In this document: positions 1-64,000 of the stretch, one piece after another
How the letters are laid out: each line of letters starts with the position of its first letter
Position numbering within the stretch: the stretch's first letter is position 1
Assembly (NCBI RefSeq): GCF_039729145.1
Contig: NZ_CP155793.1
Span: 2,790,001-2,854,000 of the forward strand
From: Microbacterium sp. SY138
GTDB lineage: Bacteria > Actinomycetota > Actinomycetes > Actinomycetales > Microbacteriaceae
Length of the DNA stretch: 64,000 nucleotides
Direction of reading: 5' to 3'
Notes under the pieces: model-generated
The model's input: only the letters and a program-made list of their open reading frames with translations
What the model was told of the DNA's origin: nothing
The model's database searches: none
Made by a program: the position numbers and the translations under genes

Positions 1-1256
1 CGTTGCAACTCGCCACCCGACAGGGTCGGGGTGGTTCGACTTAACGACAGATACCCGAGGCCAAGATCGGTCAGTGGGCGGAGTCGCTCGATCACCCCGG
101 AAGCGAGCCGGGACGCAGCGGCGCGCTTCTCCGGCGAACGGTTCGCGGTGCGGCGCACATCGGGTGCGGCGGCGTGCGCGGACCCTCCGGCGGCGATGCG
201 CTGCTCCGTGGCTGCGCGACGGGAATTGGCATGCAGCACAGCACCATTCGGAACGGTCTCGGCCTGTCGCGCTCCCGCGACAACGTCGGAGAGCATGTCA
301 GCAAGCTCTCGAAGCGGCAACTGCGAGAACTCCGCGATGTCCAGGCCCTCGAACGTGACCGAGAGCGCTTCAGGCTTCAGCCGCTTCCCGTGACAGACCG
401 GGCACAGGGCAGCGTCGAGGTACTGCGCGACGCGACGCTTCATCGACGCGCTCTTCGAGTTCGCGAATGTGTCCAACACATACCGGCGGGCTCCGACGAA
501 GGTGCCCGAGTAGCTCGGCTCGACCCCGGCCTTGGTCGCGGCGCGAGCCTCAGCAAGCGTCAACCGGGAGTGGACCGGAACGAACGGAGTCTCATCCGTG
601 TAAAGGATCCAGTCCCGGTCTTTTCGTGGCAGATCTTTCCATGGCACGTCAACGTCATAGCCGAGGGCCACCAACACGTCGCGGAGCTGGTGTCCGTGCC
701 ATGCCGTCGGCCAGGACGCGATCGCGCGCTCCCGGATCGTGAGCGACGGATCCGGCACCATCCGCTCCTCGGGCACCGCGTAGACACGACCAATGCCGTG
801 ACACTCCGGGCAGGCCCCCTGCACCGTGTTCGCAGAAAAGTCCTCCGCGTAGAGCATCGGCTGCCCATCCGGATAGTCCCCGGCGCGGGAGTACAGCATC
901 CGCACGAGACTGGACACCGTGGTGATGCTTCCCACCGTGGACCGGGCACTGCGTCCTCCACGCTGCTGCTGCAACGCCACGGCCGGCGGCATCCCGGTGA
1001 TGGAGTCAACATTGGGAACACCCGCCTGGTCGATCAGACGGCGAGCGTACGGCGCCACCGACTCCAAATACCGTCGCTGCGACTCCGCGTACAGCGTCCC
1101 AAACGCCAACGATGACTTCCCGGAACCCGACACACCCGTGAACACCACTAACGAGTCCCGCGGAACGGAGAGGTCCACATTCCGCAGGTTGTGCTCCCGA
1201 GCACCCAAGACCCGAACCTGCGCGTCGGCGGCGAGTGAAGAATCAGACGAAGTCAT
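1..1256 (-). CDS. uvrA-like: UvrA-type excinuclease ABC ATPase, N-terminal part (cut by window edge)
   Basis: UvrA-family ATP-binding protein, about 418 residues seen from an ATG at 1256; the C-terminal part lies outside the window. The N-terminus has a Walker A motif GVSGSGKSS near residue 43, the UvrA strand AREHNLRNVDL and two zinc-type CxxC pairs (ACPECHGIGR and LCPVCHGKRL). The last visible residues are the ABC signature LSGGELQR at bases 1-25. UvrA proteins recognise bulky DNA lesions with UvrB and UvrC. Many actinobacteria also have shorter UvrA paralogues linked to drug resistance. The insertion region between the zinc motifs looks short, so this may be such a paralogue rather than the repair protein; the total length would decide. 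Leftward gene, 97 bp beyond the end of the LuxR regulator. Confidence 0.85.
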   Translation of the reverse strand, partial: MTSSDSSLAADAQVRVLGAREHNLRNVDLSVPRDSLVVFTGVSGSGKSSLAFGTLYAESQRRYLESVAPYARRLIDQAGVPNVDSITGMPPAVALQQQRGGRSARSTVGSITTVSSLVRMLYSRAGDYPDGQPMLYAEDFSANTVQGACPECHGIGRVYAVPEERMVPDPSLTIRERAIASWPTAWHGHQLRDVLVALGYDVDVPWKDLPRKDRDWILYTDETPFVPVHSRLTLAEARAATKAGVEPSYSGTFVGARRYVLDTFANSKSASMKRRVAQYLDAALCPVCHGKRLKPEALSVTFEGLDIAEFSQLPLRELADMLSDVVAGARQAETVPNGAVLHANSRRAATEQRIAAGGSAHAAAPDVRRTANRSPEKRAAASRLASGVIERLRPLTDLGLGYLSLSRTTPTLSGGELQ

Positions 1257-1352
1257 GACCAGATCGTACTGACCTGTGAGCAGCTTCGCTTTGTGTCGTC
1301 GTTTTCGCTGCGATCGGTGTCGGGTTAGACCACGGGTGACCGCTGGTGAAAA

Positions 1353-2177
1353 TCAGATCGACGTTGCAATAAGCTGCGCCCGATTGCGCGCGCCGACCTT
1401 CCGGAGAAGGTTCGACACATGGAACTTCACCGTGTTGACGGAGATGAGGAGCTCTTCCGCGATTTCGGCATTGCGCGCTCCCGATGCGAGAAGCCGTAGC
1501 ACATCTCGTTCGCGCATGGAGAGTTGTGAGAATTCCGGAAGTGGCTCGGGTTCCGCCGGCGGATCGAGGGGGAGCCGGATGTCTACTGAGGACCCCCAGC
1601 CGGGTGTTGAGGAGACCGAAATCGCGCCGTCGAGGGCTGTGACGCGTTCGACGATTGGGCGGATCGAGTCGTCGTGTGCGGAAAGTTCGCCGGCCCCGTC
1701 ATCTCGGATGCCGATCAGGAGATTCAGGCCGTCGCAGTCCCACTGGATGCGCACCCGCCGAGCCTCGCTGTGATCCGCGAATGCGAGCACCGAGCTGCGG
1801 ACGATGGCGCGCGCCGCGTGCGCGACCTCTCCTGGGAGTGCCCGACCGGTCGCGGGCGGCTCAACGAACTGCACGTCGAGATCGCCGAACCGGACGAGGG
1901 GGAGCAGGTCGCTCTGCAGCCGGGCGAACGCACCGACGACGGGTTCGAGGATGCTGCTGCGTTCCTGATCGGTAACAGCGCGCAGCCCGATCAAGGCGCT
2001 CGTTGCCGCCTCGATCGCCATGTTGCGTGCTGCGCGGTCATCGAGGCGGGGCGATCGCAGAAGCGCGAGCATAGATTCGAGCGTGATCGCGTGCCGGTCA
2101 GCATGTTCGGCGACGATTCGCGCGTGGTCGGCGACATGCTGACGTGACGCGGGCGACGCCAGTTCGGTGAGGTCCAT
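1353..2177 (-). CDS. LuxR-family regulator with histidine-kinase-like ATPase domain
   Basis: 274 residues. The middle (about 110-205) resembles a HATPase fold: an N-box-like ARAIVRSSVLAFADHS, a G1-like IRDDGAG and a G2-like TPGWGSS. The last 65 residues are a LuxR/NarL HTH (LSMRERDVLRLLASG...NTVKFHVSNLLRKVGARNR). No phospho-acceptor His box and no receiver domain are visible, so it looks like a one-protein fusion of a kinase ATPase core with a DNA-binding domain. It is divergent from phi-hps, and the 100 bp between them hold a nested inverted repeat, which suggests it controls that pair. The ligand is unknown. The ATG at 2177 is the only start before the repeat. Confidence 0.8.
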   Translation of the reverse strand: MDLTELASPASRQHVADHARIVAEHADRHAITLESMLALLRSPRLDDRAARNMAIEAATSALIGLRAVTDQERSSILEPVVGAFARLQSDLLPLVRFGDLDVQFVEPPATGRALPGEVAHAARAIVRSSVLAFADHSEARRVRIQWDCDGLNLLIGIRDDGAGELSAHDDSIRPIVERVTALDGAISVSSTPGWGSSVDIRLPLDPPAEPEPLPEFSQLSMRERDVLRLLASGARNAEIAEELLISVNTVKFHVSNLLRKVGARNRAQLIATSI

Positions 2178-2185
2178 GGTGGCAA

Positions 2186-2221
2186 CCTACCCACTCAGGT
2201 AGGCCTATGCCTACGGGTAGG
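2186..2221. promoter_or_regulatory. Nested inverted repeat between luxR-type gene and phi-hps
   Basis: The sequence reads CCTACCC-5-GGTAGG-4-CCTAC-GGGTAGG. The outer arms CCTACCC (2186-2192) and GGGTAGG (2215-2221) pair, and the inner GTAGGC/GCCTAC arms pair around CTAT. The result is several copies of CTACC/GGTAG on both strands within 36 bp. It lies 9 bp upstream of the regulator ATG and 57 bp upstream of the phi ATG. This is the expected position for an operator shared by the divergent genes. Function is inferred from symmetry and position only. Confidence 0.6.
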
Positions 2222-2277
2222 TGGGCCTGCTCCTTTGCGGGGGAGCCAACGCGACCGACGGCCGTGATGATAGAGCG

Positions 2278-2856
2278 ATGGATGTCCTCGAAATCGGTGT
2301 GGGTGACTCGCTCAGCTGCATCGCCCGCGAACTCGAACTCGCCACCCACAGACTGATAGCTCGCGACCCGGCGGGATTGGCGGAGCTCGCGGATATCGTC
2401 GGCGCTGCTCCGCGAGTCTTCGTGCTGGGTGCAGGCCGATCGGGGCTCGCGCTGCGAATGACCGCGATGCGACTCATGCATCTTGGCCTGGCCGTCCACG
2501 TCGTCGGGGAGGTCACCGCTCCTGCGATCGAACCAGGTGACTTGCTCCTCGCTGCCAGCGGTTCCGGAACGACGGGCGGCATCGTGCGCGCGGCACAGAC
2601 TGCCGTCGATGCTGGCGCCCGGGTGGCGGCTGTTACAACAGTCCCAGAATCTCCGCTCGCAACGCTGGCAGCCGTCACGATAGTCGTGCCGGCTGCCGGC
2701 AAGCTTGATCGCTCTGAAGCGGCATCTGAGCAGTATGCCGGCAGTCTCTTCGAGCAATTGGTCGTTGTCCTCGGCGACGCGCTTTTCCACACACTCTGGC
2801 GCCGCTCCGGCTTGACCGCTGATGATCTCTGGCCTCGCCACGCAAATCTCGAATGA
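2278..2856 (+). CDS. hxlB: 6-phospho-3-hexuloisomerase
   Basis: Isomerises D-arabino-hex-3-ulose 6-phosphate to fructose 6-phosphate, the second step of the ribulose monophosphate (RuMP) route of formaldehyde fixation; cytosolic. The protein is 192 residues with a SIS fold: the phosphosugar loop VLGAGRSGLALRMTAMRLMH is near residues 50-70, followed by GDLLLAASGSGTTGGIV and the family-typical EQYAGSLFEQLVVVLGD near the C-terminus. An upstream in-frame GTG at 2221 would overlap the operator, so the ATG at 2278 is preferred; its ribosome site is weak. It precedes hps by 28 bp, forming a two-gene operon. Confidence 0.9.
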   Translation: MDVLEIGVGDSLSCIARELELATHRLIARDPAGLAELADIVGAAPRVFVLGAGRSGLALRMTAMRLMHLGLAVHVVGEVTAPAIEPGDLLLAASGSGTTGGIVRAAQTAVDAGARVAAVTTVPESPLATLAAVTIVVPAAGKLDRSEAASEQYAGSLFEQLVVVLGDALFHTLWRRSGLTADDLWPRHANLE

Positions 2857-2884
2857 CTCAAACCACTGCACGAAAGGAATCCAA

Positions 2885-3508
2885 ATGAAACTGCAGTTTG
2901 CCATGGACACCCTCTCCACCGAGGCCGCCCTCGAACTCGCTGCTGCCGCCGCGCCGCACGTCGACATCCTCGAGCTCGGTACCCCGCTTATCAAGAGTGC
3001 TGGCCTTTCGGCGATCACGGCGATCAAGAAGGCCCACCCCGACAAGGTCGTCTTCGCCGACCTCAAGACGATGGATGCCGGCGAGCTCGAGGCTGATATG
3101 GCCTTCACTGCGGGTGCCGATCTCGTGACGGTCCTCGGTAGCGCCGGTGACAGCACGATTGCCGGTGCCGTGAAGGCGGCGAAGAAGCACGGTAAGGGCG
3201 TTGTCGTCGATCTCATCGGCGTGAGCGACAAGGCGAAGCGTGCGAAAGAGGTCGTTGCACTCGGAGCAGAGTTCGTCGAGATGCACGCGGGCCTCGACGA
3301 GCAGGCCGAAGAGGGTTTCGCCTTTGCCACCCTGCTCGAGGACGGCAAAGCTTCGGGCGTGCCGTTCTCAGTCGCAGGCGGCATCAATAGCTCGACGATC
3401 GCTTCGGTGCAGGAATCTGGTGCGGAGGTGGCTGTGGCGGGAGGCGCGATCTACGGCGCTCCCGATGTCGGTGCTGCCGCCGCGGAACTCCGTGCAGCCA
3501 TCGTCTGA
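2885..3508 (+). CDS. hxlA: 3-hexulose-6-phosphate synthase
   Basis: Condenses formaldehyde with ribulose 5-phosphate to hexulose 6-phosphate, the first RuMP step, used for methylotrophic assimilation or formaldehyde detoxification. The protein is 207 residues with an OMP-decarboxylase-type TIM barrel: MKLQFAMDTLS at the N-terminus, ELGTPLIKSAG, the catalytic-strand pattern FADLKTMDAGELEADMAF near 60-75, EFVEMHAGLDEQ, and the phosphate-binding VAGGINSSTI and VAVAGGAIYG near the end. The ATG at 2885 follows AAAGGAAT at ideal spacing. It is transcribed with phi; the strong stem-loop at 3718 may end the message. Confidence 0.93.
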   Translation: MKLQFAMDTLSTEAALELAAAAAPHVDILELGTPLIKSAGLSAITAIKKAHPDKVVFADLKTMDAGELEADMAFTAGADLVTVLGSAGDSTIAGAVKAAKKHGKGVVVDLIGVSDKAKRAKEVVALGAEFVEMHAGLDEQAEEGFAFATLLEDGKASGVPFSVAGGINSSTIASVQESGAEVAVAGGAIYGAPDVGAAAAELRAAIV

Positions 3509-3717
3509 CGACCTAGGTCTTGCCACCCACACGCACAGAGAGCGAATCAGCCGAAAACCCCGGCCGGAACCCGGTTTCGCACCACCTTTTCGGCAGACGT
3601 AATCGCGGCCCGCTCGCAACTCATCGGCTCAAGTTCTCGACAAGTCGAGCGATACAGTGCACGTCCGCGGGAAATCATCAGTTCCGCTTGCGTCAACGAT
3701 TCCCGATCGTGGTGGCG

Positions 3718-3765
3718 AGGACGATGCCCCAGCCTGCTGTTCTCTCGTGGGAGGGGCATCGTCCT
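3718..3765. terminator. Strong stem-loop between hps and the leftward alcohol dehydrogenase
   Basis: A 13-bp perfect stem, AGGACGATGCCCC against GGGGCATCGTCCT, with a 22-nt loop. It lies between convergent genes, 209 bp after hps and 13 bp after the alcohol dehydrogenase stop, so it probably serves both as a bidirectional terminator without a clear T tract. The rest of the 3509-3778 gap shows no gene. A related stem with GATGCCCCG/CGGGGCATC occurs at 10622-10659. Confidence 0.7.
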
Positions 3766-3778
3766 GGCCGTTCGGCGC

Positions 3779-4822
3779 TCAGCCCTTCGAGGAGGGTGCT
3801 CCCGGGACCAGCACGGCCCGTCCGGGGATCTGACCGGTGGCGAGGCGTTCGAACACTTCGTTGATTTCCGAAAGTGGGTGTCGTTCAATCGCCGATACCA
3901 GGCGCCCAGAGCGGGCTAGCGCGAGTACCTCCTCGAGTTCATTCCGGGTACCCCAGTTGCTCGTCATCATCGCTGCTTCGGCGGCGAAGCGGAAGAACGA
4001 GAACGGGAAGCTGCCGCCCGCGAGCCCGACGAGCACAAAGACACCGAGCCGGTCCACCGCTCCAGCGCCAAGGGCCATGGTCGTGTCGATTCCGACAAAG
4101 TCGAGAACAGCCGCTACCCCGTCCCGGCCGGCGGCAGTGCGAATCTGTTCCGCGGCATCAGCATCTCGGGGGTCGACGGTGACGTCGGCGCCGAGCTCGC
4201 GTGCGGTCTGACGCTTCTTCTCGTCGGTGTCGACGACAATCACCTTTGCAGGGGAGAGCAGCTTCAGGAATTGGACTCCGTACTGGCCGAGCCCTCCAGC
4301 GCCGATCAAGACCGCGCTAGTGCCGGGCACGAGGTGTGGCAGTGCCTTCTTGACCGCCGAGTAAGGCGTAAGGGCTGCATCGGTGAGAGCGGCTGCTTCT
4401 ACAGGGTCGAGTCCGTCTGCCGGAAGCAAATGCCGCACGGACGGCACGACCATGTACTCCGCATACCCGCCTGCTGGGCCCATGCCGCCCCACAGGAATG
4501 TGTTGCAGAGCTGTTCCTTGCCTCCCAGGCAGAAACGGCAGTGACCGCAGCCCCAGCCGCCGAACACGACGACCGCGTCGCCGACCTCGAACCCGTTGCC
4601 TTCTGCGCCGGGACCGAAGGATTCGATCCAGCCTGCATTCTCATGACCCAAGGTGTGGGGGAAAGCGACACCCGGAATCTCGCCGGACTTGACGTGCAGG
4701 TCGGAGTGGCAAGCCCCGGATCCGCCGATTCGTATCAGGACCTCCCCAGGCCCAGGTTCTGGAGTCGGGATGTCCTCGATGACGAAATCCGACCTTACTT
4801 CGTTCAGTCGTGCTGCTTTCAT
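3779..4822 (-). CDS. Zinc-dependent NAD(P) alcohol dehydrogenase
   Basis: Medium-chain dehydrogenase of 347 residues. Catalytic zinc ligands appear as GACHSDLHV (Cys about 38) and GHENAGWIESFG (His about 60). The structural zinc lobe has the pattern CGHCRFCLGGKEQLC, and the Rossmann motif is VLIGAGGLGQYGVQ near 170. It would oxidise a short or medium alcohol to an aldehyde in the cytosol. Its place between the RuMP genes and a TetR regulator suggests alcohol- or formaldehyde-linked metabolism, but the substrate is not readable. The start at 4822 follows AAAAGGAAG. It is 124 bp downstream of the tetR-type gene on the same strand, so co-regulation is possible. Confidence 0.88.
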   Translation of the reverse strand: MKAARLNEVRSDFVIEDIPTPEPGPGEVLIRIGGSGACHSDLHVKSGEIPGVAFPHTLGHENAGWIESFGPGAEGNGFEVGDAVVVFGGWGCGHCRFCLGGKEQLCNTFLWGGMGPAGGYAEYMVVPSVRHLLPADGLDPVEAAALTDAALTPYSAVKKALPHLVPGTSAVLIGAGGLGQYGVQFLKLLSPAKVIVVDTDEKKRQTARELGADVTVDPRDADAAEQIRTAAGRDGVAAVLDFVGIDTTMALGAGAVDRLGVFVLVGLAGGSFPFSFFRFAAEAAMMTSNWGTRNELEEVLALARSGRLVSAIERHPLSEINEVFERLATGQIPGRAVLVPGAPSSKG

Positions 4823-4946
4823 GATGTGCTTCCTTTTCTGTTCACAGATACGCCATTAGCGGGCCTTGTTGGGGATGGTGGTTTGCGGTCGCCTGGTTGC
4901 CCTGCGGTCGCAGGAGGCGACTCGTCGAAGCGCCAGTGTTGTTCGA

Positions 4947-5603
4947 TCAGGGCGTTGAGTTCGCACCTCCCATCGACGTCAGGTTCGCGTGGCGCGGCGG
5001 GCTGCCCACCTCGAGGAGACGGCGTGGGGTGGCAATGAGAGGTCCCGACGTGAATTGTGCGAGGGTCCGCACGTAAGCGATCTCCGGATCAGCGCCCGCT
5101 GTGACCATGTCCTCGAGGGCGATCCGAATCGAACTCGCCACGGCTGCGGCAGCCGCGCGGGCGGCGACAGAGTCCGCCGCCAACCCGAGCCGGGGCGCCA
5201 ACACGGGCGCGACCGACAGCTCACCGTCATGTACCCTTCTCATGAACACCGACCACATCTCCGAGTTGCGGAACACGAGCGGAAACAGCTGCAAAGTGCG
5301 CTCGGCCGATTCGCCCAGCAAGCTTGCCCGGAACGCCAGGCGCAGCACCTCCGTCAAGGCGATGTCTGGATCCGTTTCGACGATCACCGCGTTGAAACGT
5401 CGAATGGACCAGTCGAACACTGGCCCAACCGACTCAGCCTTGACCGGAAAGTACCGATAAAACGTTCGCTGCGAAATGCCGATCTCGCTCGCGATCTCTG
5501 TGATCGTCAGGTCGGTGGTGCCGCGGGCGCTGAACAGTGCGCAGCACTGTTCAGATGCGCGAAGGCGCGCGCCCTCTCGCGGCTCGATTTCGCACTCCAT
5601 CAT
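4947..5603 (-). CDS. TetR-family transcriptional regulator
   Basis: 218 residues from the ATG at 5603 (a second ATG follows immediately). The N-terminal HTH is typical of TetR: LTITEIASEIGISQRTFYRYFPVKAE near residues 30-58. The C-terminal half is alpha-helical, as for a ligand-binding domain. The longer open frame starting upstream, at 5699, carries non-conserved sequence, so the ATG pair is preferred although no good ribosome site is seen. It lies directly upstream of the zinc alcohol dehydrogenase in the same direction and probably regulates it. The ligand is unknown. Confidence 0.85.
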   Translation of the reverse strand: MMECEIEPREGARLRASEQCCALFSARGTTDLTITEIASEIGISQRTFYRYFPVKAESVGPVFDWSIRRFNAVIVETDPDIALTEVLRLAFRASLLGESAERTLQLFPLVFRNSEMWSVFMRRVHDGELSVAPVLAPRLGLAADSVAARAAAAAVASSIRIALEDMVTAGADPEIAYVRTLAQFTSGPLIATPRRLLEVGSPPRHANLTSMGGANSTP

Positions 5604-5764
5604 GGGGGTGATGCTACAGCTGCCTGGCAGAAACTGCCACGGCCTACCTAGGTGCGAAGTCTCCCTCGCTGAAGGTTCCGCTCTGCAGCAGATCTCCAAT
5701 CACATCCGGCCCTCAGTTCCCGCCGGCATTGCTGCCTTCGTGTCGGGCTGCGCACGCTAAGACC

Positions 5765-5911
5765 TCACTGCCTCTTCTTCAGCGACGGCCCTACAGGTTC
5801 CGCGATCTTCACGATGATGTCTCGCACCGGTGCCTCCGCCGTGCTGAACCCTCCGCGAGGGGCAAGCGTCGGGCTCACCTGGTCGAGTTCTGCGAATGTC
5901 ACGCCATGCAT
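5765..5911 (-). pseudogene. Short unidentified coding remnant in a 617-bp gap
   Basis: Between the TetR gene and the FAD oxidase (5604-6220) no full gene is seen. On the minus strand a 48-codon frame from the ATG at 5911 reads like genuine protein (GVTFAELDQVSPTLAPRGGF, then VRDIIVKIAEPVGPSLKK before TGA). The frame stays open for about 12 codons upstream, up to a TAG. I do not recognise the family. It is most likely the C-terminal end of a decayed gene, but a small intact gene cannot be excluded. The remainder of the gap shows only the stem-loop at 6185. Confidence 0.3.
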
Positions 5912-6184
5912 AGCCGGGACGAGAAGGCTTCGGCGGAGCAAGGCGCTCTATTCATTGCTCCCTGTTCTCCCGTCGGCACGTTGGACCCGATTACCTCCGG
6001 TTGGGTGGCCGATCACGTGTGATCGATCTTGAACCCGCCGCGGGCGACACCAGCGGGACCGTGGTTGCAGCTGGTACGCCCGCCCTCGTCGCGGATAAGG
6101 GCGTCGGTGCTTCCGCGGGCTGCCTCACCGCCGCACTGCAGGCAGCCACCGACGTGACCCCCAGGTGACGAGTGTGTCGGCCAG

Positions 6185-6208
6185 AATCGCGGGTCACCCC
6201 CCGCGATT
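6185..6208. terminator. Stem-loop after the FAD oxidase gene
   Basis: AATCGCGG pairs perfectly with CCGCGATT around an 8-nt loop. It lies 12 bp beyond the stop codon of the leftward FAD oxidase gene. Position and symmetry suggest a rho-independent-type terminator, although no T run follows. Confidence 0.55.
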
Positions 6209-6220
6209 GGGAGACACTCT

Positions 6221-7351
6221 CTAGCTCTGGGCCTCGCCGAGGCGCGCTTCGGGCGTGAGCTCGGCGCGGAGACCGCCGCCGGTCGCAGCCCGGGCAAGAG
6301 CGCGACCCAGCGCAGGTGCCTGTTTGAACAGATTGTGACCGGCCACAAAAAGGACAGAGCCTGCCTCCCACACGGCTACGCCGTCCTCACTCCACGGGAG
6401 GTCGGTCACCCAGCAGTGAAGGAAGTCGCGCGGCTCTGGGTGGAGACCGGGCAGCGCCCGTATCACGTATTCGCGTGCGCGTTCGTCCAGCGATCGAATC
6501 GCCGCCGGGTCGATGAAAGTTCCGTCGTCGCGGACGCCGACGGTCTCGCTGAGTCCGACCGAATAGCTGCTGTTGCCCGGTAGCGGCGTCGCGTAGACGC
6601 CGACTTCGCCGAAGACGCCGCTGCTGTCCTGCAGGCACGCGACTCGTTCCGGGGCGGCGGCTTTCACGTCGAAGGTCAACCTGACGTGTGCGGCAAGGCG
6701 AACCGGCAGCGACAGGCCGACGCTGCGTGCTAGACGGGCGGTTTCGCGGCCGGCGCACACGATCACCTTGGAGTAAACAGCCCGGTCGGTGATGCTGCGC
6801 ACCTCGACCGTCCCGTCGGCGCGGGGATCGATGGAGATGACCTCACCGGTGGTGACCGCATCTGCGAGGGCACCCGTGAGTGCCGTGATCGCGGCGCGGG
6901 TGCGGATCGCGCCGCCCGACTCGTCGAGCACCGCTGGCCCCGAGTACCCAGCAAGCAGCGGCATCCGCTGGGCGACCTCGGCCGCATCGATCTCGTGCGC
7001 TTCCACGCCGCCGACCTGGTCGAGCACCCGCAGCCGCGCCAGTGCGCTGTCTCCGATCGCCAGGACACCGTCTGATGAGACCAGCTCGACGTCGAAGTGT
7101 TCGGACCACTCATCCCATACGCCGCGGCTTTCGCGCGCGAAAGCGACGAGTCGCGGGTCGTCGTGGGCATGCCGGAAGATCCGCGACTCGCCTGCGGACT
7201 GACCCGTCCCGGGCACACCAGCCTCGTACAAGCGCACCGGTACGCCCTGCTCCCGCAGCGCGTACGCCGTCGACAGACCGACGATCCCGCCCCCGATCAC
7301 TGCTACCTCGGGTGAACGCGTCGTGGCAACGCCGTCGTCAGTTCCTGTCAT
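6221..7351 (-). CDS. FAD-dependent oxidoreductase of the DAO / sarcosine oxidase type
   Basis: 376 residues. An N-terminal FAD-binding dinucleotide motif, VAVIGGGIVGLSTAYALREQG (residues about 15-35), is followed by a glutamate ending the second strand (VRLYEAG). The SxGESRIFRHAHDD segment is characteristic of monomeric sarcosine oxidase and N-methyltryptophan oxidase, where it shapes the flavin site. A C-terminal GSVLFVAGHNLFKQAPALG contacts FAD in the family. Such enzymes oxidise N-methyl amino acids to the amine, formaldehyde and H2O2, which would supply formaldehyde to the neighbouring RuMP and dehydrogenase genes. The substrate is inferred. The usual covalent-flavin Cys is not evident; at that place the sequence reads HNLFKQAP. 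Confidence 0.8.
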   Translation of the reverse strand: MTGTDDGVATTRSPEVAVIGGGIVGLSTAYALREQGVPVRLYEAGVPGTGQSAGESRIFRHAHDDPRLVAFARESRGVWDEWSEHFDVELVSSDGVLAIGDSALARLRVLDQVGGVEAHEIDAAEVAQRMPLLAGYSGPAVLDESGGAIRTRAAITALTGALADAVTTGEVISIDPRADGTVEVRSITDRAVYSKVIVCAGRETARLARSVGLSLPVRLAAHVRLTFDVKAAAPERVACLQDSSGVFGEVGVYATPLPGNSSYSVGLSETVGVRDDGTFIDPAAIRSLDERAREYVIRALPGLHPEPRDFLHCWVTDLPWSEDGVAVWEAGSVLFVAGHNLFKQAPALGRALARAATGGGLRAELTPEARLGEAQS

Positions 7352-7390
7352 CGCGGTTCCCCGATCTGTTGGTGATTAGCGGTAGGACGC

Positions 7391-7464
7391 AAGGAAAGGG
7401 GCCGCTGCCACGACGTCAGCGGGCTGTGCAAGCCCGAAGCCACCGCGCAGCGACCCCCTTCTTT
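7391..7464. other. Long imperfect stem-loop in the gap upstream of the FAD oxidase gene
   Basis: The outer arms AAGGGGCCGCTGC and GCAGCGACCCCCTT pair with one mismatch and one bulge, and an inner hairpin GGGCTGTGCAAGCCC sits inside. The element lies between the monooxygenase-fold gene ending at 7492 and the FAD oxidase starting at 7351, all leftward. It is most simply a terminator for the upstream operon. A leader RNA structure for the oxidase is an alternative; it does not match a riboswitch class I know. Confidence 0.45.
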
Positions 7465-7491
7465 CTGGGCCAGTACTCCCGGTCCGTGGTG

Positions 7492-7794
7492 TCAGGCGGG
7501 GAGTTTGGAGCCCAGGACGTCGAGCTTCTCGATCGTCGGCTCGCTGAACAGTTTGCCCGTCTGCTCGCCGAGAGCGGTCGCAACTGCGCCGGACAGGTGC
7601 GCGTCGCGGCCGGCGTCATCGGGGAACACATCGAAGATCCCGAATGAGGACGGGCCGAGACGGATCGCGAACCACGCGGTGGTCGCCTGCTCGTCCTCAA
7701 CAAGCGCACGGCCGCTGTCAAGGAACTCCTTCACGTCGTCCTCCTTCCCGGGCAACGCCTCGAACCTGACCAGCAATCCCTTGGTGACACTCAT
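7492..7794 (-). CDS. Antibiotic biosynthesis monooxygenase (ABM)-fold protein
   Basis: 100 residues from the ATG at 7794, preceded by GAGGAG. The sequence pattern LLVRFEALPGKEDDVKEFLDSGRALVEDE, then AWFAIRLGPSSFGIFDVFPDDAGRDAHLSG, matches the dimeric ferredoxin-like ABM/YgiN family. Members act as quinol or small-molecule monooxygenases or as companions of other enzymes. The start overlaps the stop of the DJ-1/PfpI gene by ATGA, so the two are translationally coupled, and together with the formaldehyde dehydrogenase they form a three-gene leftward operon. The exact substrate is unknown. Confidence 0.78.
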   Translation of the reverse strand: MSVTKGLLVRFEALPGKEDDVKEFLDSGRALVEDEQATTAWFAIRLGPSSFGIFDVFPDDAGRDAHLSGAVATALGEQTGKLFSEPTIEKLDVLGSKLPA

Positions 7795-8360
7795 GACTTC
7801 TCCTCTTTCTCTGTCGTGGTACCGGCGAGTTGGGACACTATCGCTTCGGAGAACGCAGGCAGGTCGTCGGGCGAGCGGCTGGTGATCAGGTTCCCGTCGA
7901 CCACGACGTCCTGGTCGACAACGTCCGCACCGGCGTTGCGCAGGTCCGTTCGGATGCTCGGGAAGGACGTCAAGGTGCGACCTTCGACCACGCCGGCCTC
8001 GATCAACGTCCACGGCCCGTGACAGATCGCGGCAACGGGCTTGCCAGTTTCGACGAACTCGCGGACGAAGGAGACCGCGTCGGGGTCAACCCGGAGTTGG
8101 TCGGGGTTCACCGTACCGCCGGGGAGAAGCAGGGCGTCATAGTGGGCCACGGACGCGTCCGAGACCAACCCGTCGACGGTGAAGGTGCCTGCTGCATCCA
8201 AATCGTTCTCACGCGCCTGAATCTCACCCTCATGGATCGACAGGACCTCGGTCTTCGCACCGGCCCGTTCCAGTGCATCGCGGGGCTTCTCGAGCTCCAC
8301 TCGCTCGACCCCGTCGGCGGCGAGGATCGCGACCCTCTTGCGCTTAAGATCTGCTGCCAT
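7791..8360 (-). CDS. DJ-1/PfpI family protein
   Basis: 189 residues from the ATG at 8360; upstream in-frame sequence belongs to the previous gene. The class I glutamine amidotransferase-like fold is shown by RVAILAADGVERVEL at the N-terminus, YDALLLPGGTVNPD near 75 and the nucleophile elbow AAICHGPW with its conserved Cys near 112. This is the YhbO/YraA/PfpI subgroup, whose members are described as stress-related hydrolases or glyoxalase/deglycase-type enzymes for reactive aldehydes. The gene begins 1 bp after the formaldehyde dehydrogenase stop and overlaps the ABM gene. This fits aldehyde protection. Confidence 0.85.
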   Translation of the reverse strand: MAADLKRKRVAILAADGVERVELEKPRDALERAGAKTEVLSIHEGEIQARENDLDAAGTFTVDGLVSDASVAHYDALLLPGGTVNPDQLRVDPDAVSFVREFVETGKPVAAICHGPWTLIEAGVVEGRTLTSFPSIRTDLRNAGADVVDQDVVVDGNLITSRSPDDLPAFSEAIVSQLAGTTTEKEEKS

Positions 8361-8361
8361 C

Positions 8362-9528
8362 TCAGTTTTCCTTCTTTCCGTTTGACATGCCGGGCTTGAT
8401 GAGGACCTTGGTCCAACCCTTGGACCTGGCGTCGAAGTTCTTGTAGGCATCGGCAGCCTGGTCCAGCGAGATCTCGTGGGAGACGATCCAGGAAGGGGTC
8501 GCCTTGCCGGCCGCGATCAAGTCTCGTAGCCGGCGGTTGTACCGCTTGACCGGGGCCTGACCGCTTCCCATGGTCTGCCCCTTGAACCAATGTGTGCCGA
8601 AGTCGATGGCCGCCTTGCCCTGCTTGGCCAATTCGCCCTCGGCCCCCGGGTCCTGGGGGACGAACACGCCGACGGTGCCGATCCCTCCGGTGAAGCGGAC
8701 CGAGTTGATGAGCATGTTCAAGGTGGCGGCGGTGTCCTCGTTGCCCTGCGGATCGTGGGCCTGGTAGCCCACGCATTCGCAACCACGATCAGCTCCGAGC
8801 CCCATCGTCTCGTCCAGCACAGCCTGCACGGGGTCGACCTTGGAGTCGTCGATGGCAATCGCACCGATCTGCTCGGCCAGCGCGAGCCGGTCAGGGTGGC
8901 GATCGACCACCATCACCTTTGCTGCGCCCTTGATCATCGCGGACAGGGCGGCCATCAATCCGACCGGACCCGCCCCAGCGATCACAACGCTGTCGCCGGG
9001 GATCACGCCGGCCATCTCGGTGGCGTGGTAGCCGGTGGGGAAGATGTCAGAGAGCATGACGTAGTCGTTCTCCTTCTCCTCCGCATCCTCGCCCAGGCGC
9101 AGCGCGTTGTGGTCACCGAAAGGCACGCGGAGAAGCTCCGCTTGGCCACCGCCATAGGGACCCATGTCGGCGAACCCATAGGCCGCTCCGGCGAATGATG
9201 GTTCAGGCTGGGTGGTGAGACAGTAGTTGGTCAGGCCGCGTTCGCAGTTCTTACAGAATCCGCACGAGATGTTGAACGGGAGCACAACCCGGTCTCCGAC
9301 CCTGACCTTCTCCACGCCACTACCGACTTCGATGACCTCCCCCATGTTCTCGTGACCGAACGTCCGGCCTACTTCGAAGGAAGTCCGCCCCTCGTACATG
9401 TGGAGGTCCGAGCCGCAGATGTTCGTCGTCGTCACCCTGACCAGGACATCGGTAGGGCGCTCGATCTTCGCGTCCGGGACGTCCTTCGTGCTGACCTGAC
9501 GGGGTCCCTCGTACACCACTGCCTTCAT
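8362..9528 (-). CDS. fdhA-like: Glutathione-independent formaldehyde dehydrogenase-like zinc enzyme
   Basis: 388 residues from the ATG at 9528 with GGAG upstream. The zinc ligands follow the medium-chain pattern: NICGSDLHMYEGRT (catalytic Cys), GHENMGEVIEVG (His) and the structural lobe CGFCKNCERGLTNYC. The FPTGYHATEMAG and VAGAGPVGLMAALSA segments and the long GCECVGYQAHDPQGNE insertion are typical of FdhA and formaldehyde dismutase. It oxidises formaldehyde to formate with tightly bound NAD, or dismutates it. First gene of an operon with the DJ-1/PfpI and ABM genes, and in keeping with the RuMP genes 5 kb away. Confidence 0.87.
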   Translation of the reverse strand: MKAVVYEGPRQVSTKDVPDAKIERPTDVLVRVTTTNICGSDLHMYEGRTSFEVGRTFGHENMGEVIEVGSGVEKVRVGDRVVLPFNISCGFCKNCERGLTNYCLTTQPEPSFAGAAYGFADMGPYGGGQAELLRVPFGDHNALRLGEDAEEKENDYVMLSDIFPTGYHATEMAGVIPGDSVVIAGAGPVGLMAALSAMIKGAAKVMVVDRHPDRLALAEQIGAIAIDDSKVDPVQAVLDETMGLGADRGCECVGYQAHDPQGNEDTAATLNMLINSVRFTGGIGTVGVFVPQDPGAEGELAKQGKAAIDFGTHWFKGQTMGSGQAPVKRYNRRLRDLIAAGKATPSWIVSHEISLDQAADAYKNFDARSKGWTKVLIKPGMSNGKKEN

Positions 9529-9731
9529 GTCCACTCCGATCCGATTGTGTTGCTCGATGTTTCTTTGGCAGGGCCTCGACAACGCTGGCCCTCCGCGAGA
9601 CAGCAAACGCCCCGCCGAACGACATGTCAAGGGGCTCGCCTTGAGTTGACGTGTAGCGATCGAGCCGGGATAGTGCCCGGGTCCCGCTGCGCGGAACCCT
9701 CTCCCCCAGTCTCAGGGCATGGGGTTTTTCG

Positions 9732-9896
9732 GATCAAAAGAGCCACAGTCGACACCCGACCAGCGCCGTCGATGCCTGGGATGCCGCACTCGCGGATCGC
9801 AGCAAGGAGATGCTGAGCCGGCTGCGGGCCGAGGTTGAGCAGATTCAAGCCGAGGCTGACGCCTCGGACGACGAGGCGGACGAGCACACTAAATAG
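9732..9896 (+). pseudogene. C-terminal coding remnant ending at the SOS box
   Basis: The frame ending with TAG at 9896 has coding-like residues (VDAWDAALADRSKEML, then LRAEVEQIQAEADASDDEAD) that predict one acidic helix. No ATG or GTG in frame with a ribosome site is visible upstream, and the frame has no recognisable fold. It is probably the 3' end of a lost gene or of a small regulator whose 5' end has been replaced. The rest of the 9529-9946 gap holds the formaldehyde dehydrogenase promoter and no other gene. Confidence 0.3.
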
Positions 9897-9909
9897 AACA
9901 TCTGTTCTA
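9894..9909. promoter_or_regulatory. LexA-type SOS box
   Basis: TAGAACATCTGTTCTA is an almost perfect dyad around the GAAC-N4-GTTC core that actinobacterial and Bacillus LexA recognise (general form CGAACN4GTTCG). It is 37 bp upstream of the GTG start of the next gene, as expected for a repressor site overlapping its promoter. The following two small genes are therefore predicted to be DNA-damage inducible. Confidence 0.75.
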
Positions 9910-9946
9910 AAATCGATAACCTGGCGGTCCGCAAGGAGGATCGGCA

Positions 9947-10270
9947 GTGGGTACATCGAAGCGATACGCGTCGGCGGTCGATCGCAGGATGGATACGCGC
10001 ATCCTCGAGCGGATCGCCGCGGAGGCCGGCCCCCTGCAGTCGCTCTCGAGCGCCGAGCTGCGCTTAGACGTAGAACCGGTGACGATCGACCCGCGGCCGA
10101 AGCCTGCGAAGGCGTGGGTGCGCTTCGGCGCGACGCCGGCGCTCGTCGACGCGGAGGTCTGCCGGTGGACAGCGGATGCCTGCGCGATCAGGTTCCGCGT
10201 GGGCGAGACGGAGATGAAGGCGTGGGTGTGGGCCTCGGCGGTCACGCCGGCCTCTCCTGGAAGGCGCTGA
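9947..10270 (+). CDS. Small conserved actinobacterial protein, probably SOS-regulated
   Basis: 107 residues from a GTG at 9947 with AAGGAGG 8 bp upstream. It begins MGTSKRYASAVDRRMDTRI, has the central segment AKAWVRFGATPALVDAEVCRWTADACAIRF and ends KAWVWASAVT. The pattern of a basic N-terminus followed by a small beta-rich domain with repeated Trp/Ala-Val strands recalls short proteins I associate with damage-inducible polymerase neighbourhoods in actinobacteria. No catalytic motif is seen. It is placed by its SOS box, and a 38-residue zinc-ribbon gene follows 68 bp later. Function unknown. Confidence 0.7.
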   Translation: MGTSKRYASAVDRRMDTRILERIAAEAGPLQSLSSAELRLDVEPVTIDPRPKPAKAWVRFGATPALVDAEVCRWTADACAIRFRVGETEMKAWVWASAVTPASPGRR

Positions 10271-10338
10271 ACGTCCCTGTGGACGGTTTCTGCGGCGCCG
10301 CCGGCATCCTGGTTGCCTGGCGTCATGGATGACGACGA

Positions 10339-10455
10339 ATGGCCAGGCTTCTCCCTACCTGTGAGCGCTGCCTGGTGCAGCTGCAACCGTCGTGGAACCC
10401 GCCGACTCCCCGGGTCTGGCGGTGCCCGAATTGCGGCCTGGTGCGCGTGTTCTAG
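10339..10455 (+). CDS. 38-residue zinc-ribbon protein
   Basis: A very short gene from the ATG at 10339 to the TAG at 10455. It contains two CxxC knuckles, PTCERCLVQ and WRCPNCGLV, separated by 17 residues, the geometry of a single zinc ribbon, and ends in VRVF. No strong ribosome site precedes it, so it may be read by coupling from the upstream SOS gene. Such mini-ribbons often bind nucleic acid or a partner protein. No function can be named. Confidence 0.55.
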   Translation: MARLLPTCERCLVQLQPSWNPPTPRVWRCPNCGLVRVF

Positions 10456-10621
10456 CCGATCTGGCGCACGAAGAGGATGACTTCATCTGCCGGGATCCTC
10501 GACCGCAACTGCTCGATCGCAACGCCGGAGGACGGCGCCTCGAGCTCCACGCGCGTGGACTCGTCGACATCGCGGGGGCGGTGTGCGAGTTCCCGAGCAT
10601 GTGTTCATTCTCCCGGCACAG

Positions 10622-10659
10622 CGATGCCCCGGGCCGGGAGAGGTCGGCTCGGGGCATCG
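10622..10659. terminator. Stem-loop in a 577-bp mostly empty gap
   Basis: The arms CGATGCCCCG and CGGGGCATCG face each other across an 18-nt GC-rich loop. This could end transcription from the SOS pair (rightward) or from the small leftward gene at 10675. The arm sequence resembles the stem at 3718-3765. The surrounding gap 10456-11032 holds only the two short frames listed next. Confidence 0.5.
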
Positions 10660-10674
10660 TCAGTGTCGGGCCAG

Positions 10675-10794
10675 TTATCGTGTCGCGCGAACCTCGCAGT
10701 CCGATTCGTCCTCTGCAATGAACACACTTTCAACCGTCACGTCCCAGTGCCTGTATCGGCCCGATTCCTCGAGCTCGCGCTCGATCGTGCTCAT
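10675..10794 (-). CDS. Small acidic protein or C-terminal remnant
   Basis: Minus-strand frame ending in TAA at 10675. From the ATG at 10794 it encodes 39 residues, MSTIERELEESGRYRHW then VTVESVFIAEDESDCEVRATR. The same frame stays open and coding-like upstream to 10869 (HYGPFLPHVGSATTSF), but only non-standard or internal GTG starts are available there. So either the gene is short or its 5' end is lost. Codon use is that of a real gene. The family is not recognised. Confidence 0.4.
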   Translation of the reverse strand: MSTIERELEESGRYRHWDVTVESVFIAEDESDCEVRATR

Positions 10795-10883
10795 GAACGA
10801 GGTCGTCGCGCTGCCCACGTGGGGCAGGAACGGGCCGTAGTGAACCGCCCTCTCGTCGCCTACCGGGCACTAGGCTCGCGTTC

Positions 10884-10985
10884 ATGGGTACGATCTCATT
10901 CGCCTTCTTCGGCATCGACCGCCCCACCTTGGATAGCGACGTCCGCCGGCTCACAGCCGACACCGCGTCGCAGCTCCCGCACTGA
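10884..10985 (+). CDS. 33-codon open frame upstream of SDR gene, doubtful
   Basis: ATG at 10884 to TGA at 10985, reading MGTISFAFFGIDRPTL and ending TASQLPH. No ribosome site is obvious, and it lies 47 bp upstream of the SDR gene in the same direction. It could be a leader peptide, a remnant or chance; listed because the bias is coding-like. Confidence 0.2.
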   Translation: MGTISFAFFGIDRPTLDSDVRRLTADTASQLPH

Positions 10986-11032
10986 ACGAGCGACGCCGAC
11001 CGACGCCGCTCCCCGAGAGAAAGAAGCACACA

Positions 11033-11791
11033 ATGTCAAACTCGCTCGATGGCAAGGTCGCACTCGTCACCGGTGGTGGCGGAGGGATCGGGCGCGAGAC
11101 CGCGAAGGTCCTCGTCGACCACGGCGCACGGGTCGTCGTCGCCGACCTGTCCGAGGATGCCGGCAACGGGACGCTCGAGTACGTCGACGGCGGAGACGCC
11201 GTGGCGTTCGTCCGGGCGGACGTGACCGACCTCGCGTCGATGCAGCACCTGGTCCAGGCCACGGTGGACCGCTACGGCCGACTCGACATCGCGCACAACA
11301 ACGCCGGCATCGAGATCACCGGCCCCGACCTCGCCGACGTCACGGTGGAGCAGTTCGACAAGGTGATCGCCGTCAACCTCACCGGAGTGTTCATCAGCAT
11401 GAAGGCCGAGATCCCGCAGATGCTGGCGCAGGGCGGCGGATCCATCATCAACACCGCCTCGTCCCTCGGGCAGGCCGCCATCGCCCACCAGTCCGCCTAC
11501 GTCACGTCGAAGCACGGCGTCATCGGCCTCACCCGAGCCGCCGCGGTGGAGTACTCCGACAAAGGCATCCGCGTGAACGCAGTGCTGCCCGGGGTGATCC
11601 AGACGCCAATGATAGACGCGCTGGAGGAGACCTACCCCGGCTTCAAGGACGCGCTGCTGACGAAGCACCCGATCGGCCGACTCGGCACGCCGCACGACGT
11701 CGCCGAGATGGTCGCGTGGCTCGGTTCCGACGCGGCCGCCTTCGCGACCGGCTCGCAGTTCGCCGTCGACGGCGGGTACCTCGCGATTTAG
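11033..11791 (+). CDS. Short-chain dehydrogenase/reductase (classical SDR)
   Basis: 252 residues, the usual length of classical SDRs. The cofactor loop is TGGGGGIGRE (TGxxxGxG) near residues 14-23, VVADLS ends the second strand with Asp (favouring NAD), NNAG is at about 90, and the catalytic set is Ser (NTASSLGQ) with YVTSK near 155-159. It ends FAVDGGYLAI, typical of the glucose-1-dehydrogenase-like subfamily. Cytosolic oxidoreductase; substrate unknown. The ATG at 11033 follows GAGAAAGAAG. It is convergent with the truncated second SDR across a strong terminator. Confidence 0.9.
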   Translation: MSNSLDGKVALVTGGGGGIGRETAKVLVDHGARVVVADLSEDAGNGTLEYVDGGDAVAFVRADVTDLASMQHLVQATVDRYGRLDIAHNNAGIEITGPDLADVTVEQFDKVIAVNLTGVFISMKAEIPQMLAQGGGSIINTASSLGQAAIAHQSAYVTSKHGVIGLTRAAAVEYSDKGIRVNAVLPGVIQTPMIDALEETYPGFKDALLTKHPIGRLGTPHDVAEMVAWLGSDAAAFATGSQFAVDGGYLAI

Positions 11792-11804
11792 ACGAGGTGG
11801 CCAC

Positions 11805-11852
11805 GACGGACGGTAGGCACGGTGTCAGCTGGCACCGTGCCTCCCGTCCGTC
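11805..11852. terminator. Bidirectional terminator between two SDR genes
   Basis: A near-perfect long hairpin with arms GACGGACGGTAGGCACGGTG and CACCGTGCCTCCCGTCCGTC (one mismatch). It lies 13 bp after the rightward SDR and 24 bp before the end of the leftward SDR. Convergent position and stability make a shared terminator the natural reading. Confidence 0.8.
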
Positions 11853-11876
11853 ACCGGTCGCGCCGCGACCCGCGTG

Positions 11877-12518
11877 TCAGCCGTTCTTCGCGGCCAGTCG
11901 GTCCGTCTCGCTGTCGTTCCGCCACCCGGCGGTCGCGCCGCCGTCGACGCTGTAGTTCTGTCCGGTCACCCAAGAGGACTCGTCGGAGGCCAGGTAGAGC
12001 GCCATGTACGCGATGTCCTCGCCCGTGCCGGGGCGTTGAATGAGCGCGTTGCCGACCTGCCAGGCCTTGCCCTCCGCGTCCACCGCCTTGTCCGTCGCCG
12101 GGGTGCTGACGAAGCCAGGTGAGATCGAGTTCGCGCGGAGGCCGTAGCGGGCGCCCTCCGCAGCGAGCGACTTCGTCATCGCGATGACGCCGCCCTTCGC
12201 GGTGGTGTGCGCGACCTGGGCGAGCGGCTCGATCCCGCGCAGCGCGGAGTACGAACCGATGTTGATGAGCGAGCCGCCGCCGTCGCAGAGCAGTGGCCAC
12301 GCAGCCGTCGTCGTGTGGAAGACGAGGTCGAGCTCGACCGAAATGACGTGCCGCCACAGGTCGAAGCTCATCTGGCTGAAGGGTGCGAAGCCGAAGCCCG
12401 CCGCGTTGTTGTACATCACGTCGAGACCACCGAGCTGCTCAGCGCCGTTGCGCACCCAGTCCCCGGCGTCGGTCGGGTCGCCAAGGTCGACGGTGAACCC
12501 GGTGACGTCATGGGCGCT
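11877..12518 (-). pseudogene. Short-chain dehydrogenase/reductase, N-terminus lost to IS insertion
   Basis: About 213 codons of SDR sequence: FTVDLGDP, NNAAGF, the active-site Ser in INIGSYSALRG, SISPGFVSTP and the C-terminal NYSVDGGATAG. The first roughly 45-50 residues, including the glycine-rich cofactor loop, are missing, because homologous sequence stops at 12518 where an IS end begins. The catalytic YxxxK position reads HTTAK, so Tyr is replaced by His in a copy otherwise well kept. An internal ATG could start a 192-residue product, but without the nucleotide loop it should not work as an SDR. Confidence 0.85.
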
Positions 12519-12820
12519 TGACCCCTGATCTTGGACACGCTGATTCCAGCACGATGCTGGGGAAGCGAGAATCCAAGGGATGGCTAGGAAGAACTACACG
12601 GACGAGTTCCGGCAGCGGGCGGTGGACTTGTATGAGTCCACGCCGGGTTCGACGCTCAAGGGCATCGCCGGGGATCGGATCTCGGGATCTCTCGGGGTGC
12701 GCTGAAAGAGTGGGTCGGCAAGTTCGGCTCCGGGGTCACGGTTGCCGCTGCGTCGCCGCCGGGGGCGACGGGGCGACCGGAGTCGCAGGCGGCGAAGGTC
12801 CTCCGGTTGGAGCCGACCTC
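12519..12820 (+). mobile_element. IS3-family insertion sequence remnant (left end)
   Basis: The left terminal sequence TGACCCCTGATCTTGG starting at 12519 is typical of IS3-family elements, and an orfA-type transposase begins 61 bp inside. The element stops abruptly near 12817, where CDF-transporter sequence begins; orfB and the right end are absent. It interrupts the leftward SDR gene on one side. No target duplication can be judged because the right end is gone. Confidence 0.8.
12580..12817 (+). pseudogene. IS3-family transposase OrfA, frameshifted and truncated
   Basis: Starts MARKNYTDEFRQRAVDLYES, a standard OrfA helix-turn-helix N-terminus. At about 12665-12690 a small duplication (GGATCGGATCTCGGGATCTC) shifts the frame before the expected GISRGALKEWV, which continues in another frame. 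The last OrfA-like codons (AAKVLRLE) end at about 12815, and the leucine-zipper part is missing. Not functional. Confidence 0.8.
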
Positions 12821-13378
12821 ATGAATAAAGCCGATTGGATGACCGCGGCGGGCTCCATCGTCGGCGTCGGAGGCATCGGCTTGGGGTACTGGTGGGCCGA
12901 CTCTGCCGCAGCGACGTTCATCGCCGGCAGTATCCTCTGGGACGGACTGCGCAACACCCGCGCTGCGATCACCGACCTCATGGACACCCGCGCCACCACG
13001 TTCGATGATCACAAACCACATCCCGCGTCCGACGCTGTTCTCGAGTATCTCGAGACACTGCCGTGGGTTCGCGAGGTGGCCGTGCGCGTGCGGGACCAGG
13101 GCCAGTTCTTCCACCTGGAGGCATTCATTGTCCCCGTCGACGCCGCGATGCCCAGGTTGGTGGATCTGCGCGCGGCGCAGCAGCGATGTGAAGAGCTGGA
13201 TTGGAAGCTCATCGACGTTGTCCTCATCCTCACCACGGAGCTGCCGGATCACCTGAGCAACACGAGCGCCGGTAAAGACGAACGGCAGGCTGGTTCCGAG
13301 GTCACGTCCGAGCGCACGGTTCGAGCGTCGGGTAGTGCCCTCAAGGGGGCTGCGGCTCGCTGGCTGGCGCTCGGATAG
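12821..13378 (+). pseudogene. Cation diffusion facilitator (CDF) transporter, C-terminal part only
   Basis: 185 codons homologous to the end of CDF metal exporters. It begins NKADWMTAAGSIVGVGG, which in CDF proteins is inside the membrane domain (metal-site helix V), continues through the last TM helix (WWADSAAATFIAGSILW) and has the cytosolic dimerisation domain. The first about 120-150 residues with TM helices I-IV are absent and replaced by the IS remnant, so transport should be lost. An ATG happens to sit at the junction (12821), so a stub could be made. Confidence 0.8.
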
Positions 13379-13436
13379 CCGGACGCTACTGCGGGGCTCA
13401 ACGCGTATCGCTACTCGTCGACGAGGGCGCCGACCG

Positions 13437-14063
13437 TTACCGCAGGATCCCTTTCTGGCGTGCGGCGGAGACTGCTGCAGTGCGGGAGCTGACATCGAGC
13501 TTGGAGAAGATGTGGGCGAGATGGGACTTGACGGTCGTTTCGCTGACAAAGAGTTCATCTGCGACCTCGGTGTTCGATCGGCCTGAGGCGACAAGTTCAA
13601 GTACTTCGATTTCCCGGCTGCTGAGAGCGACCTGGGGCGCGCGCATGCGGCTGAGGAGTCGCGAGGCGATGACGGGTGCGAGGGCGCTTTCGCCGGCGGC
13701 GGCCGCGCGGACGGCCGCGGTCAGTTCGTGGGGTGGAGCGTCTTTCAGGAGGTAGCCGCTGGCTCCGGCTTCCACGGCGCTGAGGATGTCTGCATCCGAG
13801 TCATAGTTCGTCAGGACGAGCACATAAGGGGGCGCGTCGAGTGCTCGAATACGTCGGGTTGCGTCCGCACCCGTGTCCGATTGTTGGGAACCGAACTGCA
13901 GGTCCATCAGAACAACGTCTGGGTTCTCGCGTTCCGCCAGCATGACGGCGTCATCTGGTGTGGCCGCTTCGGCGACGACGTCGAAGTCCGGTTCGAGGCT
14001 GAAAAGGGCGTTCAGGCCGGCACGGACGATGGGGTGATCGTCGGCGATGACAAGCCGGATCAT
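13437..14063 (-). CDS. NarL-family response regulator
   Basis: 208 residues. The receiver domain has acidic pair DD (8-9), phospho-acceptor Asp in VVLMDLQF (about 53), a Thr/Lys end (LTNYDS, YLLKD) and an HTH at the C-terminus (LSSREIEVLELVASGRSN, then SETTVKSHLAHIFSKLDV). It is phosphorylated by the kinase encoded just upstream, whose stop codon overlaps its ATG. The pair is divergent from a FtsX/ABC operon and most likely activates that operon, as in cell-envelope stress systems of Gram-positive bacteria. Confidence 0.92.
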   Translation of the reverse strand: MIRLVIADDHPIVRAGLNALFSLEPDFDVVAEAATPDDAVMLAERENPDVVLMDLQFGSQQSDTGADATRRIRALDAPPYVLVLTNYDSDADILSAVEAGASGYLLKDAPPHELTAAVRAAAAGESALAPVIASRLLSRMRAPQVALSSREIEVLELVASGRSNTEVADELFVSETTVKSHLAHIFSKLDVSSRTAAVSAARQKGILR

Positions 14064-15244
14064 GCGAACTCCGTCAGAGAGAGGTCTACCGCCAGGGTTG
14101 TCCCCTGTCCCGGGGCGGCGTTGATGGTGAGCGTCCCACCAAGCTGTTCGACCCGCTCTGCGGTGGCCTGCAACCCGAACGAATCCGTCTTCTCGACGCT
14201 CCCCCTCTCGGGGAGATGAACGTCGAACCCGGTTCCGTTGTCCGTGACCGTGAAGTGAAGTTGGTCATTCTCGATCGCGATGGTGACAATCGCGGTCGTC
14301 GCATGGGCGTGCTGGATGACGTTGGCGATAGCTCCTTGCGTGATTCGTAGCAGAGCGGTTTGCAGGTGCATGGGAAGGGTGACGGTATCGGAGACACGCA
14401 CCTGCACGTCGAGTCCTTGGTTCGCCCATTGGGTGCGCGCGAGCCGGCGAAGCGCCCCACCGAGGGTTTGGTCGTCGAGCTGTGGCGGGGTGAGCTCGCG
14501 GATGAATCGTCGTGCTTCGGCGAGGTTTGCCGCGGCTGTTTCGCGGGCGAGGCGAATGTGTTCGATTCCGGGGCGTCCCGGGTCGGCACGTTCCGTAGCG
14601 TGCAGGAGCATCTGGATGCTGGAGAGTCCTTGCGCAAGAGTGTCGTGGATTTCGCGGGCGAGCCGGGCACGTTCTGCGAGAACCCCTGATTCATGTTCGG
14701 TCGCGGCGAGCTGTCCCCGAGTGGCGAGCAGCTCTTGGACTAGTGCTTCCCGCTGGAGGGCCTCCCGCGCGAGCGCTTGATAGCCCAACCCGATCAGTAG
14801 AGCGACACCGGCGCCGACGAATGGACCGACCACGCCGCCCACGCTCCAACCGCTATGGATGCCCAACGCGCAGATCGCGAGGATCGTCGAGACCAGAATC
14901 GCGGCTGACCCCCACCATCGTCCCAAGAGGTGAAGGAAGAGGAAAAACAGCGGGAAGACCAGGTACGCGGCATCCGCGATCAACCACAGCAACCCCAGCC
15001 ATTCGGCAGTGAGAAGCGCCAACCATCCCAGCGGCAGCAGGCCCCTCGCCTGGGTGCCTCTGGGGAGGAATGTGCCCAACGCGTACGTCGCACCGACGAT
15101 CAAAGCCAACACGATCACGAGGACGCTGGAATGGGTGGGGTCCAACACGGCACGGGCAATCACGAGCACAGTCAACGCAAAGAAGAGAACGTGCAGCCCG
15201 GTCCGCAGACCCACGAAAACGGGGGTCAACGCGGTGTGCACCAT
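14060..15244 (-). CDS. NarL-type sensor histidine kinase
   Basis: 394 residues from the ATG at 15244; an ATG at 15280 inside a palindrome would add 12 residues. About six hydrophobic segments fill residues 1-150 with almost no extracellular loop. A coiled region follows, then the HisKA_3 box RARLAREIHDTLAQGLSSIQ (His about 213) and a HATPase domain with VTDNGTGFDV and GSVEKTDSFGLQAT. Short-loop kinases of this kind often sense membrane perturbation. It is coupled by overlap to the response regulator. Confidence 0.9.
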   Translation of the reverse strand: MVHTALTPVFVGLRTGLHVLFFALTVLVIARAVLDPTHSSVLVIVLALIVGATYALGTFLPRGTQARGLLPLGWLALLTAEWLGLLWLIADAAYLVFPLFFLFLHLLGRWWGSAAILVSTILAICALGIHSGWSVGGVVGPFVGAGVALLIGLGYQALAREALQREALVQELLATRGQLAATEHESGVLAERARLAREIHDTLAQGLSSIQMLLHATERADPGRPGIEHIRLARETAAANLAEARRFIRELTPPQLDDQTLGGALRRLARTQWANQGLDVQVRVSDTVTLPMHLQTALLRITQGAIANVIQHAHATTAIVTIAIENDQLHFTVTDNGTGFDVHLPERGSVEKTDSFGLQATAERVEQLGGTLTINAAPGQGTTLAVDLSLTEFA

Positions 15245-15278
15245 GGGTGGAACTCTACGCCGCTCGCGCAGTGTGAGC

Positions 15279-15296
15279 ATCGTCCGAAAGGACGAT
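15279..15296. promoter_or_regulatory. Palindrome ATCGTCC-GAAA-GGACGAT between kinase gene and ABC operon
   Basis: A perfect 7-bp inverted repeat around GAAA in the 162-bp divergent promoter region. It covers a possible alternative start of the kinase and is 111 bp upstream of the FtsX-type gene. As DNA it could be the response-regulator operator; as RNA it would form a GAAA-tetraloop hairpin. I favour the operator. Confidence 0.45.
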
Positions 15297-15406
15297 TGGC
15301 GGCTCCGCATTCCAGTCGCGAAACGCTGTTCGGGCGGCCGATGACCCGCCGTGTGCGGAAGGCGAGAGTGGAGTAGTCGCCGTCCGGTGACAGGAAAGGC
15401 AGCCCC

Positions 15407-16477
15407 ATGTTCGTCGCTCTACGCGATCTCCGCTTTGCCCGCGGCCGGTTCATCCTCATCGGCTCCGTCGTCGCTCTTATCACCGTTCTCGTGGGATTCC
15501 TCAGCGGGCTGACGGGAGGACTTGCCACGCAGAACGTTTCCGCCATCCTGGCGCTTCCCGCTGACCGCATCGTGTTCTCCTCCCCCACAGTGGGAGACAG
15601 CGCAGCCAGCTTCTCCGACTCGACCATCACGGAACAGCAGGCGGCCGATTGGGCGGCGACGAACGATGTCACCGCGGCGCGTCCTATAGGAATCAGCCAG
15701 ACCCGCGGCGAGACGGCCACCACCCGCGCCGCGATCGCCGTGTTCGGCGTCGAACCGGGATTCGCCGCCACTGCCCCGACCACTGATGGGCAGCTGAGCC
15801 TGTCGGACCCTGCCGCGGAAGCCCTCGACGTAGCCATCGGCGATGACGTCACTATCGCCGGTGTCGCCTACACGGTCGAAACGATCGACGGAGACGGGTG
15901 GTACAGCCACACTCCTGTCGTGCAGATGACCCTTGAGGACTGGCAAGCCTACTCGGTCGCCACCGGCACCCCCGACGCCTACGCCACAGTCCTCGCCGTT
16001 AAAGGAACTCCGGACTGGGACACCGCCGACACGGCGAACAGCACCATCTCGGAGACAACCCTCGGATCGTTGACAGCGCTGAGCGCTTTCCGTTCGGAGA
16101 TCGGGTCCCTGCTTCTCATGGTCGCCATGCTGTTCGGCATCTCCGGTCTCGTCATCGGGGCCTTCTTCACCGTCTGGACCATGCAACGAAAAGGCGACGT
16201 CGCCGTCCTCAAAGCACTCGGAGCCAGCACCCGGTCCCTCATCCGGGACGCACTCGGTCAGGCACTGATCGTGCTCCTCCTCGGGATCGGAATCGGTCTC
16301 GGCATCGTCACACTGCTCGGCACCCTCGCCGGCACCGCGCTCCCATTCCTGCTGAGCCCAATCACGACCCTCCTTCCCGGGGGCATCATGATTGCCCTCG
16401 GCCTCGCCGGGGCCGCATTCGCGCTTCGATCCGTCACCTCCGCCGACCCCCTCACCGCCCTCGGGAGCAACCGATGA
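15407..16477 (+). CDS. FtsX-family ABC transporter permease
   Basis: 356 residues with the MacB/FtsX layout: TM1 at about 14-37, a large extracytoplasmic domain (about 45-225), then three TM helices (about 232-260, 285-315, 325-345). The FtsX core motif QRKGDVAVLKALGASTRSLI precedes TM3. It forms a half-exporter with the ATPase whose ATG overlaps its stop. Likely roles are efflux or removal of envelope-active compounds. Transcribed away from the two-component system, which probably regulates it. Confidence 0.9.
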   Translation: MFVALRDLRFARGRFILIGSVVALITVLVGFLSGLTGGLATQNVSAILALPADRIVFSSPTVGDSAASFSDSTITEQQAADWAATNDVTAARPIGISQTRGETATTRAAIAVFGVEPGFAATAPTTDGQLSLSDPAAEALDVAIGDDVTIAGVAYTVETIDGDGWYSHTPVVQMTLEDWQAYSVATGTPDAYATVLAVKGTPDWDTADTANSTISETTLGSLTALSAFRSEIGSLLLMVAMLFGISGLVIGAFFTVWTMQRKGDVAVLKALGASTRSLIRDALGQALIVLLLGIGIGLGIVTLLGTLAGTALPFLLSPITTLLPGGIMIALGLAGAAFALRSVTSADPLTALGSNR

Positions 16478-17166
16478 TCCGCCTGAACAACATCACCCTC
16501 ACCTTCCCGGACGGCGATGCCCGGGTAACCGCCGTCGACAACGTCTCCCTCACTGCGCACCCTGGAACTGTCACCGGCATCACCGGACCCAGTGGTTCCG
16601 GCAAATCCAGCCTCCTCGCCGTCGCCGCAACCCTCATCCGCCCCGATTCCGGAACGATCCTCATCGACGACGTCGACGTCACCACACTCAGCCTCAACGA
16701 CGCCACACACCTGCGACGGGACAACATCGGAATCGTCTTCCAGCAGCCGAACCTCATCCCTTCCCTCACCGCCCGAGAACAGCTGAGCGTCATGAACGAG
16801 CTCGGCGCTCCCCACAGCCGTCGCAACCGCGCCAGAACGGCTGCTCGCGCCGACGACCTCCTGGACGCGGTCGGCCTCTCAAGCCAAGGCGACAAGCGGC
16901 CACACCAACTTTCCGGCGGTCAGCGTCAACGCATCAACATCGCGCGGGCCCTGATGAACGACCCCAGTGTTCTCCTCGTCGATGAGCCCACCAGCGCCCT
17001 CGATCAGGACCGAGGTGCGAGCATCATCGACCTCATCCTTCGCCTTACCGACGAGTTGAACACGTCAACCCTGCTCGTCACTCACGACCTCGTGCACCTG
17101 CCACGTATGCACGGGGTCGTGCACCTCGTCGATGGTCGACTCGTCGACACCCTCGTCAACGCCTAA
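16474..17166 (+). CDS. ABC transporter ATP-binding protein (MacB/LolD type)
   Basis: 230 residues with complete ABC motifs: Walker A GPSGSGKSS near 43, Q-loop VFQQPNLIP, signature LSGGQRQR near 150, Walker B VLLVDEPTSALD and the H-loop VTHD. It drives the FtsX-type permease encoded immediately upstream with a 4-bp ATGA overlap. Confidence 0.95.
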   Translation: MIRLNNITLTFPDGDARVTAVDNVSLTAHPGTVTGITGPSGSGKSSLLAVAATLIRPDSGTILIDDVDVTTLSLNDATHLRRDNIGIVFQQPNLIPSLTAREQLSVMNELGAPHSRRNRARTAARADDLLDAVGLSSQGDKRPHQLSGGQRQRINIARALMNDPSVLLVDEPTSALDQDRGASIIDLILRLTDELNTSTLLVTHDLVHLPRMHGVVHLVDGRLVDTLVNA

Positions 17167-17194
17167 CCCGCCACCCCAGAAAGAAGGAAACACC

Positions 17195-17614
17195 ATGGAT
17201 ATCCTCTTCAGCATCCTCCACGTCACCTCAGCAGTATTTGTCGTTGGCCCGATGGCCATCATCCCGATGGCCACGTTGCGATCGCTCCGACACGGAGACA
17301 ACGAAAGAAGCCTCAAGTCGGGGAAGAGTATCCGTCTCCTCAGCTACCTATCGCTGATCGTCGTGGTCACCGGATTCGGCGTCATGGGTATGGCCGATCC
17401 GGAGTACGACCTCTCCATCACCACACCCTGGGTGCTCGCGTCACTGGTCCTCTACGTCGTCGCTCTGCTGGCTACCCTCCTCGTTACGGTGCCCGCACTG
17501 CTGCAGGCCGGCCGCGCGACGGCACGGTCCTCGTACACGCGAGCGTCAATCAGCTCCTGCATCGCCACACTCTGCCTCGTCGTCGTAGTCGTTCTCATGG
17601 TCTGGAAACCCTGA
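17195..17614 (+). CDS. Small four-helix membrane protein, third gene of the ABC operon
   Basis: 139 residues from the ATG at 17195 behind AGAAGGAAA. Four hydrophobic segments at about 5-27, 50-70, 82-108 and 118-137, with a short cytosolic loop LRSLRHGDNERSLKSGKSI. The layout resembles DUF2269-like integral membrane proteins. It is 28 bp after the ATPase gene and presumably assists the exporter or its regulation. No catalytic residues are seen. Confidence 0.75.
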   Translation: MDILFSILHVTSAVFVVGPMAIIPMATLRSLRHGDNERSLKSGKSIRLLSYLSLIVVVTGFGVMGMADPEYDLSITTPWVLASLVLYVVALLATLLVTVPALLQAGRATARSSYTRASISSCIATLCLVVVVVLMVWKP

Positions 17615-18193
17615 CCGAAGCACCAGGAACCTTGCCCAATGGCGCCCCTGCGTGCCTGTTGATGGACCGCGTCTAGATCTGGACGGCCAGCGTTTAACGG
17701 CGTACTCTGCTCGCGGAGCCGCGGTGTCGCTGAGCTGGGGAAGATCCGCGCCGCGTTCTGAGCCTTCCGCCGAGCGAGCTCTGGGACGCGTCGCGGAGCG
17801 GAAGGCCTCTAGACCTGGTTGACGACCAAGCTCATGACTCCCGGGCACCAGACCTGATCGCGCCGAAAACGATCGTTTACGGTGGGTCGATCGCCGAACG
17901 CCACCAGGTGTGCGACACGCCGAAGGCTGATCCGCCGAAACCCCCTGCCGAAACCAAACCGCGCCGGACACCGGTATTACCTTTTTGGCGCGGTCGCGAG
18001 CGACACCACCGCAGACGGTGTCATGCGCTGGGTCCCGACTGCTATATCGAGGGCACCGTGGACGCGACGGCGGCCGATCCAAGCTCGCGCGGGCATGTTT
18101 ACGACCTCGCCTACGACTGCGTGAACAAGGGTGACGTCTCGAACGCGCAGACGATCAGCCTCGGGATCGAATAGACCAGTCGTAAGAAAGCAA
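17615..18193. other. Probable left border zone of the conjugative element
   Basis: About 580 bp without a convincing gene between the ABC operon and the relaxase gene end. It contains dispersed short inverted repeats (CCTCTAGACCTGG, GAAAACGATCGTTTAC) and a weak open frame. Gene content changes here from two-component/ABC genes to conjugation genes, so an attachment site may lie in it. I found no direct repeat longer than about 7 bp shared with the integrase-proximal region, so the border is inferred. Confidence 0.4.
17908..18174 (+). CDS. Doubtful open frame in the border zone
   Basis: An 88-codon frame. The last 45 residues (CYIEGTVDATAADPSSRG, then LAYDCVNKGDVSNAQTISLG) look protein-like with two Cys; the first half is Arg/Pro-rich and unconvincing. 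There is no ribosome site. Possibly the 3' remnant of a lost gene at the element border. Confidence 0.22.
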   Translation: MCDTPKADPPKPPAETKPRRTPVLPFWRGRERHHRRRCHALGPDCYIEGTVDATAADPSSRGHVYDLAYDCVNKGDVSNAQTISLGIE

Positions 18194-21100
18194 CTACAGC
18201 GACGGCCCGACCCGCTGCGCTGCGGTGCAGCGCGCCTGTTCCTGTTCAGGCTGGTTGTCCTGGGCGAGGTTCTGTGCCCGGTCGAGAGCGGCACGAGCGC
18301 GGGTGACGTCAATCTTCTGCGCCTCCGACTCGGCCGGCGCCCCGAGTGGTGATGATCCGGTGATGCCGTAGCGGTCGCGGTAGGCGGCGATGGTGCGGGC
18401 ACTGTAGCGCCATGCCCGGACCGCTCGTGGCTGCTTCGGTGGCGTGCCGAGCTTCGTGATCCACTCGTGTTTGTCTGTGAGGGCGGTGTCGAGGAGGGCA
18501 TCGGCGCGGTTCTCGATGAGCTCACGCCGCTCGGTCAGCGCCCGCCGCATCTCGGACGGCATGAAGCCGGTGGCTTCCGGGATGAGGCCGGCGATCAGGC
18601 GCGCGGCGTTGCGAGCGCGGCCGGCGCCTGCTGGGCGGGAGGTCGCTTTCGTTACGCGGTCGTGCAGGACGGCGGCGATGTCGTCGGCGTCGCCGAACCC
18701 GCGCGCTCTGACCAGGCGTGACAGCAGGGTGTCGATGTCGTGCTGGTTTGATTCTGCCCGTCGAAGCTCGGCGTTCAGTGCTCCGAATGCGGGTGACGTG
18801 ATCGCGGCCTCGGCATCGTTGTCGGTGAGGCCCGAGGATCGGATGAGTGCGGCCCAGCGGTCGTGCTGTGCGGCGGCGGCCAGGGTTTCGTACTCGGCGG
18901 TGAGCTGGCCGATCGAAGCCCAGGCATCCTGCTCGTCGGCGACGGTCTCGTGCGCGGAGAGCTCGGCACCGACGTGCTGCAGCACCCCGAACAACACCGA
19001 CCGGGCGGTCGCTTCGGTATCGTCGCCGGGGTGCGGGCCGTCGTGGGCGGGGTCGGGCTTGTCGACGGCGACGTAGGCGATGTTCTCCTCGCGACCGCGG
19101 GTCATGGCGACGTAGAACGTCTCCCTGGTCATCGACGCATCCGCGACTACGTGAGAGGAGTCCACGGTGATGCCCTGCGCCCGGTAAGAGGTGACGGCGT
19201 AGCCGAGGTCGAGATGTTCGGCCGCGTAATCGGCCGGGACCACCACCGACCCGCCCCACCTGCGCCCTGCCCGTCCGAGGGTGAGGGCGCCATCAGCGCG
19301 GACCTCGGCGATCACCCACCTGTCGCCGTTGCGAACCCAAGACCGGCCGGCGCGCAGGCGGCGGTCGTTGCGGCGGGTGACGACGGTATCCCCGGCCGCG
19401 GCGCGGGTGCCGTCGTGTAGTTCGACCTCGCGGCGTACGTTCACTGTGCCGTCGAGGATCAGATCGACGCGCGCTCTGTTGTTGAGGGCCTGGACGGATT
19501 CGTTGGAGTCGGTCACGAGGACGCTGGCCCGCCCGGCGAGAGTGTCGGCGCGCCAGGCGGCGTAGGCGGCGTCGATCATCTCCTCGGTGTCACCGCCGAT
19601 CACGCGGCGGTGCTCGGCGTAGGTGTCAATGACCTCGGTGCGCCCGTGCCGCAGACGGAGGGAGGCGGTCTTCTCCCATGGGTTGACGAATCTGTGCACG
19701 TCGACCAGCTCTGGAGCGTCGTCGCGATCATGAACGAGCAGGGAGAACGCGCCGCCTGCGTCGACGGGCTGGAGTTGCGAGTGATCGCCGACTAGCAGCA
19801 CCTTTGCCCCGGCTTCCGCGGCCAGGGCTGCGATGCGGTCGAGGGAGAGCGTACCCGCCAGCGACGCCTCATCGACGATAGCGAGCTGACCCCTGCGGAA
19901 GGTCTCGCCGGTGCGGTCGTGGGTGTCGAGCCACTTGGCCGTGTTCTCGGTCTGGATGCCGAGGTCATCGGCCAGTACCTGCGCAGCGACCGCGGACGGT
20001 GCGAGTCCGATCACGCTGCCGCGCCCATGTTCGTGCTCCCACGCCCGCCGCAACGCCGACATCGCCGTCGTCTTCCCCGCCCCCGCCGGACCGACCAGCA
20101 CGTCGACCACCCGCCCGGAGACGGCGATCTTCGTCAACGCGGACGCCTGGTCGTCACCGAGTATCCGCCCCTTGCTGTCGGGCCGCGTCGTGATCCGTTC
20201 GACGGTCGTCAGCGGGACAGTCGGGGCGGTGATGGTGCGGGCGCGCGCGAGGAGGCTGTCCTCGGCCGCCAGGAGTACCTCGGACGTGAACAGCGCGGAG
20301 TGCTTCGGTCGGAACACGCTCGTGCCATCCGGCCGGCGGAACGCAGCCGGGCTCGACGCAAGCTCGGGCGGGGTCAGGCGCAGCGACACGGCCTCGGCGG
20401 CATCGACGACCAGGCCAACGACGGCTTCTCGATCCTCGGTCGATGCGAACCGGTAGCCCATCGTCTGCCGCGCCGCCTCCGCGGTGAGGTTCCAGCGATG
20501 CCAGGTGGAGCGCTTCTCACCGACCGCGGTCACCACGTCCCGCCCGAGCGAGGAGATCACATCCAACGGTACGTCGTCGGCGCGCAGCAGTAGCGGCTTC
20601 TCGTTCACCGTCACGGTGCGCGCCCACGCGGTCGCTTCCGACCCGAGTGCCCGCCCGGCGCGCTCCCACCAGGATGCGGTGAGGTCGGCCAGCGACCGCA
20701 CCTCCTTCTCGGGCCGGGTGGACAGCGTAGCCTGGGCGCGAAGCTTCATGATCGTCGTCGGCGACGGCCGCCGCCCGCGCGCCTCGACGTACTGGCCGAT
20801 GAGGCGATCCGTCTCGGCGTCGATGTGCCGGGCACGGGTGGAGAACTCCTTGACCAGGACCTCCGGCACCGCGGTGATCGCCCATGCCGGGTTCCGGTCG
20901 CGGCCCCTGTCACGCGCCTCCCACGAGACCCCGAGCATCCGTGTCAGGTGATCAGCGAACACCGCCTCGTGCAGTTCGGAGAGGGCGACGACGGCGGTAT
21001 GGATCGGCCGCCCATCCAACGACCGCCACTTGTTGTCGAGGACGGTCTGCACCTTGTTGCTGATAACGACATGCGTGTGCAAGTGCGGATCACCCGCCCT

Positions 21101-21751
21101 CGAGTCGTAGTGATCGAACGCCGTAGCACTCAGACCGCGGACGTCGACCTGAGCAACCGCACCGTCACGACCGGTTGCACCGGTCCGGGTGGCTGCAACC
21201 TCCCGCTCCATGAATGCAACCACCTCCGCAACCGCCGCATGATGCGCGCCCGCGATCAACGCCTGCGTCCCCGCATCCGCGACCGCCCACAGCACGCTGG
21301 CGGACTTCGGGATCGAGAACGTGAAGTCGAACCCCGCCACCGCCCGCCGTGTCCCTCGCTCCGTCTGCTCGGCCTCGATAGCGACGGCGGCTTCAGCGCG
21401 TGATGCCGGCCCGAGGGCTGGATCGAGTGCCGCGGTGTGTGCCTCAATCCGCTCGGCCACGCTCTGATATTCGGGGTACGCACGCCCGAGCGGTTCGCCG
21501 GTGATGGGGTCGCGGCCCATGCCTACCAGGAGCTGGAGCTGAGCTTCGGAGACCTGATCGCCCACGCCGATCCTCCCGCCACCGAGCACTGCCACCCCGG
21601 CCCCAAGCCAGCGACCCGGCGGGGTACCCTCAGCGTTGTAATAGCGCGTCAACGGGGTAGAGAGCGACCTGTCGCCATCGCCGGCCGCGACGGTGCGCAG
21701 CAGGTACTTGTACCCGTCGCCCGCGCTCATCACACGCATCGACACCGTCAT
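18194..21751 (-). CDS. traA-like: MobF-family conjugative relaxase with RecD-like helicase (TrwC/TraA type)
   Basis: 1185 residues from the ATG at 21751. The N-terminal relaxase domain has the catalytic tyrosine pair in LSTPLTRYYNAEG (about 37) and the three-His metal site AGDPHLHTHVV near 225. The C-terminal half is a superfamily-1 helicase: Walker A VGPAGAGKTTAMSALR, Walker B AIVDEASLAG, LLVGDHSQLQPVDAGG and the late motif TSYRAQGITVDSSHV. It nicks oriT, stays bound to the 5' end and unwinds the strand for export through the type IV channel. It is transcribed leftward, opposite the transfer operon, and is the outermost recognisable element gene on this side. Confidence 0.95.
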   Translation of the reverse strand: MTVSMRVMSAGDGYKYLLRTVAAGDGDRSLSTPLTRYYNAEGTPPGRWLGAGVAVLGGGRIGVGDQVSEAQLQLLVGMGRDPITGEPLGRAYPEYQSVAERIEAHTAALDPALGPASRAEAAVAIEAEQTERGTRRAVAGFDFTFSIPKSASVLWAVADAGTQALIAGAHHAAVAEVVAFMEREVAATRTGATGRDGAVAQVDVRGLSATAFDHYDSRAGDPHLHTHVVISNKVQTVLDNKWRSLDGRPIHTAVVALSELHEAVFADHLTRMLGVSWEARDRGRDRNPAWAITAVPEVLVKEFSTRARHIDAETDRLIGQYVEARGRRPSPTTIMKLRAQATLSTRPEKEVRSLADLTASWWERAGRALGSEATAWARTVTVNEKPLLLRADDVPLDVISSLGRDVVTAVGEKRSTWHRWNLTAEAARQTMGYRFASTEDREAVVGLVVDAAEAVSLRLTPPELASSPAAFRRPDGTSVFRPKHSALFTSEVLLAAEDSLLARARTITAPTVPLTTVERITTRPDSKGRILGDDQASALTKIAVSGRVVDVLVGPAGAGKTTAMSALRRAWEHEHGRGSVIGLAPSAVAAQVLADDLGIQTENTAKWLDTHDRTGETFRRGQLAIVDEASLAGTLSLDRIAALAAEAGAKVLLVGDHSQLQPVDAGGAFSLLVHDRDDAPELVDVHRFVNPWEKTASLRLRHGRTEVIDTYAEHRRVIGGDTEEMIDAAYAAWRADTLAGRASVLVTDSNESVQALNNRARVDLILDGTVNVRREVELHDGTRAAAGDTVVTRRNDRRLRAGRSWVRNGDRWVIAEVRADGALTLGRAGRRWGGSVVVPADYAAEHLDLGYAVTSYRAQGITVDSSHVVADASMTRETFYVAMTRGREENIAYVAVDKPDPAHDGPHPGDDTEATARSVLFGVLQHVGAELSAHETVADEQDAWASIGQLTAEYETLAAAAQHDRWAALIRSSGLTDNDAEAAITSPAFGALNAELRRAESNQHDIDTLLSRLVRARGFGDADDIAAVLHDRVTKATSRPAGAGRARNAARLIAGLIPEATGFMPSEMRRALTERRELIENRADALLDTALTDKHEWITKLGTPPKQPRAVRAWRYSARTIAAYRDRYGITGSSPLGAPAESEAQKIDVTRARAALDRAQNLAQDNQPEQEQARCTAAQRVGPSL

Positions 21752-21948
21752 ACGTCCGCTCCTCTCCACCTACTCACGAGGTGAGCAGCAGCCCGCCGAA
21801 AGCGTGCTCACCCTCGATCTGCAAGAGGCGTGGCAGCTGATCAGTGCGCTAGCTCGAGGCGCCCCGAGATCCGCGCAGGATCACCGTGTATGTGCGGCGC
21901 TGCCCGTGTAATGCCGTGCGAACTAGTAGCAACAGAGATCGCCGTGCT
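21752..21948. other. Intergenic region upstream of the relaxase, candidate oriT
   Basis: 197 bp between the relaxase start and the hydrolase end. It contains several short inverted repeats, including CTCACGAGGTGAG near 21774 and the near-palindrome CTCGAGGCGCCCCGAG near 21852. MobF relaxases usually act at an oriT close to their own gene. No nick site can be named from sequence alone. Confidence 0.3.
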
Positions 21949-23091
21949 TCAATCGACGACCACTGTCGATAGCCAGGCGCTGACGCTCGAACGCCAGCGC
22001 TCAGGGTCAGAATTCCATGCCATGGAATGGCCCGCCGCGAACGCAACTAGTTCGACGAAGCCAGGACGTCGATCGCGGAGGGCTTCGGACACCGCAGGGG
22101 GGACCGAATCGTCTCGGTTGCCGTGCAGAATCAAAGTCGGCACGGTGAGATCTCGGGCTCGCTCGATCCAGTCCATCTCCCGAAGCGAAATGGCCCCCGG
22201 CAGCCCGGCTACGCGAGCGAGCGGATCAAGCGTCAACCAGGGCAACGAGAGACGGCCCGCCACAGCCGGCAGTCCGCTTCGTACACAATTGGCTTCGATC
22301 ACCTCGATCCAACTGAGCACTGGAGAATCCAGTACCAGCGCGGCAATCACCCCCGCAGACCGCATCCGATCCGCAACGCGCAGAGCAATGGCAGCGCCCA
22401 ACGACCATCCGAAGAGAACGATCCGCTCAGCGCCCTGTTTGACGGCATACTCGACAGCAGCCTCGACATCGTCGGCCTCCGAGTAGCCCAGCGTTGAGCG
22501 ACCCTTCTCAACGCTCGGCCCCTCACCGTCATTGCGGAAGCTGACGACGAGCGACGTCCAGCCAAGCTCAGCAGTCACCTGCACACCGCGTAGCGTTCCT
22601 CGTCGGCGCCCGCCCATGCCATGGACGTGAATTGCCCATGTCGCCGCGCGGTGCTCGCCGTCGGCGAGCCATGCCGGGGCCGGACCCGCGGGCGTAGTGA
22701 TGAAGACCTCCCGCACGCTGAGGCCCGCTGCCGCGGGGCCATCGAAGTAGATCCCGCTCCACGAAAAGGATGCCCCCAGAGATGGGAGGCGACCGGACGC
22801 GGCATGCGTCACGACCCGAGCGATCTGGCCAGGCCCTCGATCGATCACCTCGTCGGAGACTTGCACCCACTCCCCCGTTTCGAACCACAGGCTGAATATG
22901 CCTGGCGCGGCCGTGGAGCGAGTGCGGTCGAGAATGAGCAAACGCCGATCCCCGTCAGTCTCCATATCTCGAAGTCTCAGGTCGAAGGTTCGAGACCCGA
23001 CCGCCGACGTTAGCTTCCGAGCGAGGACCCAGCCGAGGCTCATCGCACCCGCACAGAGGAGCACAACGCTCGCTGCAACGATGCGCCTCAT
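21949..23091 (-). CDS. Membrane-anchored alpha/beta hydrolase
   Basis: 380 residues. The N-terminal 25 residues are a signal anchor (RRIVAASVVLLCAGAMSLGWVLA). An N-terminal beta-rich domain leads to an alpha/beta hydrolase core with oxyanion strand AIHVHGMGG (about 155), nucleophile elbow LFGWSLGAA (Ser about 228), acid loop ILHGNRDDSVPP and catalytic His in AAGHSMAW. It probably acts outside the membrane on an ester or peptide-like substrate. Its ATG overlaps the stop of the multi-TM gene, so it is the last member of a translationally coupled XRE/protease/TM/hydrolase set within the element. Confidence 0.85.
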   Translation of the reverse strand: MRRIVAASVVLLCAGAMSLGWVLARKLTSAVGSRTFDLRLRDMETDGDRRLLILDRTRSTAAPGIFSLWFETGEWVQVSDEVIDRGPGQIARVVTHAASGRLPSLGASFSWSGIYFDGPAAAGLSVREVFITTPAGPAPAWLADGEHRAATWAIHVHGMGGRRRGTLRGVQVTAELGWTSLVVSFRNDGEGPSVEKGRSTLGYSEADDVEAAVEYAVKQGAERIVLFGWSLGAAIALRVADRMRSAGVIAALVLDSPVLSWIEVIEANCVRSGLPAVAGRLSLPWLTLDPLARVAGLPGAISLREMDWIERARDLTVPTLILHGNRDDSVPPAVSEALRDRRPGFVELVAFAAGHSMAWNSDPERWRSSVSAWLSTVVVD

Positions 23092-24113
23092 GTTCGGTCT
23101 CGTTCGTCAAGAGAGCGCGGCGCAACGACCGCGGGCTTTCCGTTGGCACCTGCGCCGCTGCTTCCGAGGAGGTGGCGTTCCGCCTGCTCGAGTAGCGTCT
23201 CTTCTGCGTTAGTGACCTCGAACGCAGTACGCGGGTCGATCATCGCGTCTCTGATCTCGACGATCTCACGGTGGAGGCGGCTTTCATGGTCTTCGATTTG
23301 CGCTGTCGAAGACTGCGCCTTGCTGAGACCTGGCCGCACTCGCACAGCCCGATGCCACAGTGAGTCGAGTCGCTGCAACATCTCGGCCGTTCGCGCGCGA
23401 CGAGCCCGCTCCTGCAAGTTGCGGACCATCGGCTGCACGGCGAAGCCCGCACACAGAAAAAGAAAGGCGAGGAGAGACAGCGGCCCGTACGCGGCGCCGA
23501 CGGAGCGCATGAATTGAAGATTGCCGGTGACGTGCGCCAGATCCATGGTGATCACGGCGACACTGAGCGCGATACCTGAGCTCGAGCCCATGAGAAGTAG
23601 CAAAGCGGGAACCAGCTGCGCCCCTTTGCCGATGCGGAACTGCCTCATCGCCAGTGTGAGCATCGCACCCAAGATGATCCCGCAATAGGTGAACACAATG
23701 ATCGAGTACGCCGCGACCCACGGCTGCGCACCGAGGTCGCGCATGAAGGTCACCGTCGTCGCCCCGCGATCGATGAGGAAAAACGCCATTGTTGTTCCGA
23801 CGAGTGCGTTGAACAATGCGGGGCGACCGACCGCTGCGCGCACCAGCCGCGGACGGTACTCGCCAGCCTTCATCGCCGCTCGTCCGAGGAAGAAGAGCCC
23901 GATGATCAGAAGGCCATCCGAAAGCAGCATCGCGTGATTCGTCGATCCCAGCAAACCATCGACGGCGACGTAGACGGCGTCGACGTTGAGTGTCATGGCG
24001 ACAGCGATCGTGAGGGCAGCGTAAGTAATACTGCGGTCCGTCCGCCGGCGTCGAAAAATGAGCAGGCTCGCCACGAGCACCCATAAGAGCGTCGCGATGA
24101 GCGTCTGGATCAT
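23088..24113 (-). CDS. MAB_1171c/DUF6545-like multi-TM protein
   Basis: 341 residues from the ATG at 24113. Seven hydrophobic segments run from residue 2 to about 225, then a long cytosolic tail (about 230-341) rich in charged helices (RTAEMLQRLDSLWHRAVRV, HESRLHREIVEIRDAMIDP). This layout fits the actinobacterial family named after MAB_1171c, usually found beside ImmA/IrrE-like and XRE genes. A transporter label is used for the family without proof; a sensor is equally possible. ATGA overlaps link it to both neighbours. Confidence 0.75.
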   Translation of the reverse strand: MIQTLIATLLWVLVASLLIFRRRRTDRSITYAALTIAVAMTLNVDAVYVAVDGLLGSTNHAMLLSDGLLIIGLFFLGRAAMKAGEYRPRLVRAAVGRPALFNALVGTTMAFFLIDRGATTVTFMRDLGAQPWVAAYSIIVFTYCGIILGAMLTLAMRQFRIGKGAQLVPALLLLMGSSSGIALSVAVITMDLAHVTGNLQFMRSVGAAYGPLSLLAFLFLCAGFAVQPMVRNLQERARRARTAEMLQRLDSLWHRAVRVRPGLSKAQSSTAQIEDHESRLHREIVEIRDAMIDPRTAFEVTNAEETLLEQAERHLLGSSGAGANGKPAVVAPRSLDERDRT

Positions 24114-24574
24114 CCGAAGATCTCCGAATAACGAGACTCCGCGAAAACAGACCCCCGAATACCCGCCGCGAGCCGGTCTGCCAGTGACTCGGCGGCAATC
24201 TCGGTCTCGGTGTCGAAATCCTGGCGTCTGAGTAGACGCGTTCTGGTGTGCGGTGGGATGTCTGGCAGGAGAGCGTCCGTGACGGAACATTCGTCCCCGT
24301 CGCAGTGTCCGAGCAGTATGTGAGCGAACTCATGGAGCACGAACTGTTGTTGATGCAGGACCGAGTCGCTGTGCGCATGAAGGATCACGTCCTCTGCTCC
24401 GGTCGTCAGCCATATTGCGCAGACGCCATCATTGTCGCCCAGCGCACTCAGCTCGACGACGCGGAGGCGTCGTCGACGACGCTGCCTCACGGCGCCCAGC
24501 AAGTCCTCGAACGTGAAGACGCTACCCAGGGCGAGTTCCGTCACGGCCGTCGTGACGGCCTGATCAAGGTCCAC
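24110..24574 (-). CDS. ImmA/IrrE-like metalloprotease
   Basis: 154 residues from a GTG at 24574. The zinc-protease helix HEFAHILLGH is near residue 80 and a downstream Glu-containing helix (TETEIAAESLADRLA) near 125 could supply the third ligand. ImmA/IrrE proteins cleave or inactivate a partner XRE repressor; in ICEBs1 this releases excision and transfer. The XRE gene is 59 bp upstream on the same strand, so this is its likely partner. Confidence 0.85.
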   Translation of the reverse strand: MDLDQAVTTAVTELALGSVFTFEDLLGAVRQRRRRRLRVVELSALGDNDGVCAIWLTTGAEDVILHAHSDSVLHQQQFVLHEFAHILLGHCDGDECSVTDALLPDIPPHTRTRLLRRQDFDTETEIAAESLADRLAAGIRGSVFAESRYSEIFG

Positions 24575-24633
24575 GGTGTGCTCACTCTCTTCGAGGGCAT
24601 CTACCGGCGTCTACTCCACTTCGGGGGACGTCG

Positions 24634-25065
24634 TCACTGCTCGACTGTGTTTGCCATTTCCTCATCAAGGAACTTGCTAATGGCTTGGAGCGCTCTCGGC
24701 GAGATGTCTCCAAGCGTGCGCGCTGCGTAGGTCTTGACCTTCGCAGCGCGCATGGAGCGCACGAGGTCAAGCTGCGCGCTAACTCTTGCCGGGACCGCGG
24801 CCCCATTCGCACCCAAAAGGAACTCGGCGTCAACGTTAAAGAATGCAGCCAGCCCCTCGAACACCTCCGGATCTTGCACGTATCGGTGGCCGTTCACCAT
24901 GTAGGTCCAGCGCGATCTCGACAGATTGGTGCCGCGGTCACCCAAGTAGGCGGCGATCTGGGAGTACGTCGGTTCAGCACCAGACTCGGCGATCGCGACG
25001 TCAAGCAGCAGCCGCAGGCGTTTCGCGAGATCCGCTGCCGCATCCTTGCTCTCGTCTTCGGTCAT
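24634..25065 (-). CDS. XRE-family repressor
   Basis: 143 residues. The HTH spans about 30-75 (EPTYSQIAAYLGDRGTNLSRSRWTYMVNG) and has the variant seen in ESX-linked and element-borne XRE proteins, followed by an alpha-helical dimerisation tail. It reads leftward from a promoter filled with four 14-bp palindromes and would repress itself and the divergent transfer operon. Candidate substrate of the adjacent ImmA-like protease. Confidence 0.85.
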   Translation of the reverse strand: MTEDESKDAAADLAKRLRLLLDVAIAESGAEPTYSQIAAYLGDRGTNLSRSRWTYMVNGHRYVQDPEVFEGLAAFFNVDAEFLLGANGAAVPARVSAQLDLVRSMRAAKVKTYAARTLGDISPRALQAISKFLDEEMANTVEQ

Positions 25066-25080
25066 GGTGGCTGACCTCCT

Positions 25081-25183
25081 TTGTGCATGCTCAATCTACC
25101 CGTTGAGCATGACCAAATCAACAGTTGCGCATGCCCACCGTCGATGTTAGAACTGAAGCCTCAGACCGTTTGAGCATGCTCAA
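25081..25183. promoter_or_regulatory. Operator array: four copies of TTGAGCATGCTCAA
   Basis: Box A 25081-25094 TTGTGCATGCTCAA (1 mismatch), box B 25103-25116 TTGAGCATGACCAA (2 mismatches), box C 25125-25138 TTGCGCATGCCCAC (degenerate) and box D 25170-25183 TTGAGCATGCTCAA (perfect palindrome). A, B and C start exactly 22 bp apart, placing them on one DNA face; D is 45 bp further. Box A lies 15 bp upstream of the XRE start. The array is in the right place for cooperative control of both divergent promoters by the XRE protein. Confidence 0.8.
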
Positions 25184-25402
25184 CGCTCGTGATGTGGCGC
25201 GACTGCACTCCTGCTCAAAGGGAGGCGAACCATGCCCAGAACCATGACGATGACGGCGCCCTATTCCATGCTCGTGCGCGACGAGCGTGCGCGAGCCGTG
25301 CGGCCGCATCCCTCATCGTTCTCTCGCGGGCGCCCGCGCCCACCTCTCTGGTGTGGCGCCGCGCCTCTCCCGGTCGTGGCGTCCCAGAGAGGAGGCCATC
25401 CG

Positions 25403-26488
25403 ATGGTCGCGACCGAAGTTCGCCGGGCAGCGCGCGAAGCCAAGCTTGACGAGGTCCACGAGAAGCTGGTGGATGCCGTTGATCGACTTCTGTCTGGGGA
25501 CGACTGGGCGAAGGCGCTCACCTTCGCGGCCCGTTTCCGCAGCCGCTCTTTCAACAACACCTTGCTGATCTGGATCCAGCACTCTCTGGCGCACGAAGCA
25601 GGACTCGTAGCGGAGCCGACGCCGTCGTACGTCGCCGGGTACAAGCAGTGGCAGCATCTGGGGCGCCAGGTGGAGAAGGGCCAGCCCGGCTATCAGATCC
25701 TCGCCCCCGTCACGGGGCGTTTCGCGTCACCCAATCCATCCGATCCGGCATCGTGGCGACGACTCAATCGCTTCGAGAAACCCCGTCCCGGTGAGATTGT
25801 GCGCTCGAAGATGATCGGTGTTCGCCCCGCGTACGTGTGGGATGCCTCCCAGACTTCCGGCGACGCGCTTCCGACCACACCGGCGCCGGCTCTGCTGAAA
25901 GACGAGGCTCCGTCGGGGCTGTGGAATGGCATCGCACGGCAGATCGAAGCGGCCGGTTTCACCGTTCTCGGCGTCGCGCACGAGGGCATGATCTACGGCG
26001 CGAATGGCGTCACCGACTATACCCAGAAGACCGTGACCGTCCGAGAAAACATGGATCCCGCGGCCCGCGTGAAGACTCTCGCTCATGAACTCGCTCATGT
26101 GCTCATGCACGGCCCTGATCAGGATGTGGCGAGACAGCATCGTGGTATCGGCGAGGTGGAGGCCGAGTCGGTCGCGCTCATGATCGGTGCCGCCCACGGC
26201 ATGGACACCAGCGGCTACACGATTCCGTACGTGTCGACCTGGGCTGCGCAGGTCGATGGGCAGGAGCCAGCCGAGATCGTGCGCGCTACAGGTGAACGGG
26301 TCCGCGCCGCTGCGATGAAGATTCTGGACCAGCTCGACACCGAGATGCTCGGCGACGGTACCCCGCCAGGACTTGAACGATCGTCGACGCGGATCGTTGT
26401 GCCCACCTCGAACCGCGCGAGTCGTGCACTGGCGACCTCAACGAACGCAGAGCGTGCGGCTCTGACCGAATCGCGGACGCTGCGATGA
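25403..26488 (+). CDS. ardC-like: ArdC-like antirestriction protein (ssDNA-binding domain plus zinc metallopeptidase)
   Basis: 361 residues from the ATG at 25403 with GAGAGGAGG upstream; in-frame sequence before it is not conserved. The N-terminal domain (about 10-120) has the ArdC-type ssDNA-binding pattern FNNTLLIWIQH and YKQWQHLGRQVEKGQPG. The C-terminal half has the zincin motif TLAHELAHVLMHG (about 230) and EVEAESVALMIG. ArdC proteins of conjugative plasmids protect incoming single-stranded DNA. First gene of the rightward transfer operon and overlaps the primase gene by ATGA. Confidence 0.85.
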   Translation: MVATEVRRAAREAKLDEVHEKLVDAVDRLLSGDDWAKALTFAARFRSRSFNNTLLIWIQHSLAHEAGLVAEPTPSYVAGYKQWQHLGRQVEKGQPGYQILAPVTGRFASPNPSDPASWRRLNRFEKPRPGEIVRSKMIGVRPAYVWDASQTSGDALPTTPAPALLKDEAPSGLWNGIARQIEAAGFTVLGVAHEGMIYGANGVTDYTQKTVTVRENMDPAARVKTLAHELAHVLMHGPDQDVARQHRGIGEVEAESVALMIGAAHGMDTSGYTIPYVSTWAAQVDGQEPAEIVRATGERVRAAAMKILDQLDTEMLGDGTPPGLERSSTRIVVPTSNRASRALATSTNAERAALTESRTLR

Positions 26489-27438
26489 ACACCGCCGCGT
26501 TCATACGGACACTCGACGGCTCGGGCCGTGGGCTCTCGACCGCTGAGAGCGCGCTCGCTTACGCAGCTCACGGCATCCCCGTGTTCCCGTGCGCGGCGGG
26601 CGGGAAGCGCCCCGCGGTGGCTGGAGGATTTCACGCCGCCAGCACCAACCACGTGCTCGTGCGTCGATGGTGGACGGCGATACCCAGCGCGAACATCGGC
26701 ATCCCGACCGGCGCCGCATCGGGCCTCGTCGTCGTTGACGTTGATGTGCACGGCTTCGTCGATGGTTACGAGACGCTGGATCGCGCGCGGGCTGAAGGTC
26801 TCGTGGATGGCTGGACTGCTGCAGTGAGAACCCCGTCGGACGGTCTGCATCTGTACTACCCCGCGGCGAGCGGGTCGGAGGAGCGGTCCTGGCAGTGCGC
26901 ACGAGCGGGCATCGACTTCCGCGGCGACGGCGGTTACATCATCGTTCCGCCGTCAAGTCGAGTGATCGACGGGCGTCCGCGGCGGTATGAGGTCCTTCGG
27001 CTCGCCAGTGAAAGCGTGCATGGGTTCAACGCGGAGCGACTTCGCGACTTCCTCGATCCTCCCCGTAGGGCCGATCAGGCCCGCGGTGGCGATCAGGCCC
27101 GCGGTGGCGATCAGGCCCGCGGTGGCGATTCGGCGATCCGATCGGGCGATGTGCAGCGTCTCGCCGAGTGGGTCGCTCGGAGGCAGGAAGGCGAACGTAA
27201 CCACGGGGTCTTCTGGGCGGCTTGCCGGATGGCGGAGCATAGTGTTTCTCCGTTCGAAGCGCTCGATGCACTCACGGCGGCCGGTGCGCAGGCCGGGCTC
27301 ACTGAGCGCGAGGTGACGACGACCGTCCGCTCTGCCTACCGAAGTGTTCAGGGCGCACCGGCCAGGCCGTTAGCTCCTGCGTCGTCGGCGCCACCTCACA
27401 GGCCATCAAGCGGCATAGAGCCACGGGCACTGGCATGA
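26485..27438 (+). CDS. Bifunctional DNA primase/polymerase (prim-pol) domain protein
   Basis: 317 residues. The prim-pol fold covers about 17-195: ALAYAAHGIPVFPC, the metal motif VVVDVDVHG (DxD), HLYYPAASG and GIDFRGDGGYIIVPPS. A tandem DQARGG linker follows and a C-terminal helical region (GERNHGVFWAACRMAEHS) resembles the PriCT-like tail. It probably primes complementary-strand synthesis or replication of the excised circle. It sits between the ArdC-like gene and the DUF2637 gene, with overlaps on both sides. Confidence 0.88.
   Translation: MNTAAFIRTLDGSGRGLSTAESALAYAAHGIPVFPCAAGGKRPAVAGGFHAASTNHVLVRRWWTAIPSANIGIPTGAASGLVVVDVDVHGFVDGYETLDRARAEGLVDGWTAAVRTPSDGLHLYYPAASGSEERSWQCARAGIDFRGDGGYIIVPPSSRVIDGRPRRYEVLRLASESVHGFNAERLRDFLDPPRRADQARGGDQARGGDQARGGDSAIRSGDVQRLAEWVARRQEGERNHGVFWAACRMAEHSVSPFEALDALTAAGAQAGLTEREVTTTVRSAYRSVQGAPARPLAPASSAPPHRPSSGIEPRALA
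27073..27126 (+). repeat. Three exact tandem 18-bp repeats inside the primase gene
   Basis: GATCAGGCCCGCGGTGGC is repeated three times without a mismatch, encoding DQARGG three times in the linker between the prim-pol and C-terminal domains. The unit is a multiple of three, so copy-number change by slippage would lengthen or shorten the linker without a frameshift. Confidence 0.95.
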
Positions 27439-28034
27439 GGAACATCAGGGGGCGACGAGTGGCTGTCATGACAGCCGTCGCGGGCACGGTGTTCATCGCC
27501 GCCGGAGCGTTCTGGCTGTCATTCACCTCGCTCGTGGACCTTGCTGCGCGCTCAGGAATCGGCGACGGGCAGGCGTGGGCATGGCCGCTCATCGTCGACG
27601 GGGTCATCGTCGTCTCGACTGTCGCCGTCGTCGCCCTCGCCGATTCACGAGCCGCCTGGTATCCATGGACGCTCCTCGCGGGCGCTGCGGCAGTATCAGT
27701 GACCGCAAACTCGCTTCATGCCGTCGTCGCCGCCGATTCAGACATGCCCGGCTTCCTCGCCGCGGCCGTCGCGGCCGTGCCACCGGTGGTCTTGCTTGCG
27801 ATCACTCATCTGACGGTGCTTTTGATCCGCGCGCCAGAAACCGTAGTTCCGAGCGAGTCGGTCTCGCCGCAGGAGCGCGCAACGGCATTTCGGGCGGAGG
27901 GATGGTCGAACAAGCGGATCGCCCGCGAGCTTGACGTTCACCCGTCGACGGTGGGCCGCTGGTTCGCCAGCGCACCTATCGAGCAGGAACGGACGGACGC
28001 CGCATCCGCCACATCCGAGGAGGCATCGGCATGA
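27435..28034 (+). CDS. DUF2637 membrane protein with C-terminal HTH
   Basis: 199 residues. Four TM segments at about 12-32, 48-68, 74-95 and 105-128 with the DUF2637 signature WAWPLIVDGVIVVSTVAVVA. The tail after 140 holds an HTH (ATAFRAEGWSNKRIARELDV, then STVGRWFAS). DUF2637 proteins are found in Streptomyces and other actinobacterial conjugative elements. The fused HTH suggests a membrane-tethered DNA-binding role, possibly tying element DNA to the membrane. Overlaps both neighbours by ATGA. Confidence 0.85.
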   Translation: MRNIRGRRVAVMTAVAGTVFIAAGAFWLSFTSLVDLAARSGIGDGQAWAWPLIVDGVIVVSTVAVVALADSRAAWYPWTLLAGAAAVSVTANSLHAVVAADSDMPGFLAAAVAAVPPVVLLAITHLTVLLIRAPETVVPSESVSPQERATAFRAEGWSNKRIARELDVHPSTVGRWFASAPIEQERTDAASATSEEASA

Positions 28035-28399
28035 GCGAAATCGAGAATGAAACGCCGCGCAACGTTGATCGAGAAGACGACGGACTCGCGACAGCCCCCG
28101 AGGCCGTCGAAGCGACAAGCGTGCGCAGTCGCCGTCGGTGGGCGGTGGTGAACCCGGCGTCGCACCCCGGCCGTGGCGTCGAGTGGGTGCGCCCAACGGA
28201 TCTGATGGCGCGCAGCGGTTCCCGTGTGGCCGGAGCGGGGATCAACTTCCAAGCCGAGCTTCATCGACGCACTCGCGATGCCGCGACGACCAGCATCCGC
28301 GGCATCGCGGAGCGAGCCCGACGACTCCCACCCGTCTCCGCGTTCGGACACGGCTCCTCTCGACGCGGGACAGAGCGCGGCGTGGTCGGCGCCGCCTGA
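28031..28399 (+). CDS. Hypothetical element protein, basic
   Basis: 122 residues. The N-terminus is acidic; a central motif WAVVNPASHPGRGVEWVRPTDL and a basic C-terminus (FQAELHRRTRDAATTSIRGIAERARRL) suggest nucleic-acid binding. It starts within the DUF2637 stop codon and is cotranscribed. I do not recognise a family with known function; similar short proteins accompany DUF2637 in related elements as far as I recall. Confidence 0.6.
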   Translation: MSEIENETPRNVDREDDGLATAPEAVEATSVRSRRRWAVVNPASHPGRGVEWVRPTDLMARSGSRVAGAGINFQAELHRRTRDAATTSIRGIAERARRLPPVSAFGHGSSRRGTERGVVGAA

Positions 28400-28495
28400 A
28401 CCACACACTCGAGACAACCTGATGGGAACCCACCGGCATCCAGGACCCCCGTTGGGGAGCGGGCGCGCACCTGCATGTCAGGAGGTGTCTTCGCC

Positions 28496-29353
28496 ATGAC
28501 CCATCACAGTTCACCGCTGCAATCGCGCGAGGATTACAGAACGAGCGAAGGGCTGCGCGCCCTGCTCAATCGCCTGCATCACGCGGGTGCCCGCGCCTGG
28601 GCGCACGACCGCGTTGCCGCTGATCTCGCCGTGTTCTCGGCCGAGAAGTACGGCGCCTTGGCACGTAAGCACGGCCTCGACCCCTGGGAGGCAGCGTCGG
28701 CAGCATTCGACGTCATGCGAACCCGCTCCGCACGAGAAGCAGACGATCCGTGGGCCGTCGTCACTCGCGGTGTTCAGATCACCTGCATCGCCGAGGAGCG
28801 CGGGCAAGGCTTGTTGTGTGCGACTCACCAAGCTCGCCGACCTCATGTCTCCGCTTTCCATGATCCGGAACGGTTTGCCGATCGGGAGACTCCGCTGGCC
28901 GATTACCATCCGGCGTTCCACGTCCAAGACGACTATCCGAGTGCTCAAGACGACGACGCCTACTATGCACCCGAGGACGTCGACACTGCCCACCGTGCGG
29001 TCGAACTGTCGATCGTCCTCTTCACGACCTTGGGATGGCCGGAGAGCACTGCGCGCGCAGCGATCGAGTACGTCTGCGCCGCGGTCGCACGGGCCGGGTC
29101 TCGACAGAGCGCCTGCGAGCTGCTCCGCCGCGACAAGCACGCCCGAGCGCTGCTCGATCTGCCTGCCGACTCGTGGTCGGCACTGCTGCGTGTGCTGCTC
29201 GGGCATCCACATCCTGCATACCGGTCAACCAGCGCCGGTCGCGGCATCCTGTTCCGTCTGCTCGTCGGCGACACGCTGCCCGCGTTGCTCAGTGATGACG
29301 ACCTGGTGATGACGATCGCGATGTCCACGCCCACGCACGGGGGCAGGCGATGA
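28496..29353 (+). CDS. Hypothetical element protein of 285 residues
   Basis: Start at the ATG 28496 behind GGAGGTG. Two alpha-helical halves: a first with LNRLHHAGARAWAHDRVAADLAVF and DPWEAASAAFDVMRTRSARE, a second with a run of helices around STARAAIEYVCAAVARAGS, ending DTLPALLSDDDLVM. The first half loosely resembles a sigma-factor-like or DNA-binding helical bundle, but no motif is decisive. It directly precedes the ParB gene (ATGA overlap), so a role in partition or transfer regulation is possible. Confidence 0.6.
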   Translation: MTHHSSPLQSREDYRTSEGLRALLNRLHHAGARAWAHDRVAADLAVFSAEKYGALARKHGLDPWEAASAAFDVMRTRSAREADDPWAVVTRGVQITCIAEERGQGLLCATHQARRPHVSAFHDPERFADRETPLADYHPAFHVQDDYPSAQDDDAYYAPEDVDTAHRAVELSIVLFTTLGWPESTARAAIEYVCAAVARAGSRQSACELLRRDKHARALLDLPADSWSALLRVLLGHPHPAYRSTSAGRGILFRLLVGDTLPALLSDDDLVMTIAMSTPTHGGRR

Positions 29354-30357
29354 GCACCGACAACGGGCACATCGAACTGGAACGGTCGGTCGACTCGATT
29401 CGGGTCGGGCTACGCCACCGAACGGAGCTCGGCGACCTCGCCTCGCTTGCCGCGTCAATCGAGCGGGAAGGCCTGCTGCAACCGATAACCGTCACGCCAG
29501 AAGGGATCCTCGTCTGCGGTGCACGGCGACTGGCCGCGATCAAGCAACTCGGGTGGCTGCACGTCAAAGTGTGGGTGCGTTCGGGCATCTCGGGAGACCT
29601 TGGGTACCTGCTTGCTGAGCAAGACGACAATGTGCTCCACAAGCCGCTCACTCAACTGGAGAACGCGACTCTGTACCGAGAGATCAAGACGCTGATGGCA
29701 GAGGATGCCGCTCGCCGCCAGGAAGCGTCGCGCTTCAGCAGGGTGAACCAGCCCGGAGATCACGGTGCCGCCAATCTTGCGGCACCGTCAGAGGCTGTGG
29801 GCGACACACGCGAGCAGGCCGCTGCGATGATCCCAGATGGCCCCTCCCACACCACGCTCGAGAAGATCAACTACCTGCAGCACCTCGTCGACGATGAGAC
29901 CCAGCCCGAGTCCGTGCGCGAGGGCGTCGCAGCCGAGCTGGAGCTCATCGGATCCGGGTCAGCCGTGCACCCGAGCTACGAACGGGCACGCCAACTCGTC
30001 GCTGCGGCGCAGCCCGGCGGGAGTGGGGATAACGTGGCGAAACTCGCTAAGGAAGCCCTGGCTCGCATCAAAGGCAAGCGGATGCCCAAGCGACGCCCGT
30101 CGCCAAGCCCTGCTGCCCGTACGGACGGCGATGACCCGTGGCCCGTGCGCGCGTTCGTCGTGACGTGGACTGAGCTCGACGGCTGGTGGCGGCACTTCAC
30201 CGTCGACGACCTGGCTCATCAGCTCAGCGACGCCGAGGTCGACCTCTTCCTCCACGTCGTTGATGCCACGGTCGACGTCGCTAAGCAGCTCCGAGCATTT
30301 CGAAACGACGCCGACTCAGACACCGAGACGACAGCGCGGAGCCTTCGCGCGATCTGA
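29350..30357 (+). CDS. parB-like: ParB/Spo0J-like partition protein
   Basis: 335 residues. The ParB N-terminal nuclease-like domain is visible: VDSIRVGLRHRTELGDLASLAASIEREGLLQPITV, then GILVCGARRLAAIKQLGW (the GxxR box). An HTH-like region follows (NATLYREIKTLM, AAAMIPDGPSHTTLEKINYL), then a basic linker and a helical C-terminus. No ParA gene is adjacent. In conjugative elements solitary ParB-like proteins can act as regulators or as nucleoid anchors for the circular form. Confidence 0.85.
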   Translation: MSTDNGHIELERSVDSIRVGLRHRTELGDLASLAASIEREGLLQPITVTPEGILVCGARRLAAIKQLGWLHVKVWVRSGISGDLGYLLAEQDDNVLHKPLTQLENATLYREIKTLMAEDAARRQEASRFSRVNQPGDHGAANLAAPSEAVGDTREQAAAMIPDGPSHTTLEKINYLQHLVDDETQPESVREGVAAELELIGSGSAVHPSYERARQLVAAAQPGGSGDNVAKLAKEALARIKGKRMPKRRPSPSPAARTDGDDPWPVRAFVVTWTELDGWWRHFTVDDLAHQLSDAEVDLFLHVVDATVDVAKQLRAFRNDADSDTETTARSLRAI

Positions 30358-30387
30358 GCAGGGGTCAGGGCTGCGCACCTGCCCGGC

Positions 30388-31071
30388 ATGAAGCACCAGA
30401 TAGCTCGCCGTTCGCGCCGCACCTTGGTCGCACTGATCGCCGTCGCGGTGATGGCCGTCCTCGTCGTCGCTGTCGGCACCTACGGACTCATCTCCGGATC
30501 ACCCGAGCCGGAGGACTCGCCGGAGCCGACCTCGTCGAGCGCCGCGCCGACCACCGAGCATTCTCGTCGACCTGCCACGACGGCACCGCGACTTCCGACG
30601 ATCCTGCCCACTCGAGATGCAGAGACGTTCGCGGGCAGCGTCGCGACGGCGCTGTTCACGTGGGACACCGGCGTCGGTTTCGTTCCGCTCGACTACACCG
30701 ACGTCATCCTCGACGTCGCCGATCCCACCCCTGCCGAACAGCCAGGGCTCGCGGCCGACATCGCCACCTACCTGCCGACGCAGAACGCGTGGGTGCAGCT
30801 GGGTCAGTACGCGACGACGCAACGTCTGGAGGTCACGTCAATGTACGTGCCGGATGCCTGGTCCGAGGCGCTCTCGCAGGCACGGCCCGGACAACTCCCC
30901 GAAGGCGCGACCGCGTACACGATCGAGGGCATCCGTCACCGCGCTGGCACGTGGAACGGCGATTCGATCGCTGCTCAGCAAGAGGTGGCGCTCACGGTGT
31001 TCATCGCTTGCCCGCCCGGTGACAGTTGCTACGTTCTGCGGCTGTCCGAGCTGAACAATCCGCTCCGATAG
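30388..31071 (+). CDS. TcpC/VirB8-like conjugal transfer protein
   Basis: 227 residues. One N-terminal TM segment (about 12-33), a Ser/Pro/Thr-rich linker, then an alpha/beta domain (residues about 70-225) with FAGSVATALFTWDTGVGF, WVQLGQYATTQRLEVTSMY and CPPGDSCYVLRLS. The topology (one TM plus outside NTF2-like domain) and the position match TcpC of Gram-positive type IV systems, an assembly factor of the mating channel. The ATG follows a GCGCACCTGC spacer motif by 5 nt and there is no clear ribosome site. Confidence 0.65.
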   Translation: MKHQIARRSRRTLVALIAVAVMAVLVVAVGTYGLISGSPEPEDSPEPTSSSAAPTTEHSRRPATTAPRLPTILPTRDAETFAGSVATALFTWDTGVGFVPLDYTDVILDVADPTPAEQPGLAADIATYLPTQNAWVQLGQYATTQRLEVTSMYVPDAWSEALSQARPGQLPEGATAYTIEGIRHRAGTWNGDSIAAQQEVALTVFIACPPGDSCYVLRLSELNNPLR

Positions 31072-31083
31072 GACGGCCGACTC

Positions 31084-32265
31084 ATGCTGAAGAAGCTCGC
31101 GATCACACTCATCGGGCTTGTGATCCTCGCGCCGACGCTAGGACTGGTCGCGGTCGGTCTGGTTGCAAACCCCGCCGTCATTGCTTGCCTCGCCTCGACG
31201 GGTCTCACCGTCGGCCCCATTCCGGATTCGCTTGTGGTGACGACGGCGAACGGAGATACTTTCACACTCAATCGGCAGCAGCTCACTCACGCGGCCACGA
31301 TCATCTCTGTTGGGTCGCGGATCGATAGCGTCACCCGCGATGGCGTCCAGATCGCGCTCATGGCTGCGCTCACCGAGTCAACGCTGCGGCAGCTCGCGAA
31401 CACGAGCACCTACCCGGAGTCCGGTGACTATCCGAACGATGGAAACGGATCCGATCACGATTCGCTCGGTCTGTTCCAAATGCGCCCGCAATCCGGATGG
31501 GGATCGGTCGCCGAGTTGATGGATCCGGAATATCAGGCTGAGGCGTTCTTCGGCGGATCGACGGGACCGAACTATCCCTCGCCGCGTGGCCTGCTCGATA
31601 TCCCCGACTGGCAGAGCTTGAGCAAGGGCGAAGCCGCGCAAGCGGTTGAAGTATCCGGATACCCCGACCGGTACAACAACTACGAGCCGGTCGCCGAAAA
31701 GATCCTCACCACTCTCACTAGCGCCACCTCGCAACTTGCCGGGAGCATTCCTGCGCCGACCGAGAGCGTTGCGGAGTCGGCCCGCGTCGTGTTTCCATTG
31801 CCGGAGGGCACCTGGGTACTCACGGGCAACTTCGGCCCGCGAGTCGACCCGTTTACCGGAGAGGGCGCCTTCCACTCCGGCACCGACCTCGCTGCGCCAG
31901 ATGGAACGCCGATCCTCGCGGCCGCGGACGGAGTCGTCACAGTCGCCCAGCTCTCTGGCAGGTACGGCGGGCTCATTGTGATCGAGCACCGCATCGACGG
32001 CGCCACCGTCGCGACCGCGTACGCGCACATGTGGCAGAACGGCATCCACGCCATCGTCGGCGAGCAGGTCATTGCGGGTCAACACATCGGCGACGTCGGC
32101 TCCTCCGGGCGCTCGACCGGCGCGCACCTGCACTTCGAAGTCCGTCCAGGTGGCACGAACGCCGAAGCTGTCGACGCCGCAAAGTGGCTCAATGACCACG
32201 GCGCTGCAGATCTCCCAGAGCCCGCCGCGGGCGCCGGGTGCTCGGCGATGGGAGGGGGTCAGTGA
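31084..32265 (+). CDS. Peptidoglycan hydrolase with lysozyme-like and M23 peptidase domains
   Basis: 393 residues with an N-terminal signal anchor (about 4-28). Residues about 60-205 are lysozyme-like (QIALMAALTESTL, DSLGLFQMRPQSGWGS, PDRYNNYEPVAEKIL). Residues about 245-370 are LytM/M23 endopeptidase with the zinc residues in FHSGTDLAAPDGTP and HLHFEVRPGG. The enzyme would open the wall locally so that the conjugation channel can pass, like VirB1/TcpG-type proteins. The stop overlaps the next start. Confidence 0.88.
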   Translation: MLKKLAITLIGLVILAPTLGLVAVGLVANPAVIACLASTGLTVGPIPDSLVVTTANGDTFTLNRQQLTHAATIISVGSRIDSVTRDGVQIALMAALTESTLRQLANTSTYPESGDYPNDGNGSDHDSLGLFQMRPQSGWGSVAELMDPEYQAEAFFGGSTGPNYPSPRGLLDIPDWQSLSKGEAAQAVEVSGYPDRYNNYEPVAEKILTTLTSATSQLAGSIPAPTESVAESARVVFPLPEGTWVLTGNFGPRVDPFTGEGAFHSGTDLAAPDGTPILAAADGVVTVAQLSGRYGGLIVIEHRIDGATVATAYAHMWQNGIHAIVGEQVIAGQHIGDVGSSGRSTGAHLHFEVRPGGTNAEAVDAAKWLNDHGAADLPEPAAGAGCSAMGGGQ

Positions 32266-32531
32266 TGAACGTGTTCCCCGACTTCAGTGGTCTCGGCGGT
32301 ATCGGTGACCTCAAAGTCGCCATCGGTGCTGCGCTCACGATCATCCTGATCGTCGCGGTGCTCACGATCATCATCTCCGCGATCGTCTGGGCGATCGTTA
32401 CGTCCACCGGCAACCCCGCGCTTGCGGCGAAAGCGCGCGCCGGGGTCTTCGTCGCGCTTGGTGCAGCGGTGCTCGCTGGCGGGGGCGTGTCCTGGGTGAA
32501 CTGGCTCATCAGCGTCGGCGAACAGCTCTGA
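32265..32531 (+). CDS. Small two-TM transfer protein (DUF6112-like, pilin/VirB2-like position)
   Basis: 88 residues. Two TM helices at about 18-45 and 58-82 separated by a short basic loop (STGNPALAAKARAG). The pattern is parallel to the next gene (GIxxL...TI..V..VL, NP.LA.KA..G, NWxxxVGEQL), so the two are paralogues. VirB2/TrbC-like pilin subunits have the same size and topology. ATG at 32265, in the TGATGA overlap with the hydrolase stop. Confidence 0.7.
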   Translation: MNVFPDFSGLGGIGDLKVAIGAALTIILIVAVLTIIISAIVWAIVTSTGNPALAAKARAGVFVALGAAVLAGGGVSWVNWLISVGEQL

Positions 32532-32644
32532 CCTCATCGCCCCGCGTGCGACTCGGCATGCGACTGGTGGTGAGGAGCTGCGCACCTGGCTCTCGACCAT
32601 CTTTCGCCTACCGCCCGTGGCGGTGTTCATGCCGAGGAGCCACC

Positions 32645-32956
32645 GTGTTCGAACTCATCGCGACCGTCGCCACCGCCCTGCCGATGGACATCGACATCAC
32701 TCCGAACGACTCCGGTCTACCCGGGATCGCGCAGCTACGAACGATCGTCGGCGCCGTGATGACGGTCGGGCTCGTCCTGTCCGTGCTCGCGCTGATCGTG
32801 GCCGCGATCGTCTGGGGATTCGGGTCGAACTCGTCGAACCCGCACCTCGCCTCACGAGGCAAGCTCGGCGTGCTCATCTCCTGTGGTGCTGCGGTCATCT
32901 GTGGCGCGTCCGTGACTTTGATCAACTTCTTCTGGAACGTCGGACAGCAGGTCTGA
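32645..32956 (+). CDS. DUF6112-family small membrane protein
   Basis: 103 residues from a GTG at 32645 behind GAGGAGCC. After an N-terminal hydrophobic leader, PNDSGLPGIAQLRTIVGAVMTVG leads into TM1, SSNPHLASRGKLGVL forms the loop and TM2 ends LINFFWNVGQQV. This matches the actinobacterial DUF6112 family found next to TrbL-like genes. Paralogue of the preceding gene; either may be the channel or pilus subunit. The 113-bp spacer before it carries a GCGCACCTGG motif. Confidence 0.75.
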   Translation: MFELIATVATALPMDIDITPNDSGLPGIAQLRTIVGAVMTVGLVLSVLALIVAAIVWGFGSNSSNPHLASRGKLGVLISCGAAVICGASVTLINFFWNVGQQV

Positions 32957-32990
32957 GGCCACTCGGTCGCAACCCGTTGGGAACCCCGCG

Positions 32991-34346
32991 ATGAGTGTCT
33001 GCGATATCCCCGTCATCTCAACCGTGTGCGATGCCGTCGGCGAAGGCGCGGCTTCGCTGGTATCTGCCCCGTTCGATTGGCTCGCCGCCACAATGGGACA
33101 AGCTGCCGCATGGCTCATCGAAGCTATGTGGACGGTCTTCGACAGCACCACTCTTGTCGACGTCCAATCCTCCGGCTACCTCGACGTCTACAACCTGCTC
33201 TTCGGCATCGGCGTCTTCATCGTCCTGCTGTTCTTCTGCTTCCAGCTGGTCCTGGGACTCATCCGACGCGAACCCGCTGCGCTTTCCCGCGCCGCGCTCG
33301 GAGCTGCCAAAGCAGTACTCGGTTCCTTCGTTGTCGTCACGCTCACCGCGACCGGGCTGGAGATCGTCGACCAACTCTGCGTCGGCATCGTCCAGGCCGC
33401 AGGGGAAACAACCGCGACCATGGGCGACAAGATCGCGCTCCTGACCGCAGGCCTCACGACGATCAACATCGCGGCTCCCGGCGTCGGCGCGATCATCACG
33501 ATCTTCCTCTCAGGACTCATGATCTGCGCGGTCGCCATCGTGTGGTTCTCGCTCCTGATTCGCAAAGCCCTGCTATTGGTGGCCATCGTGCTCGCGCCCA
33601 TCGCGTTCGCGGGCGCGGCGTGGGACGTCACCCGCGGATGGATCGGGAAATGGGCGGCGTTCGTCGTCGCGCTGATCATCTCGAAGCTCGTGCTCGTCGT
33701 CGTGTTCCTCATCGCGATTACCCAGGTGTCCACCCCGATCGAGGCAGACCTCGCGTCCGTGACCGAGCCAATCTCGGGCATCGTACTGCTGTTCATCGCA
33801 GCCTTCGCGCCATACATGGTCTACCGGTTCATCTCGTTCTTCGGCTTTGACCTCTACCACGCGATGGGAAGCGAGCAGGAGGCGAAGAACGCTATCAACC
33901 GGCCCGTCCCGGTGCCGTCGAAGCCGCAGGGCGATGGGGTCAAGAAAGTCCTCGACGGCGGGTCCGGTGGCGGTCCAAGCACCACTCCCCCCGCGCGCAC
34001 TGCACCGAGCGCGACGGCGTCGGCTGGCGCCACCCCCAGCGGAACTGCGGCTGGCACGAGTGCGGGCGCTGGAGCTGGTGCCGGAGCTGGTGCCGCGGCC
34101 GGGCCCGCTGCAGCCGTCGTCATTGGCGCCGAAGTCGTCGAGGGCGCTGCTACTGCTGGACCGAAGATCGGCCAGGGCATCGGTGGCACCTCCGAGACAG
34201 TTGCGGCGAGCGCGGGAGACCGGGGGACTCCGGCACCCGCAGCATCCGCGACCCCTGGGTCGCCTTCCACACCGCAGCCGTCGGCCCCGCGCGCAGATCC
34301 CGCTCCGCCCAGTCGGCCGCGACCGCAGCCTCCCCGGAAGGAATGA
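32991..34346 (+). CDS. TrbL/VirB6-like conjugation channel protein
   Basis: 451 residues. Seven or so TM helices lie between about 20 and 285 (LLFGIGVFIVLLFFCFQLVLGLI, VLGSFVVVTLTATGLEIVD, IFLSGLMICAVAIVWFSLLI, KWAAFVVALIISKLVLVVVF). The C-terminal 150 residues are a Pro/Ala/Gly/Thr-rich low-complexity tail. VirB6-type proteins form the inner-membrane core of the mating channel. The preceding 34-bp spacer contains CAACCCGTTGGGAACCC, also seen at 28415. Confidence 0.82.
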   Translation: MSVCDIPVISTVCDAVGEGAASLVSAPFDWLAATMGQAAAWLIEAMWTVFDSTTLVDVQSSGYLDVYNLLFGIGVFIVLLFFCFQLVLGLIRREPAALSRAALGAAKAVLGSFVVVTLTATGLEIVDQLCVGIVQAAGETTATMGDKIALLTAGLTTINIAAPGVGAIITIFLSGLMICAVAIVWFSLLIRKALLLVAIVLAPIAFAGAAWDVTRGWIGKWAAFVVALIISKLVLVVVFLIAITQVSTPIEADLASVTEPISGIVLLFIAAFAPYMVYRFISFFGFDLYHAMGSEQEAKNAINRPVPVPSKPQGDGVKKVLDGGSGGGPSTTPPARTAPSATASAGATPSGTAAGTSAGAGAGAGAGAAAGPAAAVVIGAEVVEGAATAGPKIGQGIGGTSETVAASAGDRGTPAPAASATPGSPSTPQPSAPRADPAPPSRPRPQPPRKE

Positions 34347-34352
34347 CGCATC

Positions 34353-35819
34353 ATGCCGAATGATCTCGACGACCGACGAGCCGGAGACCTCGTCCCGGTG
34401 AAGTTCTCTCGATTGACGCGACGGGGTGTCCTCTTGGGCCTGTCGCTCTCACAGCTGATCGCCCTCGGAATCGGCATCGGCACGCTCGTGTGGGCGTTCT
34501 ACGCAGGAGGTGGCATCCTCATTGCCTTCTCCGCTCCGGTCTGGGCCGCCGCTGCCTCGGTGGCATGGATCCGTATCGCCGGGCGCGCGATCGTCGAGTG
34601 GATCCCCGTCGTCTTCTGGTGGTTGTGGAAGACCACGGGCGGGCAGCTGCTCTATCGTCGACGCGTCGTGAAGCCGCGCTCTGCCGGATCGCTCGCGCTT
34701 CCTGGCGACATGTCGCGATTGCGTGAGTACGATGATTCCGCCACCGGTGCCGGGATGGTCCATGACCCGACCGCCGCAACGCTCACGGCGATCGTTTCGG
34801 TCTCGCACCCTGCTTTCGTGCTCCTCGACCCTGGTGAGCAGGAACGTCGAGTCAGTTCTTGGGGACGTGTGCTCGCGACCGTGTGCCGGTCCGGTCGAAT
34901 CTCGATGCTGCAGGTGCTGGAGCGCACCCTGCCCGACTCCGGGACGGGCCTCGCCGAATGGTGGGCCTCGCATGGCACAGCGGATGCATTGTGGGCGTCG
35001 ACCACGTATGCCGAGCTGATCGAACGGGCCGGGCCTGCCGGAGAACGCCACGCCACCACGCTGTCTCTGTCGCTCGACATGCAGGCGGCGTCGCGGCAGA
35101 TCCGCACGGCCGGTGGCGGCATCCGCGGTGCCGCTGCCGTGCTTCGCCAAGAGATGTCCACGCTGGTGGCAGCGCTGCGCTCCGCCGACCTCTCGCCGTC
35201 TTCATGGCTCTCGTGCGGGGGGATCGCGGTGATCCTGCGCTCCGCATACGACCCCGCAGTCGCAGCGACACTCGAACGCCACGGTGAGCTCGGGCAATCG
35301 CTCGCGACCGCGGGACCGGTGGCTGTGAACGAGTCGTGGTCGAGGCTTCGCACTGACTCGGCGTTCCACGCGGTGTTGTGGATCTCGGAATGGCCGCGGT
35401 CGATGGTCTACCCGGGCTTCCTCGCGCCGCTGCTGCTGTCGACGGGGATCCAACGGTCGTTCTCGCTGCTGTGCACGCCGATGCGCTCTGATCAGGCGGC
35501 ACGCGACATCCGGAAGAAGAAGACCGAGTACATCTCGGACGCAGCCCAACGCCAGCGGATCGGCCAGATCGAGGATGCAGCGCAGACGGCGGAGTTCCAG
35601 GACGTATTGCAACAGGAAGCCGATCTCACCGCCGGACACGGCGTGCTCCGCTACACGGGGCTCATCTCGGTCTCAGCGCGGACCGCGGACGAGCTCGACG
35701 CCGCGGTTGCCGCAATCGAACAGGCCGCGATTCAGGCTTCCTGCGAGACGCGGCTCCTCGTCGGCCAGCAGGCGCAGGCGTTCACCGCGGCGGCGCTGCC
35801 CCTCTGCCGCGTTGTGTGA
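34353..35819 (+). CDS. SCO6880-family conjugation protein (PrgI-like N-terminus)
   Basis: 488 residues. The two closely spaced TM helices (about 29-48 and 51-70) after KFSRLTRRGVLLGLSLSQLIA are typical of SCO6880/PrgI-type proteins. The large cytosolic part (VVSVSHPAFVLLDPGEQERRVSSWGRVLA, HATTLSLSLDMQAASRQIR, AQRQRIGQIEDAAQTAEFQ) resembles the N-terminal region of VirB4 proteins lacking the ATPase domain, which is encoded separately at 36721. It probably docks VirB4 to the membrane. Confidence 0.82.
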   Translation: MPNDLDDRRAGDLVPVKFSRLTRRGVLLGLSLSQLIALGIGIGTLVWAFYAGGGILIAFSAPVWAAAASVAWIRIAGRAIVEWIPVVFWWLWKTTGGQLLYRRRVVKPRSAGSLALPGDMSRLREYDDSATGAGMVHDPTAATLTAIVSVSHPAFVLLDPGEQERRVSSWGRVLATVCRSGRISMLQVLERTLPDSGTGLAEWWASHGTADALWASTTYAELIERAGPAGERHATTLSLSLDMQAASRQIRTAGGGIRGAAAVLRQEMSTLVAALRSADLSPSSWLSCGGIAVILRSAYDPAVAATLERHGELGQSLATAGPVAVNESWSRLRTDSAFHAVLWISEWPRSMVYPGFLAPLLLSTGIQRSFSLLCTPMRSDQAARDIRKKKTEYISDAAQRQRIGQIEDAAQTAEFQDVLQQEADLTAGHGVLRYTGLISVSARTADELDAAVAAIEQAAIQASCETRLLVGQQAQAFTAAALPLCRVV

Positions 35820-35950
35820 CCTCACGCGATGGAGGGAACCAAGGCGCCCGACTCCTCAGCAAGTCGTCGGGTTGGGTATTCGCCTCGTCCGATATGGCGG
35901 GATCGCTGGCGCACCTAACCATGGAGTCGCTTACTACCCGGGAGGTCACC

Positions 35951-36724
35951 GTGCCCACGTTCTATGATCCCGGCGCTGATGCCGGTGAAGCAGCCGAGGC
36001 GCTGCGCGGGCTCGCGCATGCGACGCGCACGTGCGAGAACCTGCAAGACGTCTACGGCGTACTCGGCGATGTCCTTTCCGGCGTGCGCTCACTGCGACAA
36101 ATCCTCGATCAGCTCGCAGCCGCCCATTTCAACTTCCGCTCTCGCGCATTCGATGGCCGCGGCGACCACGCGGCCGGATCGAAGGACGCGCTGGCCGCTG
36201 CCGATGACCTTCACCAAGCCGCGACTCTTGTCGACCAAGCCGAAGATCGACTCAACGCCGCAGTATCCGCGGCAAGTCGTGTCGCCTGGCACGATGTCCC
36301 TGCGCCCGACAAGACGGCAGTGCAGCGGTGGGTCAGTGTCGTCTTCCTGCAAGGCGAAGAAGCTGACGAGGTGCTCGACATGATCGACGCCGGCGGTGCC
36401 GCCGCGGGATTGAACCATTTGAAGAGCTGGGACTTCGGCGACGAGACCACCAGTGCCGCGATGGAGAACGGTTACGTCTACGGCGTGCCGCCGAGCGGTC
36501 CGCTCGAGCGCGAGGCGCGCGACGGTGACTACCACCTTGCGTACAGCCACAGCTTCGACCACGTCGCTCTTTACCGACTCCACCATGTCGAGTCGATTGA
36601 CCTGCTGCCGGAAGACTCTCACGGGCTCGACGCCCGCGCTGCAACGCCACGTCAGCAACGGTCCTCGTGGTTCGAACCTGCCAGCATTACGGCCCTCAAG
36701 CAGCAACGGGGTCTGGGACTGTGA
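35951..36724 (+). CDS. Hypothetical element protein between SCO6880-like and VirB4 genes
   Basis: 257 residues from a GTG at 35951 with GGGAGGTC upstream. An N-terminal helical part (about 1-110: EAAEALRGLAHATRTCENLQ, LRQILDQLAAAHF) is of the type seen in coiled transfer or ESX-like proteins. The second half (about 115-257: TAVQRWVSVVFLQGEEADEVLDMIDAGG, HLAYSHSFDHVALYRLHH) looks like a separate globular domain, so it may be a fusion. No catalytic signature. It overlaps the VirB4 gene by GTGA, implying cotranslation. Confidence 0.55.
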   Translation: MPTFYDPGADAGEAAEALRGLAHATRTCENLQDVYGVLGDVLSGVRSLRQILDQLAAAHFNFRSRAFDGRGDHAAGSKDALAAADDLHQAATLVDQAEDRLNAAVSAASRVAWHDVPAPDKTAVQRWVSVVFLQGEEADEVLDMIDAGGAAAGLNHLKSWDFGDETTSAAMENGYVYGVPPSGPLEREARDGDYHLAYSHSFDHVALYRLHHVESIDLLPEDSHGLDARAATPRQQRSSWFEPASITALKQQRGLGL

Positions 36725-38205
36725 ACCGGGATGATGCCGAGCGACTCCACACCTCGGTACTGATCTCTCCGGCTTCTGAGAAACGTCGCCTGCGAAAGAA
36801 GCGTCGACTAGCCGCTGCGAAAATGCAGACTGATCAGCAGCACGCTGAACGCCAGGAAGCCCGGAAGAAGTACGACGCCGAACTGACCGAACGGCGGGCC
36901 ACCAAGTATCTCCCTGCCGCCGGTGAGGCTGGTTCCGCGCGGCTCCGATCGCCGGGAAAGTTCCGCTTGCCCCGGCATCAAGACACGTCAGCGACCCTCG
37001 CCGGTGCCTATCCTTTTCTTGCCGAACATGGGCTCGGACCCGACGGAGTCTTCGTCGGCCAGGATTTGTACTCCGGTGGATCCTTCGTCTACGACCCGTG
37101 GGTGCTGTACGCCCGTGGCGTCATCACCGCTCCGAACGTCGTTCTCGCGGGCATTGTCGGATCTGGCAAGTCCAGCCTGGCCAAGAGCCTCTACACAAGG
37201 TCACTTCCGTTCGGACGCCGCGTCTACGTGCCGGGCGATCCGAAGGGCGAGCACACGGCTGTCGCCGAGGCAGTGGGCGGAAGAGCCATCGTGCTCGGGC
37301 ACGGGCTCGCCGCGCGACTCAATCCGCTCGACGAGGGATACCGGCCCGTAGGCATGAGCGACGTGAGCTGGGCGTCCACGGTTGCTTCCCGTCGCCGGGA
37401 CTTGATCGGAGCGCTCGCGGAGACGGTGCTCACTCGACAGCTCACGCCGCTGGAACACACTGCGATCGATACCGCGCTGACCGAGGTCATGCGCAGCAAC
37501 GGCATCCCGGTCCTGCCGATGATTGTCGAACACATCCTCAATCCGACCTCGCATGCCGACCCCGACGGACGGCTCGCCGAGGACGGGCGACTTGTCGGTC
37601 ACGCTCTCCGACGCCTGGTCGCCGGTGACCTCGCCGGGCTATTCGACGGCCCTTCGACCGTGGCCTTCGATCCGACCCTGCCGATGATCTCCCTCGATCT
37701 GTCGCGAGTGACGGAGAACTCGACGCTGACCTCGGTACTCATGACCTGCTCCTCCGCATGGATGGAGTCCGCCCTGCTCGATCCCAGCGGAGGCCAGCGC
37801 TGGTGCATCTACGACGAAGCCTGGCGCCTCATGTCCCACCCGGCGCTGCTACGGCGCATGGACGCACACTGGCGACTCGCACGCCACTACGGGATCGCGA
37901 ACATGCTGATCTTCCACAAACTGACCGACTTGGAGAACGTCGGCGATCAAGGCTCGGCGATGCGCGCCCTCGCAAACAGCTTGTTGGCCAATGCCGAGAC
38001 GAGGATCATTTACCGGCAGGAATCCGACCAGCTCGGCAGCACCGCGAGAGCACTCGGGCTCACGGGCACAGAGCAGAAGCTGCTTCCGGGCCTCGGGGTC
38101 GGCCAAGGACTGTGGCGCATCAAGGACCGATCCTTCGTGTGCCAGCACCAGCTCCATCCAGCCGAGCTGGAACTCTTCGATACAACCGGGCGCATGACCG
38201 GCTGA
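36721..38205 (+). CDS. virB4-like: VirB4-family conjugation ATPase
   Basis: 494 residues from a GTG at 36721. A basic helical N-terminus (EKRRLRKKRRLAAAKMQ) is followed by the ATPase core: Walker A LAGIVGSGKSSLAKSL near 165, PGDPKGEHTAVAEAVGG, Walker B RWCIYDEAWRLM near 365 and NMLIFHKLTDL after it. It energises assembly and transport of the type IV channel. The N-terminal half of classical VirB4 is supplied by the separate SCO6880-like protein. Confidence 0.9.
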   Translation: MNRDDAERLHTSVLISPASEKRRLRKKRRLAAAKMQTDQQHAERQEARKKYDAELTERRATKYLPAAGEAGSARLRSPGKFRLPRHQDTSATLAGAYPFLAEHGLGPDGVFVGQDLYSGGSFVYDPWVLYARGVITAPNVVLAGIVGSGKSSLAKSLYTRSLPFGRRVYVPGDPKGEHTAVAEAVGGRAIVLGHGLAARLNPLDEGYRPVGMSDVSWASTVASRRRDLIGALAETVLTRQLTPLEHTAIDTALTEVMRSNGIPVLPMIVEHILNPTSHADPDGRLAEDGRLVGHALRRLVAGDLAGLFDGPSTVAFDPTLPMISLDLSRVTENSTLTSVLMTCSSAWMESALLDPSGGQRWCIYDEAWRLMSHPALLRRMDAHWRLARHYGIANMLIFHKLTDLENVGDQGSAMRALANSLLANAETRIIYRQESDQLGSTARALGLTGTEQKLLPGLGVGQGLWRIKDRSFVCQHQLHPAELELFDTTGRMTG

Positions 38206-38240
38206 CCCGACGCGAGGAGCCGCTCGCGCACCTGCGTGGC

Positions 38241-38774
38241 ATGAGCAATCGCAGCACAGGAGGATTCCTGTCCGAAGCGTTCGTCAATTTTCCACTCGCC
38301 AGCATCCGCGTCGACGAAGGCGGTGTGATGCGCGTCACTCATGACGGACGCGACTTCCCGCCTCTGCGCGCAGGCTTCGAATGGAGTCGGGCGCAGTTCG
38401 GTGAACTACTCGATGCGCTCTCTGACCACCGCACTCGCACCATCCGCGTCGAAGTACGAGAGCACGACGGTTCCATCTTCACCGACATCATCCACGCCAC
38501 AAGACACGAGCACACAGACGTCGATTCCCCGGCGCCTGGTGCAACGCGGCGAGCGCGGCATCGTCCGATGCGCCAGCTCTTCGAGGTCCGCGGATCCGGG
38601 TTCGTCCCCGGTGAGGACGTCGCCGTTGCACTCTCGATCTCCGGCGCGGAGGGCTCGGCCAATGGGACCGCTCGTGCCGTCATCGATCTGAGCCAGCTGG
38701 TTGACCACCGGTCGGAGGTCGTCCTCATCGGCCGGGTCTCGGGCGTCATCATCTCGGAGTTCGTCTCGTCATGA
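38241..38774 (+). CDS. Hypothetical element protein before the coupling protein gene
   Basis: 177 residues from the ATG at 38241. The N-terminal part (FVNFPLASIRVDEGGVMRVTHDGRDF, EWSRAQFGELLDALSDHRTRTIRVEVREHDG) is beta-rich. A second segment (RQLFEVRGSGFVPGEDVAVALSISG) looks like a small beta domain. No ribosome site is visible, but the GCGCACCTGC motif ends 5 nt before the ATG, exactly as at 30388. The gene overlaps the TraG gene by ATGA. Function unknown. Confidence 0.6.
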   Translation: MSNRSTGGFLSEAFVNFPLASIRVDEGGVMRVTHDGRDFPPLRAGFEWSRAQFGELLDALSDHRTRTIRVEVREHDGSIFTDIIHATRHEHTDVDSPAPGATRRARHRPMRQLFEVRGSGFVPGEDVAVALSISGAEGSANGTARAVIDLSQLVDHRSEVVLIGRVSGVIISEFVSS

Positions 38775-40630
38775 GTACCCCGCATTCGCCAGGCCGGGGC
38801 CTCGGAGACGAATTCACCAACGCCCTGATAATCGGGCTCGTCGCGTTGTTCGGCGTCGCCGCGGTCTTTCGTGGCGCCGGGTCCGTGGCTGCCGCGCTCG
38901 CTGGAATCGAGCAACCGCGAGTCGGGATCAGTGGCGGCTTCAGTGTCTTGTTCGACCCTACCGATCCCGCCGCGGCGCTCGAGGCGCCGGGGCTCAATGC
39001 GGTCCTCTTCTGGGCCGTCGCAGCGCTCATGCTCGTGCTAACCGCCGCTGCATTCGGGTCGGCCTGGGTGATGCTACGACGCCACTCGAACGACATAAAT
39101 GCTGACCCGCGTCGGCTGCAGGGCACCGCCAGCGTGCACGAGCTCGCGTCCAGCGCATCCACCAAGGCGCTCCTCAGCCGTGCTGGCGCGCTGCGCCCGT
39201 CCCTTGACCATCCCAGGCCCGAGGATGTCGGCTATCTGCTCGGGCAATCGCATGGTAAGCAGATCTGGGCGAGCATTGAGGACTCTATCCTGCTGATCGG
39301 GCCACCTCGATCTGGCAAGGGTCTGCACATCGTGATCCCGGCGATCCTCGATGCGCCCGGAGCGGTCGTCACGACGTCAACCAGACCCGACAACCTCACC
39401 GTGACTCTCAAAGCGCGCCAGCGGATCGGTCCTGTCGCGGTCTTCGACCCCCAGCACCTGGCCGCAGGCATCCCCGCCGGGCTGAGATGGTCACCCATCC
39501 GCGGTTGCGACGATCCGCTCACTGCGATGATCCGCGCCACCGGCCTCGCCGCTGCGACCGAGCTTTCTTCCGGCGGTGTTGAAGGCGGAGGGTTCTGGGA
39601 AGGCAAGACACGCATCGCCCTCCAGTCGCTCCTGCACGCCGCGGCACTCGATCAGCGAAGCCCGACTGAACTGTTCCGCTGGACCCTCGACCCTGCCGCG
39701 GCAGCCGAGGCCGTCGCGATTCTGACGGGCTCGCCGAGAGCCGCGACGGGATGGGCCGAATCGCTGGAGGCGATGCTCGACGCCGATCCGCGCACGCGTG
39801 ACAGCATCTGGCAGGGCGTATCCCTCGCTCTTGCCGCGCTCGCCGATCCCAGAGTGCTGGATGCCGTCAGCCCGTCCGAAGACGAATATTTCGATCCCGA
39901 GCAGTTCATCCTCAACCACGGCACGCTCTACCTGCTCGCGACCGGAGCTGGCGCCGGAAACAGCGCCGCGCTCGTCGCTGCATTCGTCGAAGACCTCGTC
40001 GAGACCGCACGTCGGATGGCTGCGCGCTCGCCTGGCGCACGCCTTGATCCACCGCTCCTGCTCGCACTCGACGAGATCGGGAACCTCGCGCCCCTGCCGT
40101 CACTTCCCACACTCATGGCTGAAGGCGGCGGCACGGGCATCACAACGATGCCCGTGCTTCAGTCGCTCGCTCAAGCGAGAGACAAGTGGTCGGACAACCA
40201 AGCTGCTGCGATCTGGGACGCCAGCATCGCGAAGATCATCCTCGGCGGCGCATCCAATTCACGCGACCTCCAGGACCTCTCCACGTTGATCGGCGAGCGG
40301 GACGAGTTCACCGACTCCGTGACCCTCAGCGACTACGGCTCACGCTCCAACCAGCGCTCCGTCCGCCGTGTCCCGATCCTGCCGCCCGACCGCGTCCGCA
40401 CCCTCCCGTTCGGCACCGGCGCCGTCTTGCTCCGATCGGCTCCACCGATCATCACAGACCTGCATCCATGGCCGAAGCGCGCTGACGGCGAGAAGCTCCG
40501 ACTCGATCGCGCGGCCGTGGAAGCACTCATGGAGGGCCCCACGACGAATCAGACCGCTCCGGGGAGGAACGCGCACCTACCTGATGCAGTGGCCGAACAA
40601 ACCCGGCCACCTGACCAGATAGGGAGTTGA
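38771..40630 (+). CDS. traG-like: VirD4/TraG-type coupling protein
   Basis: 619 residues. Two N-terminal TM helices (about 17-42 and 72-97) precede the cytosolic ATPase: Walker A IGPPRSGKGLHIVIPA near 177, TSTRPDNLTVTL, Walker B LLLALDEIGNLAPLPSLP near 440 and ITTMPVLQSLAQARDKW, the coupling-protein signature. It brings the relaxase-DNA complex to the channel. Follows VirB4 as in other Gram-positive elements. Confidence 0.93.
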   Translation: MSTPHSPGRGLGDEFTNALIIGLVALFGVAAVFRGAGSVAAALAGIEQPRVGISGGFSVLFDPTDPAAALEAPGLNAVLFWAVAALMLVLTAAAFGSAWVMLRRHSNDINADPRRLQGTASVHELASSASTKALLSRAGALRPSLDHPRPEDVGYLLGQSHGKQIWASIEDSILLIGPPRSGKGLHIVIPAILDAPGAVVTTSTRPDNLTVTLKARQRIGPVAVFDPQHLAAGIPAGLRWSPIRGCDDPLTAMIRATGLAAATELSSGGVEGGGFWEGKTRIALQSLLHAAALDQRSPTELFRWTLDPAAAAEAVAILTGSPRAATGWAESLEAMLDADPRTRDSIWQGVSLALAALADPRVLDAVSPSEDEYFDPEQFILNHGTLYLLATGAGAGNSAALVAAFVEDLVETARRMAARSPGARLDPPLLLALDEIGNLAPLPSLPTLMAEGGGTGITTMPVLQSLAQARDKWSDNQAAAIWDASIAKIILGGASNSRDLQDLSTLIGERDEFTDSVTLSDYGSRSNQRSVRRVPILPPDRVRTLPFGTGAVLLRSAPPIITDLHPWPKRADGEKLRLDRAAVEALMEGPTTNQTAPGRNAHLPDAVAEQTRPPDQIGS

Positions 40631-40632
40631 TC

Positions 40633-41088
40633 ATGTCGATCCACACGCAAGAGTCCGTCTCGGGCTTCGTCGCCTCAGAGCCGCAACTGACGAACTCCAC
40701 CAGCGGGAACCCGCGCCTCTACTTCCGCTTCGGACAGGAGCACTTTCGTCGCGAAGAGGACGGTACCTTCACACAGTTGGAGACGAGCTACCACCACCTC
40801 GTCATGTTCGGACGCTCGGCCGAACGCACATCCGCGAAGTTCGCGAAGGGCGACAACTTCCTCGCCGAGGGATACCAGCGGCCTGTGAGCTACGAGCGCG
40901 AAGGCCAGACAGTCGAAAGCGAAGAGTTCGTCGCGAAGCGCATTGGTCATGACACCGCACGCACCCGGTACGACGTCGACCGTTCACCTCGAGGTGCCGA
41001 CCGGAACCGCGCGGCCAGCGAGCCTAGTCGTGCGTTTGGCCCCCGAGCGCAGCCAGCCGTGAGCAACGCCCCTTCCCTCGGTCGCTGA
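40633..41088 (+). CDS. Single-stranded DNA-binding (SSB-like) protein
   Basis: 151 residues from the ATG at 40633 after GGGAG. The OB-fold pattern SGFVASEPQLTNSTSGNPRLYFRF at the N-terminus, YHHLVMFGRSAERTSAKFAKGDNFLAEGY in the middle, then a basic disordered tail, agrees with plasmid-type SSB proteins. The acidic C-terminal tip of housekeeping SSB is missing. It probably coats the transferred strand in the recipient together with the ArdC-like protein. Confidence 0.82.
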   Translation: MSIHTQESVSGFVASEPQLTNSTSGNPRLYFRFGQEHFRREEDGTFTQLETSYHHLVMFGRSAERTSAKFAKGDNFLAEGYQRPVSYEREGQTVESEEFVAKRIGHDTARTRYDVDRSPRGADRNRAASEPSRAFGPRAQPAVSNAPSLGR

Positions 41089-41106
41089 TCCAACGGGAAC
41101 GTAACC

Positions 41107-41673
41107 ATGAACGACGACAACGCCCTCAACGAGGGCCCCGAGAGCAAGCACGCTGAGCCGTTTGAGCCCGATCTCGTTGCGGAGCCACCGCACCCGATCA
41201 ACTGGAACCTGCTCACCTCGCACGACCTTAAGCAAGAACTCCTCGAGCTCAACCGCTGGGTGAACTGGCTCCGGCTGGAGTACGGTATCCCGGCGGCAGT
41301 GATTCCGCCGCTTTGGCACCGCCATCCAGAGCTGATCTGGGAGCTGTCAGCGCTCCACCTGCACTGGCTCTGCGCCTACGACGCCGAACAAGACGGATCG
41401 GCACCGCTGGGCTGGCATCGCGACTTCGCGGATGCTCGCCAGCGTTTACGCGATTGGGTCACGGTCAGTGGCACGCGCCTCGATCGGGACCGTCCGACGC
41501 GGCAGACTGTCTGGCCGGGGGAAGACCGCACCGTCGACATCGTCGAGCATGTCATCGCTGACCGAGACGCCGACTTCGTCGAGTTCGTCATCGAACAGGT
41601 CCAAGCGCGCCAGGCCGCAGAGGATGCGTTCTTCGCCACCATCGACGAACGCACGGGCGCGATCCCTGACTGA
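41107..41673 (+). CDS. DUF4913 protein
   Basis: 188 residues with the DUF4913 pattern: NWNLLTSHDLKQELLELNRWVNWL, VIPPLWHRHPELIWELSALHLHWLCAY, then WHRDFADARQRLRDW. This family occurs on actinobacterial plasmids and integrative elements, and its function is unknown. The extension after 120 is acidic. Last gene of the rightward transfer block; convergent with the small leftward membrane gene. Confidence 0.8.
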   Translation: MNDDNALNEGPESKHAEPFEPDLVAEPPHPINWNLLTSHDLKQELLELNRWVNWLRLEYGIPAAVIPPLWHRHPELIWELSALHLHWLCAYDAEQDGSAPLGWHRDFADARQRLRDWVTVSGTRLDRDRPTRQTVWPGEDRTVDIVEHVIADRDADFVEFVIEQVQARQAAEDAFFATIDERTGAIPD

Positions 41674-41687
41674 GATCGGTCGGGCGT

Positions 41688-42044
41688 TCAGGCCGCGACA
41701 AGCTCGACGGCTGCGTGCGCCCGCTCGGACACGCGCCTCGCGACGGCCTCGCGACGCCGAGCACGGAGCAGGAGCACCACGGCGACGGGTCCCGCCGCGA
41801 TGAACTTCATCGCGTTCCACAGGCACAGCAGGATGATGAGGTTCAGCCACCCTGGGGCGCCGTCACTGATCGCCGCGGAACACAGGCTGGCCGCGATCAA
41901 GTAAGGCACTGCGAGGAACATCGCAAGAACGCCCCACTTGAGTCCGCAGCGACGTCGGATGCGGCCAAGAACGATGTTCGTCGGTGCGCACCGCTGCAGG
42001 ACAGCATGGATGAAGATGCTGACCGTCCAGATCGAACGAATCAT
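41688..42044 (-). CDS. Small membrane protein of the element
   Basis: 118 residues from the ATG at 42044. Three hydrophobic segments at about 3-14, 36-55 and 62-90 separated by basic loops (RCAPTNIVLGRIRRRCGLKWG, LRARRREAVARRVSERA). Leftward, opposite to its neighbours. The family is not recognised; possible entry exclusion or channel accessory role is only a guess from its position. The gap 42045-42237 shows no gene. Confidence 0.6.
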   Translation of the reverse strand: MIRSIWTVSIFIHAVLQRCAPTNIVLGRIRRRCGLKWGVLAMFLAVPYLIAASLCSAAISDGAPGWLNLIILLCLWNAMKFIAAGPVAVVLLLRARRREAVARRVSERAHAAVELVAA

Positions 42045-42237
42045 GATGGGCCTCTCGTCACACGTCGTTCTCCGTCGAGGAAGCAGCATGTGTGTCGAGT
42101 GCCCGTGGAGGGCCGCCCCGAAGGGCCTGCAGAGTTGTGAACCTGCTTCGCCTTCCAGGGTACGCCTGCTCTTCAGGAACCAAAAGGGCTGATCCTGCTC
42201 ACCTTCCTATCGAGATCTCAACGCCCAGGAGGCTGTC

Positions 42238-43221
42238 ATGCCCACGCTCTCGCACCTCGCCAAGGATGAGCGGACTGCCCGTATGGTGCTCGCGCTGATC
42301 GACGCTCCCAACGACACCGTGACCGGTGGTCTCCTCATGAGAGTCGGCGCGGTCGAGCTGATCTCCCTCATCGAGCGTGACTCGTCGGTCGCGGGTCTGG
42401 ATCGGGTGGAGGCCGCGGTATGGCGACATCGCTTGCGATTGACTGCGAACCCTGATCACGTCGCATCGCGCATGGGCTCAGGAGGCGACTACCGGGTGCT
42501 GATCCCCGAGGATTCCGAATGGCCAACCGCCCTCAACGATCTCGGGGCACGGACCCCGTACGCGCTTTGGACGCGGGGACGTACTGAACTCCTCACCGCA
42601 CCGCTCGCCCAGCGCACTACGCTGACGGGTGCACGGGCGGCAACTGGCTATGGTGTTCACGTCGCCGAGGAACTCTCCGGAGACCTCGCGGAGAGCGACA
42701 GAGCCCTCGTCGCCGGTGGTGCTTACGGAATCGAGGGATCAGCACACCGCGCGGCACTCATGCACGGAGACAACACAATCGCGGTTCTCGCTTCTGGCCT
42801 CGACCGCGCGTACCCCGTCGGTCACGCAGACCTGATCGAGAGCATCGCACACCGGGGGCTTGTGTTCACTGAGGCGCCACCTGCATCCGCTCCCACACGG
42901 CAGCGGTTTCTCGATCGTTCACGCATCCTCGCCGCGCTGTCGGGAGCGACCGTCATCGTTGAAGCGGGATTCCGCTCGGACACATTGCAGACGGCGAGAG
43001 AGGCTTCAGTCCTCGGACGGTTCGTCGGCGCCGTTCCGGGACCGGTGACGAGCGCTGCCAGCGCCGGTACGAACCGTCTCCTTCAAGACGGTCGTGCCCG
43101 TGTCGTCACCTGCGGGTCCGATGTCTTGCGAATGCTCGGGGATGACACGAGCGCCCCCGGGCGGAATGCGATCCGCCCCGGGGCACCTCATGTCGTCTCG
43201 CCGAACACTCGAGTGTTGTAG
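42238..43221 (+). CDS. dprA-like: DprA/Smf-like DNA-processing protein on the element
   Basis: 327 residues. The DprA Rossmann core is complete: YRVLIPEDSEWPTALNDLG, RAATGYGVHVAEELS, ALVAGGAYGIEGSAHRAAL (single-strand binding loop), TIAVLASGLDRAYPVGHADL and TVIVEAGFRSDTLQTAREA, ending GTNRLLQDGRARVVT. DprA binds single-stranded DNA and loads RecA. A copy inside a conjugative element is likely to process the incoming strand. A ribosome site, CAGGAGG, precedes the ATG. Confidence 0.88.
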   Translation: MPTLSHLAKDERTARMVLALIDAPNDTVTGGLLMRVGAVELISLIERDSSVAGLDRVEAAVWRHRLRLTANPDHVASRMGSGGDYRVLIPEDSEWPTALNDLGARTPYALWTRGRTELLTAPLAQRTTLTGARAATGYGVHVAEELSGDLAESDRALVAGGAYGIEGSAHRAALMHGDNTIAVLASGLDRAYPVGHADLIESIAHRGLVFTEAPPASAPTRQRFLDRSRILAALSGATVIVEAGFRSDTLQTAREASVLGRFVGAVPGPVTSAASAGTNRLLQDGRARVVTCGSDVLRMLGDDTSAPGRNAIRPGAPHVVSPNTRVL

Positions 43222-43224
43222 CGG

Positions 43225-43431
43225 TCACCCCGCCGTCGGGATCTCTACGACGAGACTCCGCCGCAGCTCGTCCGGGTCGACGCGGATGAGTCGTCCGACC
43301 CGGTATCCCCGGACAGTGCCGTCGGAGATTCGACGCCGGATCGTCTTGACCGAGACACCCAAGCTCTCAGCCGCGATCGCCAGGGAGACCAATCCGGTGT
43401 CGTGCTCCTCGGAGCGAGTTCGAACAGTCAT
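43225..43431 (-). CDS. xis: Excisionase-like MerR/HTH_17 protein
   Basis: 68 residues from the ATG at 43431 behind GGGGAGG. A single winged HTH (SLAIAAESLGVSVKTIRRRIS) is followed by the wing GTVRGYRVGRLIRVDPDELRRSL. This is the usual actinobacterial excisionase form. It lies 58 bp downstream of the integrase gene on the same strand and would direct excision with it. The stop is 3 bp from the end of the convergent dprA gene. Confidence 0.82.
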   Translation of the reverse strand: MTVRTRSEEHDTGLVSLAIAAESLGVSVKTIRRRISDGTVRGYRVGRLIRVDPDELRRSLVVEIPTAG

Positions 43432-43489
43432 GGCGCTACCTCCCCGTGAGTGGACTCGTATCACTTCACAGGTGGCCGCGGCTGTCCGC

Positions 43490-44761
43490 TTAGGTCTCCT
43501 CATCCTCCTCTATCGCGCGGGCGATGTTCTCGACGACTCGGTCGCTCATTCGATTCGCCAGCTCGCGATCACGGACCATGGTGGCGTGTTGGTACCGCAG
43601 CACGATTCGAATATCCGCGTGCCCGCCCCGACGCATCAGCTCAGCGAGCGTCGCACCTTCCTGAGCAAAGATTGTCAGGCCCGTGTGTCGCAGGTCGTGA
43701 AAGCGGAAACGATGCGGCAAGCCGTCGACGCCGTCTCGCGCGTCGGCCCAGACGTACCCCCAGCGAGTGTTCGAGAGCGGCATCCTGCCCCTGACGCTCG
43801 CCGGAACGACCGGCGCTTTGGCTTCGGCGGCGACATTGTCAGCCAGGTGTTGCTTGAGTCGAGCGGTCATGAGCTTTGGGATGGTGAGCGACCGTTTGCC
43901 TGCATCGCTCTTGGTGTCGGTGTAGTCACCAGTGTTGGCGTTCAGCTGACGACGCACATGCAAGATTGCGCTGCCGTCATCGTGCCACTCGATGTCGCGT
44001 CGTTGGAGTCCCAGGCACTCCCCGCGACGCAGCTGGCACCAGGCGGCAAGCGGCACCATGATCGCCCACTGCTCGGGAACCGCCCTGTAGAGCGCTTCGA
44101 CCTGCCTGGGCGCCACGACATCCTCACCTTCGTCGTGGTCAGAATCGTGACGCACCGACTCCTGACGCGGAATGGAGACGCTCGGTGCCGCAGGGATGAT
44201 CCCGTCACGGGCCGCTTGGCGCAAGATCATCATGAGCACGACCAGCACCGGCCGCGTGATCCCGTTGAATTTCGACTTTGGATTCAATGGCGCAGGGATC
44301 CGGTCGAGTCGCTGCGTCATTGCTCGGATGCGGTTCACGTCGATCTCCCTCACCGGAGTGTCGCCGAACTCCGGAATGAGGTAACCGCTGACCTTGCTCT
44401 GATACGAGCGGACGGTTGCGATTGCCCGAATCTTGCCGCTGCGATTGCGCTCTGTCTTGATCATCTGCACCCATCGCTCCGAGTACTCCTCGAACCCCAT
44501 CGACCGCGCTTTCTGAGCAGCGGCCTCGGCGCGATTCTGTGCCGCTACGGCCGCTGGCGGGTTCCACTGGCCGAGCGAGATCTTCGCGTGCACGGCGGCA
44601 AGCCATGTCCGCGCGTCCGTCTTCGTGAGGAACGTAAGCGCTTTGTCGCCCTCGGTCCGAGCCGTGTACGTCTCTCCGTCGGGTCCGGGATAGCGCGCTT
44701 GCCAGCGGCCAGAGGGGAGCTTGCGCAGGCTGCCCCACGACTCTCGCTTCGATGCACTCAT
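43490..44761 (-). CDS. int: Tyrosine recombinase / phage-type integrase
   Basis: 423 residues from the ATG at 44761 after GGGAGGGCACG. Arm-binding domain (SWGSLRKLPSGRWQARYPGPDGETYTA), core-binding domain (FEEYSERWVQMIKTERNRSGK), then the catalytic domain with Arg in CQLRRGECLGL, HxxR in FHDLRHTGLTIF and the tyrosine in IVLRYQHAT. It integrates and excises the element. The upstream 84-codon frame overlaps its start by ATGA. No tRNA gene is seen at this border, so the target is not the usual tRNA 3' end. Confidence 0.95.
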   Translation of the reverse strand: MSASKRESWGSLRKLPSGRWQARYPGPDGETYTARTEGDKALTFLTKTDARTWLAAVHAKISLGQWNPPAAVAAQNRAEAAAQKARSMGFEEYSERWVQMIKTERNRSGKIRAIATVRSYQSKVSGYLIPEFGDTPVREIDVNRIRAMTQRLDRIPAPLNPKSKFNGITRPVLVVLMMILRQAARDGIIPAAPSVSIPRQESVRHDSDHDEGEDVVAPRQVEALYRAVPEQWAIMVPLAAWCQLRRGECLGLQRRDIEWHDDGSAILHVRRQLNANTGDYTDTKSDAGKRSLTIPKLMTARLKQHLADNVAAEAKAPVVPASVRGRMPLSNTRWGYVWADARDGVDGLPHRFRFHDLRHTGLTIFAQEGATLAELMRRGGHADIRIVLRYQHATMVRDRELANRMSDRVVENIARAIEEDEET

Positions 44762-45012
44762 CGTGCCCTCCCGTGGACTCGGACGGACGAGCGTGGACGG
44801 TCGTGCCACTCCGTGCCACTCGACGCCCACGAGACCCAGGATCCGCATATTTCCGCAGATCGTGAGGAATTCCGTAGGTCACCTGTGGCACGAAGTGGCA
44901 CGCCCCCAGCCGCTCGCCAACCCGAAATTTCGGGTGCCGGACTCTCTCGCCTCCATAAGGGAGGTGTGCTCGTGCCACCGGCGTGCCCCACCGAACGGGT
45001 ATTTCTGGTCAT
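44758..45012 (-). CDS. Possible leader gene translationally coupled to integrase
   Basis: 84 codons from the ATG at 45012 with a near-perfect AGAGGAGGA 7 bp upstream; the TGA overlaps the integrase ATG. The protein is Trp/Arg/Ser-rich (STPPLWRRESPAPEISGWRA) and reads through the repeats and palindrome of the border region, so it does not look like a conserved fold. The good ribosome site and exact coupling argue for translation. It may set integrase level, and if the attachment core lies inside it, integration would change its 5' part. Confidence 0.45.
   Translation of the reverse strand: MTRNTRSVGHAGGTSTPPLWRRESPAPEISGWRAAGGVPLRATGDLRNSSRSAEICGSWVSWASSGTEWHDRPRSSVRVHGRAR
44801..44979. repeat. 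GTGCCAC repeats and palindrome in the integrase-proximal border (candidate attachment region)
   Basis: CGTGCCACT occurs twice in direct orientation (44802-44810 and 44812-44820). TGTGGCAC and AGTGGCAC, the inverted form, are at 44884-44891 and 44894-44901, and GTGCCACC is at 44972-44979. Between them lies the perfect 16-bp palindrome ACCCGAAATTTCGGGT (44920-44935). Clusters of short direct and inverted repeats next to int are typical for integrase arm and excisionase sites. The crossover core was not located. Confidence 0.45.
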
Positions 45013-45049
45013 GTCTGTCCTCCTCTGTCATTTCGAAGAGGGCACGAAA

Positions 45050-45087
45050 GAGGCCCGAACCCGCGAGATTTCGCGGATCCGGGCCTC
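45050..45087. terminator. nrdF: Terminator after nrdF
   Basis: A hairpin with outer arms GAGGCCCG and CGGGCCTC plus inner CCGCGA/TCGCGG. It lies 38 bp past the nrdF stop on the leftward transcript. It also separates chromosome genes from the mobile element, so the element end is probably left of or at this structure. Confidence 0.75.
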
Positions 45088-45124
45088 TGACCAGCTGTTT
45101 CGCTGGAACCTCAGAGAGAAGCTC

Positions 45125-46123
<999 letters not shown>

Positions 46124-46156
46124 TCAGCCGCGTTCTCGGGTCGACAGTTTGTCAGG

Positions 46157-48301
46157 TCAGAGCATGCACGAGACGCACTCGGCCATGTCGGTGCCCTCGA
46201 GCGCCAGCTGACGCAGACGGATGTAGTAGATCGTCTTGATGCCCTTGCGCCATGCGTAGATCTGCGCCTTGTTGATGTCACGCGTGGTGGCGGTGTCCTT
46301 GAAGAACAGGGTCAGAGACAGACCCTGGTCGACGTGCTGCGTGGCGGCCGCATAGGTGTCGATGACCTTCTCGTAGCCGATCTCGTACGCGTCCTGGTAG
46401 TACTCCAGGTTGTCGTTCGTCATGAACGCCGCCGGGTAGTAGACGCGACCGAGCTTGCCTTCCTTGCGGATCTCGATCTTCGACGCGATCGGGTGGATCG
46501 ACGACGTGGAGTTGTTGATGTACGAGATCGAGCCGGTCGGCGGGACGGCCTGAAGGTTCTGGTTGTAGATGCCGTGCTTCTGGATCGACGCCTTCAGCTC
46601 GGCCCAGTCGTCCTGGGTCGGGATGTGCTTGCCGGCGAAGAGCTCCTTGACCTTCTCGGTCGCGGGAACCCACGCCTGGTCGATGTACTTGTCGAAGAAC
46701 TCCCCCGACGCATACTTCGAGTCCTCGAACCCGTCGAACGTCGTGCCGCGCTCGATCGCGAGGTTGTTGGACGCCCGCAGGGCGTGGAACAGCACCGTGT
46801 AGAAGTAGATGTTCGTGAAGTCGATGCCCTCTTCGGAGCCGTAGTACACATGCTCGCGGGCAAGGTATCCGTGCAGGTTCATCTGGCCGAGGCCGATCGC
46901 GTGCGAGCGGTCGTTGCCGTCCTCGATCGACCGCACCGAGCCGATGTGGCTCTGGTCGCTCACCGCGGTGAGGGCGCGGATCGCCGTCTCGACGGTCTGC
47001 CCCAGGTCATCGGCATCCATCGACAGCGCGATGTTCATCGAGCCGAGGTTGCAGGAGATGTCCTTGCCGATGTTGTCGTACGACAGGTCGTCGTTGTACG
47101 TGGTCGGCGTGTTCACCTGCAGGATCTCGCTGCAGAGGTTGGACATGTTGATCCGACCCTTGATCGGGTTGGCCTTGTTCACCGTGTCTTCGAACATGAC
47201 GTACGGGTAGCCGGACTCGAACTGGATCTCGGCGACGGTCTGGAAGAACTCGCGCGCGTTGATCTTGGTCTTCTTGATGCGCGGGTCGTCGACCATCTCG
47301 CGGTACTTCTCGGTGACCGAGATGTCGCCGAACGGAACGCCGTAGACCTTCTCGACGTCGTACGGCGAGAACAGGTACATGTCCTCGTCGTTCTTGGCGA
47401 GTTCGAAAGTGATGTCCGGAACCACGACGCCCAGCGACAGCGTCTTGATGCGGATCTTCTCATCGGCGTTCTCGCGCTTGGTGTCGAGGAAGCGCATGAT
47501 GTCGGGGTGGTGGGCGTTGAGGTACACCGCACCGGCGCCCTGACGCGCACCGAGCTGGTTGGCGTAGCTGAAGCTGTCTTCGAGGAGCTTCATCACGGGG
47601 ATGATGCCGGAGGACTGGTTCTCGATCTGCTTGATCGGCGCACCCGACTCGCGGATGTTCGACAGCAGCAGGGCGACGCCGCCGCCGCGCTTGGAGAGCT
47701 GCAGGGCCGAGTTGATGCCGCGGGCGATCGACTCCATGTTGTCTTCGATGCGCAGCAGGAAGCAGCTGACGAGTTCGCCGCGCTGCGCCTTGCCGGCGTT
47801 GAGGAATGTCGGGGTGGCCGGCTGGAAGCGACCGGAGATGATCTCCTCGACGAGCGCGACCGCGAGCTTCTCATCGCCGTCGGCGAGGCCGAGGGCGGTC
47901 ATCACGACGCGGTCCTCGAAGCGCTCGAGGTAGCGCTTGCCGTCGAACGTCTTCAGCGTGTAGCTCGTGTAGTACTTGAACGCGCCGAGGAACGTCTCGA
48001 AACGGAACTTCTTGCCGTACGCGAGGTCGTTGAGCTTCTGGATGAACTCCATCGAGTACTTCTCGATGACGGCGCCTTCGTAGTACTCCTTCTCCACGAG
48101 GTAGTCCAGACGCTCCTTGAGCGAGTGGAAGAACACCGTGTTCTGGTTCACGTGCTGCAGGAAGTACTCCCGCGCGGCGCGCTTGTCGGCGTCGAACTGG
48201 ATCTTCCCGTTCGCGTCGTACAGGTTGAGCATCGCGTTGAGGGCGTGATAGTCGAGACCCTCGTAAGAGGGGTTCGCCTTGAATGCCACTGTCTCGGTCA
48301 C
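46157..48301 (-). CDS. nrdE: Class Ib ribonucleotide reductase, alpha (catalytic) subunit
   Basis: 714 residues from the GTG at 48301, whose TGA overlap with nrdI suggests coupling; a GTG at 48313 is an alternative. NrdE motifs: [24 protein letters not shown] with the active-site Cys, [13 protein letters not shown] with the catalytic Cys/Glu, the [18 protein letters not shown] loop and the C-terminal redox pair ECVSCML. It reduces ribonucleoside diphosphates. No insertion or defect seen. Confidence 0.97.
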
Positions 48302-48732
48302 TGAAGCTGCCACCGTCGTTCCAATCCGTCGCTCACGCGATCCACATCGTCTTGTGTGCCGAAGATCTCGAGCCGATACAAGTGAGGCACGTTGCACTTG
48401 CGGCTGATGATGTCACCGGCGAGGCAGAAGGCGTCGCCGAAGTTGGTGTTGCCCGCGGAGATCACGCCGCGGATGTGGCGCCGGTTGCGCTCATCGTTGA
48501 GGAACCGGATCACCTGTTTCGGAACTGCGCCTTTCTCGACGCCGCGCCCCGCTCCCCCGCCGTAGGTGGGGGTGACCAGCACGAAGGGCTCGTCGATGAC
48601 GAGGTCTTCTTCGTGTCGGTGGAGGGGGATGCGTCGGGACGGGAGTCCGAGCTTCTCGATGAACCGCGCGGTGTTACCCGAGACGCTCGAGAAGTAGATC
48701 AGGAGCGGCGCTGCGGTCGCGACGGCGCTCAT
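48298..48732 (-). CDS. nrdI: NrdI flavodoxin-like activator of NrdF
   Basis: 144 residues. The FMN-binding start [19 protein letters not shown] and [12 protein letters not shown] are flavodoxin/NrdI features, followed by [19 protein letters not shown]. NrdI supplies superoxide to assemble the Mn2-tyrosyl cofactor of NrdF. Overlaps nrdE by 4 bp. Confidence 0.95.
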
Positions 48733-48738
48733 GCGGCG

Positions 48739-48972
48739 TCACGCCAGACGGGAGGCGAGTTCGTCGATCTTGTCGGGACGGAAACCCGACCAGTGACCCT
48801 CGTCGGTGACGACGACGGGTGCCTGCATGTAACCGAGCGCCTTGACCTGCTCGAGCGCCGTCGGGTCTTCCGACAGGTCGAGGATCTCGTACTCGATGCC
48901 CTTGGCATCGAGGGCACGGTAGGTGGCGTTGCACTGAACGCAGGAAGGCTTTGTGTAGACCGTGATCGACAT
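48739..48972 (-). CDS. nrdH: Glutaredoxin-like NrdH redoxin
   Basis: 77 residues. A thioredoxin-fold mini-redoxin with the CVQC active site (KPSCVQCNATYRALDAKG) and the NrdH C-terminal WSGFRPDKIDEL. It is the electron donor for NrdEF, itself reduced by thioredoxin reductase. First gene of the operon, 390 bp downstream of the divergent MFS gene. Confidence 0.96.
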   Translation of the reverse strand: MSITVYTKPSCVQCNATYRALDAKGIEYEILDLSEDPTALEQVKALGYMQAPVVVTDEGHWSGFRPDKIDELASRLA

Positions 48973-49050
48973 CTTTTTCGTAACCCCTCAAATCTCTGGC
49001 CCGCTTCTCATCAGGCTGTTTCCCGGTAGACCCCCTGCCGGGACTTCAAT

Positions 49051-49096
49051 ACTACATATGGGGACCGACATTGGGGGCGACCACAAGGGGTAGTAG
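49051..49096. promoter_or_regulatory. Tandem NrdR-type boxes upstream of nrdHIEF, with nearby DnaA-like sites
   Basis: Box 1 ATACTACATATGGGGA (49051-49066) keeps most of the NrdR consensus ACACWATATATWGTGT. Box 2 CCACAAGGGGTAGTAG (49081-49096) keeps the flanking ACAA and TAG but not the centre. They start 30 bp apart, about the 31-32 bp usual for NrdR box pairs. Further right TTATCCACC (49111), TTCCACA (49157), ATCCACA (49234) and TGTGGAAA (49279) resemble DnaA boxes. Nothing else is visible in the 390-bp gap 48973-49363. Confidence 0.5.
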
Positions 49097-49363
49097 TTAC
49101 ATCCGTGTAGTTATCCACCGTTCTCTACAGATACAACACAGGTTCTCCACCGTTTCTTCCACAGGCCGAGCCCTCGTCCGGAGGCACTCGAACCGCGTGA
49201 AATCGCGGCTGGGAAGCCCCTGTGAGCGATCCATCCACAGGGGGGACGTTACGACGCCCCACCGACATTCGGATTCCTGTGGAAATCGACCTTCGGCGTG
49301 TCGCGGGCGTGTCGCGGATCGACCTCTTCGGCGGCCGACCCCGCGGCCCGGTACCGTGGTCTG

Positions 49364-50572
49364 GTGGCGGGATATCGGGATCTTCTTCGCACGCCGGGAG
49401 TGGCGCGCATGATCGCTGCTCAGCTGACCGCGCGCTTCCCCAACGGAATGATGTCGCTGGCGATCCTGCTGCACGTCGAGCAGCAGACCGGGTCGTACGG
49501 ATCGGCAGGCCTGGTCCTCGCCGCGACCAGTGTGGGCCAGGCGATCGCCGGTCCCATCACGAGCCGTTGGATGGGCGTCTGGGGCATGCGACGTGTGCTC
49601 ACGCTCACGCTGTCGGTGTGCGTCGTGGCGGTGCTGTGCCTCGCACTGCTGCCGCTCGAGGTACCGGGCTACATGGCTCTCGGCATGGTCGCCGGACTCT
49701 CCACCCCGCCCGTCCAGGCCGCGGTGCGCACCATCTATCCGAAGCTCGTCAACTCCTCGAACCTCACGCCGCTGTTCTCCCTCGACGCGTCGCTGCAGGA
49801 GATCATCTGGGTGCTGGCCCCCGTCGTGATCACGCTCGTCTCGACCCAGATCGGCACGCCGGAGGGCCTGCTGCTGGTGGCGATCATCCTCGTCGGCGGC
49901 GGCGCCTGGTTCATCCTCTCCCCAGAGGTCGGACGGGTCCGCATCCCCCGGAGCCGCAACGCTCTGGGCAAGGTCGTGCTCAAGCCGCCCGTACTGCTGG
50001 CGACCGTGATCGGCTTCCTCCTGATCGGAGCCTGTGCGGCTGTGGAGGTGGGAGTCGTCGCGACGTTCGAGCACGGAAGCCTCGCGGCCGGTCTCGTGCT
50101 CGCCGTGTTCTCGGCGGGAAGCCTCGCCGGCGGTCTGGCCTTCGGTCACATCCCCATCGGGCCGTGGGCCATGGCGCGCCGTCTGCTGATCGTCACGATC
50201 GGCCTCGGCCTGACGATGGTCATGCTCAACGTGTTCTGGCTCGGCGGCACCCTGATCCTCGCCGGCATCGGCATCGCTCCGGCTCTCGCCGTGCTCTTCG
50301 CGATCACCTCGGCCAGTGTGAAGTTCAGCGAGACCGCTGAGGCCTTCGGCTGGGCCGGCACCGGCCAGCTCATCGGCGCCGCCGCCGGATCCGCGGTCGC
50401 CGGCTTCCTCGTCGATGTCGGCGACTGGCGCGGCGCCTACCTCGCCGCCACGATCTTCGCCGCGGTGGGACTGCTCGTGGCCGTCGTCTTCGTCCGTTCC
50501 TTCCCTGATCTGCGTCACCGCGACGCGAGCCCGCATCCCGACACCGAACCCCTGGCGGTCACCCCCTCATGA
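49364..50572 (+). CDS. MFS transporter
   Basis: 402 residues from the GTG at 49364, which seems nearly leaderless; an upstream ATG at 49298 would add 22 poorly conserved residues. Twelve hydrophobic segments, with the MFS loop between TM2 and TM3 reading SRWMGVWGMRRVLTL. A likely small-molecule exporter or sugar/acid importer; the substrate is not readable. It overlaps the sugar kinase gene by ATGA, so a role in carbohydrate or acid uptake linked to that kinase is possible. Confidence 0.85.
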   Translation: MAGYRDLLRTPGVARMIAAQLTARFPNGMMSLAILLHVEQQTGSYGSAGLVLAATSVGQAIAGPITSRWMGVWGMRRVLTLTLSVCVVAVLCLALLPLEVPGYMALGMVAGLSTPPVQAAVRTIYPKLVNSSNLTPLFSLDASLQEIIWVLAPVVITLVSTQIGTPEGLLLVAIILVGGGAWFILSPEVGRVRIPRSRNALGKVVLKPPVLLATVIGFLLIGACAAVEVGVVATFEHGSLAAGLVLAVFSAGSLAGGLAFGHIPIGPWAMARRLLIVTIGLGLTMVMLNVFWLGGTLILAGIGIAPALAVLFAITSASVKFSETAEAFGWAGTGQLIGAAAGSAVAGFLVDVGDWRGAYLAATIFAAVGLLVAVVFVRSFPDLRHRDASPHPDTEPLAVTPS

Positions 50573-51489
50573 GCTCCCCCATTTCTTCGACCTCTGCCCC
50601 CGAGATCGTCTGCATCGGCGAGACCATGGCGCTGATCACTCCGACGGATGCCCCGCTCGCCGACGCCGCGCAGGCGTCGATCGGCCTGGCCGGCGCCGAG
50701 TCCAACGTGGCCGCCGGCGTCGCCTCCTCCGGACACCGGGTCGCCTGGGCGTCGCGGCTGGGCGCCGACCCGCTCGGCGACAGGGTCGCCTTCGAGCTCG
50801 AGCGGCGGGGTGTGGAGTTGTGGGTCGAGCGCGACGATGCCGCGCCCACCGGAGTGATGTTCAAGGACCCGGGCGCCGAATCCTCCTCCGTCTACTACTA
50901 CCGTCGGGGATCCGCTGCCTCCCGCATGGAACCGGGGTTCCTGACCGCGCGGCGTCTCGACGGGGTGCGGATCGTGCACACCACCGGGATCACCCCCGCG
51001 CTGTCCGCGTCGTGCCGCGAGACGGTCGACCAGCTCTTCTCCGACGCCCGCACCGCGGGAGCCCTCGTGTCGTTCGACGTGAACGACCGGCGTCCGCTGT
51101 GGAGCAGGGAGGATGCCGCAGAGACGCTCGCCCGCCTGGCCGACACCGCGGACATCTCCTTCGTCGGCCGAGACGAGGCTGAACGCATCTGGGGTACCGC
51201 GACACCCGCCGAGATCCGCGCCTTCCTCCCGAACTGCGCGCTGCTGGTCGTCAAGGACGGCGATGTCGGCGCCACTGCCTTCCATGGCGACGACGAGCCG
51301 ATCTTCGTGCCCGCTCCCGTGGTCGACGTCGTCGAGCCGGTCGGCGCGGGAGATGCGTTCGCATCCGGCTTCCTGGCGGCGACCCTCGACGGAGCCGACC
51401 TCGCCGCGCGCCTCTCCGCCGGCCACGCGGCCGCGGAGCGCGTGCTGACGATCGCCGCCGACCTCCCACCGCTGGTGCCGCTCGCCTGA
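50569..51489 (+). CDS. kdgK-like: PfkB-family sugar kinase, 2-dehydro-3-deoxygluconate kinase-like
   Basis: 306 residues. PfkB signatures: AGAESNVAAGVASSGHRVAWASRLGAD at 40-65 and the anion-hole/catalytic DVVEPVGAGDAFASGF (Asp base) near 258. SVYYYRRGSAASRM and the IVHTTGITPALS segment match KDG kinases, which phosphorylate 2-keto-3-deoxygluconate. Coupled to the MFS gene upstream. Confidence 0.85.
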   Translation: MSSPISSTSAPEIVCIGETMALITPTDAPLADAAQASIGLAGAESNVAAGVASSGHRVAWASRLGADPLGDRVAFELERRGVELWVERDDAAPTGVMFKDPGAESSSVYYYRRGSAASRMEPGFLTARRLDGVRIVHTTGITPALSASCRETVDQLFSDARTAGALVSFDVNDRRPLWSREDAAETLARLADTADISFVGRDEAERIWGTATPAEIRAFLPNCALLVVKDGDVGATAFHGDDEPIFVPAPVVDVVEPVGAGDAFASGFLAATLDGADLAARLSAGHAAAERVLTIAADLPPLVPLA

Positions 51490-51542
51490 TGCGGCTCGGG
51501 TGATCCCGGCCGCCTGAACACCACCGGTCGTAGGCTGGTGCC

Positions 51543-52301
51543 ATGCCCGCCCCGCTCACCCTGCCCCGTATCTCGTGGGGCTCCCCGTCGGCATCCCGTC
51601 GCGCTCTCCTCGTCCACGGTCTCGGTTCCTCCGGAGCACTGATGTGGCGTCTCGGAGACGCTCTCGCCGCAGCGGGATGGCACGCGACCGCCGTCGACCT
51701 GCGGGGTCACGGCGATGCACCGCGCGCTCTCGACTACTCGGTGGCCGCGTACGGTGCCGATCTCGCCGCCACCCTCCCGGACGGCGGCGGCGCGTGGGAC
51801 GCGGTCATCGGCCATTCGCTCGGCGGCGCATCCAGCACGGTCGCGGCGGCATCGACCCCGGAATGGACTCGACGGCTGGTGCTGATCGACCCCGCGATCC
51901 ATGTGGGCGGGCGCGATGCGGCGATCGTGCGACGGAGCCAGGAGCGCGCATTCGCCGACACCCGCCTCGAAGTGGTGCAGGCGGAGCATCCGCACTGGCA
52001 TCCGCAGGATCAGGAGCTCAAGGTCGACGCGGTGCTGCGTGCGAGCGCGTGGGCGGTGGAGCAGACCAGTACCCAGAATCAGCCCTGGGACGTACGGGCA
52101 GAGGCTGCGCGTCTGACCGTGCCCACGCATGTGATCGGCGCCGACCCCGCGGTCTACAGCATCTTCACGGGAGAACTCGCCGACGAGGTCCTCGCGGCGA
52201 ACCCCCTGATCACCCTCTCCGTCGTCGAGGGTGCAGGACACTCCCTGCACCGCGACCGCCCGGAGGAATCCGTCCGTCAGCTTCTGGAGGCTCTGGCATG
52301 A
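51543..52301 (+). CDS. Alpha/beta-fold hydrolase
   Basis: 252 residues. Oxyanion strand LLVHGLGSSG (about 22), nucleophile elbow VIGHSLGGASS (Ser about 85), acidic residue in THVIGADPAVYSIF and catalytic His in VEGAGHSLHRDRP. Esterase- or thioesterase-like; substrate unknown. It overlaps the acyl-CoA dehydrogenase gene by 4 bp. Confidence 0.85.
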   Translation: MPAPLTLPRISWGSPSASRRALLVHGLGSSGALMWRLGDALAAAGWHATAVDLRGHGDAPRALDYSVAAYGADLAATLPDGGGAWDAVIGHSLGGASSTVAAASTPEWTRRLVLIDPAIHVGGRDAAIVRRSQERAFADTRLEVVQAEHPHWHPQDQELKVDAVLRASAWAVEQTSTQNQPWDVRAEAARLTVPTHVIGADPAVYSIFTGELADEVLAANPLITLSVVEGAGHSLHRDRPEESVRQLLEALA

Positions 52302-53455
52302 CATTCGACCCTGCGACGCTCCTGCCCGACGACCTTCTCGAGCGCATCCGCGAGCGCGCACCGATCCACGACCGCGAGAACACCTTCCCCCAGCAGGACC
52401 TCGACGAGTTGCGCGCGGCCGGCTACCTGTCGATCCTGGTGCCGAAGGAGCGCGGAGGGGCGGGGCTCGGACTCGCCGAGGCCGCGATCCTGCAGCAGCG
52501 TCTCGCCGGTGCCGCGCCGGCGACGGCGCTGGCCATCAACATGCATCTCGTGTGGACCGGCGTGGCGAAGGTCTTCTCCGACAGAGGCGTCCCCGGCCTC
52601 GAGTTCGTGCAGGACGGCGCTGCGGCAGGCGAGGTCTTCGCCTTCGGCATCAGCGAGGGCGGCAACGACCTGGTGCTGTTCGGCAGCGACACCGCGGCCG
52701 TGCCCGACGGCGACGGCGGCTACGCGTTCACCGGGACCAAGATCTTCACCTCCCTCGCTCCGGTCTGGACGCGGCTGGGGCTGCACGGCCTCGACACCAC
52801 CAGCCCCGATGGGCCGAAGCTCGTGTTCGCCTTCGTGGAGCGGACGCACGCCGTCACGACGTCCGACGACTGGGACACCCTCGGCATGCGGGGCACGCAG
52901 AGCCGCACCACCCGGCTGAACGGCGCCGTGGCCGATGCCGCGCACGTGGTGCGGCGCATCGACCCCGGGCCCAGCCCCGATCCGATCGTGTTCGGCATCT
53001 TCTCGGTGTTCGAGATCCTGCTCGCCTCCGTCTACACCGGCATCGCCCGGAGAGCGCTCGAGCTGGCCGTGACGACGGCGCAGAAGCGGCACTCGAAGAA
53101 GACCGGCCTCGCCTACAGCCAGGACCCCGACATCCGCTGGCGCATCGCCGACATGGCCATCGCCTACGACGCCCTGCCGCCGCAGATCGCCTCCCTCGCC
53201 CGTGATGTGGACGACGGCGTCGATCACGGCGCGCGCTGGTTCCCGCAGCTCTCCGGCGTCAAGCACCGGGCGATCACGATGGCCAAGCACGTGGTCGACG
53301 AGGCGATGCTCGTGGCCGGCGGCGGGTCGTACTTCTCCGCCAACGAGCTCTCGCGTCTCTACCGTGACGTGCTGGCCGGGGCGTTCCACCCCTCCGACCC
53401 CGAATCCGCGCATTCGACGGCGGCGAACGCCTGGCTGGGTCCGCTCGAGAGCTGA
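52298..53455 (+). CDS. Acyl-CoA dehydrogenase-family flavoprotein
   Basis: 385 residues. Family features: PKERGGAGLGLAEAAIL, the flavin-binding FGISEGGNDLVLFGSD and FTGTKIFTSLAPVWTRLG, DDWDTLGMRGTQSRTT, and C-terminal VDEAMLVAGGGSYFSANELSRLYRDV. The last segment places it with the DszC/flavin-dependent monooxygenase-like and acyl-CoA dehydrogenase-type 2 group. FAD/FMN-dependent oxidation of an acyl or related substrate. Translationally coupled to the hydrolase. Confidence 0.85.
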   Translation: MTFDPATLLPDDLLERIRERAPIHDRENTFPQQDLDELRAAGYLSILVPKERGGAGLGLAEAAILQQRLAGAAPATALAINMHLVWTGVAKVFSDRGVPGLEFVQDGAAAGEVFAFGISEGGNDLVLFGSDTAAVPDGDGGYAFTGTKIFTSLAPVWTRLGLHGLDTTSPDGPKLVFAFVERTHAVTTSDDWDTLGMRGTQSRTTRLNGAVADAAHVVRRIDPGPSPDPIVFGIFSVFEILLASVYTGIARRALELAVTTAQKRHSKKTGLAYSQDPDIRWRIADMAIAYDALPPQIASLARDVDDGVDHGARWFPQLSGVKHRAITMAKHVVDEAMLVAGGGSYFSANELSRLYRDVLAGAFHPSDPESAHSTAANAWLGPLES

Positions 53456-53538
53456 ATTTCCTGCCGATTCCGCTGGACGAATCGCCAGATTCTGCGAAAT
53501 CGGTTGCCGAGCGCATTGCGGAGTGCGAAGATCGCACC

Positions 53539-54006
53539 ATGAGTCCGGCGAAGAAGCACCCTTCCCTCGATGCGGTCTCGAAGACGATCGTCGAGCTGCT
53601 CCAAGAGGACGGCCGTCGTTCGTATTCGGAGATCGGCCGCACCGTCGGGATGAGCGAAGCCGCGGTGCGCCAGAGGGTGCAGCGGCTCACCGAGTCGGGT
53701 GTGATGCAGATCGTCGCCGTCACCGACCCGATGCAGCTGGGCTTCCACCGCCAGGCCATGATCGGCGTCCGCGTGTCCGGCGACGCGCGCCGTGTCGCCG
53801 AGGCCATCGCCGCGATCGAGTCCGTCGACTACGTGGTCATCACGGTCGGCTCGTTCGACGTCCTCGCCGAGGTCGTCTGCGAGGACGACGACGACCTGCT
53901 CGCGCTGATCAACGACGTCATCCGCCCGATCGATGGCGTCCTCTCCACCGAAACCTTCATCTACGCCAAGCTGCAGAAGCAGCTCTACAACTGGGGGACC
54001 AGATGA
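53539..54006 (+). CDS. Lrp/AsnC-family regulator
   Basis: 155 residues. N-terminal HTH (KTIVELLQEDGRRSYSEIGRTVGMSEAAVRQRVQRL) and C-terminal RAM ligand-binding domain (MIGVRVSGDARRVAEAIAAIE, GSFDVLAEVVCEDDDDLLAL). Senses an amino acid or related amine. Overlaps the aminotransferase gene start (ATGA), so it is autoregulated with that gene, a common arrangement for amine catabolism. Confidence 0.92.
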   Translation: MSPAKKHPSLDAVSKTIVELLQEDGRRSYSEIGRTVGMSEAAVRQRVQRLTESGVMQIVAVTDPMQLGFHRQAMIGVRVSGDARRVAEAIAAIESVDYVVITVGSFDVLAEVVCEDDDDLLALINDVIRPIDGVLSTETFIYAKLQKQLYNWGTR

Positions 54007-55397
54007 GCACCGCACGCACCATCCCTTCCGAGTCCGCACTGCAGACGATGGCGAAGGACCATCTCTGGATGCACTTCACCCGGCAGTCGACGATGGCGGA
54101 GTCGGGTGTGCCCATCATCGTCAAGGGAGACGGGCATCGTATCTGGGATGCCAAGGGCAAGGAGTACTTCGACGGCCTGGCCGGACTCTTCGTCGTGAAC
54201 GCCGGCCACGGTCGGCGTCGGCTGGCCGAGGCCGCGGCGGCGCAGGCCTCCGAGCTGGCTTTCTTCCCCCTCTGGTCGTATGCGCACCCGGCAGCGATCG
54301 AGCTGGCCGACCGTCTCGCCGACGAGGCTCCGGGCGACCTCAACAAGGTCTTCTTCTCCACCGGGGGCGGCGAGGCGGTCGAGACCGCATTTAAGCTCGC
54401 GAAGCACTACTGGAAGCTGCAGGGCAAGCCCGCCAAGCACAAGGTGATCTCCCGCGCCGTCGCGTATCACGGCACCCCGCAGGGCGCGCTGGCGATCACG
54501 GGCATCCCGGCGATGAAGTCGATGTTCGAGCCCGTCACCCCCGGCGGCTTCCGCGTGCCCAACACCAACTTCTACCGCGCGGCCGAGATGGGTGGACCCG
54601 CCGACGACCTCGAGGCGTTCGGACGCTGGGCGGCCGACCGCATCGAGGAGATGATCCTCTTCGAAGGCGCTGACACCGTGGCCGCCGTGTTCCTCGAGCC
54701 GGTGCAGAACTCCGGCGGATGCTTCCCGCCCCCTCCCGGCTACTTCGCCCGCGTCCGCGAGATCTGCGACCGCCACGACGTGCTGCTCGTCTCGGACGAG
54801 GTCATCTGCGCCTTCGGCCGCCTCGGTCACACCTTCGCCTGCACGGGCCTGGGCTACGTGCCCGACATGATCACGTGCGCCAAGGGCATGACGAGCGGCT
54901 ACTCCCCCATCGGCGCGACCATCGTCAGCGACCGTATCTACGAGCCCTTCTCGAAGGGCGATCTGTCCTTCCCGCACGGCTACACGTTCGGCGGACACCC
55001 GGTGTCGGCCGCTGTCGCTCTGGAGAACCTGGCGATCTTCGATGAGGAGGGGCTGAACGCGCACGTGCGCGAGAATTCCCCGCTGTTCCGCACCGAGCTC
55101 GAGAAGCTGCTCGACCTGCCGCTGGTGGGCGACGTGCGGGGCGACGGCTACTTCTTCGGCATCGAGCTCGTGAAGGACAAGTCGACCAAGGAGACCTTCG
55201 ACGACGACGAGTCCGAGCGGCTGCTGCGCGGCTTCCTCTCCCCCGCCCTGTTCGAGGCCGGTCTGTATTGCCGCGCCGACGACCGCGGCGACCCCGTGAT
55301 CCAGCTCGCGCCGCCGCTCACCGTCGGGCCTTCGGAATTCCGCGAGATCGAGCAGATCCTGCGCGACGTGCTGATACGCGCGCAGTCGGTGCTCTGA
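54003..55397 (+). CDS. Class III (omega) aminotransferase
   Basis: 464 residues. The PLP fold has FFSTGGGEAVETAFKLAKHYW, AAVFLEPVQNSGGCFPPP, LLVSDEVICAFGRLG and the Schiff-base lysine in DMITCAKGMTSGYSP, then GYTFGGHPVSAA. Closest by pattern to putrescine/beta-alanine/omega-amino acid:pyruvate aminotransferases. It would make a semialdehyde from a terminal amine. Regulated by the coupled Lrp gene. Confidence 0.9.
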   Translation: MSTARTIPSESALQTMAKDHLWMHFTRQSTMAESGVPIIVKGDGHRIWDAKGKEYFDGLAGLFVVNAGHGRRRLAEAAAAQASELAFFPLWSYAHPAAIELADRLADEAPGDLNKVFFSTGGGEAVETAFKLAKHYWKLQGKPAKHKVISRAVAYHGTPQGALAITGIPAMKSMFEPVTPGGFRVPNTNFYRAAEMGGPADDLEAFGRWAADRIEEMILFEGADTVAAVFLEPVQNSGGCFPPPPGYFARVREICDRHDVLLVSDEVICAFGRLGHTFACTGLGYVPDMITCAKGMTSGYSPIGATIVSDRIYEPFSKGDLSFPHGYTFGGHPVSAAVALENLAIFDEEGLNAHVRENSPLFRTELEKLLDLPLVGDVRGDGYFFGIELVKDKSTKETFDDDESERLLRGFLSPALFEAGLYCRADDRGDPVIQLAPPLTVGPSEFREIEQILRDVLIRAQSVL

Positions 55398-55428
55398 CCC
55401 TCGCGCGCACCGATCGGGCCGATACGGG

Positions 55429-56970
55429 TCAGGCCACCGGCACCGCGCTCCGCTTCGCCAGCAGCGCGAGGTGGAGCGCGGCGAGCGTCTCCCCGTCGTC
55501 GAGGTCGACGTCGAGCAGATCACCGATCAGGGTGAGCCGCTGGTAGAAGACGGATCTCGAGAGGTGGCTCGCGGCCGCCGCCGCGGAGCGATTTCCGGGG
55601 TGGGTGACGAGCGCCGCGAGCACGTCGAGCAGGTCTCCGCGCCGGTCGCGGTCGTACGCCACGACCGGGGCGAGCATCCGCTCGCTGTGCGCGAGCAGGC
55701 GCTGATCGTCACGCAACGAGGCGACGAAGCGCTCGAGCGGACGGTCGTCGACGCGTCGCACGCGCGGGCCGGATTCGGAGCGGTCGCTCGCCGCGAGGTC
55801 TCTCGCCGCGCGCAATGAGGCGAGCAGCCCCAGGACATCTTCGGCGGGAGGGCCGACGAAGACCGTGCGCGCGGGCCCGGCGATGCGCACGGCGAGAGCA
55901 TCGGTGAGCAGCGCGGACTCGGGGAGCGATAGCAGGGCGACGTCATCCTCTCCCACGCGGGCGGCGACCACGGCGGCCCCGGCCTGCCGAGCCCGGTAGG
56001 CGAGCTCGGCCGCCGACTCCGCCCCGCGGGCGACGAAGCCGTGGCAATGCCGACCCGAAAGAGCGAACCCGCCCGAAGCCAGACGGGCGGCGATGTCGGC
56101 CGGGTTCGCGAACCGCGCGCCGAGCAGATCGTCGATGATGCCCCGCTGCGCGAGCAGCGACCACTCGGTGTCGCCCCCGTCCGCCAGGCAGCCGAAGGCC
56201 AGTGCCGTCGCCCCCTGTTCGAGCACCGTGTGCCGGCCCGCCGGGTGCACGGGGCCCGGAAGGGCGAGCAGGGTTCCCCACCGCACCCCCCGCGCCTGCA
56301 CCGGGATGCGATCGGCCGCGTCGAGCTGTCCGAGCGCCTGCGCGACCGGCATCCGCAGGGTCTCGAGCGCGATCACCTCGTGCGCGAGGTTCTCCAACAC
56401 GACGGGCGCGCCGAGCGCTCTCGCGGTCTCGGCGACGACGACGTCGGCCGGAGCGCCCTGCAGGCTCAGCGCAGTGAAGAGCTCGTGCAGGCGCTGGCGT
56501 TCGTGCAGCGCATCCGTCTGAGCGGCGATGAGCGATCTGTGCACCGACTCCGTCACCGCGACGAACTTGATCTCGCTGGTCAGGGCGATCAGGGCGAGAC
56601 CGACGTCCCGGCACACCTCGGTCACGGCATCGGGGATCTGCGATTGGCCGGACCCGAGCTCCACGACGATGCCCGCGATCCCCGCACGGTGCAGGGCTCT
56701 CGCGAAGTCGCGCAGCTCGTCCGGAGCCGTCGGCCATCCCGCCCCGGTGCTGAGCAGCAGCTCGCCGCCGTCGAGCAGTCGGGCGACTCCTGCGCTGTCG
56801 GAGACATGCACCCAGCGCACGTCGGCATCGAGAGCGGCGCCGCCCACGACCACGTCCGGTGCGCCCGCCTGCAGCACCGGATCGGCGAGAACGTCGGCCA
56901 CCGTGAGCACACCCCCTGCCCGACTCGGACGATCTGTCCGATGCGGGCTCAAGTCCTGACGTTCTGACAC
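55429..56970 (-). CDS. PucR-family transcriptional regulator
   Basis: 513 residues from the GTG at 56970 (an ATG at 57009 is possible). N-terminal PucR purine-catabolism domain (TVADVLADPVLQAGAPDVVVGG, VRWVHVSDSAGVARLLDGGELLLSTG), a GGDEF-like central region and the C-terminal HTH_30 (HPGNRSAAAAASHLSRSVFYQRLTLIGDLL). It is divergent from the semialdehyde dehydrogenase operon and probably regulates it in response to an amine or beta-amino acid. Confidence 0.88.
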   Translation of the reverse strand: MSERQDLSPHRTDRPSRAGGVLTVADVLADPVLQAGAPDVVVGGAALDADVRWVHVSDSAGVARLLDGGELLLSTGAGWPTAPDELRDFARALHRAGIAGIVVELGSGQSQIPDAVTEVCRDVGLALIALTSEIKFVAVTESVHRSLIAAQTDALHERQRLHELFTALSLQGAPADVVVAETARALGAPVVLENLAHEVIALETLRMPVAQALGQLDAADRIPVQARGVRWGTLLALPGPVHPAGRHTVLEQGATALAFGCLADGGDTEWSLLAQRGIIDDLLGARFANPADIAARLASGGFALSGRHCHGFVARGAESAAELAYRARQAGAAVVAARVGEDDVALLSLPESALLTDALAVRIAGPARTVFVGPPAEDVLGLLASLRAARDLAASDRSESGPRVRRVDDRPLERFVASLRDDQRLLAHSERMLAPVVAYDRDRRGDLLDVLAALVTHPGNRSAAAAASHLSRSVFYQRLTLIGDLLDVDLDDGETLAALHLALLAKRSAVPVA

Positions 56971-57016
56971 CACTCGACGCTCTTCCGCTCTGTGATCATT
57001 GAGGAACATCAGCGTA

Positions 57017-57041
57017 TCGAACGTTCAGTCAGAGTGTTCGA
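57017..57041. promoter_or_regulatory. Inverted repeat TCGAAC-13-GTTCGA in the PucR/mmsA promoter region
   Basis: The exact 6-bp arms TCGAAC (57017-57022) and GTTCGA (57036-57041) lie between the divergent pucR-type and dehydrogenase genes, 31 bp upstream of the latter's GTG. The distance of 19 bp between arm starts is near two helical turns. Candidate PucR operator; activity not shown. Confidence 0.45.
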
Positions 57042-57071
57042 ATCCGTATTCTTCAGCCTCGGAGGAACATC

Positions 57072-58556
57072 GTGGACATCGTCCGTCACGTCATCAACGG
57101 AGTGGAGGCCGCAGAAGCGGCCCGCACCGGCCAGGTCTTCGACCCCGCCACCGGCCAGGTGTCGAAGCAGGTCGCATTCGCCTCGACCGCCGAGGTCGAC
57201 TCCGCCATCGCCGCGGCGGCGGCCGCGCTCCCCGCCTGGCGCGAGACGAGCCTGATCAAGCGCGCCGACGTCTTCTTCCGCTTGCGGCAGCTGCTCAAGG
57301 AGCGCACACCCGAACTCGCCGCGATCGTCACCTCCGAGCACGGCAAGGTGCTCTCGGACGCTGCCGGCGAGGTGTCGCGCGGCATCGAGAACGTCGAGTT
57401 CGCGGCGGGACTCGTGCATCTGCTCAAGGGTGAACGCAGCGAGCAGGTGTCGCGCGGTGTCGACGTGCACTCGGTCAAGCAGCCGGTCGGTGTCGTCGCG
57501 GCGATCACACCGTTCAACTTCCCGGTCATGGTGCCGTTGTGGATGGTCGCCTCGGCGATCGCCTGCGGGAACACGGTCGTCCTCAAGCCGAGCGAGAAGG
57601 ATCCGTCGGCTTCCGTGTGGCTCGCGAAGCTCTTCGCCGAGGCCGGGCTGCCGGACGGCGTGCTCAACGTGGTCCACGGCGACAAGGAGGCCGTCGACGC
57701 GATCCTGGAGTCGCCCCGGGTCGATGCCGTGAGCTTCGTCGGCTCGACCCCCATCGCCCGCTCGATCTACCAGCGCGCCTCGGCCGCCGGCAAGCGGGTG
57801 CAGGCGCTCGGCGGCGCGAAGAACCACATGGTCGTCATGCCCGATGCCGACATCGACGCGGCTGCCGACGCAGCGGTCTCCGCCGCCTACGGCTCCGCCG
57901 GCGAGCGCTGCATGGCCGTCTCGGTGCTGGTCGCCGTCGGCGACATCGCCGATGACCTCGTCACCGCGATCGCCGATCGCATCGGCGGCCTCACGATCGG
58001 TGCCGGCACGGATGCCGCGAGCGAGATGGGTCCGCTCATCACCCGCGAGCACCGCGACAAGGTCGCCTCGTACGTGACGGGCGCCGAGGGCGAGGGCGCG
58101 AAGGTCGTCGTCGACGGCACGCAGAAGCAGTTCGACTCGGAGGGCTTCTTCCTGGGCGTCAGCTTGATCGACGAGGTCGCGCCCGGCATGAAGGTCTACG
58201 ACGACGAGATCTTCGGCCCGGTGCTGTCGGTCGTGCGCGTCGAGACCTACGCCGAGGCGGTCGAGCTGGTCAACGCCAACGCCTACGGCAACGGCACCGC
58301 GATCTTCACGCGCGACGGCGGCACGGCCCGGCAGTACGAGTTCGACATCGAGGTCGGCATGGTCGGCGTCAACGTGCCGATCCCGGTGCCGATCGGCGCC
58401 TACTCGTTCGGCGGATGGAAGGACTCGCTGTTCGGAGACTCCCACATCTACGGTCCCGAGTCGGTGCACTTCTACACACGCTCCAAGGTCGTCACCACCC
58501 GGTGGCCCGACCACACGCCCTCCCAGGTCGACCTGGGCTTCCCGAGCAACCACTGA
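57072..58556 (+). CDS. mmsA: CoA-acylating methylmalonate-semialdehyde dehydrogenase
   Basis: 494 residues from a GTG at 57072 behind GGAGGAAC. Aldehyde dehydrogenase family 6: ITPFNFPVMVPLWMVASAIACGN, FVGSTPIARSIYQRA, QALGGAKNHMVVMPDAD and the catalytic Cys in GSAGERCMAVSVLV. It converts methylmalonate or malonate semialdehyde with CoA and NAD to propionyl- or acetyl-CoA. With the aminotransferases this makes a beta-amino acid degradation route. Confidence 0.93.
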   Translation: MDIVRHVINGVEAAEAARTGQVFDPATGQVSKQVAFASTAEVDSAIAAAAAALPAWRETSLIKRADVFFRLRQLLKERTPELAAIVTSEHGKVLSDAAGEVSRGIENVEFAAGLVHLLKGERSEQVSRGVDVHSVKQPVGVVAAITPFNFPVMVPLWMVASAIACGNTVVLKPSEKDPSASVWLAKLFAEAGLPDGVLNVVHGDKEAVDAILESPRVDAVSFVGSTPIARSIYQRASAAGKRVQALGGAKNHMVVMPDADIDAAADAAVSAAYGSAGERCMAVSVLVAVGDIADDLVTAIADRIGGLTIGAGTDAASEMGPLITREHRDKVASYVTGAEGEGAKVVVDGTQKQFDSEGFFLGVSLIDEVAPGMKVYDDEIFGPVLSVVRVETYAEAVELVNANAYGNGTAIFTRDGGTARQYEFDIEVGMVGVNVPIPVPIGAYSFGGWKDSLFGDSHIYGPESVHFYTRSKVVTTRWPDHTPSQVDLGFPSNH

Positions 58557-58571
58557 CGAGGAGCGACCACG

Positions 58572-59960
58572 ATGATTAACTTCACCGACCGCCACGGCGT
58601 CTCGCACCCGCTCCCCGCGCCCGAGGCCGAAGCGCAGGTGCGTGCGGACGACCGCGGCCACGTGTTCCATTCCTGGAGCGCGCAGGGCCTGATCGATCCG
58701 CTTCCCGTCGCCGCGGGCGAGGGCTCGACGTTCTGGGACTACCAGGGCAACGCGTACCTCGACTTCTCGAGCCAGCTCGTGAACCTGAACCTGGGGCACC
58801 AGCATCCCGACCTGGTTGCGGCGATCCAACAGCAGGCCGGGCGTCTCGCGACGATCCAGCCCGCGATCGCCAACGACGTGCGCGGGGAACTCGCGCGTCT
58901 GATCGCCGAGGTCGCGCCGGAAGGTCTTGAGAAGGTGTTCTTCACCAACGGCGGCGCCGAGGCCAACGAGTATGCGGTGCGCATGGCCCGCCAGTTCACC
59001 GGCCGTCGCAAGGTGCTGTCGATGTACCGCAGCTACCACGGCTCCACATCGACCGCGATCTCGCTCACCGGCGACCCGCGGCGTTGGGCGAACGACACCG
59101 TCGACTCCGGCGCCGTGCGCTTCTTCGGACCGTACCTGTACCGCTCGCCGTTCCACGCCGAGACCCCGGAGCAGGAGTCCGAACGAGCACTCGCGCATCT
59201 CGAGCAGACGATCCAGCTCGAGGGACCGCAGACGATCGCGGCGATCATCATCGAGACGGTCGTCGGCACCAACGGCGTGCTGGTGCCGCCGCCCGGATAT
59301 CTGCAGGGCGTGCGCGCGCTGTGCGACCGCTACGGCATCGTCTACATCGCCGACGAGGTCATGGTGGGATTCGGGCGACTGGGCGAATGGTTCGGCATCG
59401 ACGCGTTCGACGCCAGCCCCGACCTGATCACCTTCGCGAAGGGCGTGAACTCGGGCTACGTGCCCCTCGGCGGCGTGGTGATCTCCGACCGCATCGCCAG
59501 CGCCTTCGACACGATGCCCTTCGCCGGCGGGCTGACCTACTCGGGGCACCCGTTGGCCTGTGCGGCGGGCGTCGCGACGTTCGAGGTGTTCCGTCGCGAC
59601 GGCATCCTCGAGCGCGTGCGCGACCTCGGCGAACGCGTGGTCGGTCCGACCGTGCGCTCCTGGGCCGAGAAGCACCCGAGCGTCGGGGATGTGCGCGGTC
59701 TCGGACTGTTCTGGGCGGTCGAGCTGGTCCGTGACCAGGCGACGCGCGAGCCCCTCGTGCCGTTCAACGCCTCCGGCGCGGATGCCGCTCCGATGGGCGC
59801 CTTCGCCGCTGCCGCCAAGAAGGCCGGTGTCTGGCCGTTCACGCATTTCAACCGCATGCACGTGGCCCCGCCGCTGGTGATCAGCGAAGAAGACCTGGTG
59901 CGCGGACTCACCGTGCTCGACGAAGCGCTCTCCGTGGCCGACGAGGCCGCCGCAGGCTGA
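58572..59960 (+). CDS. Class III aminotransferase (second copy)
   Basis: 462 residues. FFTNGGAEANEYAVRMARQFTG, AAIIIETVVGTNGVLVPPPGYL, YIADEVMVGFGRLG and the lysine in DLITFAKGVNSGYVPLGG. The pattern resembles taurine/beta-alanine:pyruvate aminotransferases. 15 bp after mmsA, so the pair is one operon; it would generate the semialdehyde used by MmsA. Confidence 0.92.
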   Translation: MINFTDRHGVSHPLPAPEAEAQVRADDRGHVFHSWSAQGLIDPLPVAAGEGSTFWDYQGNAYLDFSSQLVNLNLGHQHPDLVAAIQQQAGRLATIQPAIANDVRGELARLIAEVAPEGLEKVFFTNGGAEANEYAVRMARQFTGRRKVLSMYRSYHGSTSTAISLTGDPRRWANDTVDSGAVRFFGPYLYRSPFHAETPEQESERALAHLEQTIQLEGPQTIAAIIIETVVGTNGVLVPPPGYLQGVRALCDRYGIVYIADEVMVGFGRLGEWFGIDAFDASPDLITFAKGVNSGYVPLGGVVISDRIASAFDTMPFAGGLTYSGHPLACAAGVATFEVFRRDGILERVRDLGERVVGPTVRSWAEKHPSVGDVRGLGLFWAVELVRDQATREPLVPFNASGADAAPMGAFAAAAKKAGVWPFTHFNRMHVAPPLVISEEDLVRGLTVLDEALSVADEAAAG

Positions 59961-60081
59961 CGCGAGAACACGGGTTTCAGATGACGACCTTCGACCCTCG
60001 TACTACGAGCCCGACTACAGCCCTCGCTACGACCCACGCGAACCTCAACGAGGGCACTAGCCGCTAGTCCGGAACAGCGGA

Positions 60082-60107
60082 GGGGTGAGCGCAGCCGCTC
60101 TCACCCC
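60082..60107. terminator. Terminator of the mmsA-aminotransferase operon
   Basis: GGGGTGAG and CTCACCCC form a perfect stem with extension, followed by TTCTCGTTT. It lies 122 bp after the aminotransferase stop and 16 bp before the end of the leftward small gene. The stretch 59961-60081 contains a coding-like tail (SYYEPDYSPRYDPREPQ) without a start, probably a remnant. Confidence 0.75.
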
Positions 60108-60122
60108 TTCTCGTTTGTCACT

Positions 60123-60356
60123 TCATGTTTGTTGACGCCTCAGAGCCGCGATAAGGGCTCTGGAGAATCTTCTTTCTACAAGATAGAGCGCCGTCATCAT
60201 GAGCAGCAAGATCGCTGCAGCGATCGCGCTCAGCATTGGAGGGTCATTCCAGAAAACGATAGCTGCGACCAGCGCGAGGACAGGCGCCACCCAGCTGATG
60301 ATGAGAAGACTGCGCTTCCGTTTCGCCATAGGGCCAAGTTCATTGAGAGAGACCAT
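60123..60356 (-). CDS. Small two-TM membrane protein
   Basis: 77 residues. Basic N-terminus (MAKRKRS), TM helices at about 16-36 and 40-60, then a basic tail (ERRFSRALIAALRRQQ). Function unknown. It is 20 bp downstream of the frameshifted secreted-protein gene on the same strand and may be its companion. Confidence 0.6.
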   Translation of the reverse strand: MVSLNELGPMAKRKRSLLIISWVAPVLALVAAIVFWNDPPMLSAIAAAILLLMMTALYLVERRFSRALIAALRRQQT

Positions 60357-60376
60357 GGTTGAAGCTCCTTATCTCC

Positions 60377-60963
60377 TTACGGTCCTGTACACCAGATGTG
60401 ACCCGCCCAGGTCCAGTACACCCAGATGCCCTTACCGGCCTGGTTGCAAAGCCCCAGCCCCACGTTGTAGAGAGCTACCGGGCCAACAAATCCTGGAATC
60501 AGTGCGTACAGGATGGACGCAGTTTGACTGATCGAGACCTTGTTCGCGGGGATCCACGTTTTCCCTCCCCACCAATAGGTCGGATCGGCGACGACCGGAT
60601 AGGCCACATCGCGGGCAGTGTGTTCAACGACCTGCACGAGCTGAGTGCCATCAACTTCGTATCGAGTCGGAACTGCAGCGCCGTTCGCATCGACCGCCCA
60701 TGGCACATTCGTTGTGAGCACCGTGATGCCATCTCGATCCGCAACCACCGCTGATCCGTCCTCGACCAACATCACCGAACCGCCGACAGGAACGTCGATT
60801 CCGTAGGCGAAGCGCTCGGGAGCTTTCCGGCAAGAGCCCGCTCAACGTCTGCCACCGAAACCGTGTCAACATCCTCGGACGCATATGCCGGACCCACCCA
60901 CGTACAGATCAGAGCCACGGAGGCCACCACCGCCCCAGCCGAAACCTTTGTTCGATATCTCAC
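60377..60963 (-). pseudogene. Secreted protein gene with a frameshift
   Basis: The GTG at 60963 starts a signal peptide (RTKVSAGAVVASVALICTW, cleavage after AYA) and about 40 mature residues up to ALAGKLP. Then the coding frame changes at about 60815-60825: the protein-like sequence continues in another frame as RFAYGIDVPVGGSVMLVEDG and runs to the end, with YPVVADPTYWWG and a C-terminal GIWVYWTWAGHIWC. One base gained or lost there breaks the gene unless a frameshift is programmed or it is a sequencing error. The VADPT-W pattern is found in exported actinobacterial proteins of unknown role. Confidence 0.65.
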
Positions 60964-61096
60964 TGTGTTTCTCCGATCACTCGACCCGCCGCGCGCACAA
61001 GCATCCCGCACTCCAGCAGAACCTGTCTGTCCACCATTCGGGGGACGGACCAGCGAAACCCGCACCACATCGCGAAGAGCGACCGATATACGATTA

Positions 61097-61285
61097 GGCG
61101 GCAAACTCCACTCTCACGTCGATGTGTTCGACTGGTGGCTTCCCGAGGTCTACGCCGGCCCCACCTTTCGCACGCAGATCGTTGTGCGTCCGGCGGCCGC
61201 CGAGGAGATCGCAACGCACCAGGTCTGGGGGGCGGTTAGCGACCGAGGGGCCCTGAGCTACTCCCCCCGATTCCCCTCGGCGTAA
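61097..61285 (+). pseudogene. Coding remnant, C-terminal part
   Basis: A frame ending at 61285 with protein-like residues (HVDVFDWWLPEVYAGPTFR, TQIVVRPAAAEEIATHQVWG). No plausible start within it and no ribosome site; the upstream frame is not coding-like. Family unrecognised. The rest of 60964-61303 shows nothing else. Confidence 0.35.
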
Positions 61286-61303
61286 TTGTCGGTGTGGTGT
61301 CAT

Positions 61304-62968
61304 TCAGTCGCCCACGGAGTCGAACACCCGCTCTCCCCCGACCCAGGTGCCGCGCACCTCGGTCAGGCCGATCTCCTCCGCGGGATGCTCGAACGGATCC
61401 CGGTCGAGCAGGGCGAGGTCGGCCCGCATCCCCACCGCGATCGTCCCGGTGTCGTCGAGGTGGTTCACCCGCGCCGATCCCGCCGTGTAGGCGACGAGGG
61501 CCGTGGCGAGGTCGATCGCCTGCTCCGGGAGGAACGGTTCGTAGTCGCCCTCCCACTCGGTCGGCGCGGAACGGCGGTTGACGGCCACGTGGATCGCCGC
61601 CATCGGGTTCGGCGTGCTCACCGACCAGTCGCTGCCCGCCGCGAGCGCGGCGCCGGAACGCAACAGGTCGCCGAACGGGTACTGCCACGCGCTGCGCTGC
61701 GCCCCGAGGAACGGGATGGTGAGGTCGACCATCTGCGGCTCGAGCGTCGCCCACAGCATCTGCATGTTGGCGGTGACGTCGAGGGCCCGGAACCGTGGGA
61801 TGTCGTCAGGGTGCACGACCTGGATGTGGGAGATGTGGTGCCGGTTGCCGCGCGGACCGTTCTGCACGAGCGCGGCCTCGACCGCATCGAGGCACTCGCG
61901 CACGGCGCGGTCGCCGATCGCGTGGAAGTGCAGCGTGAAGCCGAGGGCGTCGAGCCGGGTCGCGGCTTCTTTGAGCAGCTCCGGTTCGACGAAGGAGATC
62001 CCCGAATCCTCGCGCGGGTGCCCGTGGCCGTCGCAGTACGGTTCCAGCATCGCGGCGGTGAAGTTCTCGGCGACGCCGTCCTGCATGATCTTCACGCTGC
62101 GCGCCCGGAAGCGGCCGACCGTGCTCTCGTCCCGACGGCGCACGATGTCGTCGATCTGCTCCAGGCCCCGTGATCGATCCCACCACAGGGAGCCGACGAC
62201 GCGACCGGTGAGCATCCCGGATGCGGCGGCGGTCCGATAGGCCGGGAGCGGATCGCCCGCATCGCCGTACTCGGTGCCGACGATCGCATCCTGCCAGGCC
62301 GTCACCCCGTAGGAGTGCAGGTGGCGCTGCCCCTGCAGGAGCGCCTCGACGAGCCGCTCGGGCGCCTCGGTCGGCAGGAGCCGGTTGACCAGGCCCATCG
62401 CGCCCTCGTGCAGCGTGCCGCTGGGGGCACCGGTCGCATCGCGCTCGATCCGCCCGTCCGCGGGGTCGGCCGTCTCGCGGGTGATGCCGGCGAGCGCGAG
62501 CGCACGGGAGTTGACCCAGGCACCGTGTCCGTCACGGTTCGGCAGGAACGCCGGGCGATCGGGCACGACGGGGTCGAGGTCCTCTGCCGTCGGTGTGCCT
62601 CCGGGGAACGCCGACATCTGCCATCCGCCCCCGAGGATCCACTCGTCGTCCGGGTGCGCGGCCGCATACCGGGCGATCCGGTCGAGGTACTCCTCGCGGG
62701 TGGCCAGAGCGGACAGATCGCAGCGGAGCATGTCCAACCCGCCCCACACCGGGTGCACGTGCGCGTCCTGGAAACCGGGCACCAGCAGTCCGCCGGCGAG
62801 GTCGATCACCTCGGTCTCCGGCCCGATCAGCGCCGCGACGTCGTGCCCCACCGCGCTGATGAACCCGTCCGTCACGGCGACCGCGTGCGCCGTGGTGCGC
62901 GCGGCATCGGCGAGGAACACCCGCCCTCCGCGCACGCCACCCGTGAAGACCAGATCTGCGTATCCCAC
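61304..62968 (-). CDS. Amidohydrolase 3 family protein (YtcJ-like)
   Basis: 554 residues from the GTG at 62968, 2 bp after the permease stop; the open frame extends further upstream but overlaps that gene. Metal-site motifs: LVPGFQDAHVHPVWGG, LHFHAIGDRAVRECLD, HHISHIQVVHPDDI and AAGSDWSVSTPNPMAA. Hydrolyses an amide or related bond in the cytosol. The permease neighbours suggest it acts on an imported amine or amide. Confidence 0.88.
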   Translation of the reverse strand: MGYADLVFTGGVRGGRVFLADAARTTAHAVAVTDGFISAVGHDVAALIGPETEVIDLAGGLLVPGFQDAHVHPVWGGLDMLRCDLSALATREEYLDRIARYAAAHPDDEWILGGGWQMSAFPGGTPTAEDLDPVVPDRPAFLPNRDGHGAWVNSRALALAGITRETADPADGRIERDATGAPSGTLHEGAMGLVNRLLPTEAPERLVEALLQGQRHLHSYGVTAWQDAIVGTEYGDAGDPLPAYRTAAASGMLTGRVVGSLWWDRSRGLEQIDDIVRRRDESTVGRFRARSVKIMQDGVAENFTAAMLEPYCDGHGHPREDSGISFVEPELLKEAATRLDALGFTLHFHAIGDRAVRECLDAVEAALVQNGPRGNRHHISHIQVVHPDDIPRFRALDVTANMQMLWATLEPQMVDLTIPFLGAQRSAWQYPFGDLLRSGAALAAGSDWSVSTPNPMAAIHVAVNRRSAPTEWEGDYEPFLPEQAIDLATALVAYTAGSARVNHLDDTGTIAVGMRADLALLDRDPFEHPAEEIGLTEVRGTWVGGERVFDSVGD

Positions 62969-62970
62969 CC

Positions 62971-63846
62971 TCAACCCCCTGCCATCGTGCGGGCGATCTC
63001 GGTCGCCGAGTCCCCCGCCCTCTTCAGAACCACGGCCACCAGCGCGAGCGCCAACAGCGTGAGCACGAGCATGATCGTCGACACCGCGGCGATCTCCGGA
63101 CGCAAGCCGCTGCGCAGCGCGCTGAGCACGTAGACGGGCCACGGCGTCGTTCCCGACACCTGCACGAACGCCGACACGACCGTGTTGTCGAGGCTCAGCG
63201 TGAACGAGAGCAGGAACCCGGCGAGCACGGCCGGCATCGCGAGCGGCAGCGTGATCTTGAGGAACGTGCGCACGGGCGGCGCGTAGAGGTCGGCCGATGC
63301 CTCCTCCAGGCGGGCGTCGAGCCCGACCAGCCGCGCCCGCACGATGTACGACACGATGGCGATCGAGAACAGCGACTGCCCCACCACGAGTCTCATCGTG
63401 CCGTCGTTGAAGATGCCTATCCCGGCATCCTGCCCGAGGAACACCAGCCACGGCAGCAGCGCGACCGCGTCGACGATCTCGGGCGTGACCGACACGAGCA
63501 GCAGAAGCCCGAGGAACCACCACACCCACCTGCCGGGATTGCGTGCCATCGCGATGCCCGCCAGCGTGCCCAGCGCGGTGGCGAGCAGAGCCGCGAGCAG
63601 ACCGGTGCGCACCGACACGAGCACGGCATCGCGGATCGCGGGCTTGTTCACGATCGCGAGGAACGAGTCGAAGCCGAAGTGGTCCCAGGACACCAGCAGG
63701 CGCCCGACGTTGAACGAGTACGCGATGATCACGAGAATCGGCAGGAACAGGAACAGGAACACCAGCGCCGCCCAGATCGGCAGCACGAAGCGTCCGGCTC
63801 CCCGGCGCACGCGCGGTGCCGTCATGGCGGTCTTCGTATCGGTCAT
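62971..63846 (-). CDS. potC-like: ABC transporter permease, PotC type (spermidine/putrescine)
   Basis: 291 residues with six TM helices and the permease EAA loop EEASADLYAPPVRTFLKITLP near 195. The basic start and FLFLPILVIIAYSFN pattern are typical of PotC/YdcV. Imports a polyamine-like substrate with an outside binding protein. Overlaps the preceding permease stop by ATGA. Confidence 0.9.
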   Translation of the reverse strand: MTDTKTAMTAPRVRRGAGRFVLPIWAALVFLFLFLPILVIIAYSFNVGRLLVSWDHFGFDSFLAIVNKPAIRDAVLVSVRTGLLAALLATALGTLAGIAMARNPGRWVWWFLGLLLLVSVTPEIVDAVALLPWLVFLGQDAGIGIFNDGTMRLVVGQSLFSIAIVSYIVRARLVGLDARLEEASADLYAPPVRTFLKITLPLAMPAVLAGFLLSFTLSLDNTVVSAFVQVSGTTPWPVYVLSALRSGLRPEIAAVSTIMLVLTLLALALVAVVLKRAGDSATEIARTMAGG

Positions 63847-64000
63847 GATCCCTCCCCCAGGACGAGTCGGTTGCGTTGTCTGAGCGGCAGGGTCAGGAGC
63901 CAGAGGAGTCCGGCCGCGACCGCGATCGAGAGCATGATGACGATGATCAGCAGCACGGCCATCGCCGAGCCCAATGCCCAGTTCTGCGCGGTCTGGAACT
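63843..64000 (-). CDS. potB-like: ABC transporter permease, PotB type, C-terminal end (cut by window edge)
   Basis: Only the last 51 residues are inside the window: a TM helix (AMAVLLIIVIMLSIAVAAGL) preceded by TAQNWALGS and followed by a short basic end. Its stop overlaps the PotC start. The position, final TM helix and the QNW.LGSA motif fit PotB-type permeases. Confidence 0.75.
   Translation of the reverse strand, partial: FQTAQNWALGSAMAVLLIIVIMLSIAVAAGLLWLLTLPLRQRNRLVLGEGS

Follow-up and report, generated by a model that had tools for sequence, protein, structure and literature searches.

A conserved repressor–protease–membrane protein module as a candidate sensory switch of conjugative-type elements in actinobacteria

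In the element ICEBs1 of Bacillus subtilis, ImmA relieves repression by ImmR, and PMC6540685 describes the ImmR-ImmA-RapI-PhrI system as a helix-turn-helix (HTH) repressor with a metalloprotease anti-repressor that controls the transfer genes of a conjugative element. A repressor-metalloprotease module, ImmRA, also controls the integrative and conjugative element TnSmu1 of Streptococcus mutans; the abstract of that report names these two components and no membrane receptor or enzyme, compared with the four genes considered below (PMC10233336). Pairs of an Xre regulator and a COG2856 zinc protease were described by Makarova et al. in 2009, and, unlike in the module analyzed here, no seven-transmembrane (7TM) partner appears in the relevant sections of that paper (PMC2701414).

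The locus analyzed in this work lies in a 64,000-nt stretch of DNA, hereafter the window, from the soil actinobacterium Microbacterium sp. SY138 and comprises four leftward genes for a repressor, a HExxH metalloprotease, a 7TM protein, and a membrane-anchored hydrolase (Table 1). These genes are genuine and form a single unit. The chain described in an earlier, sequence-only reading, with its last three members joined by ATGA, is present: the protease and 7TM genes overlap at 24110–24113, the 7TM and hydrolase genes overlap at 23088–23091, and a 59-bp gap separates the repressor from the protease. As in ImmR/ImmA-type systems, an HTH repressor gene adjoins a HExxH protease gene. The unit departs from ICEBs1 in having an EspR-like repressor, a 7TM protein as partner of the protease, and an enzyme gene; family searches with the four genes yielded no Rap- or Phr-like match. 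On balance, we read the four genes as a sensory switch complete in itself and carried by a conjugative-type element, made up of a repressor, a protease, a 7TM receptor, and a signal enzyme. With this widely conserved control unit, the element probably detects a small molecule before transfer is turned on. By this analysis, the module would be a switch of the ImmR/ImmA type to which a membrane receptor and, with less certainty, an enzyme that modifies the signal have been added.

Table 1. Features of the locus. Positions refer to the 64,000-nt window, which corresponds to 2,790,001–2,854,000 of NZ_CP155793.1 (GCF_039729145.1).
Feature	Position	Strand	Remarks
XRE/EspR-like repressor P0001	24634–25065	−	143 aa; from the ORF list
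ImmA-like HExxH metalloprotease P0002	24110–24574	−	154 aa; GTG start
7TM DUF6545/MAB_1171c-type protein P0003	23088–24113	−	341 aa
Membrane-anchored alpha/beta hydrolase P0004	21949–23091	−	380 aa; esterase/lipase type
MobF/TrwC relaxase-helicase	18194–21769	−	TrwC 292 bits; NF041492 224.9 (cut-off 100); next gene after the hydrolase
ArdC-like antirestriction protein P0006	25232–26488	+	ArdcN 34.0 bits (cut-off 22.6); M78 27.7 (cut-off 22); first of the divergent run
Co-directional frames after ArdC	26485–41673	+	Gaps ≤75 bp; Pfam, Walker motifs
Operator-like site O1	25170–25183		Perfect 14-bp palindrome TTGAGCATGCTCAA
Operator-like site O2	25125–25138		3 mismatches in the window; 1 in relatives L034, L035, and L094
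Operator-like site O3	25103–25116		2 mismatches
Operator-like site O4	25081–25094		1 mismatch
Predicted repressor-operon promoter	25093–25121	−	TTGATT (25116–25121), 17 nt, TAGATT (25093–25098); overlain by O3 and O4
Predicted promoter toward ArdC/transfer run	25125–25153	+	TTGCGC (25125–25130), 17 nt, TAGAAC (25148–25153); O2 on the −35 element, O1 downstream

Related loci were picked solely by similarity to the 7TM protein, with neighboring genes disregarded; 80 of 85 confirmed matches were retained, giving 79 loci. A protease ORF was present in all 79, a 7TM ORF and a repressor ORF in 77 each, and a hydrolase ORF in 74, that is, in every locus whose contig is long enough, the other five all stopping too soon. 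Since the loci were chosen without regard to neighbors, recurrence of the gene order indicates that the module exceeds chance, and the sequence-only reading, which was to fall if the four genes did not co-occur, passes on this point. Across 53 non-redundant loci, the rank correlations of divergence were 0.82 for repressor and protease, 0.79 for protease and 7TM protein, and 0.82 for 7TM protein and hydrolase; for the repressor and the neighboring ArdC the value was 0.48 (45 loci).

The protease and the 7TM protein were also retained in 38 of 42 distant loci, where the neighboring enzyme is a P450, an FAD monooxygenase, a hydrolase, or none; many of these loci have no enzyme after the 7TM gene. 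On plasmids L113 and L114, the order is protease-7TM-hydrolase-repressor, as it appears to be in L199, judged by gene size and position, and in L184 the hydrolase is convergent. Because gene order and enzyme vary in this way, a fixed four-gene operon is too narrow a description. The constant core is the protease and the 7TM protein; several enzymes can occur beside it, the hydrolase among them. Of 10 plasmid records examined (H16–H19, H21–H24, H28, and H30, the last covering only 35% of the query; the set of 16 also holds H20, H25–H27, H29, and H31), 7 have a P450 gene immediately downstream of the 7TM gene, as does phage Adler. From another set of 11 matches, H1, H9, and H11 were examined. 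A cluster of FAD oxidoreductases occurs in 10 of 31 genome loci and, in 6 of them, is the same-strand neighbor immediately downstream of the 7TM gene, according to gene calls by a crude GC-position script; of three members scanned with Pfam, two pass the FAD_binding_3 cut-off and the third stays under every cut-off. Large genomes of the phylum carry several copies of the protease and the 7TM protein, with metabolic neighbors.

Apparent protease-7TM fusions in L159 and L163 were rejected: the protease has an ORF of its own, in a different frame, overlapped by the long 7TM ORF, whose start therefore looks over-extended. Among viral sequences, both records of phage Adler (two isolates) carry a mycobacterial-type 7TM relative with a protease; none of six pattern matches in IMG/VR viral contigs had a 7TM relative, and the 7TM protein of the window was not found in phage records. 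A megablast search of plasmids with the module gave no match.

The 7TM protein scores 28.7 bits against DUF6545 (PF20182; gathering cut-off of 24.4) and 84.1 bits over residues 5 to 306 against NF042915, the MAB_1171c family, whose curated cut-off is 100; it is a divergent MAB_1171c relative rather than a filed member. Hydrophobic peaks and the distribution of Lys and Arg predict seven helices with an N-out/C-in topology in both near and distant homologs. The structure model (pLDDT of 91.9) resembles G protein–coupled receptors (GPCRs) in a fold comparison of borderline significance. Since the 7TM profile had no sequence match to solved GPCRs at E ≤ 5, we do not file the protein as a GPCR. The DUF6545/MAB_1171c family is without assigned function; in the literature searched, which lies outside subscription papers and preprints, DUF6545 was not named and MAB_1171c was named in a single study.

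The 7TM protein might instead be a transporter or tether, which we consider rather unlikely. The repressor and protease would then be a DNA damage–type switch, and the 7TM protein and hydrolase would serve an export, lipid-editing, or surface function and merely be co-expressed with it. The NCBIfam name of the family is "putative transporter," gene overlap may reflect co-expression only, and the many distant loci without an enzyme after the 7TM gene agree with such a role. Disruption of MAB_1171c in Mycobacterium abscessus cut biofilm mass by about half (PMC8707978). Against a transporter, the protease-7TM pair is kept in distant loci while the enzyme changes, and the family alignment has only seven near-invariant columns, two of which are R282 and D289 in the cytosolic tail (residues 232–317), where a conserved motif surrounds them. 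The predicted topology is a further argument, as a receptor is more readily expected than most carriers to have seven helices in an N-out/C-in orientation.

The protease has the sequence traits of the ImmA type, as first proposed. The HExxH residues H81, E82, and H85 and two glutamates, E125 and E129, are invariant in all 46 aligned proteases. Matches to M78 (PF06114) at E ≤ 0.01 were obtained for 15 of the 46; the window protease scores 13.6 bits, under the cut-off of 22. RefSeq gives the label ImmA/IrrE to the gene preceding the 7TM gene in 2 of 10 plasmid records, and three others that were scanned gave no Pfam match. A profile search for IrrE structures returned chance-level rows only, with no IrrE structure among them. 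Because the catalytic residues are invariant and ICEBs1 offers a precedent, the protease likely cuts the repressor.

A profile built from 39 repressor sequences matches the EspR structure 3r1f of Mycobacterium tuberculosis nearly over its full length (E of 1.8e-28, positions 11 to 143 of 148), whereas a search with the single sequence did not find EspR; the repressor is thus EspR-like at the level of sequence profiles. R116 is invariant in the alignment, and the Pfam HTH_31 score is 15.7 bits, under the cut-off of 27. In contrast to EspR, the repressor is local to the element, where a protease partner and dedicated operator-like sites accompany it.

Four operator-like repeats built on TTGAGCATGCTCAA (O1 to O4) sit between the repressor and ArdC genes. 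The window contains eight matches with up to 3 mismatches, four of them within 103 bp; 100 shuffles average 1.5 matches, and all fall short of eight. At least three operators were present in 75 of 77 testable loci, the window included. Site clustering is above chance, since 66 of 68 distinct upstream regions have at least three sites (≤2 mismatches), whereas a single site or more occurs in 0.1% of shuffles that permute the same regions in two-base blocks. Both flanking promoters were predicted by eye from an alignment of 64 intergenic regions and the window sequence; a consensus scanner reported no promoter-like sites and hence called neither, and it reported 5 terminator-like sites compared with 7.8 in shuffles. 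The operators proposed earlier therefore stand as conserved operator-like sites at both predicted promoters, and this conservation and overlap suggest that the repressor controls both directions.

Xre-COG2856 pairs have been proposed as toxin-antitoxin (TA)–like (PMC2701414), which raises the improbable alternative of a maintenance or stress pair with the membrane protein as effector. The same source sets aside Xre–membrane protein pairs as TA candidates, and the conserved set of four operator-like sites at the two predicted promoters, together with the divergent ArdC run, points to element regulation instead.

The host element is of the conjugative type, which upholds the proposed element-borne location. 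In 61 of 79 loci, an ArdC-related ORF lies upstream in divergent orientation. The run from ArdC in the window (18 frames, hand-picked from the ORF list) includes Prim-Pol, DUF2637, ParB-like (below cut-off), M23, TraG/VirD4 coupling protein, and SSB frames and a frame that has a Walker-A motif and matches AAA_10 weakly, and a MobF relaxase gene is on the other side. A PrgI/EccE identity for 34353–35819 was dropped, its matches being at chance level (E of 0.26 to 0.52). Among 28 further genomes of the genus, 4 match the left flank (13437–17166) along its entire length, and the right flank (49097–52361) is matched more widely. As the flanks are 0.5 to 2.1 Mb apart in G639, G651, and G656 and on different contigs in G650, no empty insertion site was found among the 28 genomes. 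No tRNA genes were found in the window.

This setting bears on an alternative that seems to us quite unlikely, namely, surface exclusion with zygotic control, in which the hydrolase and 7TM protein block re-entry and the repressor and protease provide immunity and an ArdC burst in the recipient. Expression on entry agrees with the operator-like sites that lie at the promoter predicted for ArdC, and the module adjoins the relaxase gene or, in some loci, defense cargo. Multiple copies of the protease and 7TM protein beside metabolic genes in large genomes would, however, have no obvious use in exclusion.

The hydrolase has an alpha/beta fold and a Ser-Asp-His triad, with D327 assigned as the acid from its position. 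It had been placed outside the membrane, and the charges flanking its helix lean the opposite way. Ten of 56 sequences had no helix by the threshold; in the remaining 46, the C-flank was more positive than the N-flank in 30, equal to it in 13, and less positive in 3. As a few rows began inside the gene, rows starting with M were recounted (42 sequences), giving 27, 12, and 3.

The proposal of a signal-responsive switch is thus retained in part: co-occurrence, operator-like sites, the ImmA-type protease, the 7TM tail, and the element speak for it, and the outward-facing hydrolase is not supported. In the switch we favor, the repressor would bind O1 to O4 and repress its own operon and the ArdC run, including the VirD4-type gene. 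The zinc protease would remove the repressor, and the 7TM receptor may gate the protease through its conserved tail, as suggested by near-constant pairing, overlapping genes, correlated divergence, the N-out/C-in helices, and the tail motif. The weakest step is that of the hydrolase, which is of the esterase/lipase type and might make, remove, or tune a small, hydrophobic receptor ligand; a P450, a methyltransferase, or an FAD monooxygenase may play a similar role in sister modules. A change in ligand level would let the protease act, ArdC and transfer genes would turn on, and re-expression of the module would reset repression. In BlaR1/MecR1-BlaI, a membrane sensor likewise triggers repressor proteolysis; sensor and protease are one polypeptide there and two genes here. 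Among the literature matches listed, from a library without subscription papers and preprints, no title or opening of an abstract described the module.

To our knowledge, the timing of transfer in actinobacterial conjugative elements is largely an open question, to which the module offers a compact and testable answer: one intergenic region, a repressor, a protease, a receptor, and an enzyme. It also suggests what the DUF6545 family may do. More tentatively, repressor, ImmA-like protease, and 7TM protein could represent a general, undescribed class of actinobacterial signaling, in which a GPCR-shaped receptor acts through repressor proteolysis instead of phosphorylation, often with a signal-making or signal-destroying enzyme (hydrolase, P450 with methyltransferase, or FAD monooxygenase), as a private chemical channel by which conjugative elements, plasmids, and a phage decide when to move. 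Recurrence of the protease-7TM pair beside varied small-molecule enzymes in plasmids, phage, and genomes provides a route by which new actinobacterial signals can be predicted and searched for.

The host of the window has a 3.9-Mb, single-contig genome, and the window contains a conjugative-type element. On its minus strand, genes for an XRE repressor, a HExxH protease, a 7TM protein, and an alpha/beta hydrolase are followed by a MobF relaxase gene. The plus-strand run begins with ArdC and comprises 17 further frames, picked manually from the list of ORFs and extending to position 41673 with every gap being 75 bp or less. It encodes Prim-Pol, ParB-like, M23, TraG/VirD4, and SSB proteins, as well as a Walker-A frame that matches AAA_10 weakly. 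One pair of frames overlaps by 448 bp, so one of the two is miscalled. A 1736-aa ORF located after a DprA-like gene had no match in Pfam or PADLOC at E ≤ 0.001.

To assess conservation of the four-gene unit, 11.3 million genome contigs were scanned with the 7TM protein as the sole query, and the 79 resulting loci were then searched for ORFs akin to the other genes. The nearest named relatives of the 7TM protein belong to Microbacterium. Related ORFs were present for the protease in all 79 loci, the 7TM protein and the repressor in 77 each, the hydrolase in 74, ArdC in 61, and MobF in 9. Five loci (L036, L057, L067, L077, and L111) have no hydrolase ORF; their sequence stops inside the 7TM gene or too near it to leave room for one. 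The repressor is absent from L039 and L065; in L039, from Candidatus Leucobacter sulfamidivorax, the protease is also shortened and the hydrolase is divided by two intervening ORFs. In another locus, L110, the 7TM gene is present as two overlapping frames. All four proteins reach at least 80% of the query in 70 loci, the window included. Across the wider family, 23 of 249 genomes had a match to the 7TM gene (own genome and weak matches counted), a patchy distribution expected for mobile DNA. Ten loci (L043-L050, L052, and L107) from different genera share one stretch at about 91-98% nucleotide identity; their hosts are Leifsonia, Leucobacter, Microbacterium, Granulicoccus, Propionicicella, Sediminivirga, Agromyces, and unassigned records. 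One of these, L047, is from Microbacterium sp. BR1. In sulfonamide-degrading Microbacterium, the sad cluster is adjoined by trwC, according to PMC6868719.

The window has the palindrome TTGAGCATGCTCAA between its repressor and ArdC genes, together with three weaker copies, at start-to-start distances of 45, 22, and 22 bp. Upstream of the repressor, 77 loci could be tested (window counted; L039, L065, and L042 left out): 75 have at least three copies with two or fewer mismatches, 62 have at least four, and 69 have a perfect copy. Among distinct upstream regions, 66 of 68 have at least three copies, while only 0.1% of two-base-block shuffles have one or more. In the aligned regions, the operator-like sites overlie or flank two recurrent box pairs, TTGATT-17-TAGATT-like on the repressor side and TTGCGC-17-TAGAAC-like on the ArdC side. 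These predicted promoters were assigned by reading of the alignment; a consensus scanner called none. The rest of the 64-kb window holds a single extra copy with up to two mismatches, and control therefore appears local, acting on two predicted promoters, with one of them reading into the transfer run. We consider it highly probable that these sites are operators through which the repressor controls its own gene.

Rank correlations of pairwise distances were calculated for a non-redundant set of 53 of the 70 loci with all four proteins, obtained by dropping 7TM sequences closer than 3%, and for 36-48 loci where backbone proteins enter. Adjacent unit proteins correlate highest (repressor-protease, 0.82; protease-7TM, 0.79; 7TM-hydrolase, 0.82), although physical linkage alone could yield part of these values, the repressor gene being 59 bp from the protease gene and 166 bp from ArdC. 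Values for non-adjacent proteins are 0.64 (repressor-7TM), 0.69 (protease-hydrolase), and 0.58 (repressor-hydrolase). The repressor has diverged little (median, 0.20), and all values that involve it are noisier as a result. Backbone proteins (M23, ParB-like, Prim-Pol, c2, c7, and ArdC) correlate with one another at 0.72-0.85, with the 7TM protein and hydrolase at an intermediate 0.57-0.75, and with the repressor and protease at just 0.30-0.51. Since correlations are high within the chain and lower between unit and backbone, the unit seems, from sequence distances, to have partly a history of its own. By Pearson correlation, ArdC with the 7TM protein (0.84) and with the hydrolase (0.85) is as high as protease-7TM (0.84).

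The slot 3′ of the hydrolase is variable: of 74 loci, the window among them, 10 have MobF next within the retrieved stretch, and the rest have other genes. A PADLOC scan of this slot in L098, L100, and L107 indicated that anti-phage genes can occupy it; those clusters are found in between 7 and 16 loci.

Positions of features in the window and in related loci
Feature	Locus	Positions	Setting	Source
BREX (BrxB/BrxC/PglX)	L098	13291-20945	slot after hydrolase	PADLOC
SNF2/HKD helicase + type III methylase	L100	12495-18330	slot after hydrolase	PADLOC
Methylase/type IIG-like genes	L107	12537-17417	slot after hydrolase	PADLOC
Overlapping frames	window	36667-38774		
DprA-like gene	window	42238-43221		
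1736-aa ORF	window	43094-48304		
Palindrome copy, ≤2 mismatches	window	8708	inside alcohol-dehydrogenase-like gene left of relaxase	
Palindrome copies, three mismatches	window	9835, 17207, 50216		
Unit lacking repressor	L039	9774-14804		
7TM gene in two frames	L110	9931-11019		
Tandem P450 sets	L194	4071-11077	M. intracellulare plasmid	

Of 42 distant loci (2 plasmid and 40 genome stretches), 38 carry a protease ORF beside the 7TM gene, 29 a repressor, and 10 a hydrolase match (7 strong). The profiles used derive partly from those loci; a plain HExxH search flags the identical 38. Two Micrococcaceae plasmids have the order protease-7TM-hydrolase-repressor, and a third apparently shares it, judging from the sizes and positions of its genes, the last of which has no more than a sub-threshold HTH match. 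In Mycobacterium, Nocardia, and Rhodococcus plasmids, 7 of 10 records examined (of 16 found) have a cytochrome P450 gene directly after the 7TM gene, and 8 of the 10 have a methyltransferase gene no more than about 4 kb away. Three of these plasmids carry an uninterrupted series of HTH gene, small gene, DUF6545 gene, and P450; other records have additional genes in between or no annotated HTH gene. In L194, this set occurs twice in tandem with a methyltransferase between. Phage Adler has the order repressor-protease-7TM-P450. An FAD-oxidoreductase cluster is present in 10 of 31 distant genome loci, on the same strand directly 3′ of the 7TM gene in 6, some sharing synteny. Amidase, amidohydrolase, MPAB/Lcp-like, and sub-threshold PAP2-like genes follow the 7TM gene once each, as does DUF222 in one locus; in 17 of 30 distant genome loci, the next gene call lies on the opposite strand. 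Since the enzyme varies while the protease-7TM pairing persists, it is the sensor-protease core that stays constant; it is frequently, though not always, accompanied by an enzyme with a potential small-molecule substrate, often a hydrophobic one. Paired neighboring 7TM paralogues in L153, L160, and L161 are perhaps two receptors for one protease. The core of the 7TM model (md1533a55200d) is resembled by predicted structures of uncharacterized membrane proteins (242-262 aa, the tail probably absent) from Gordonia phages Rabbitrun and Sephiroth and Mycobacterium phage Archie, a possible phage counterpart judging from the models.

Repressor-protease pairs are already known: ImmR repression in ICEBs1 is relieved by ImmA, itself under RapI/PhrI and RecA control (PMC6540685), and TnSmu1 is controlled by an ImmRA pair (PMC10233336). 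Our analysis observed conservation of the unit, of operator-like sites, and of catalytic residues, predicted topology, and co-divergence. By our judgment of the separate parts, the protease is likely an anti-repressor that would cleave the repressor of the unit; the evidence leans toward a receptor role for the 7TM protein, whose tail would gate the protease; and the proposal that the enzyme edits the ligand is tentative, its chances falling slightly short of even. The full interpretation, centered on the receptor role, has slightly better than even odds. Among the papers listed by literature searches, which largely exclude subscription papers, we saw no description of the 7TM partner, its constancy, or the varying enzymes. 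If true, the receptor reading would reveal a new class of signaling.
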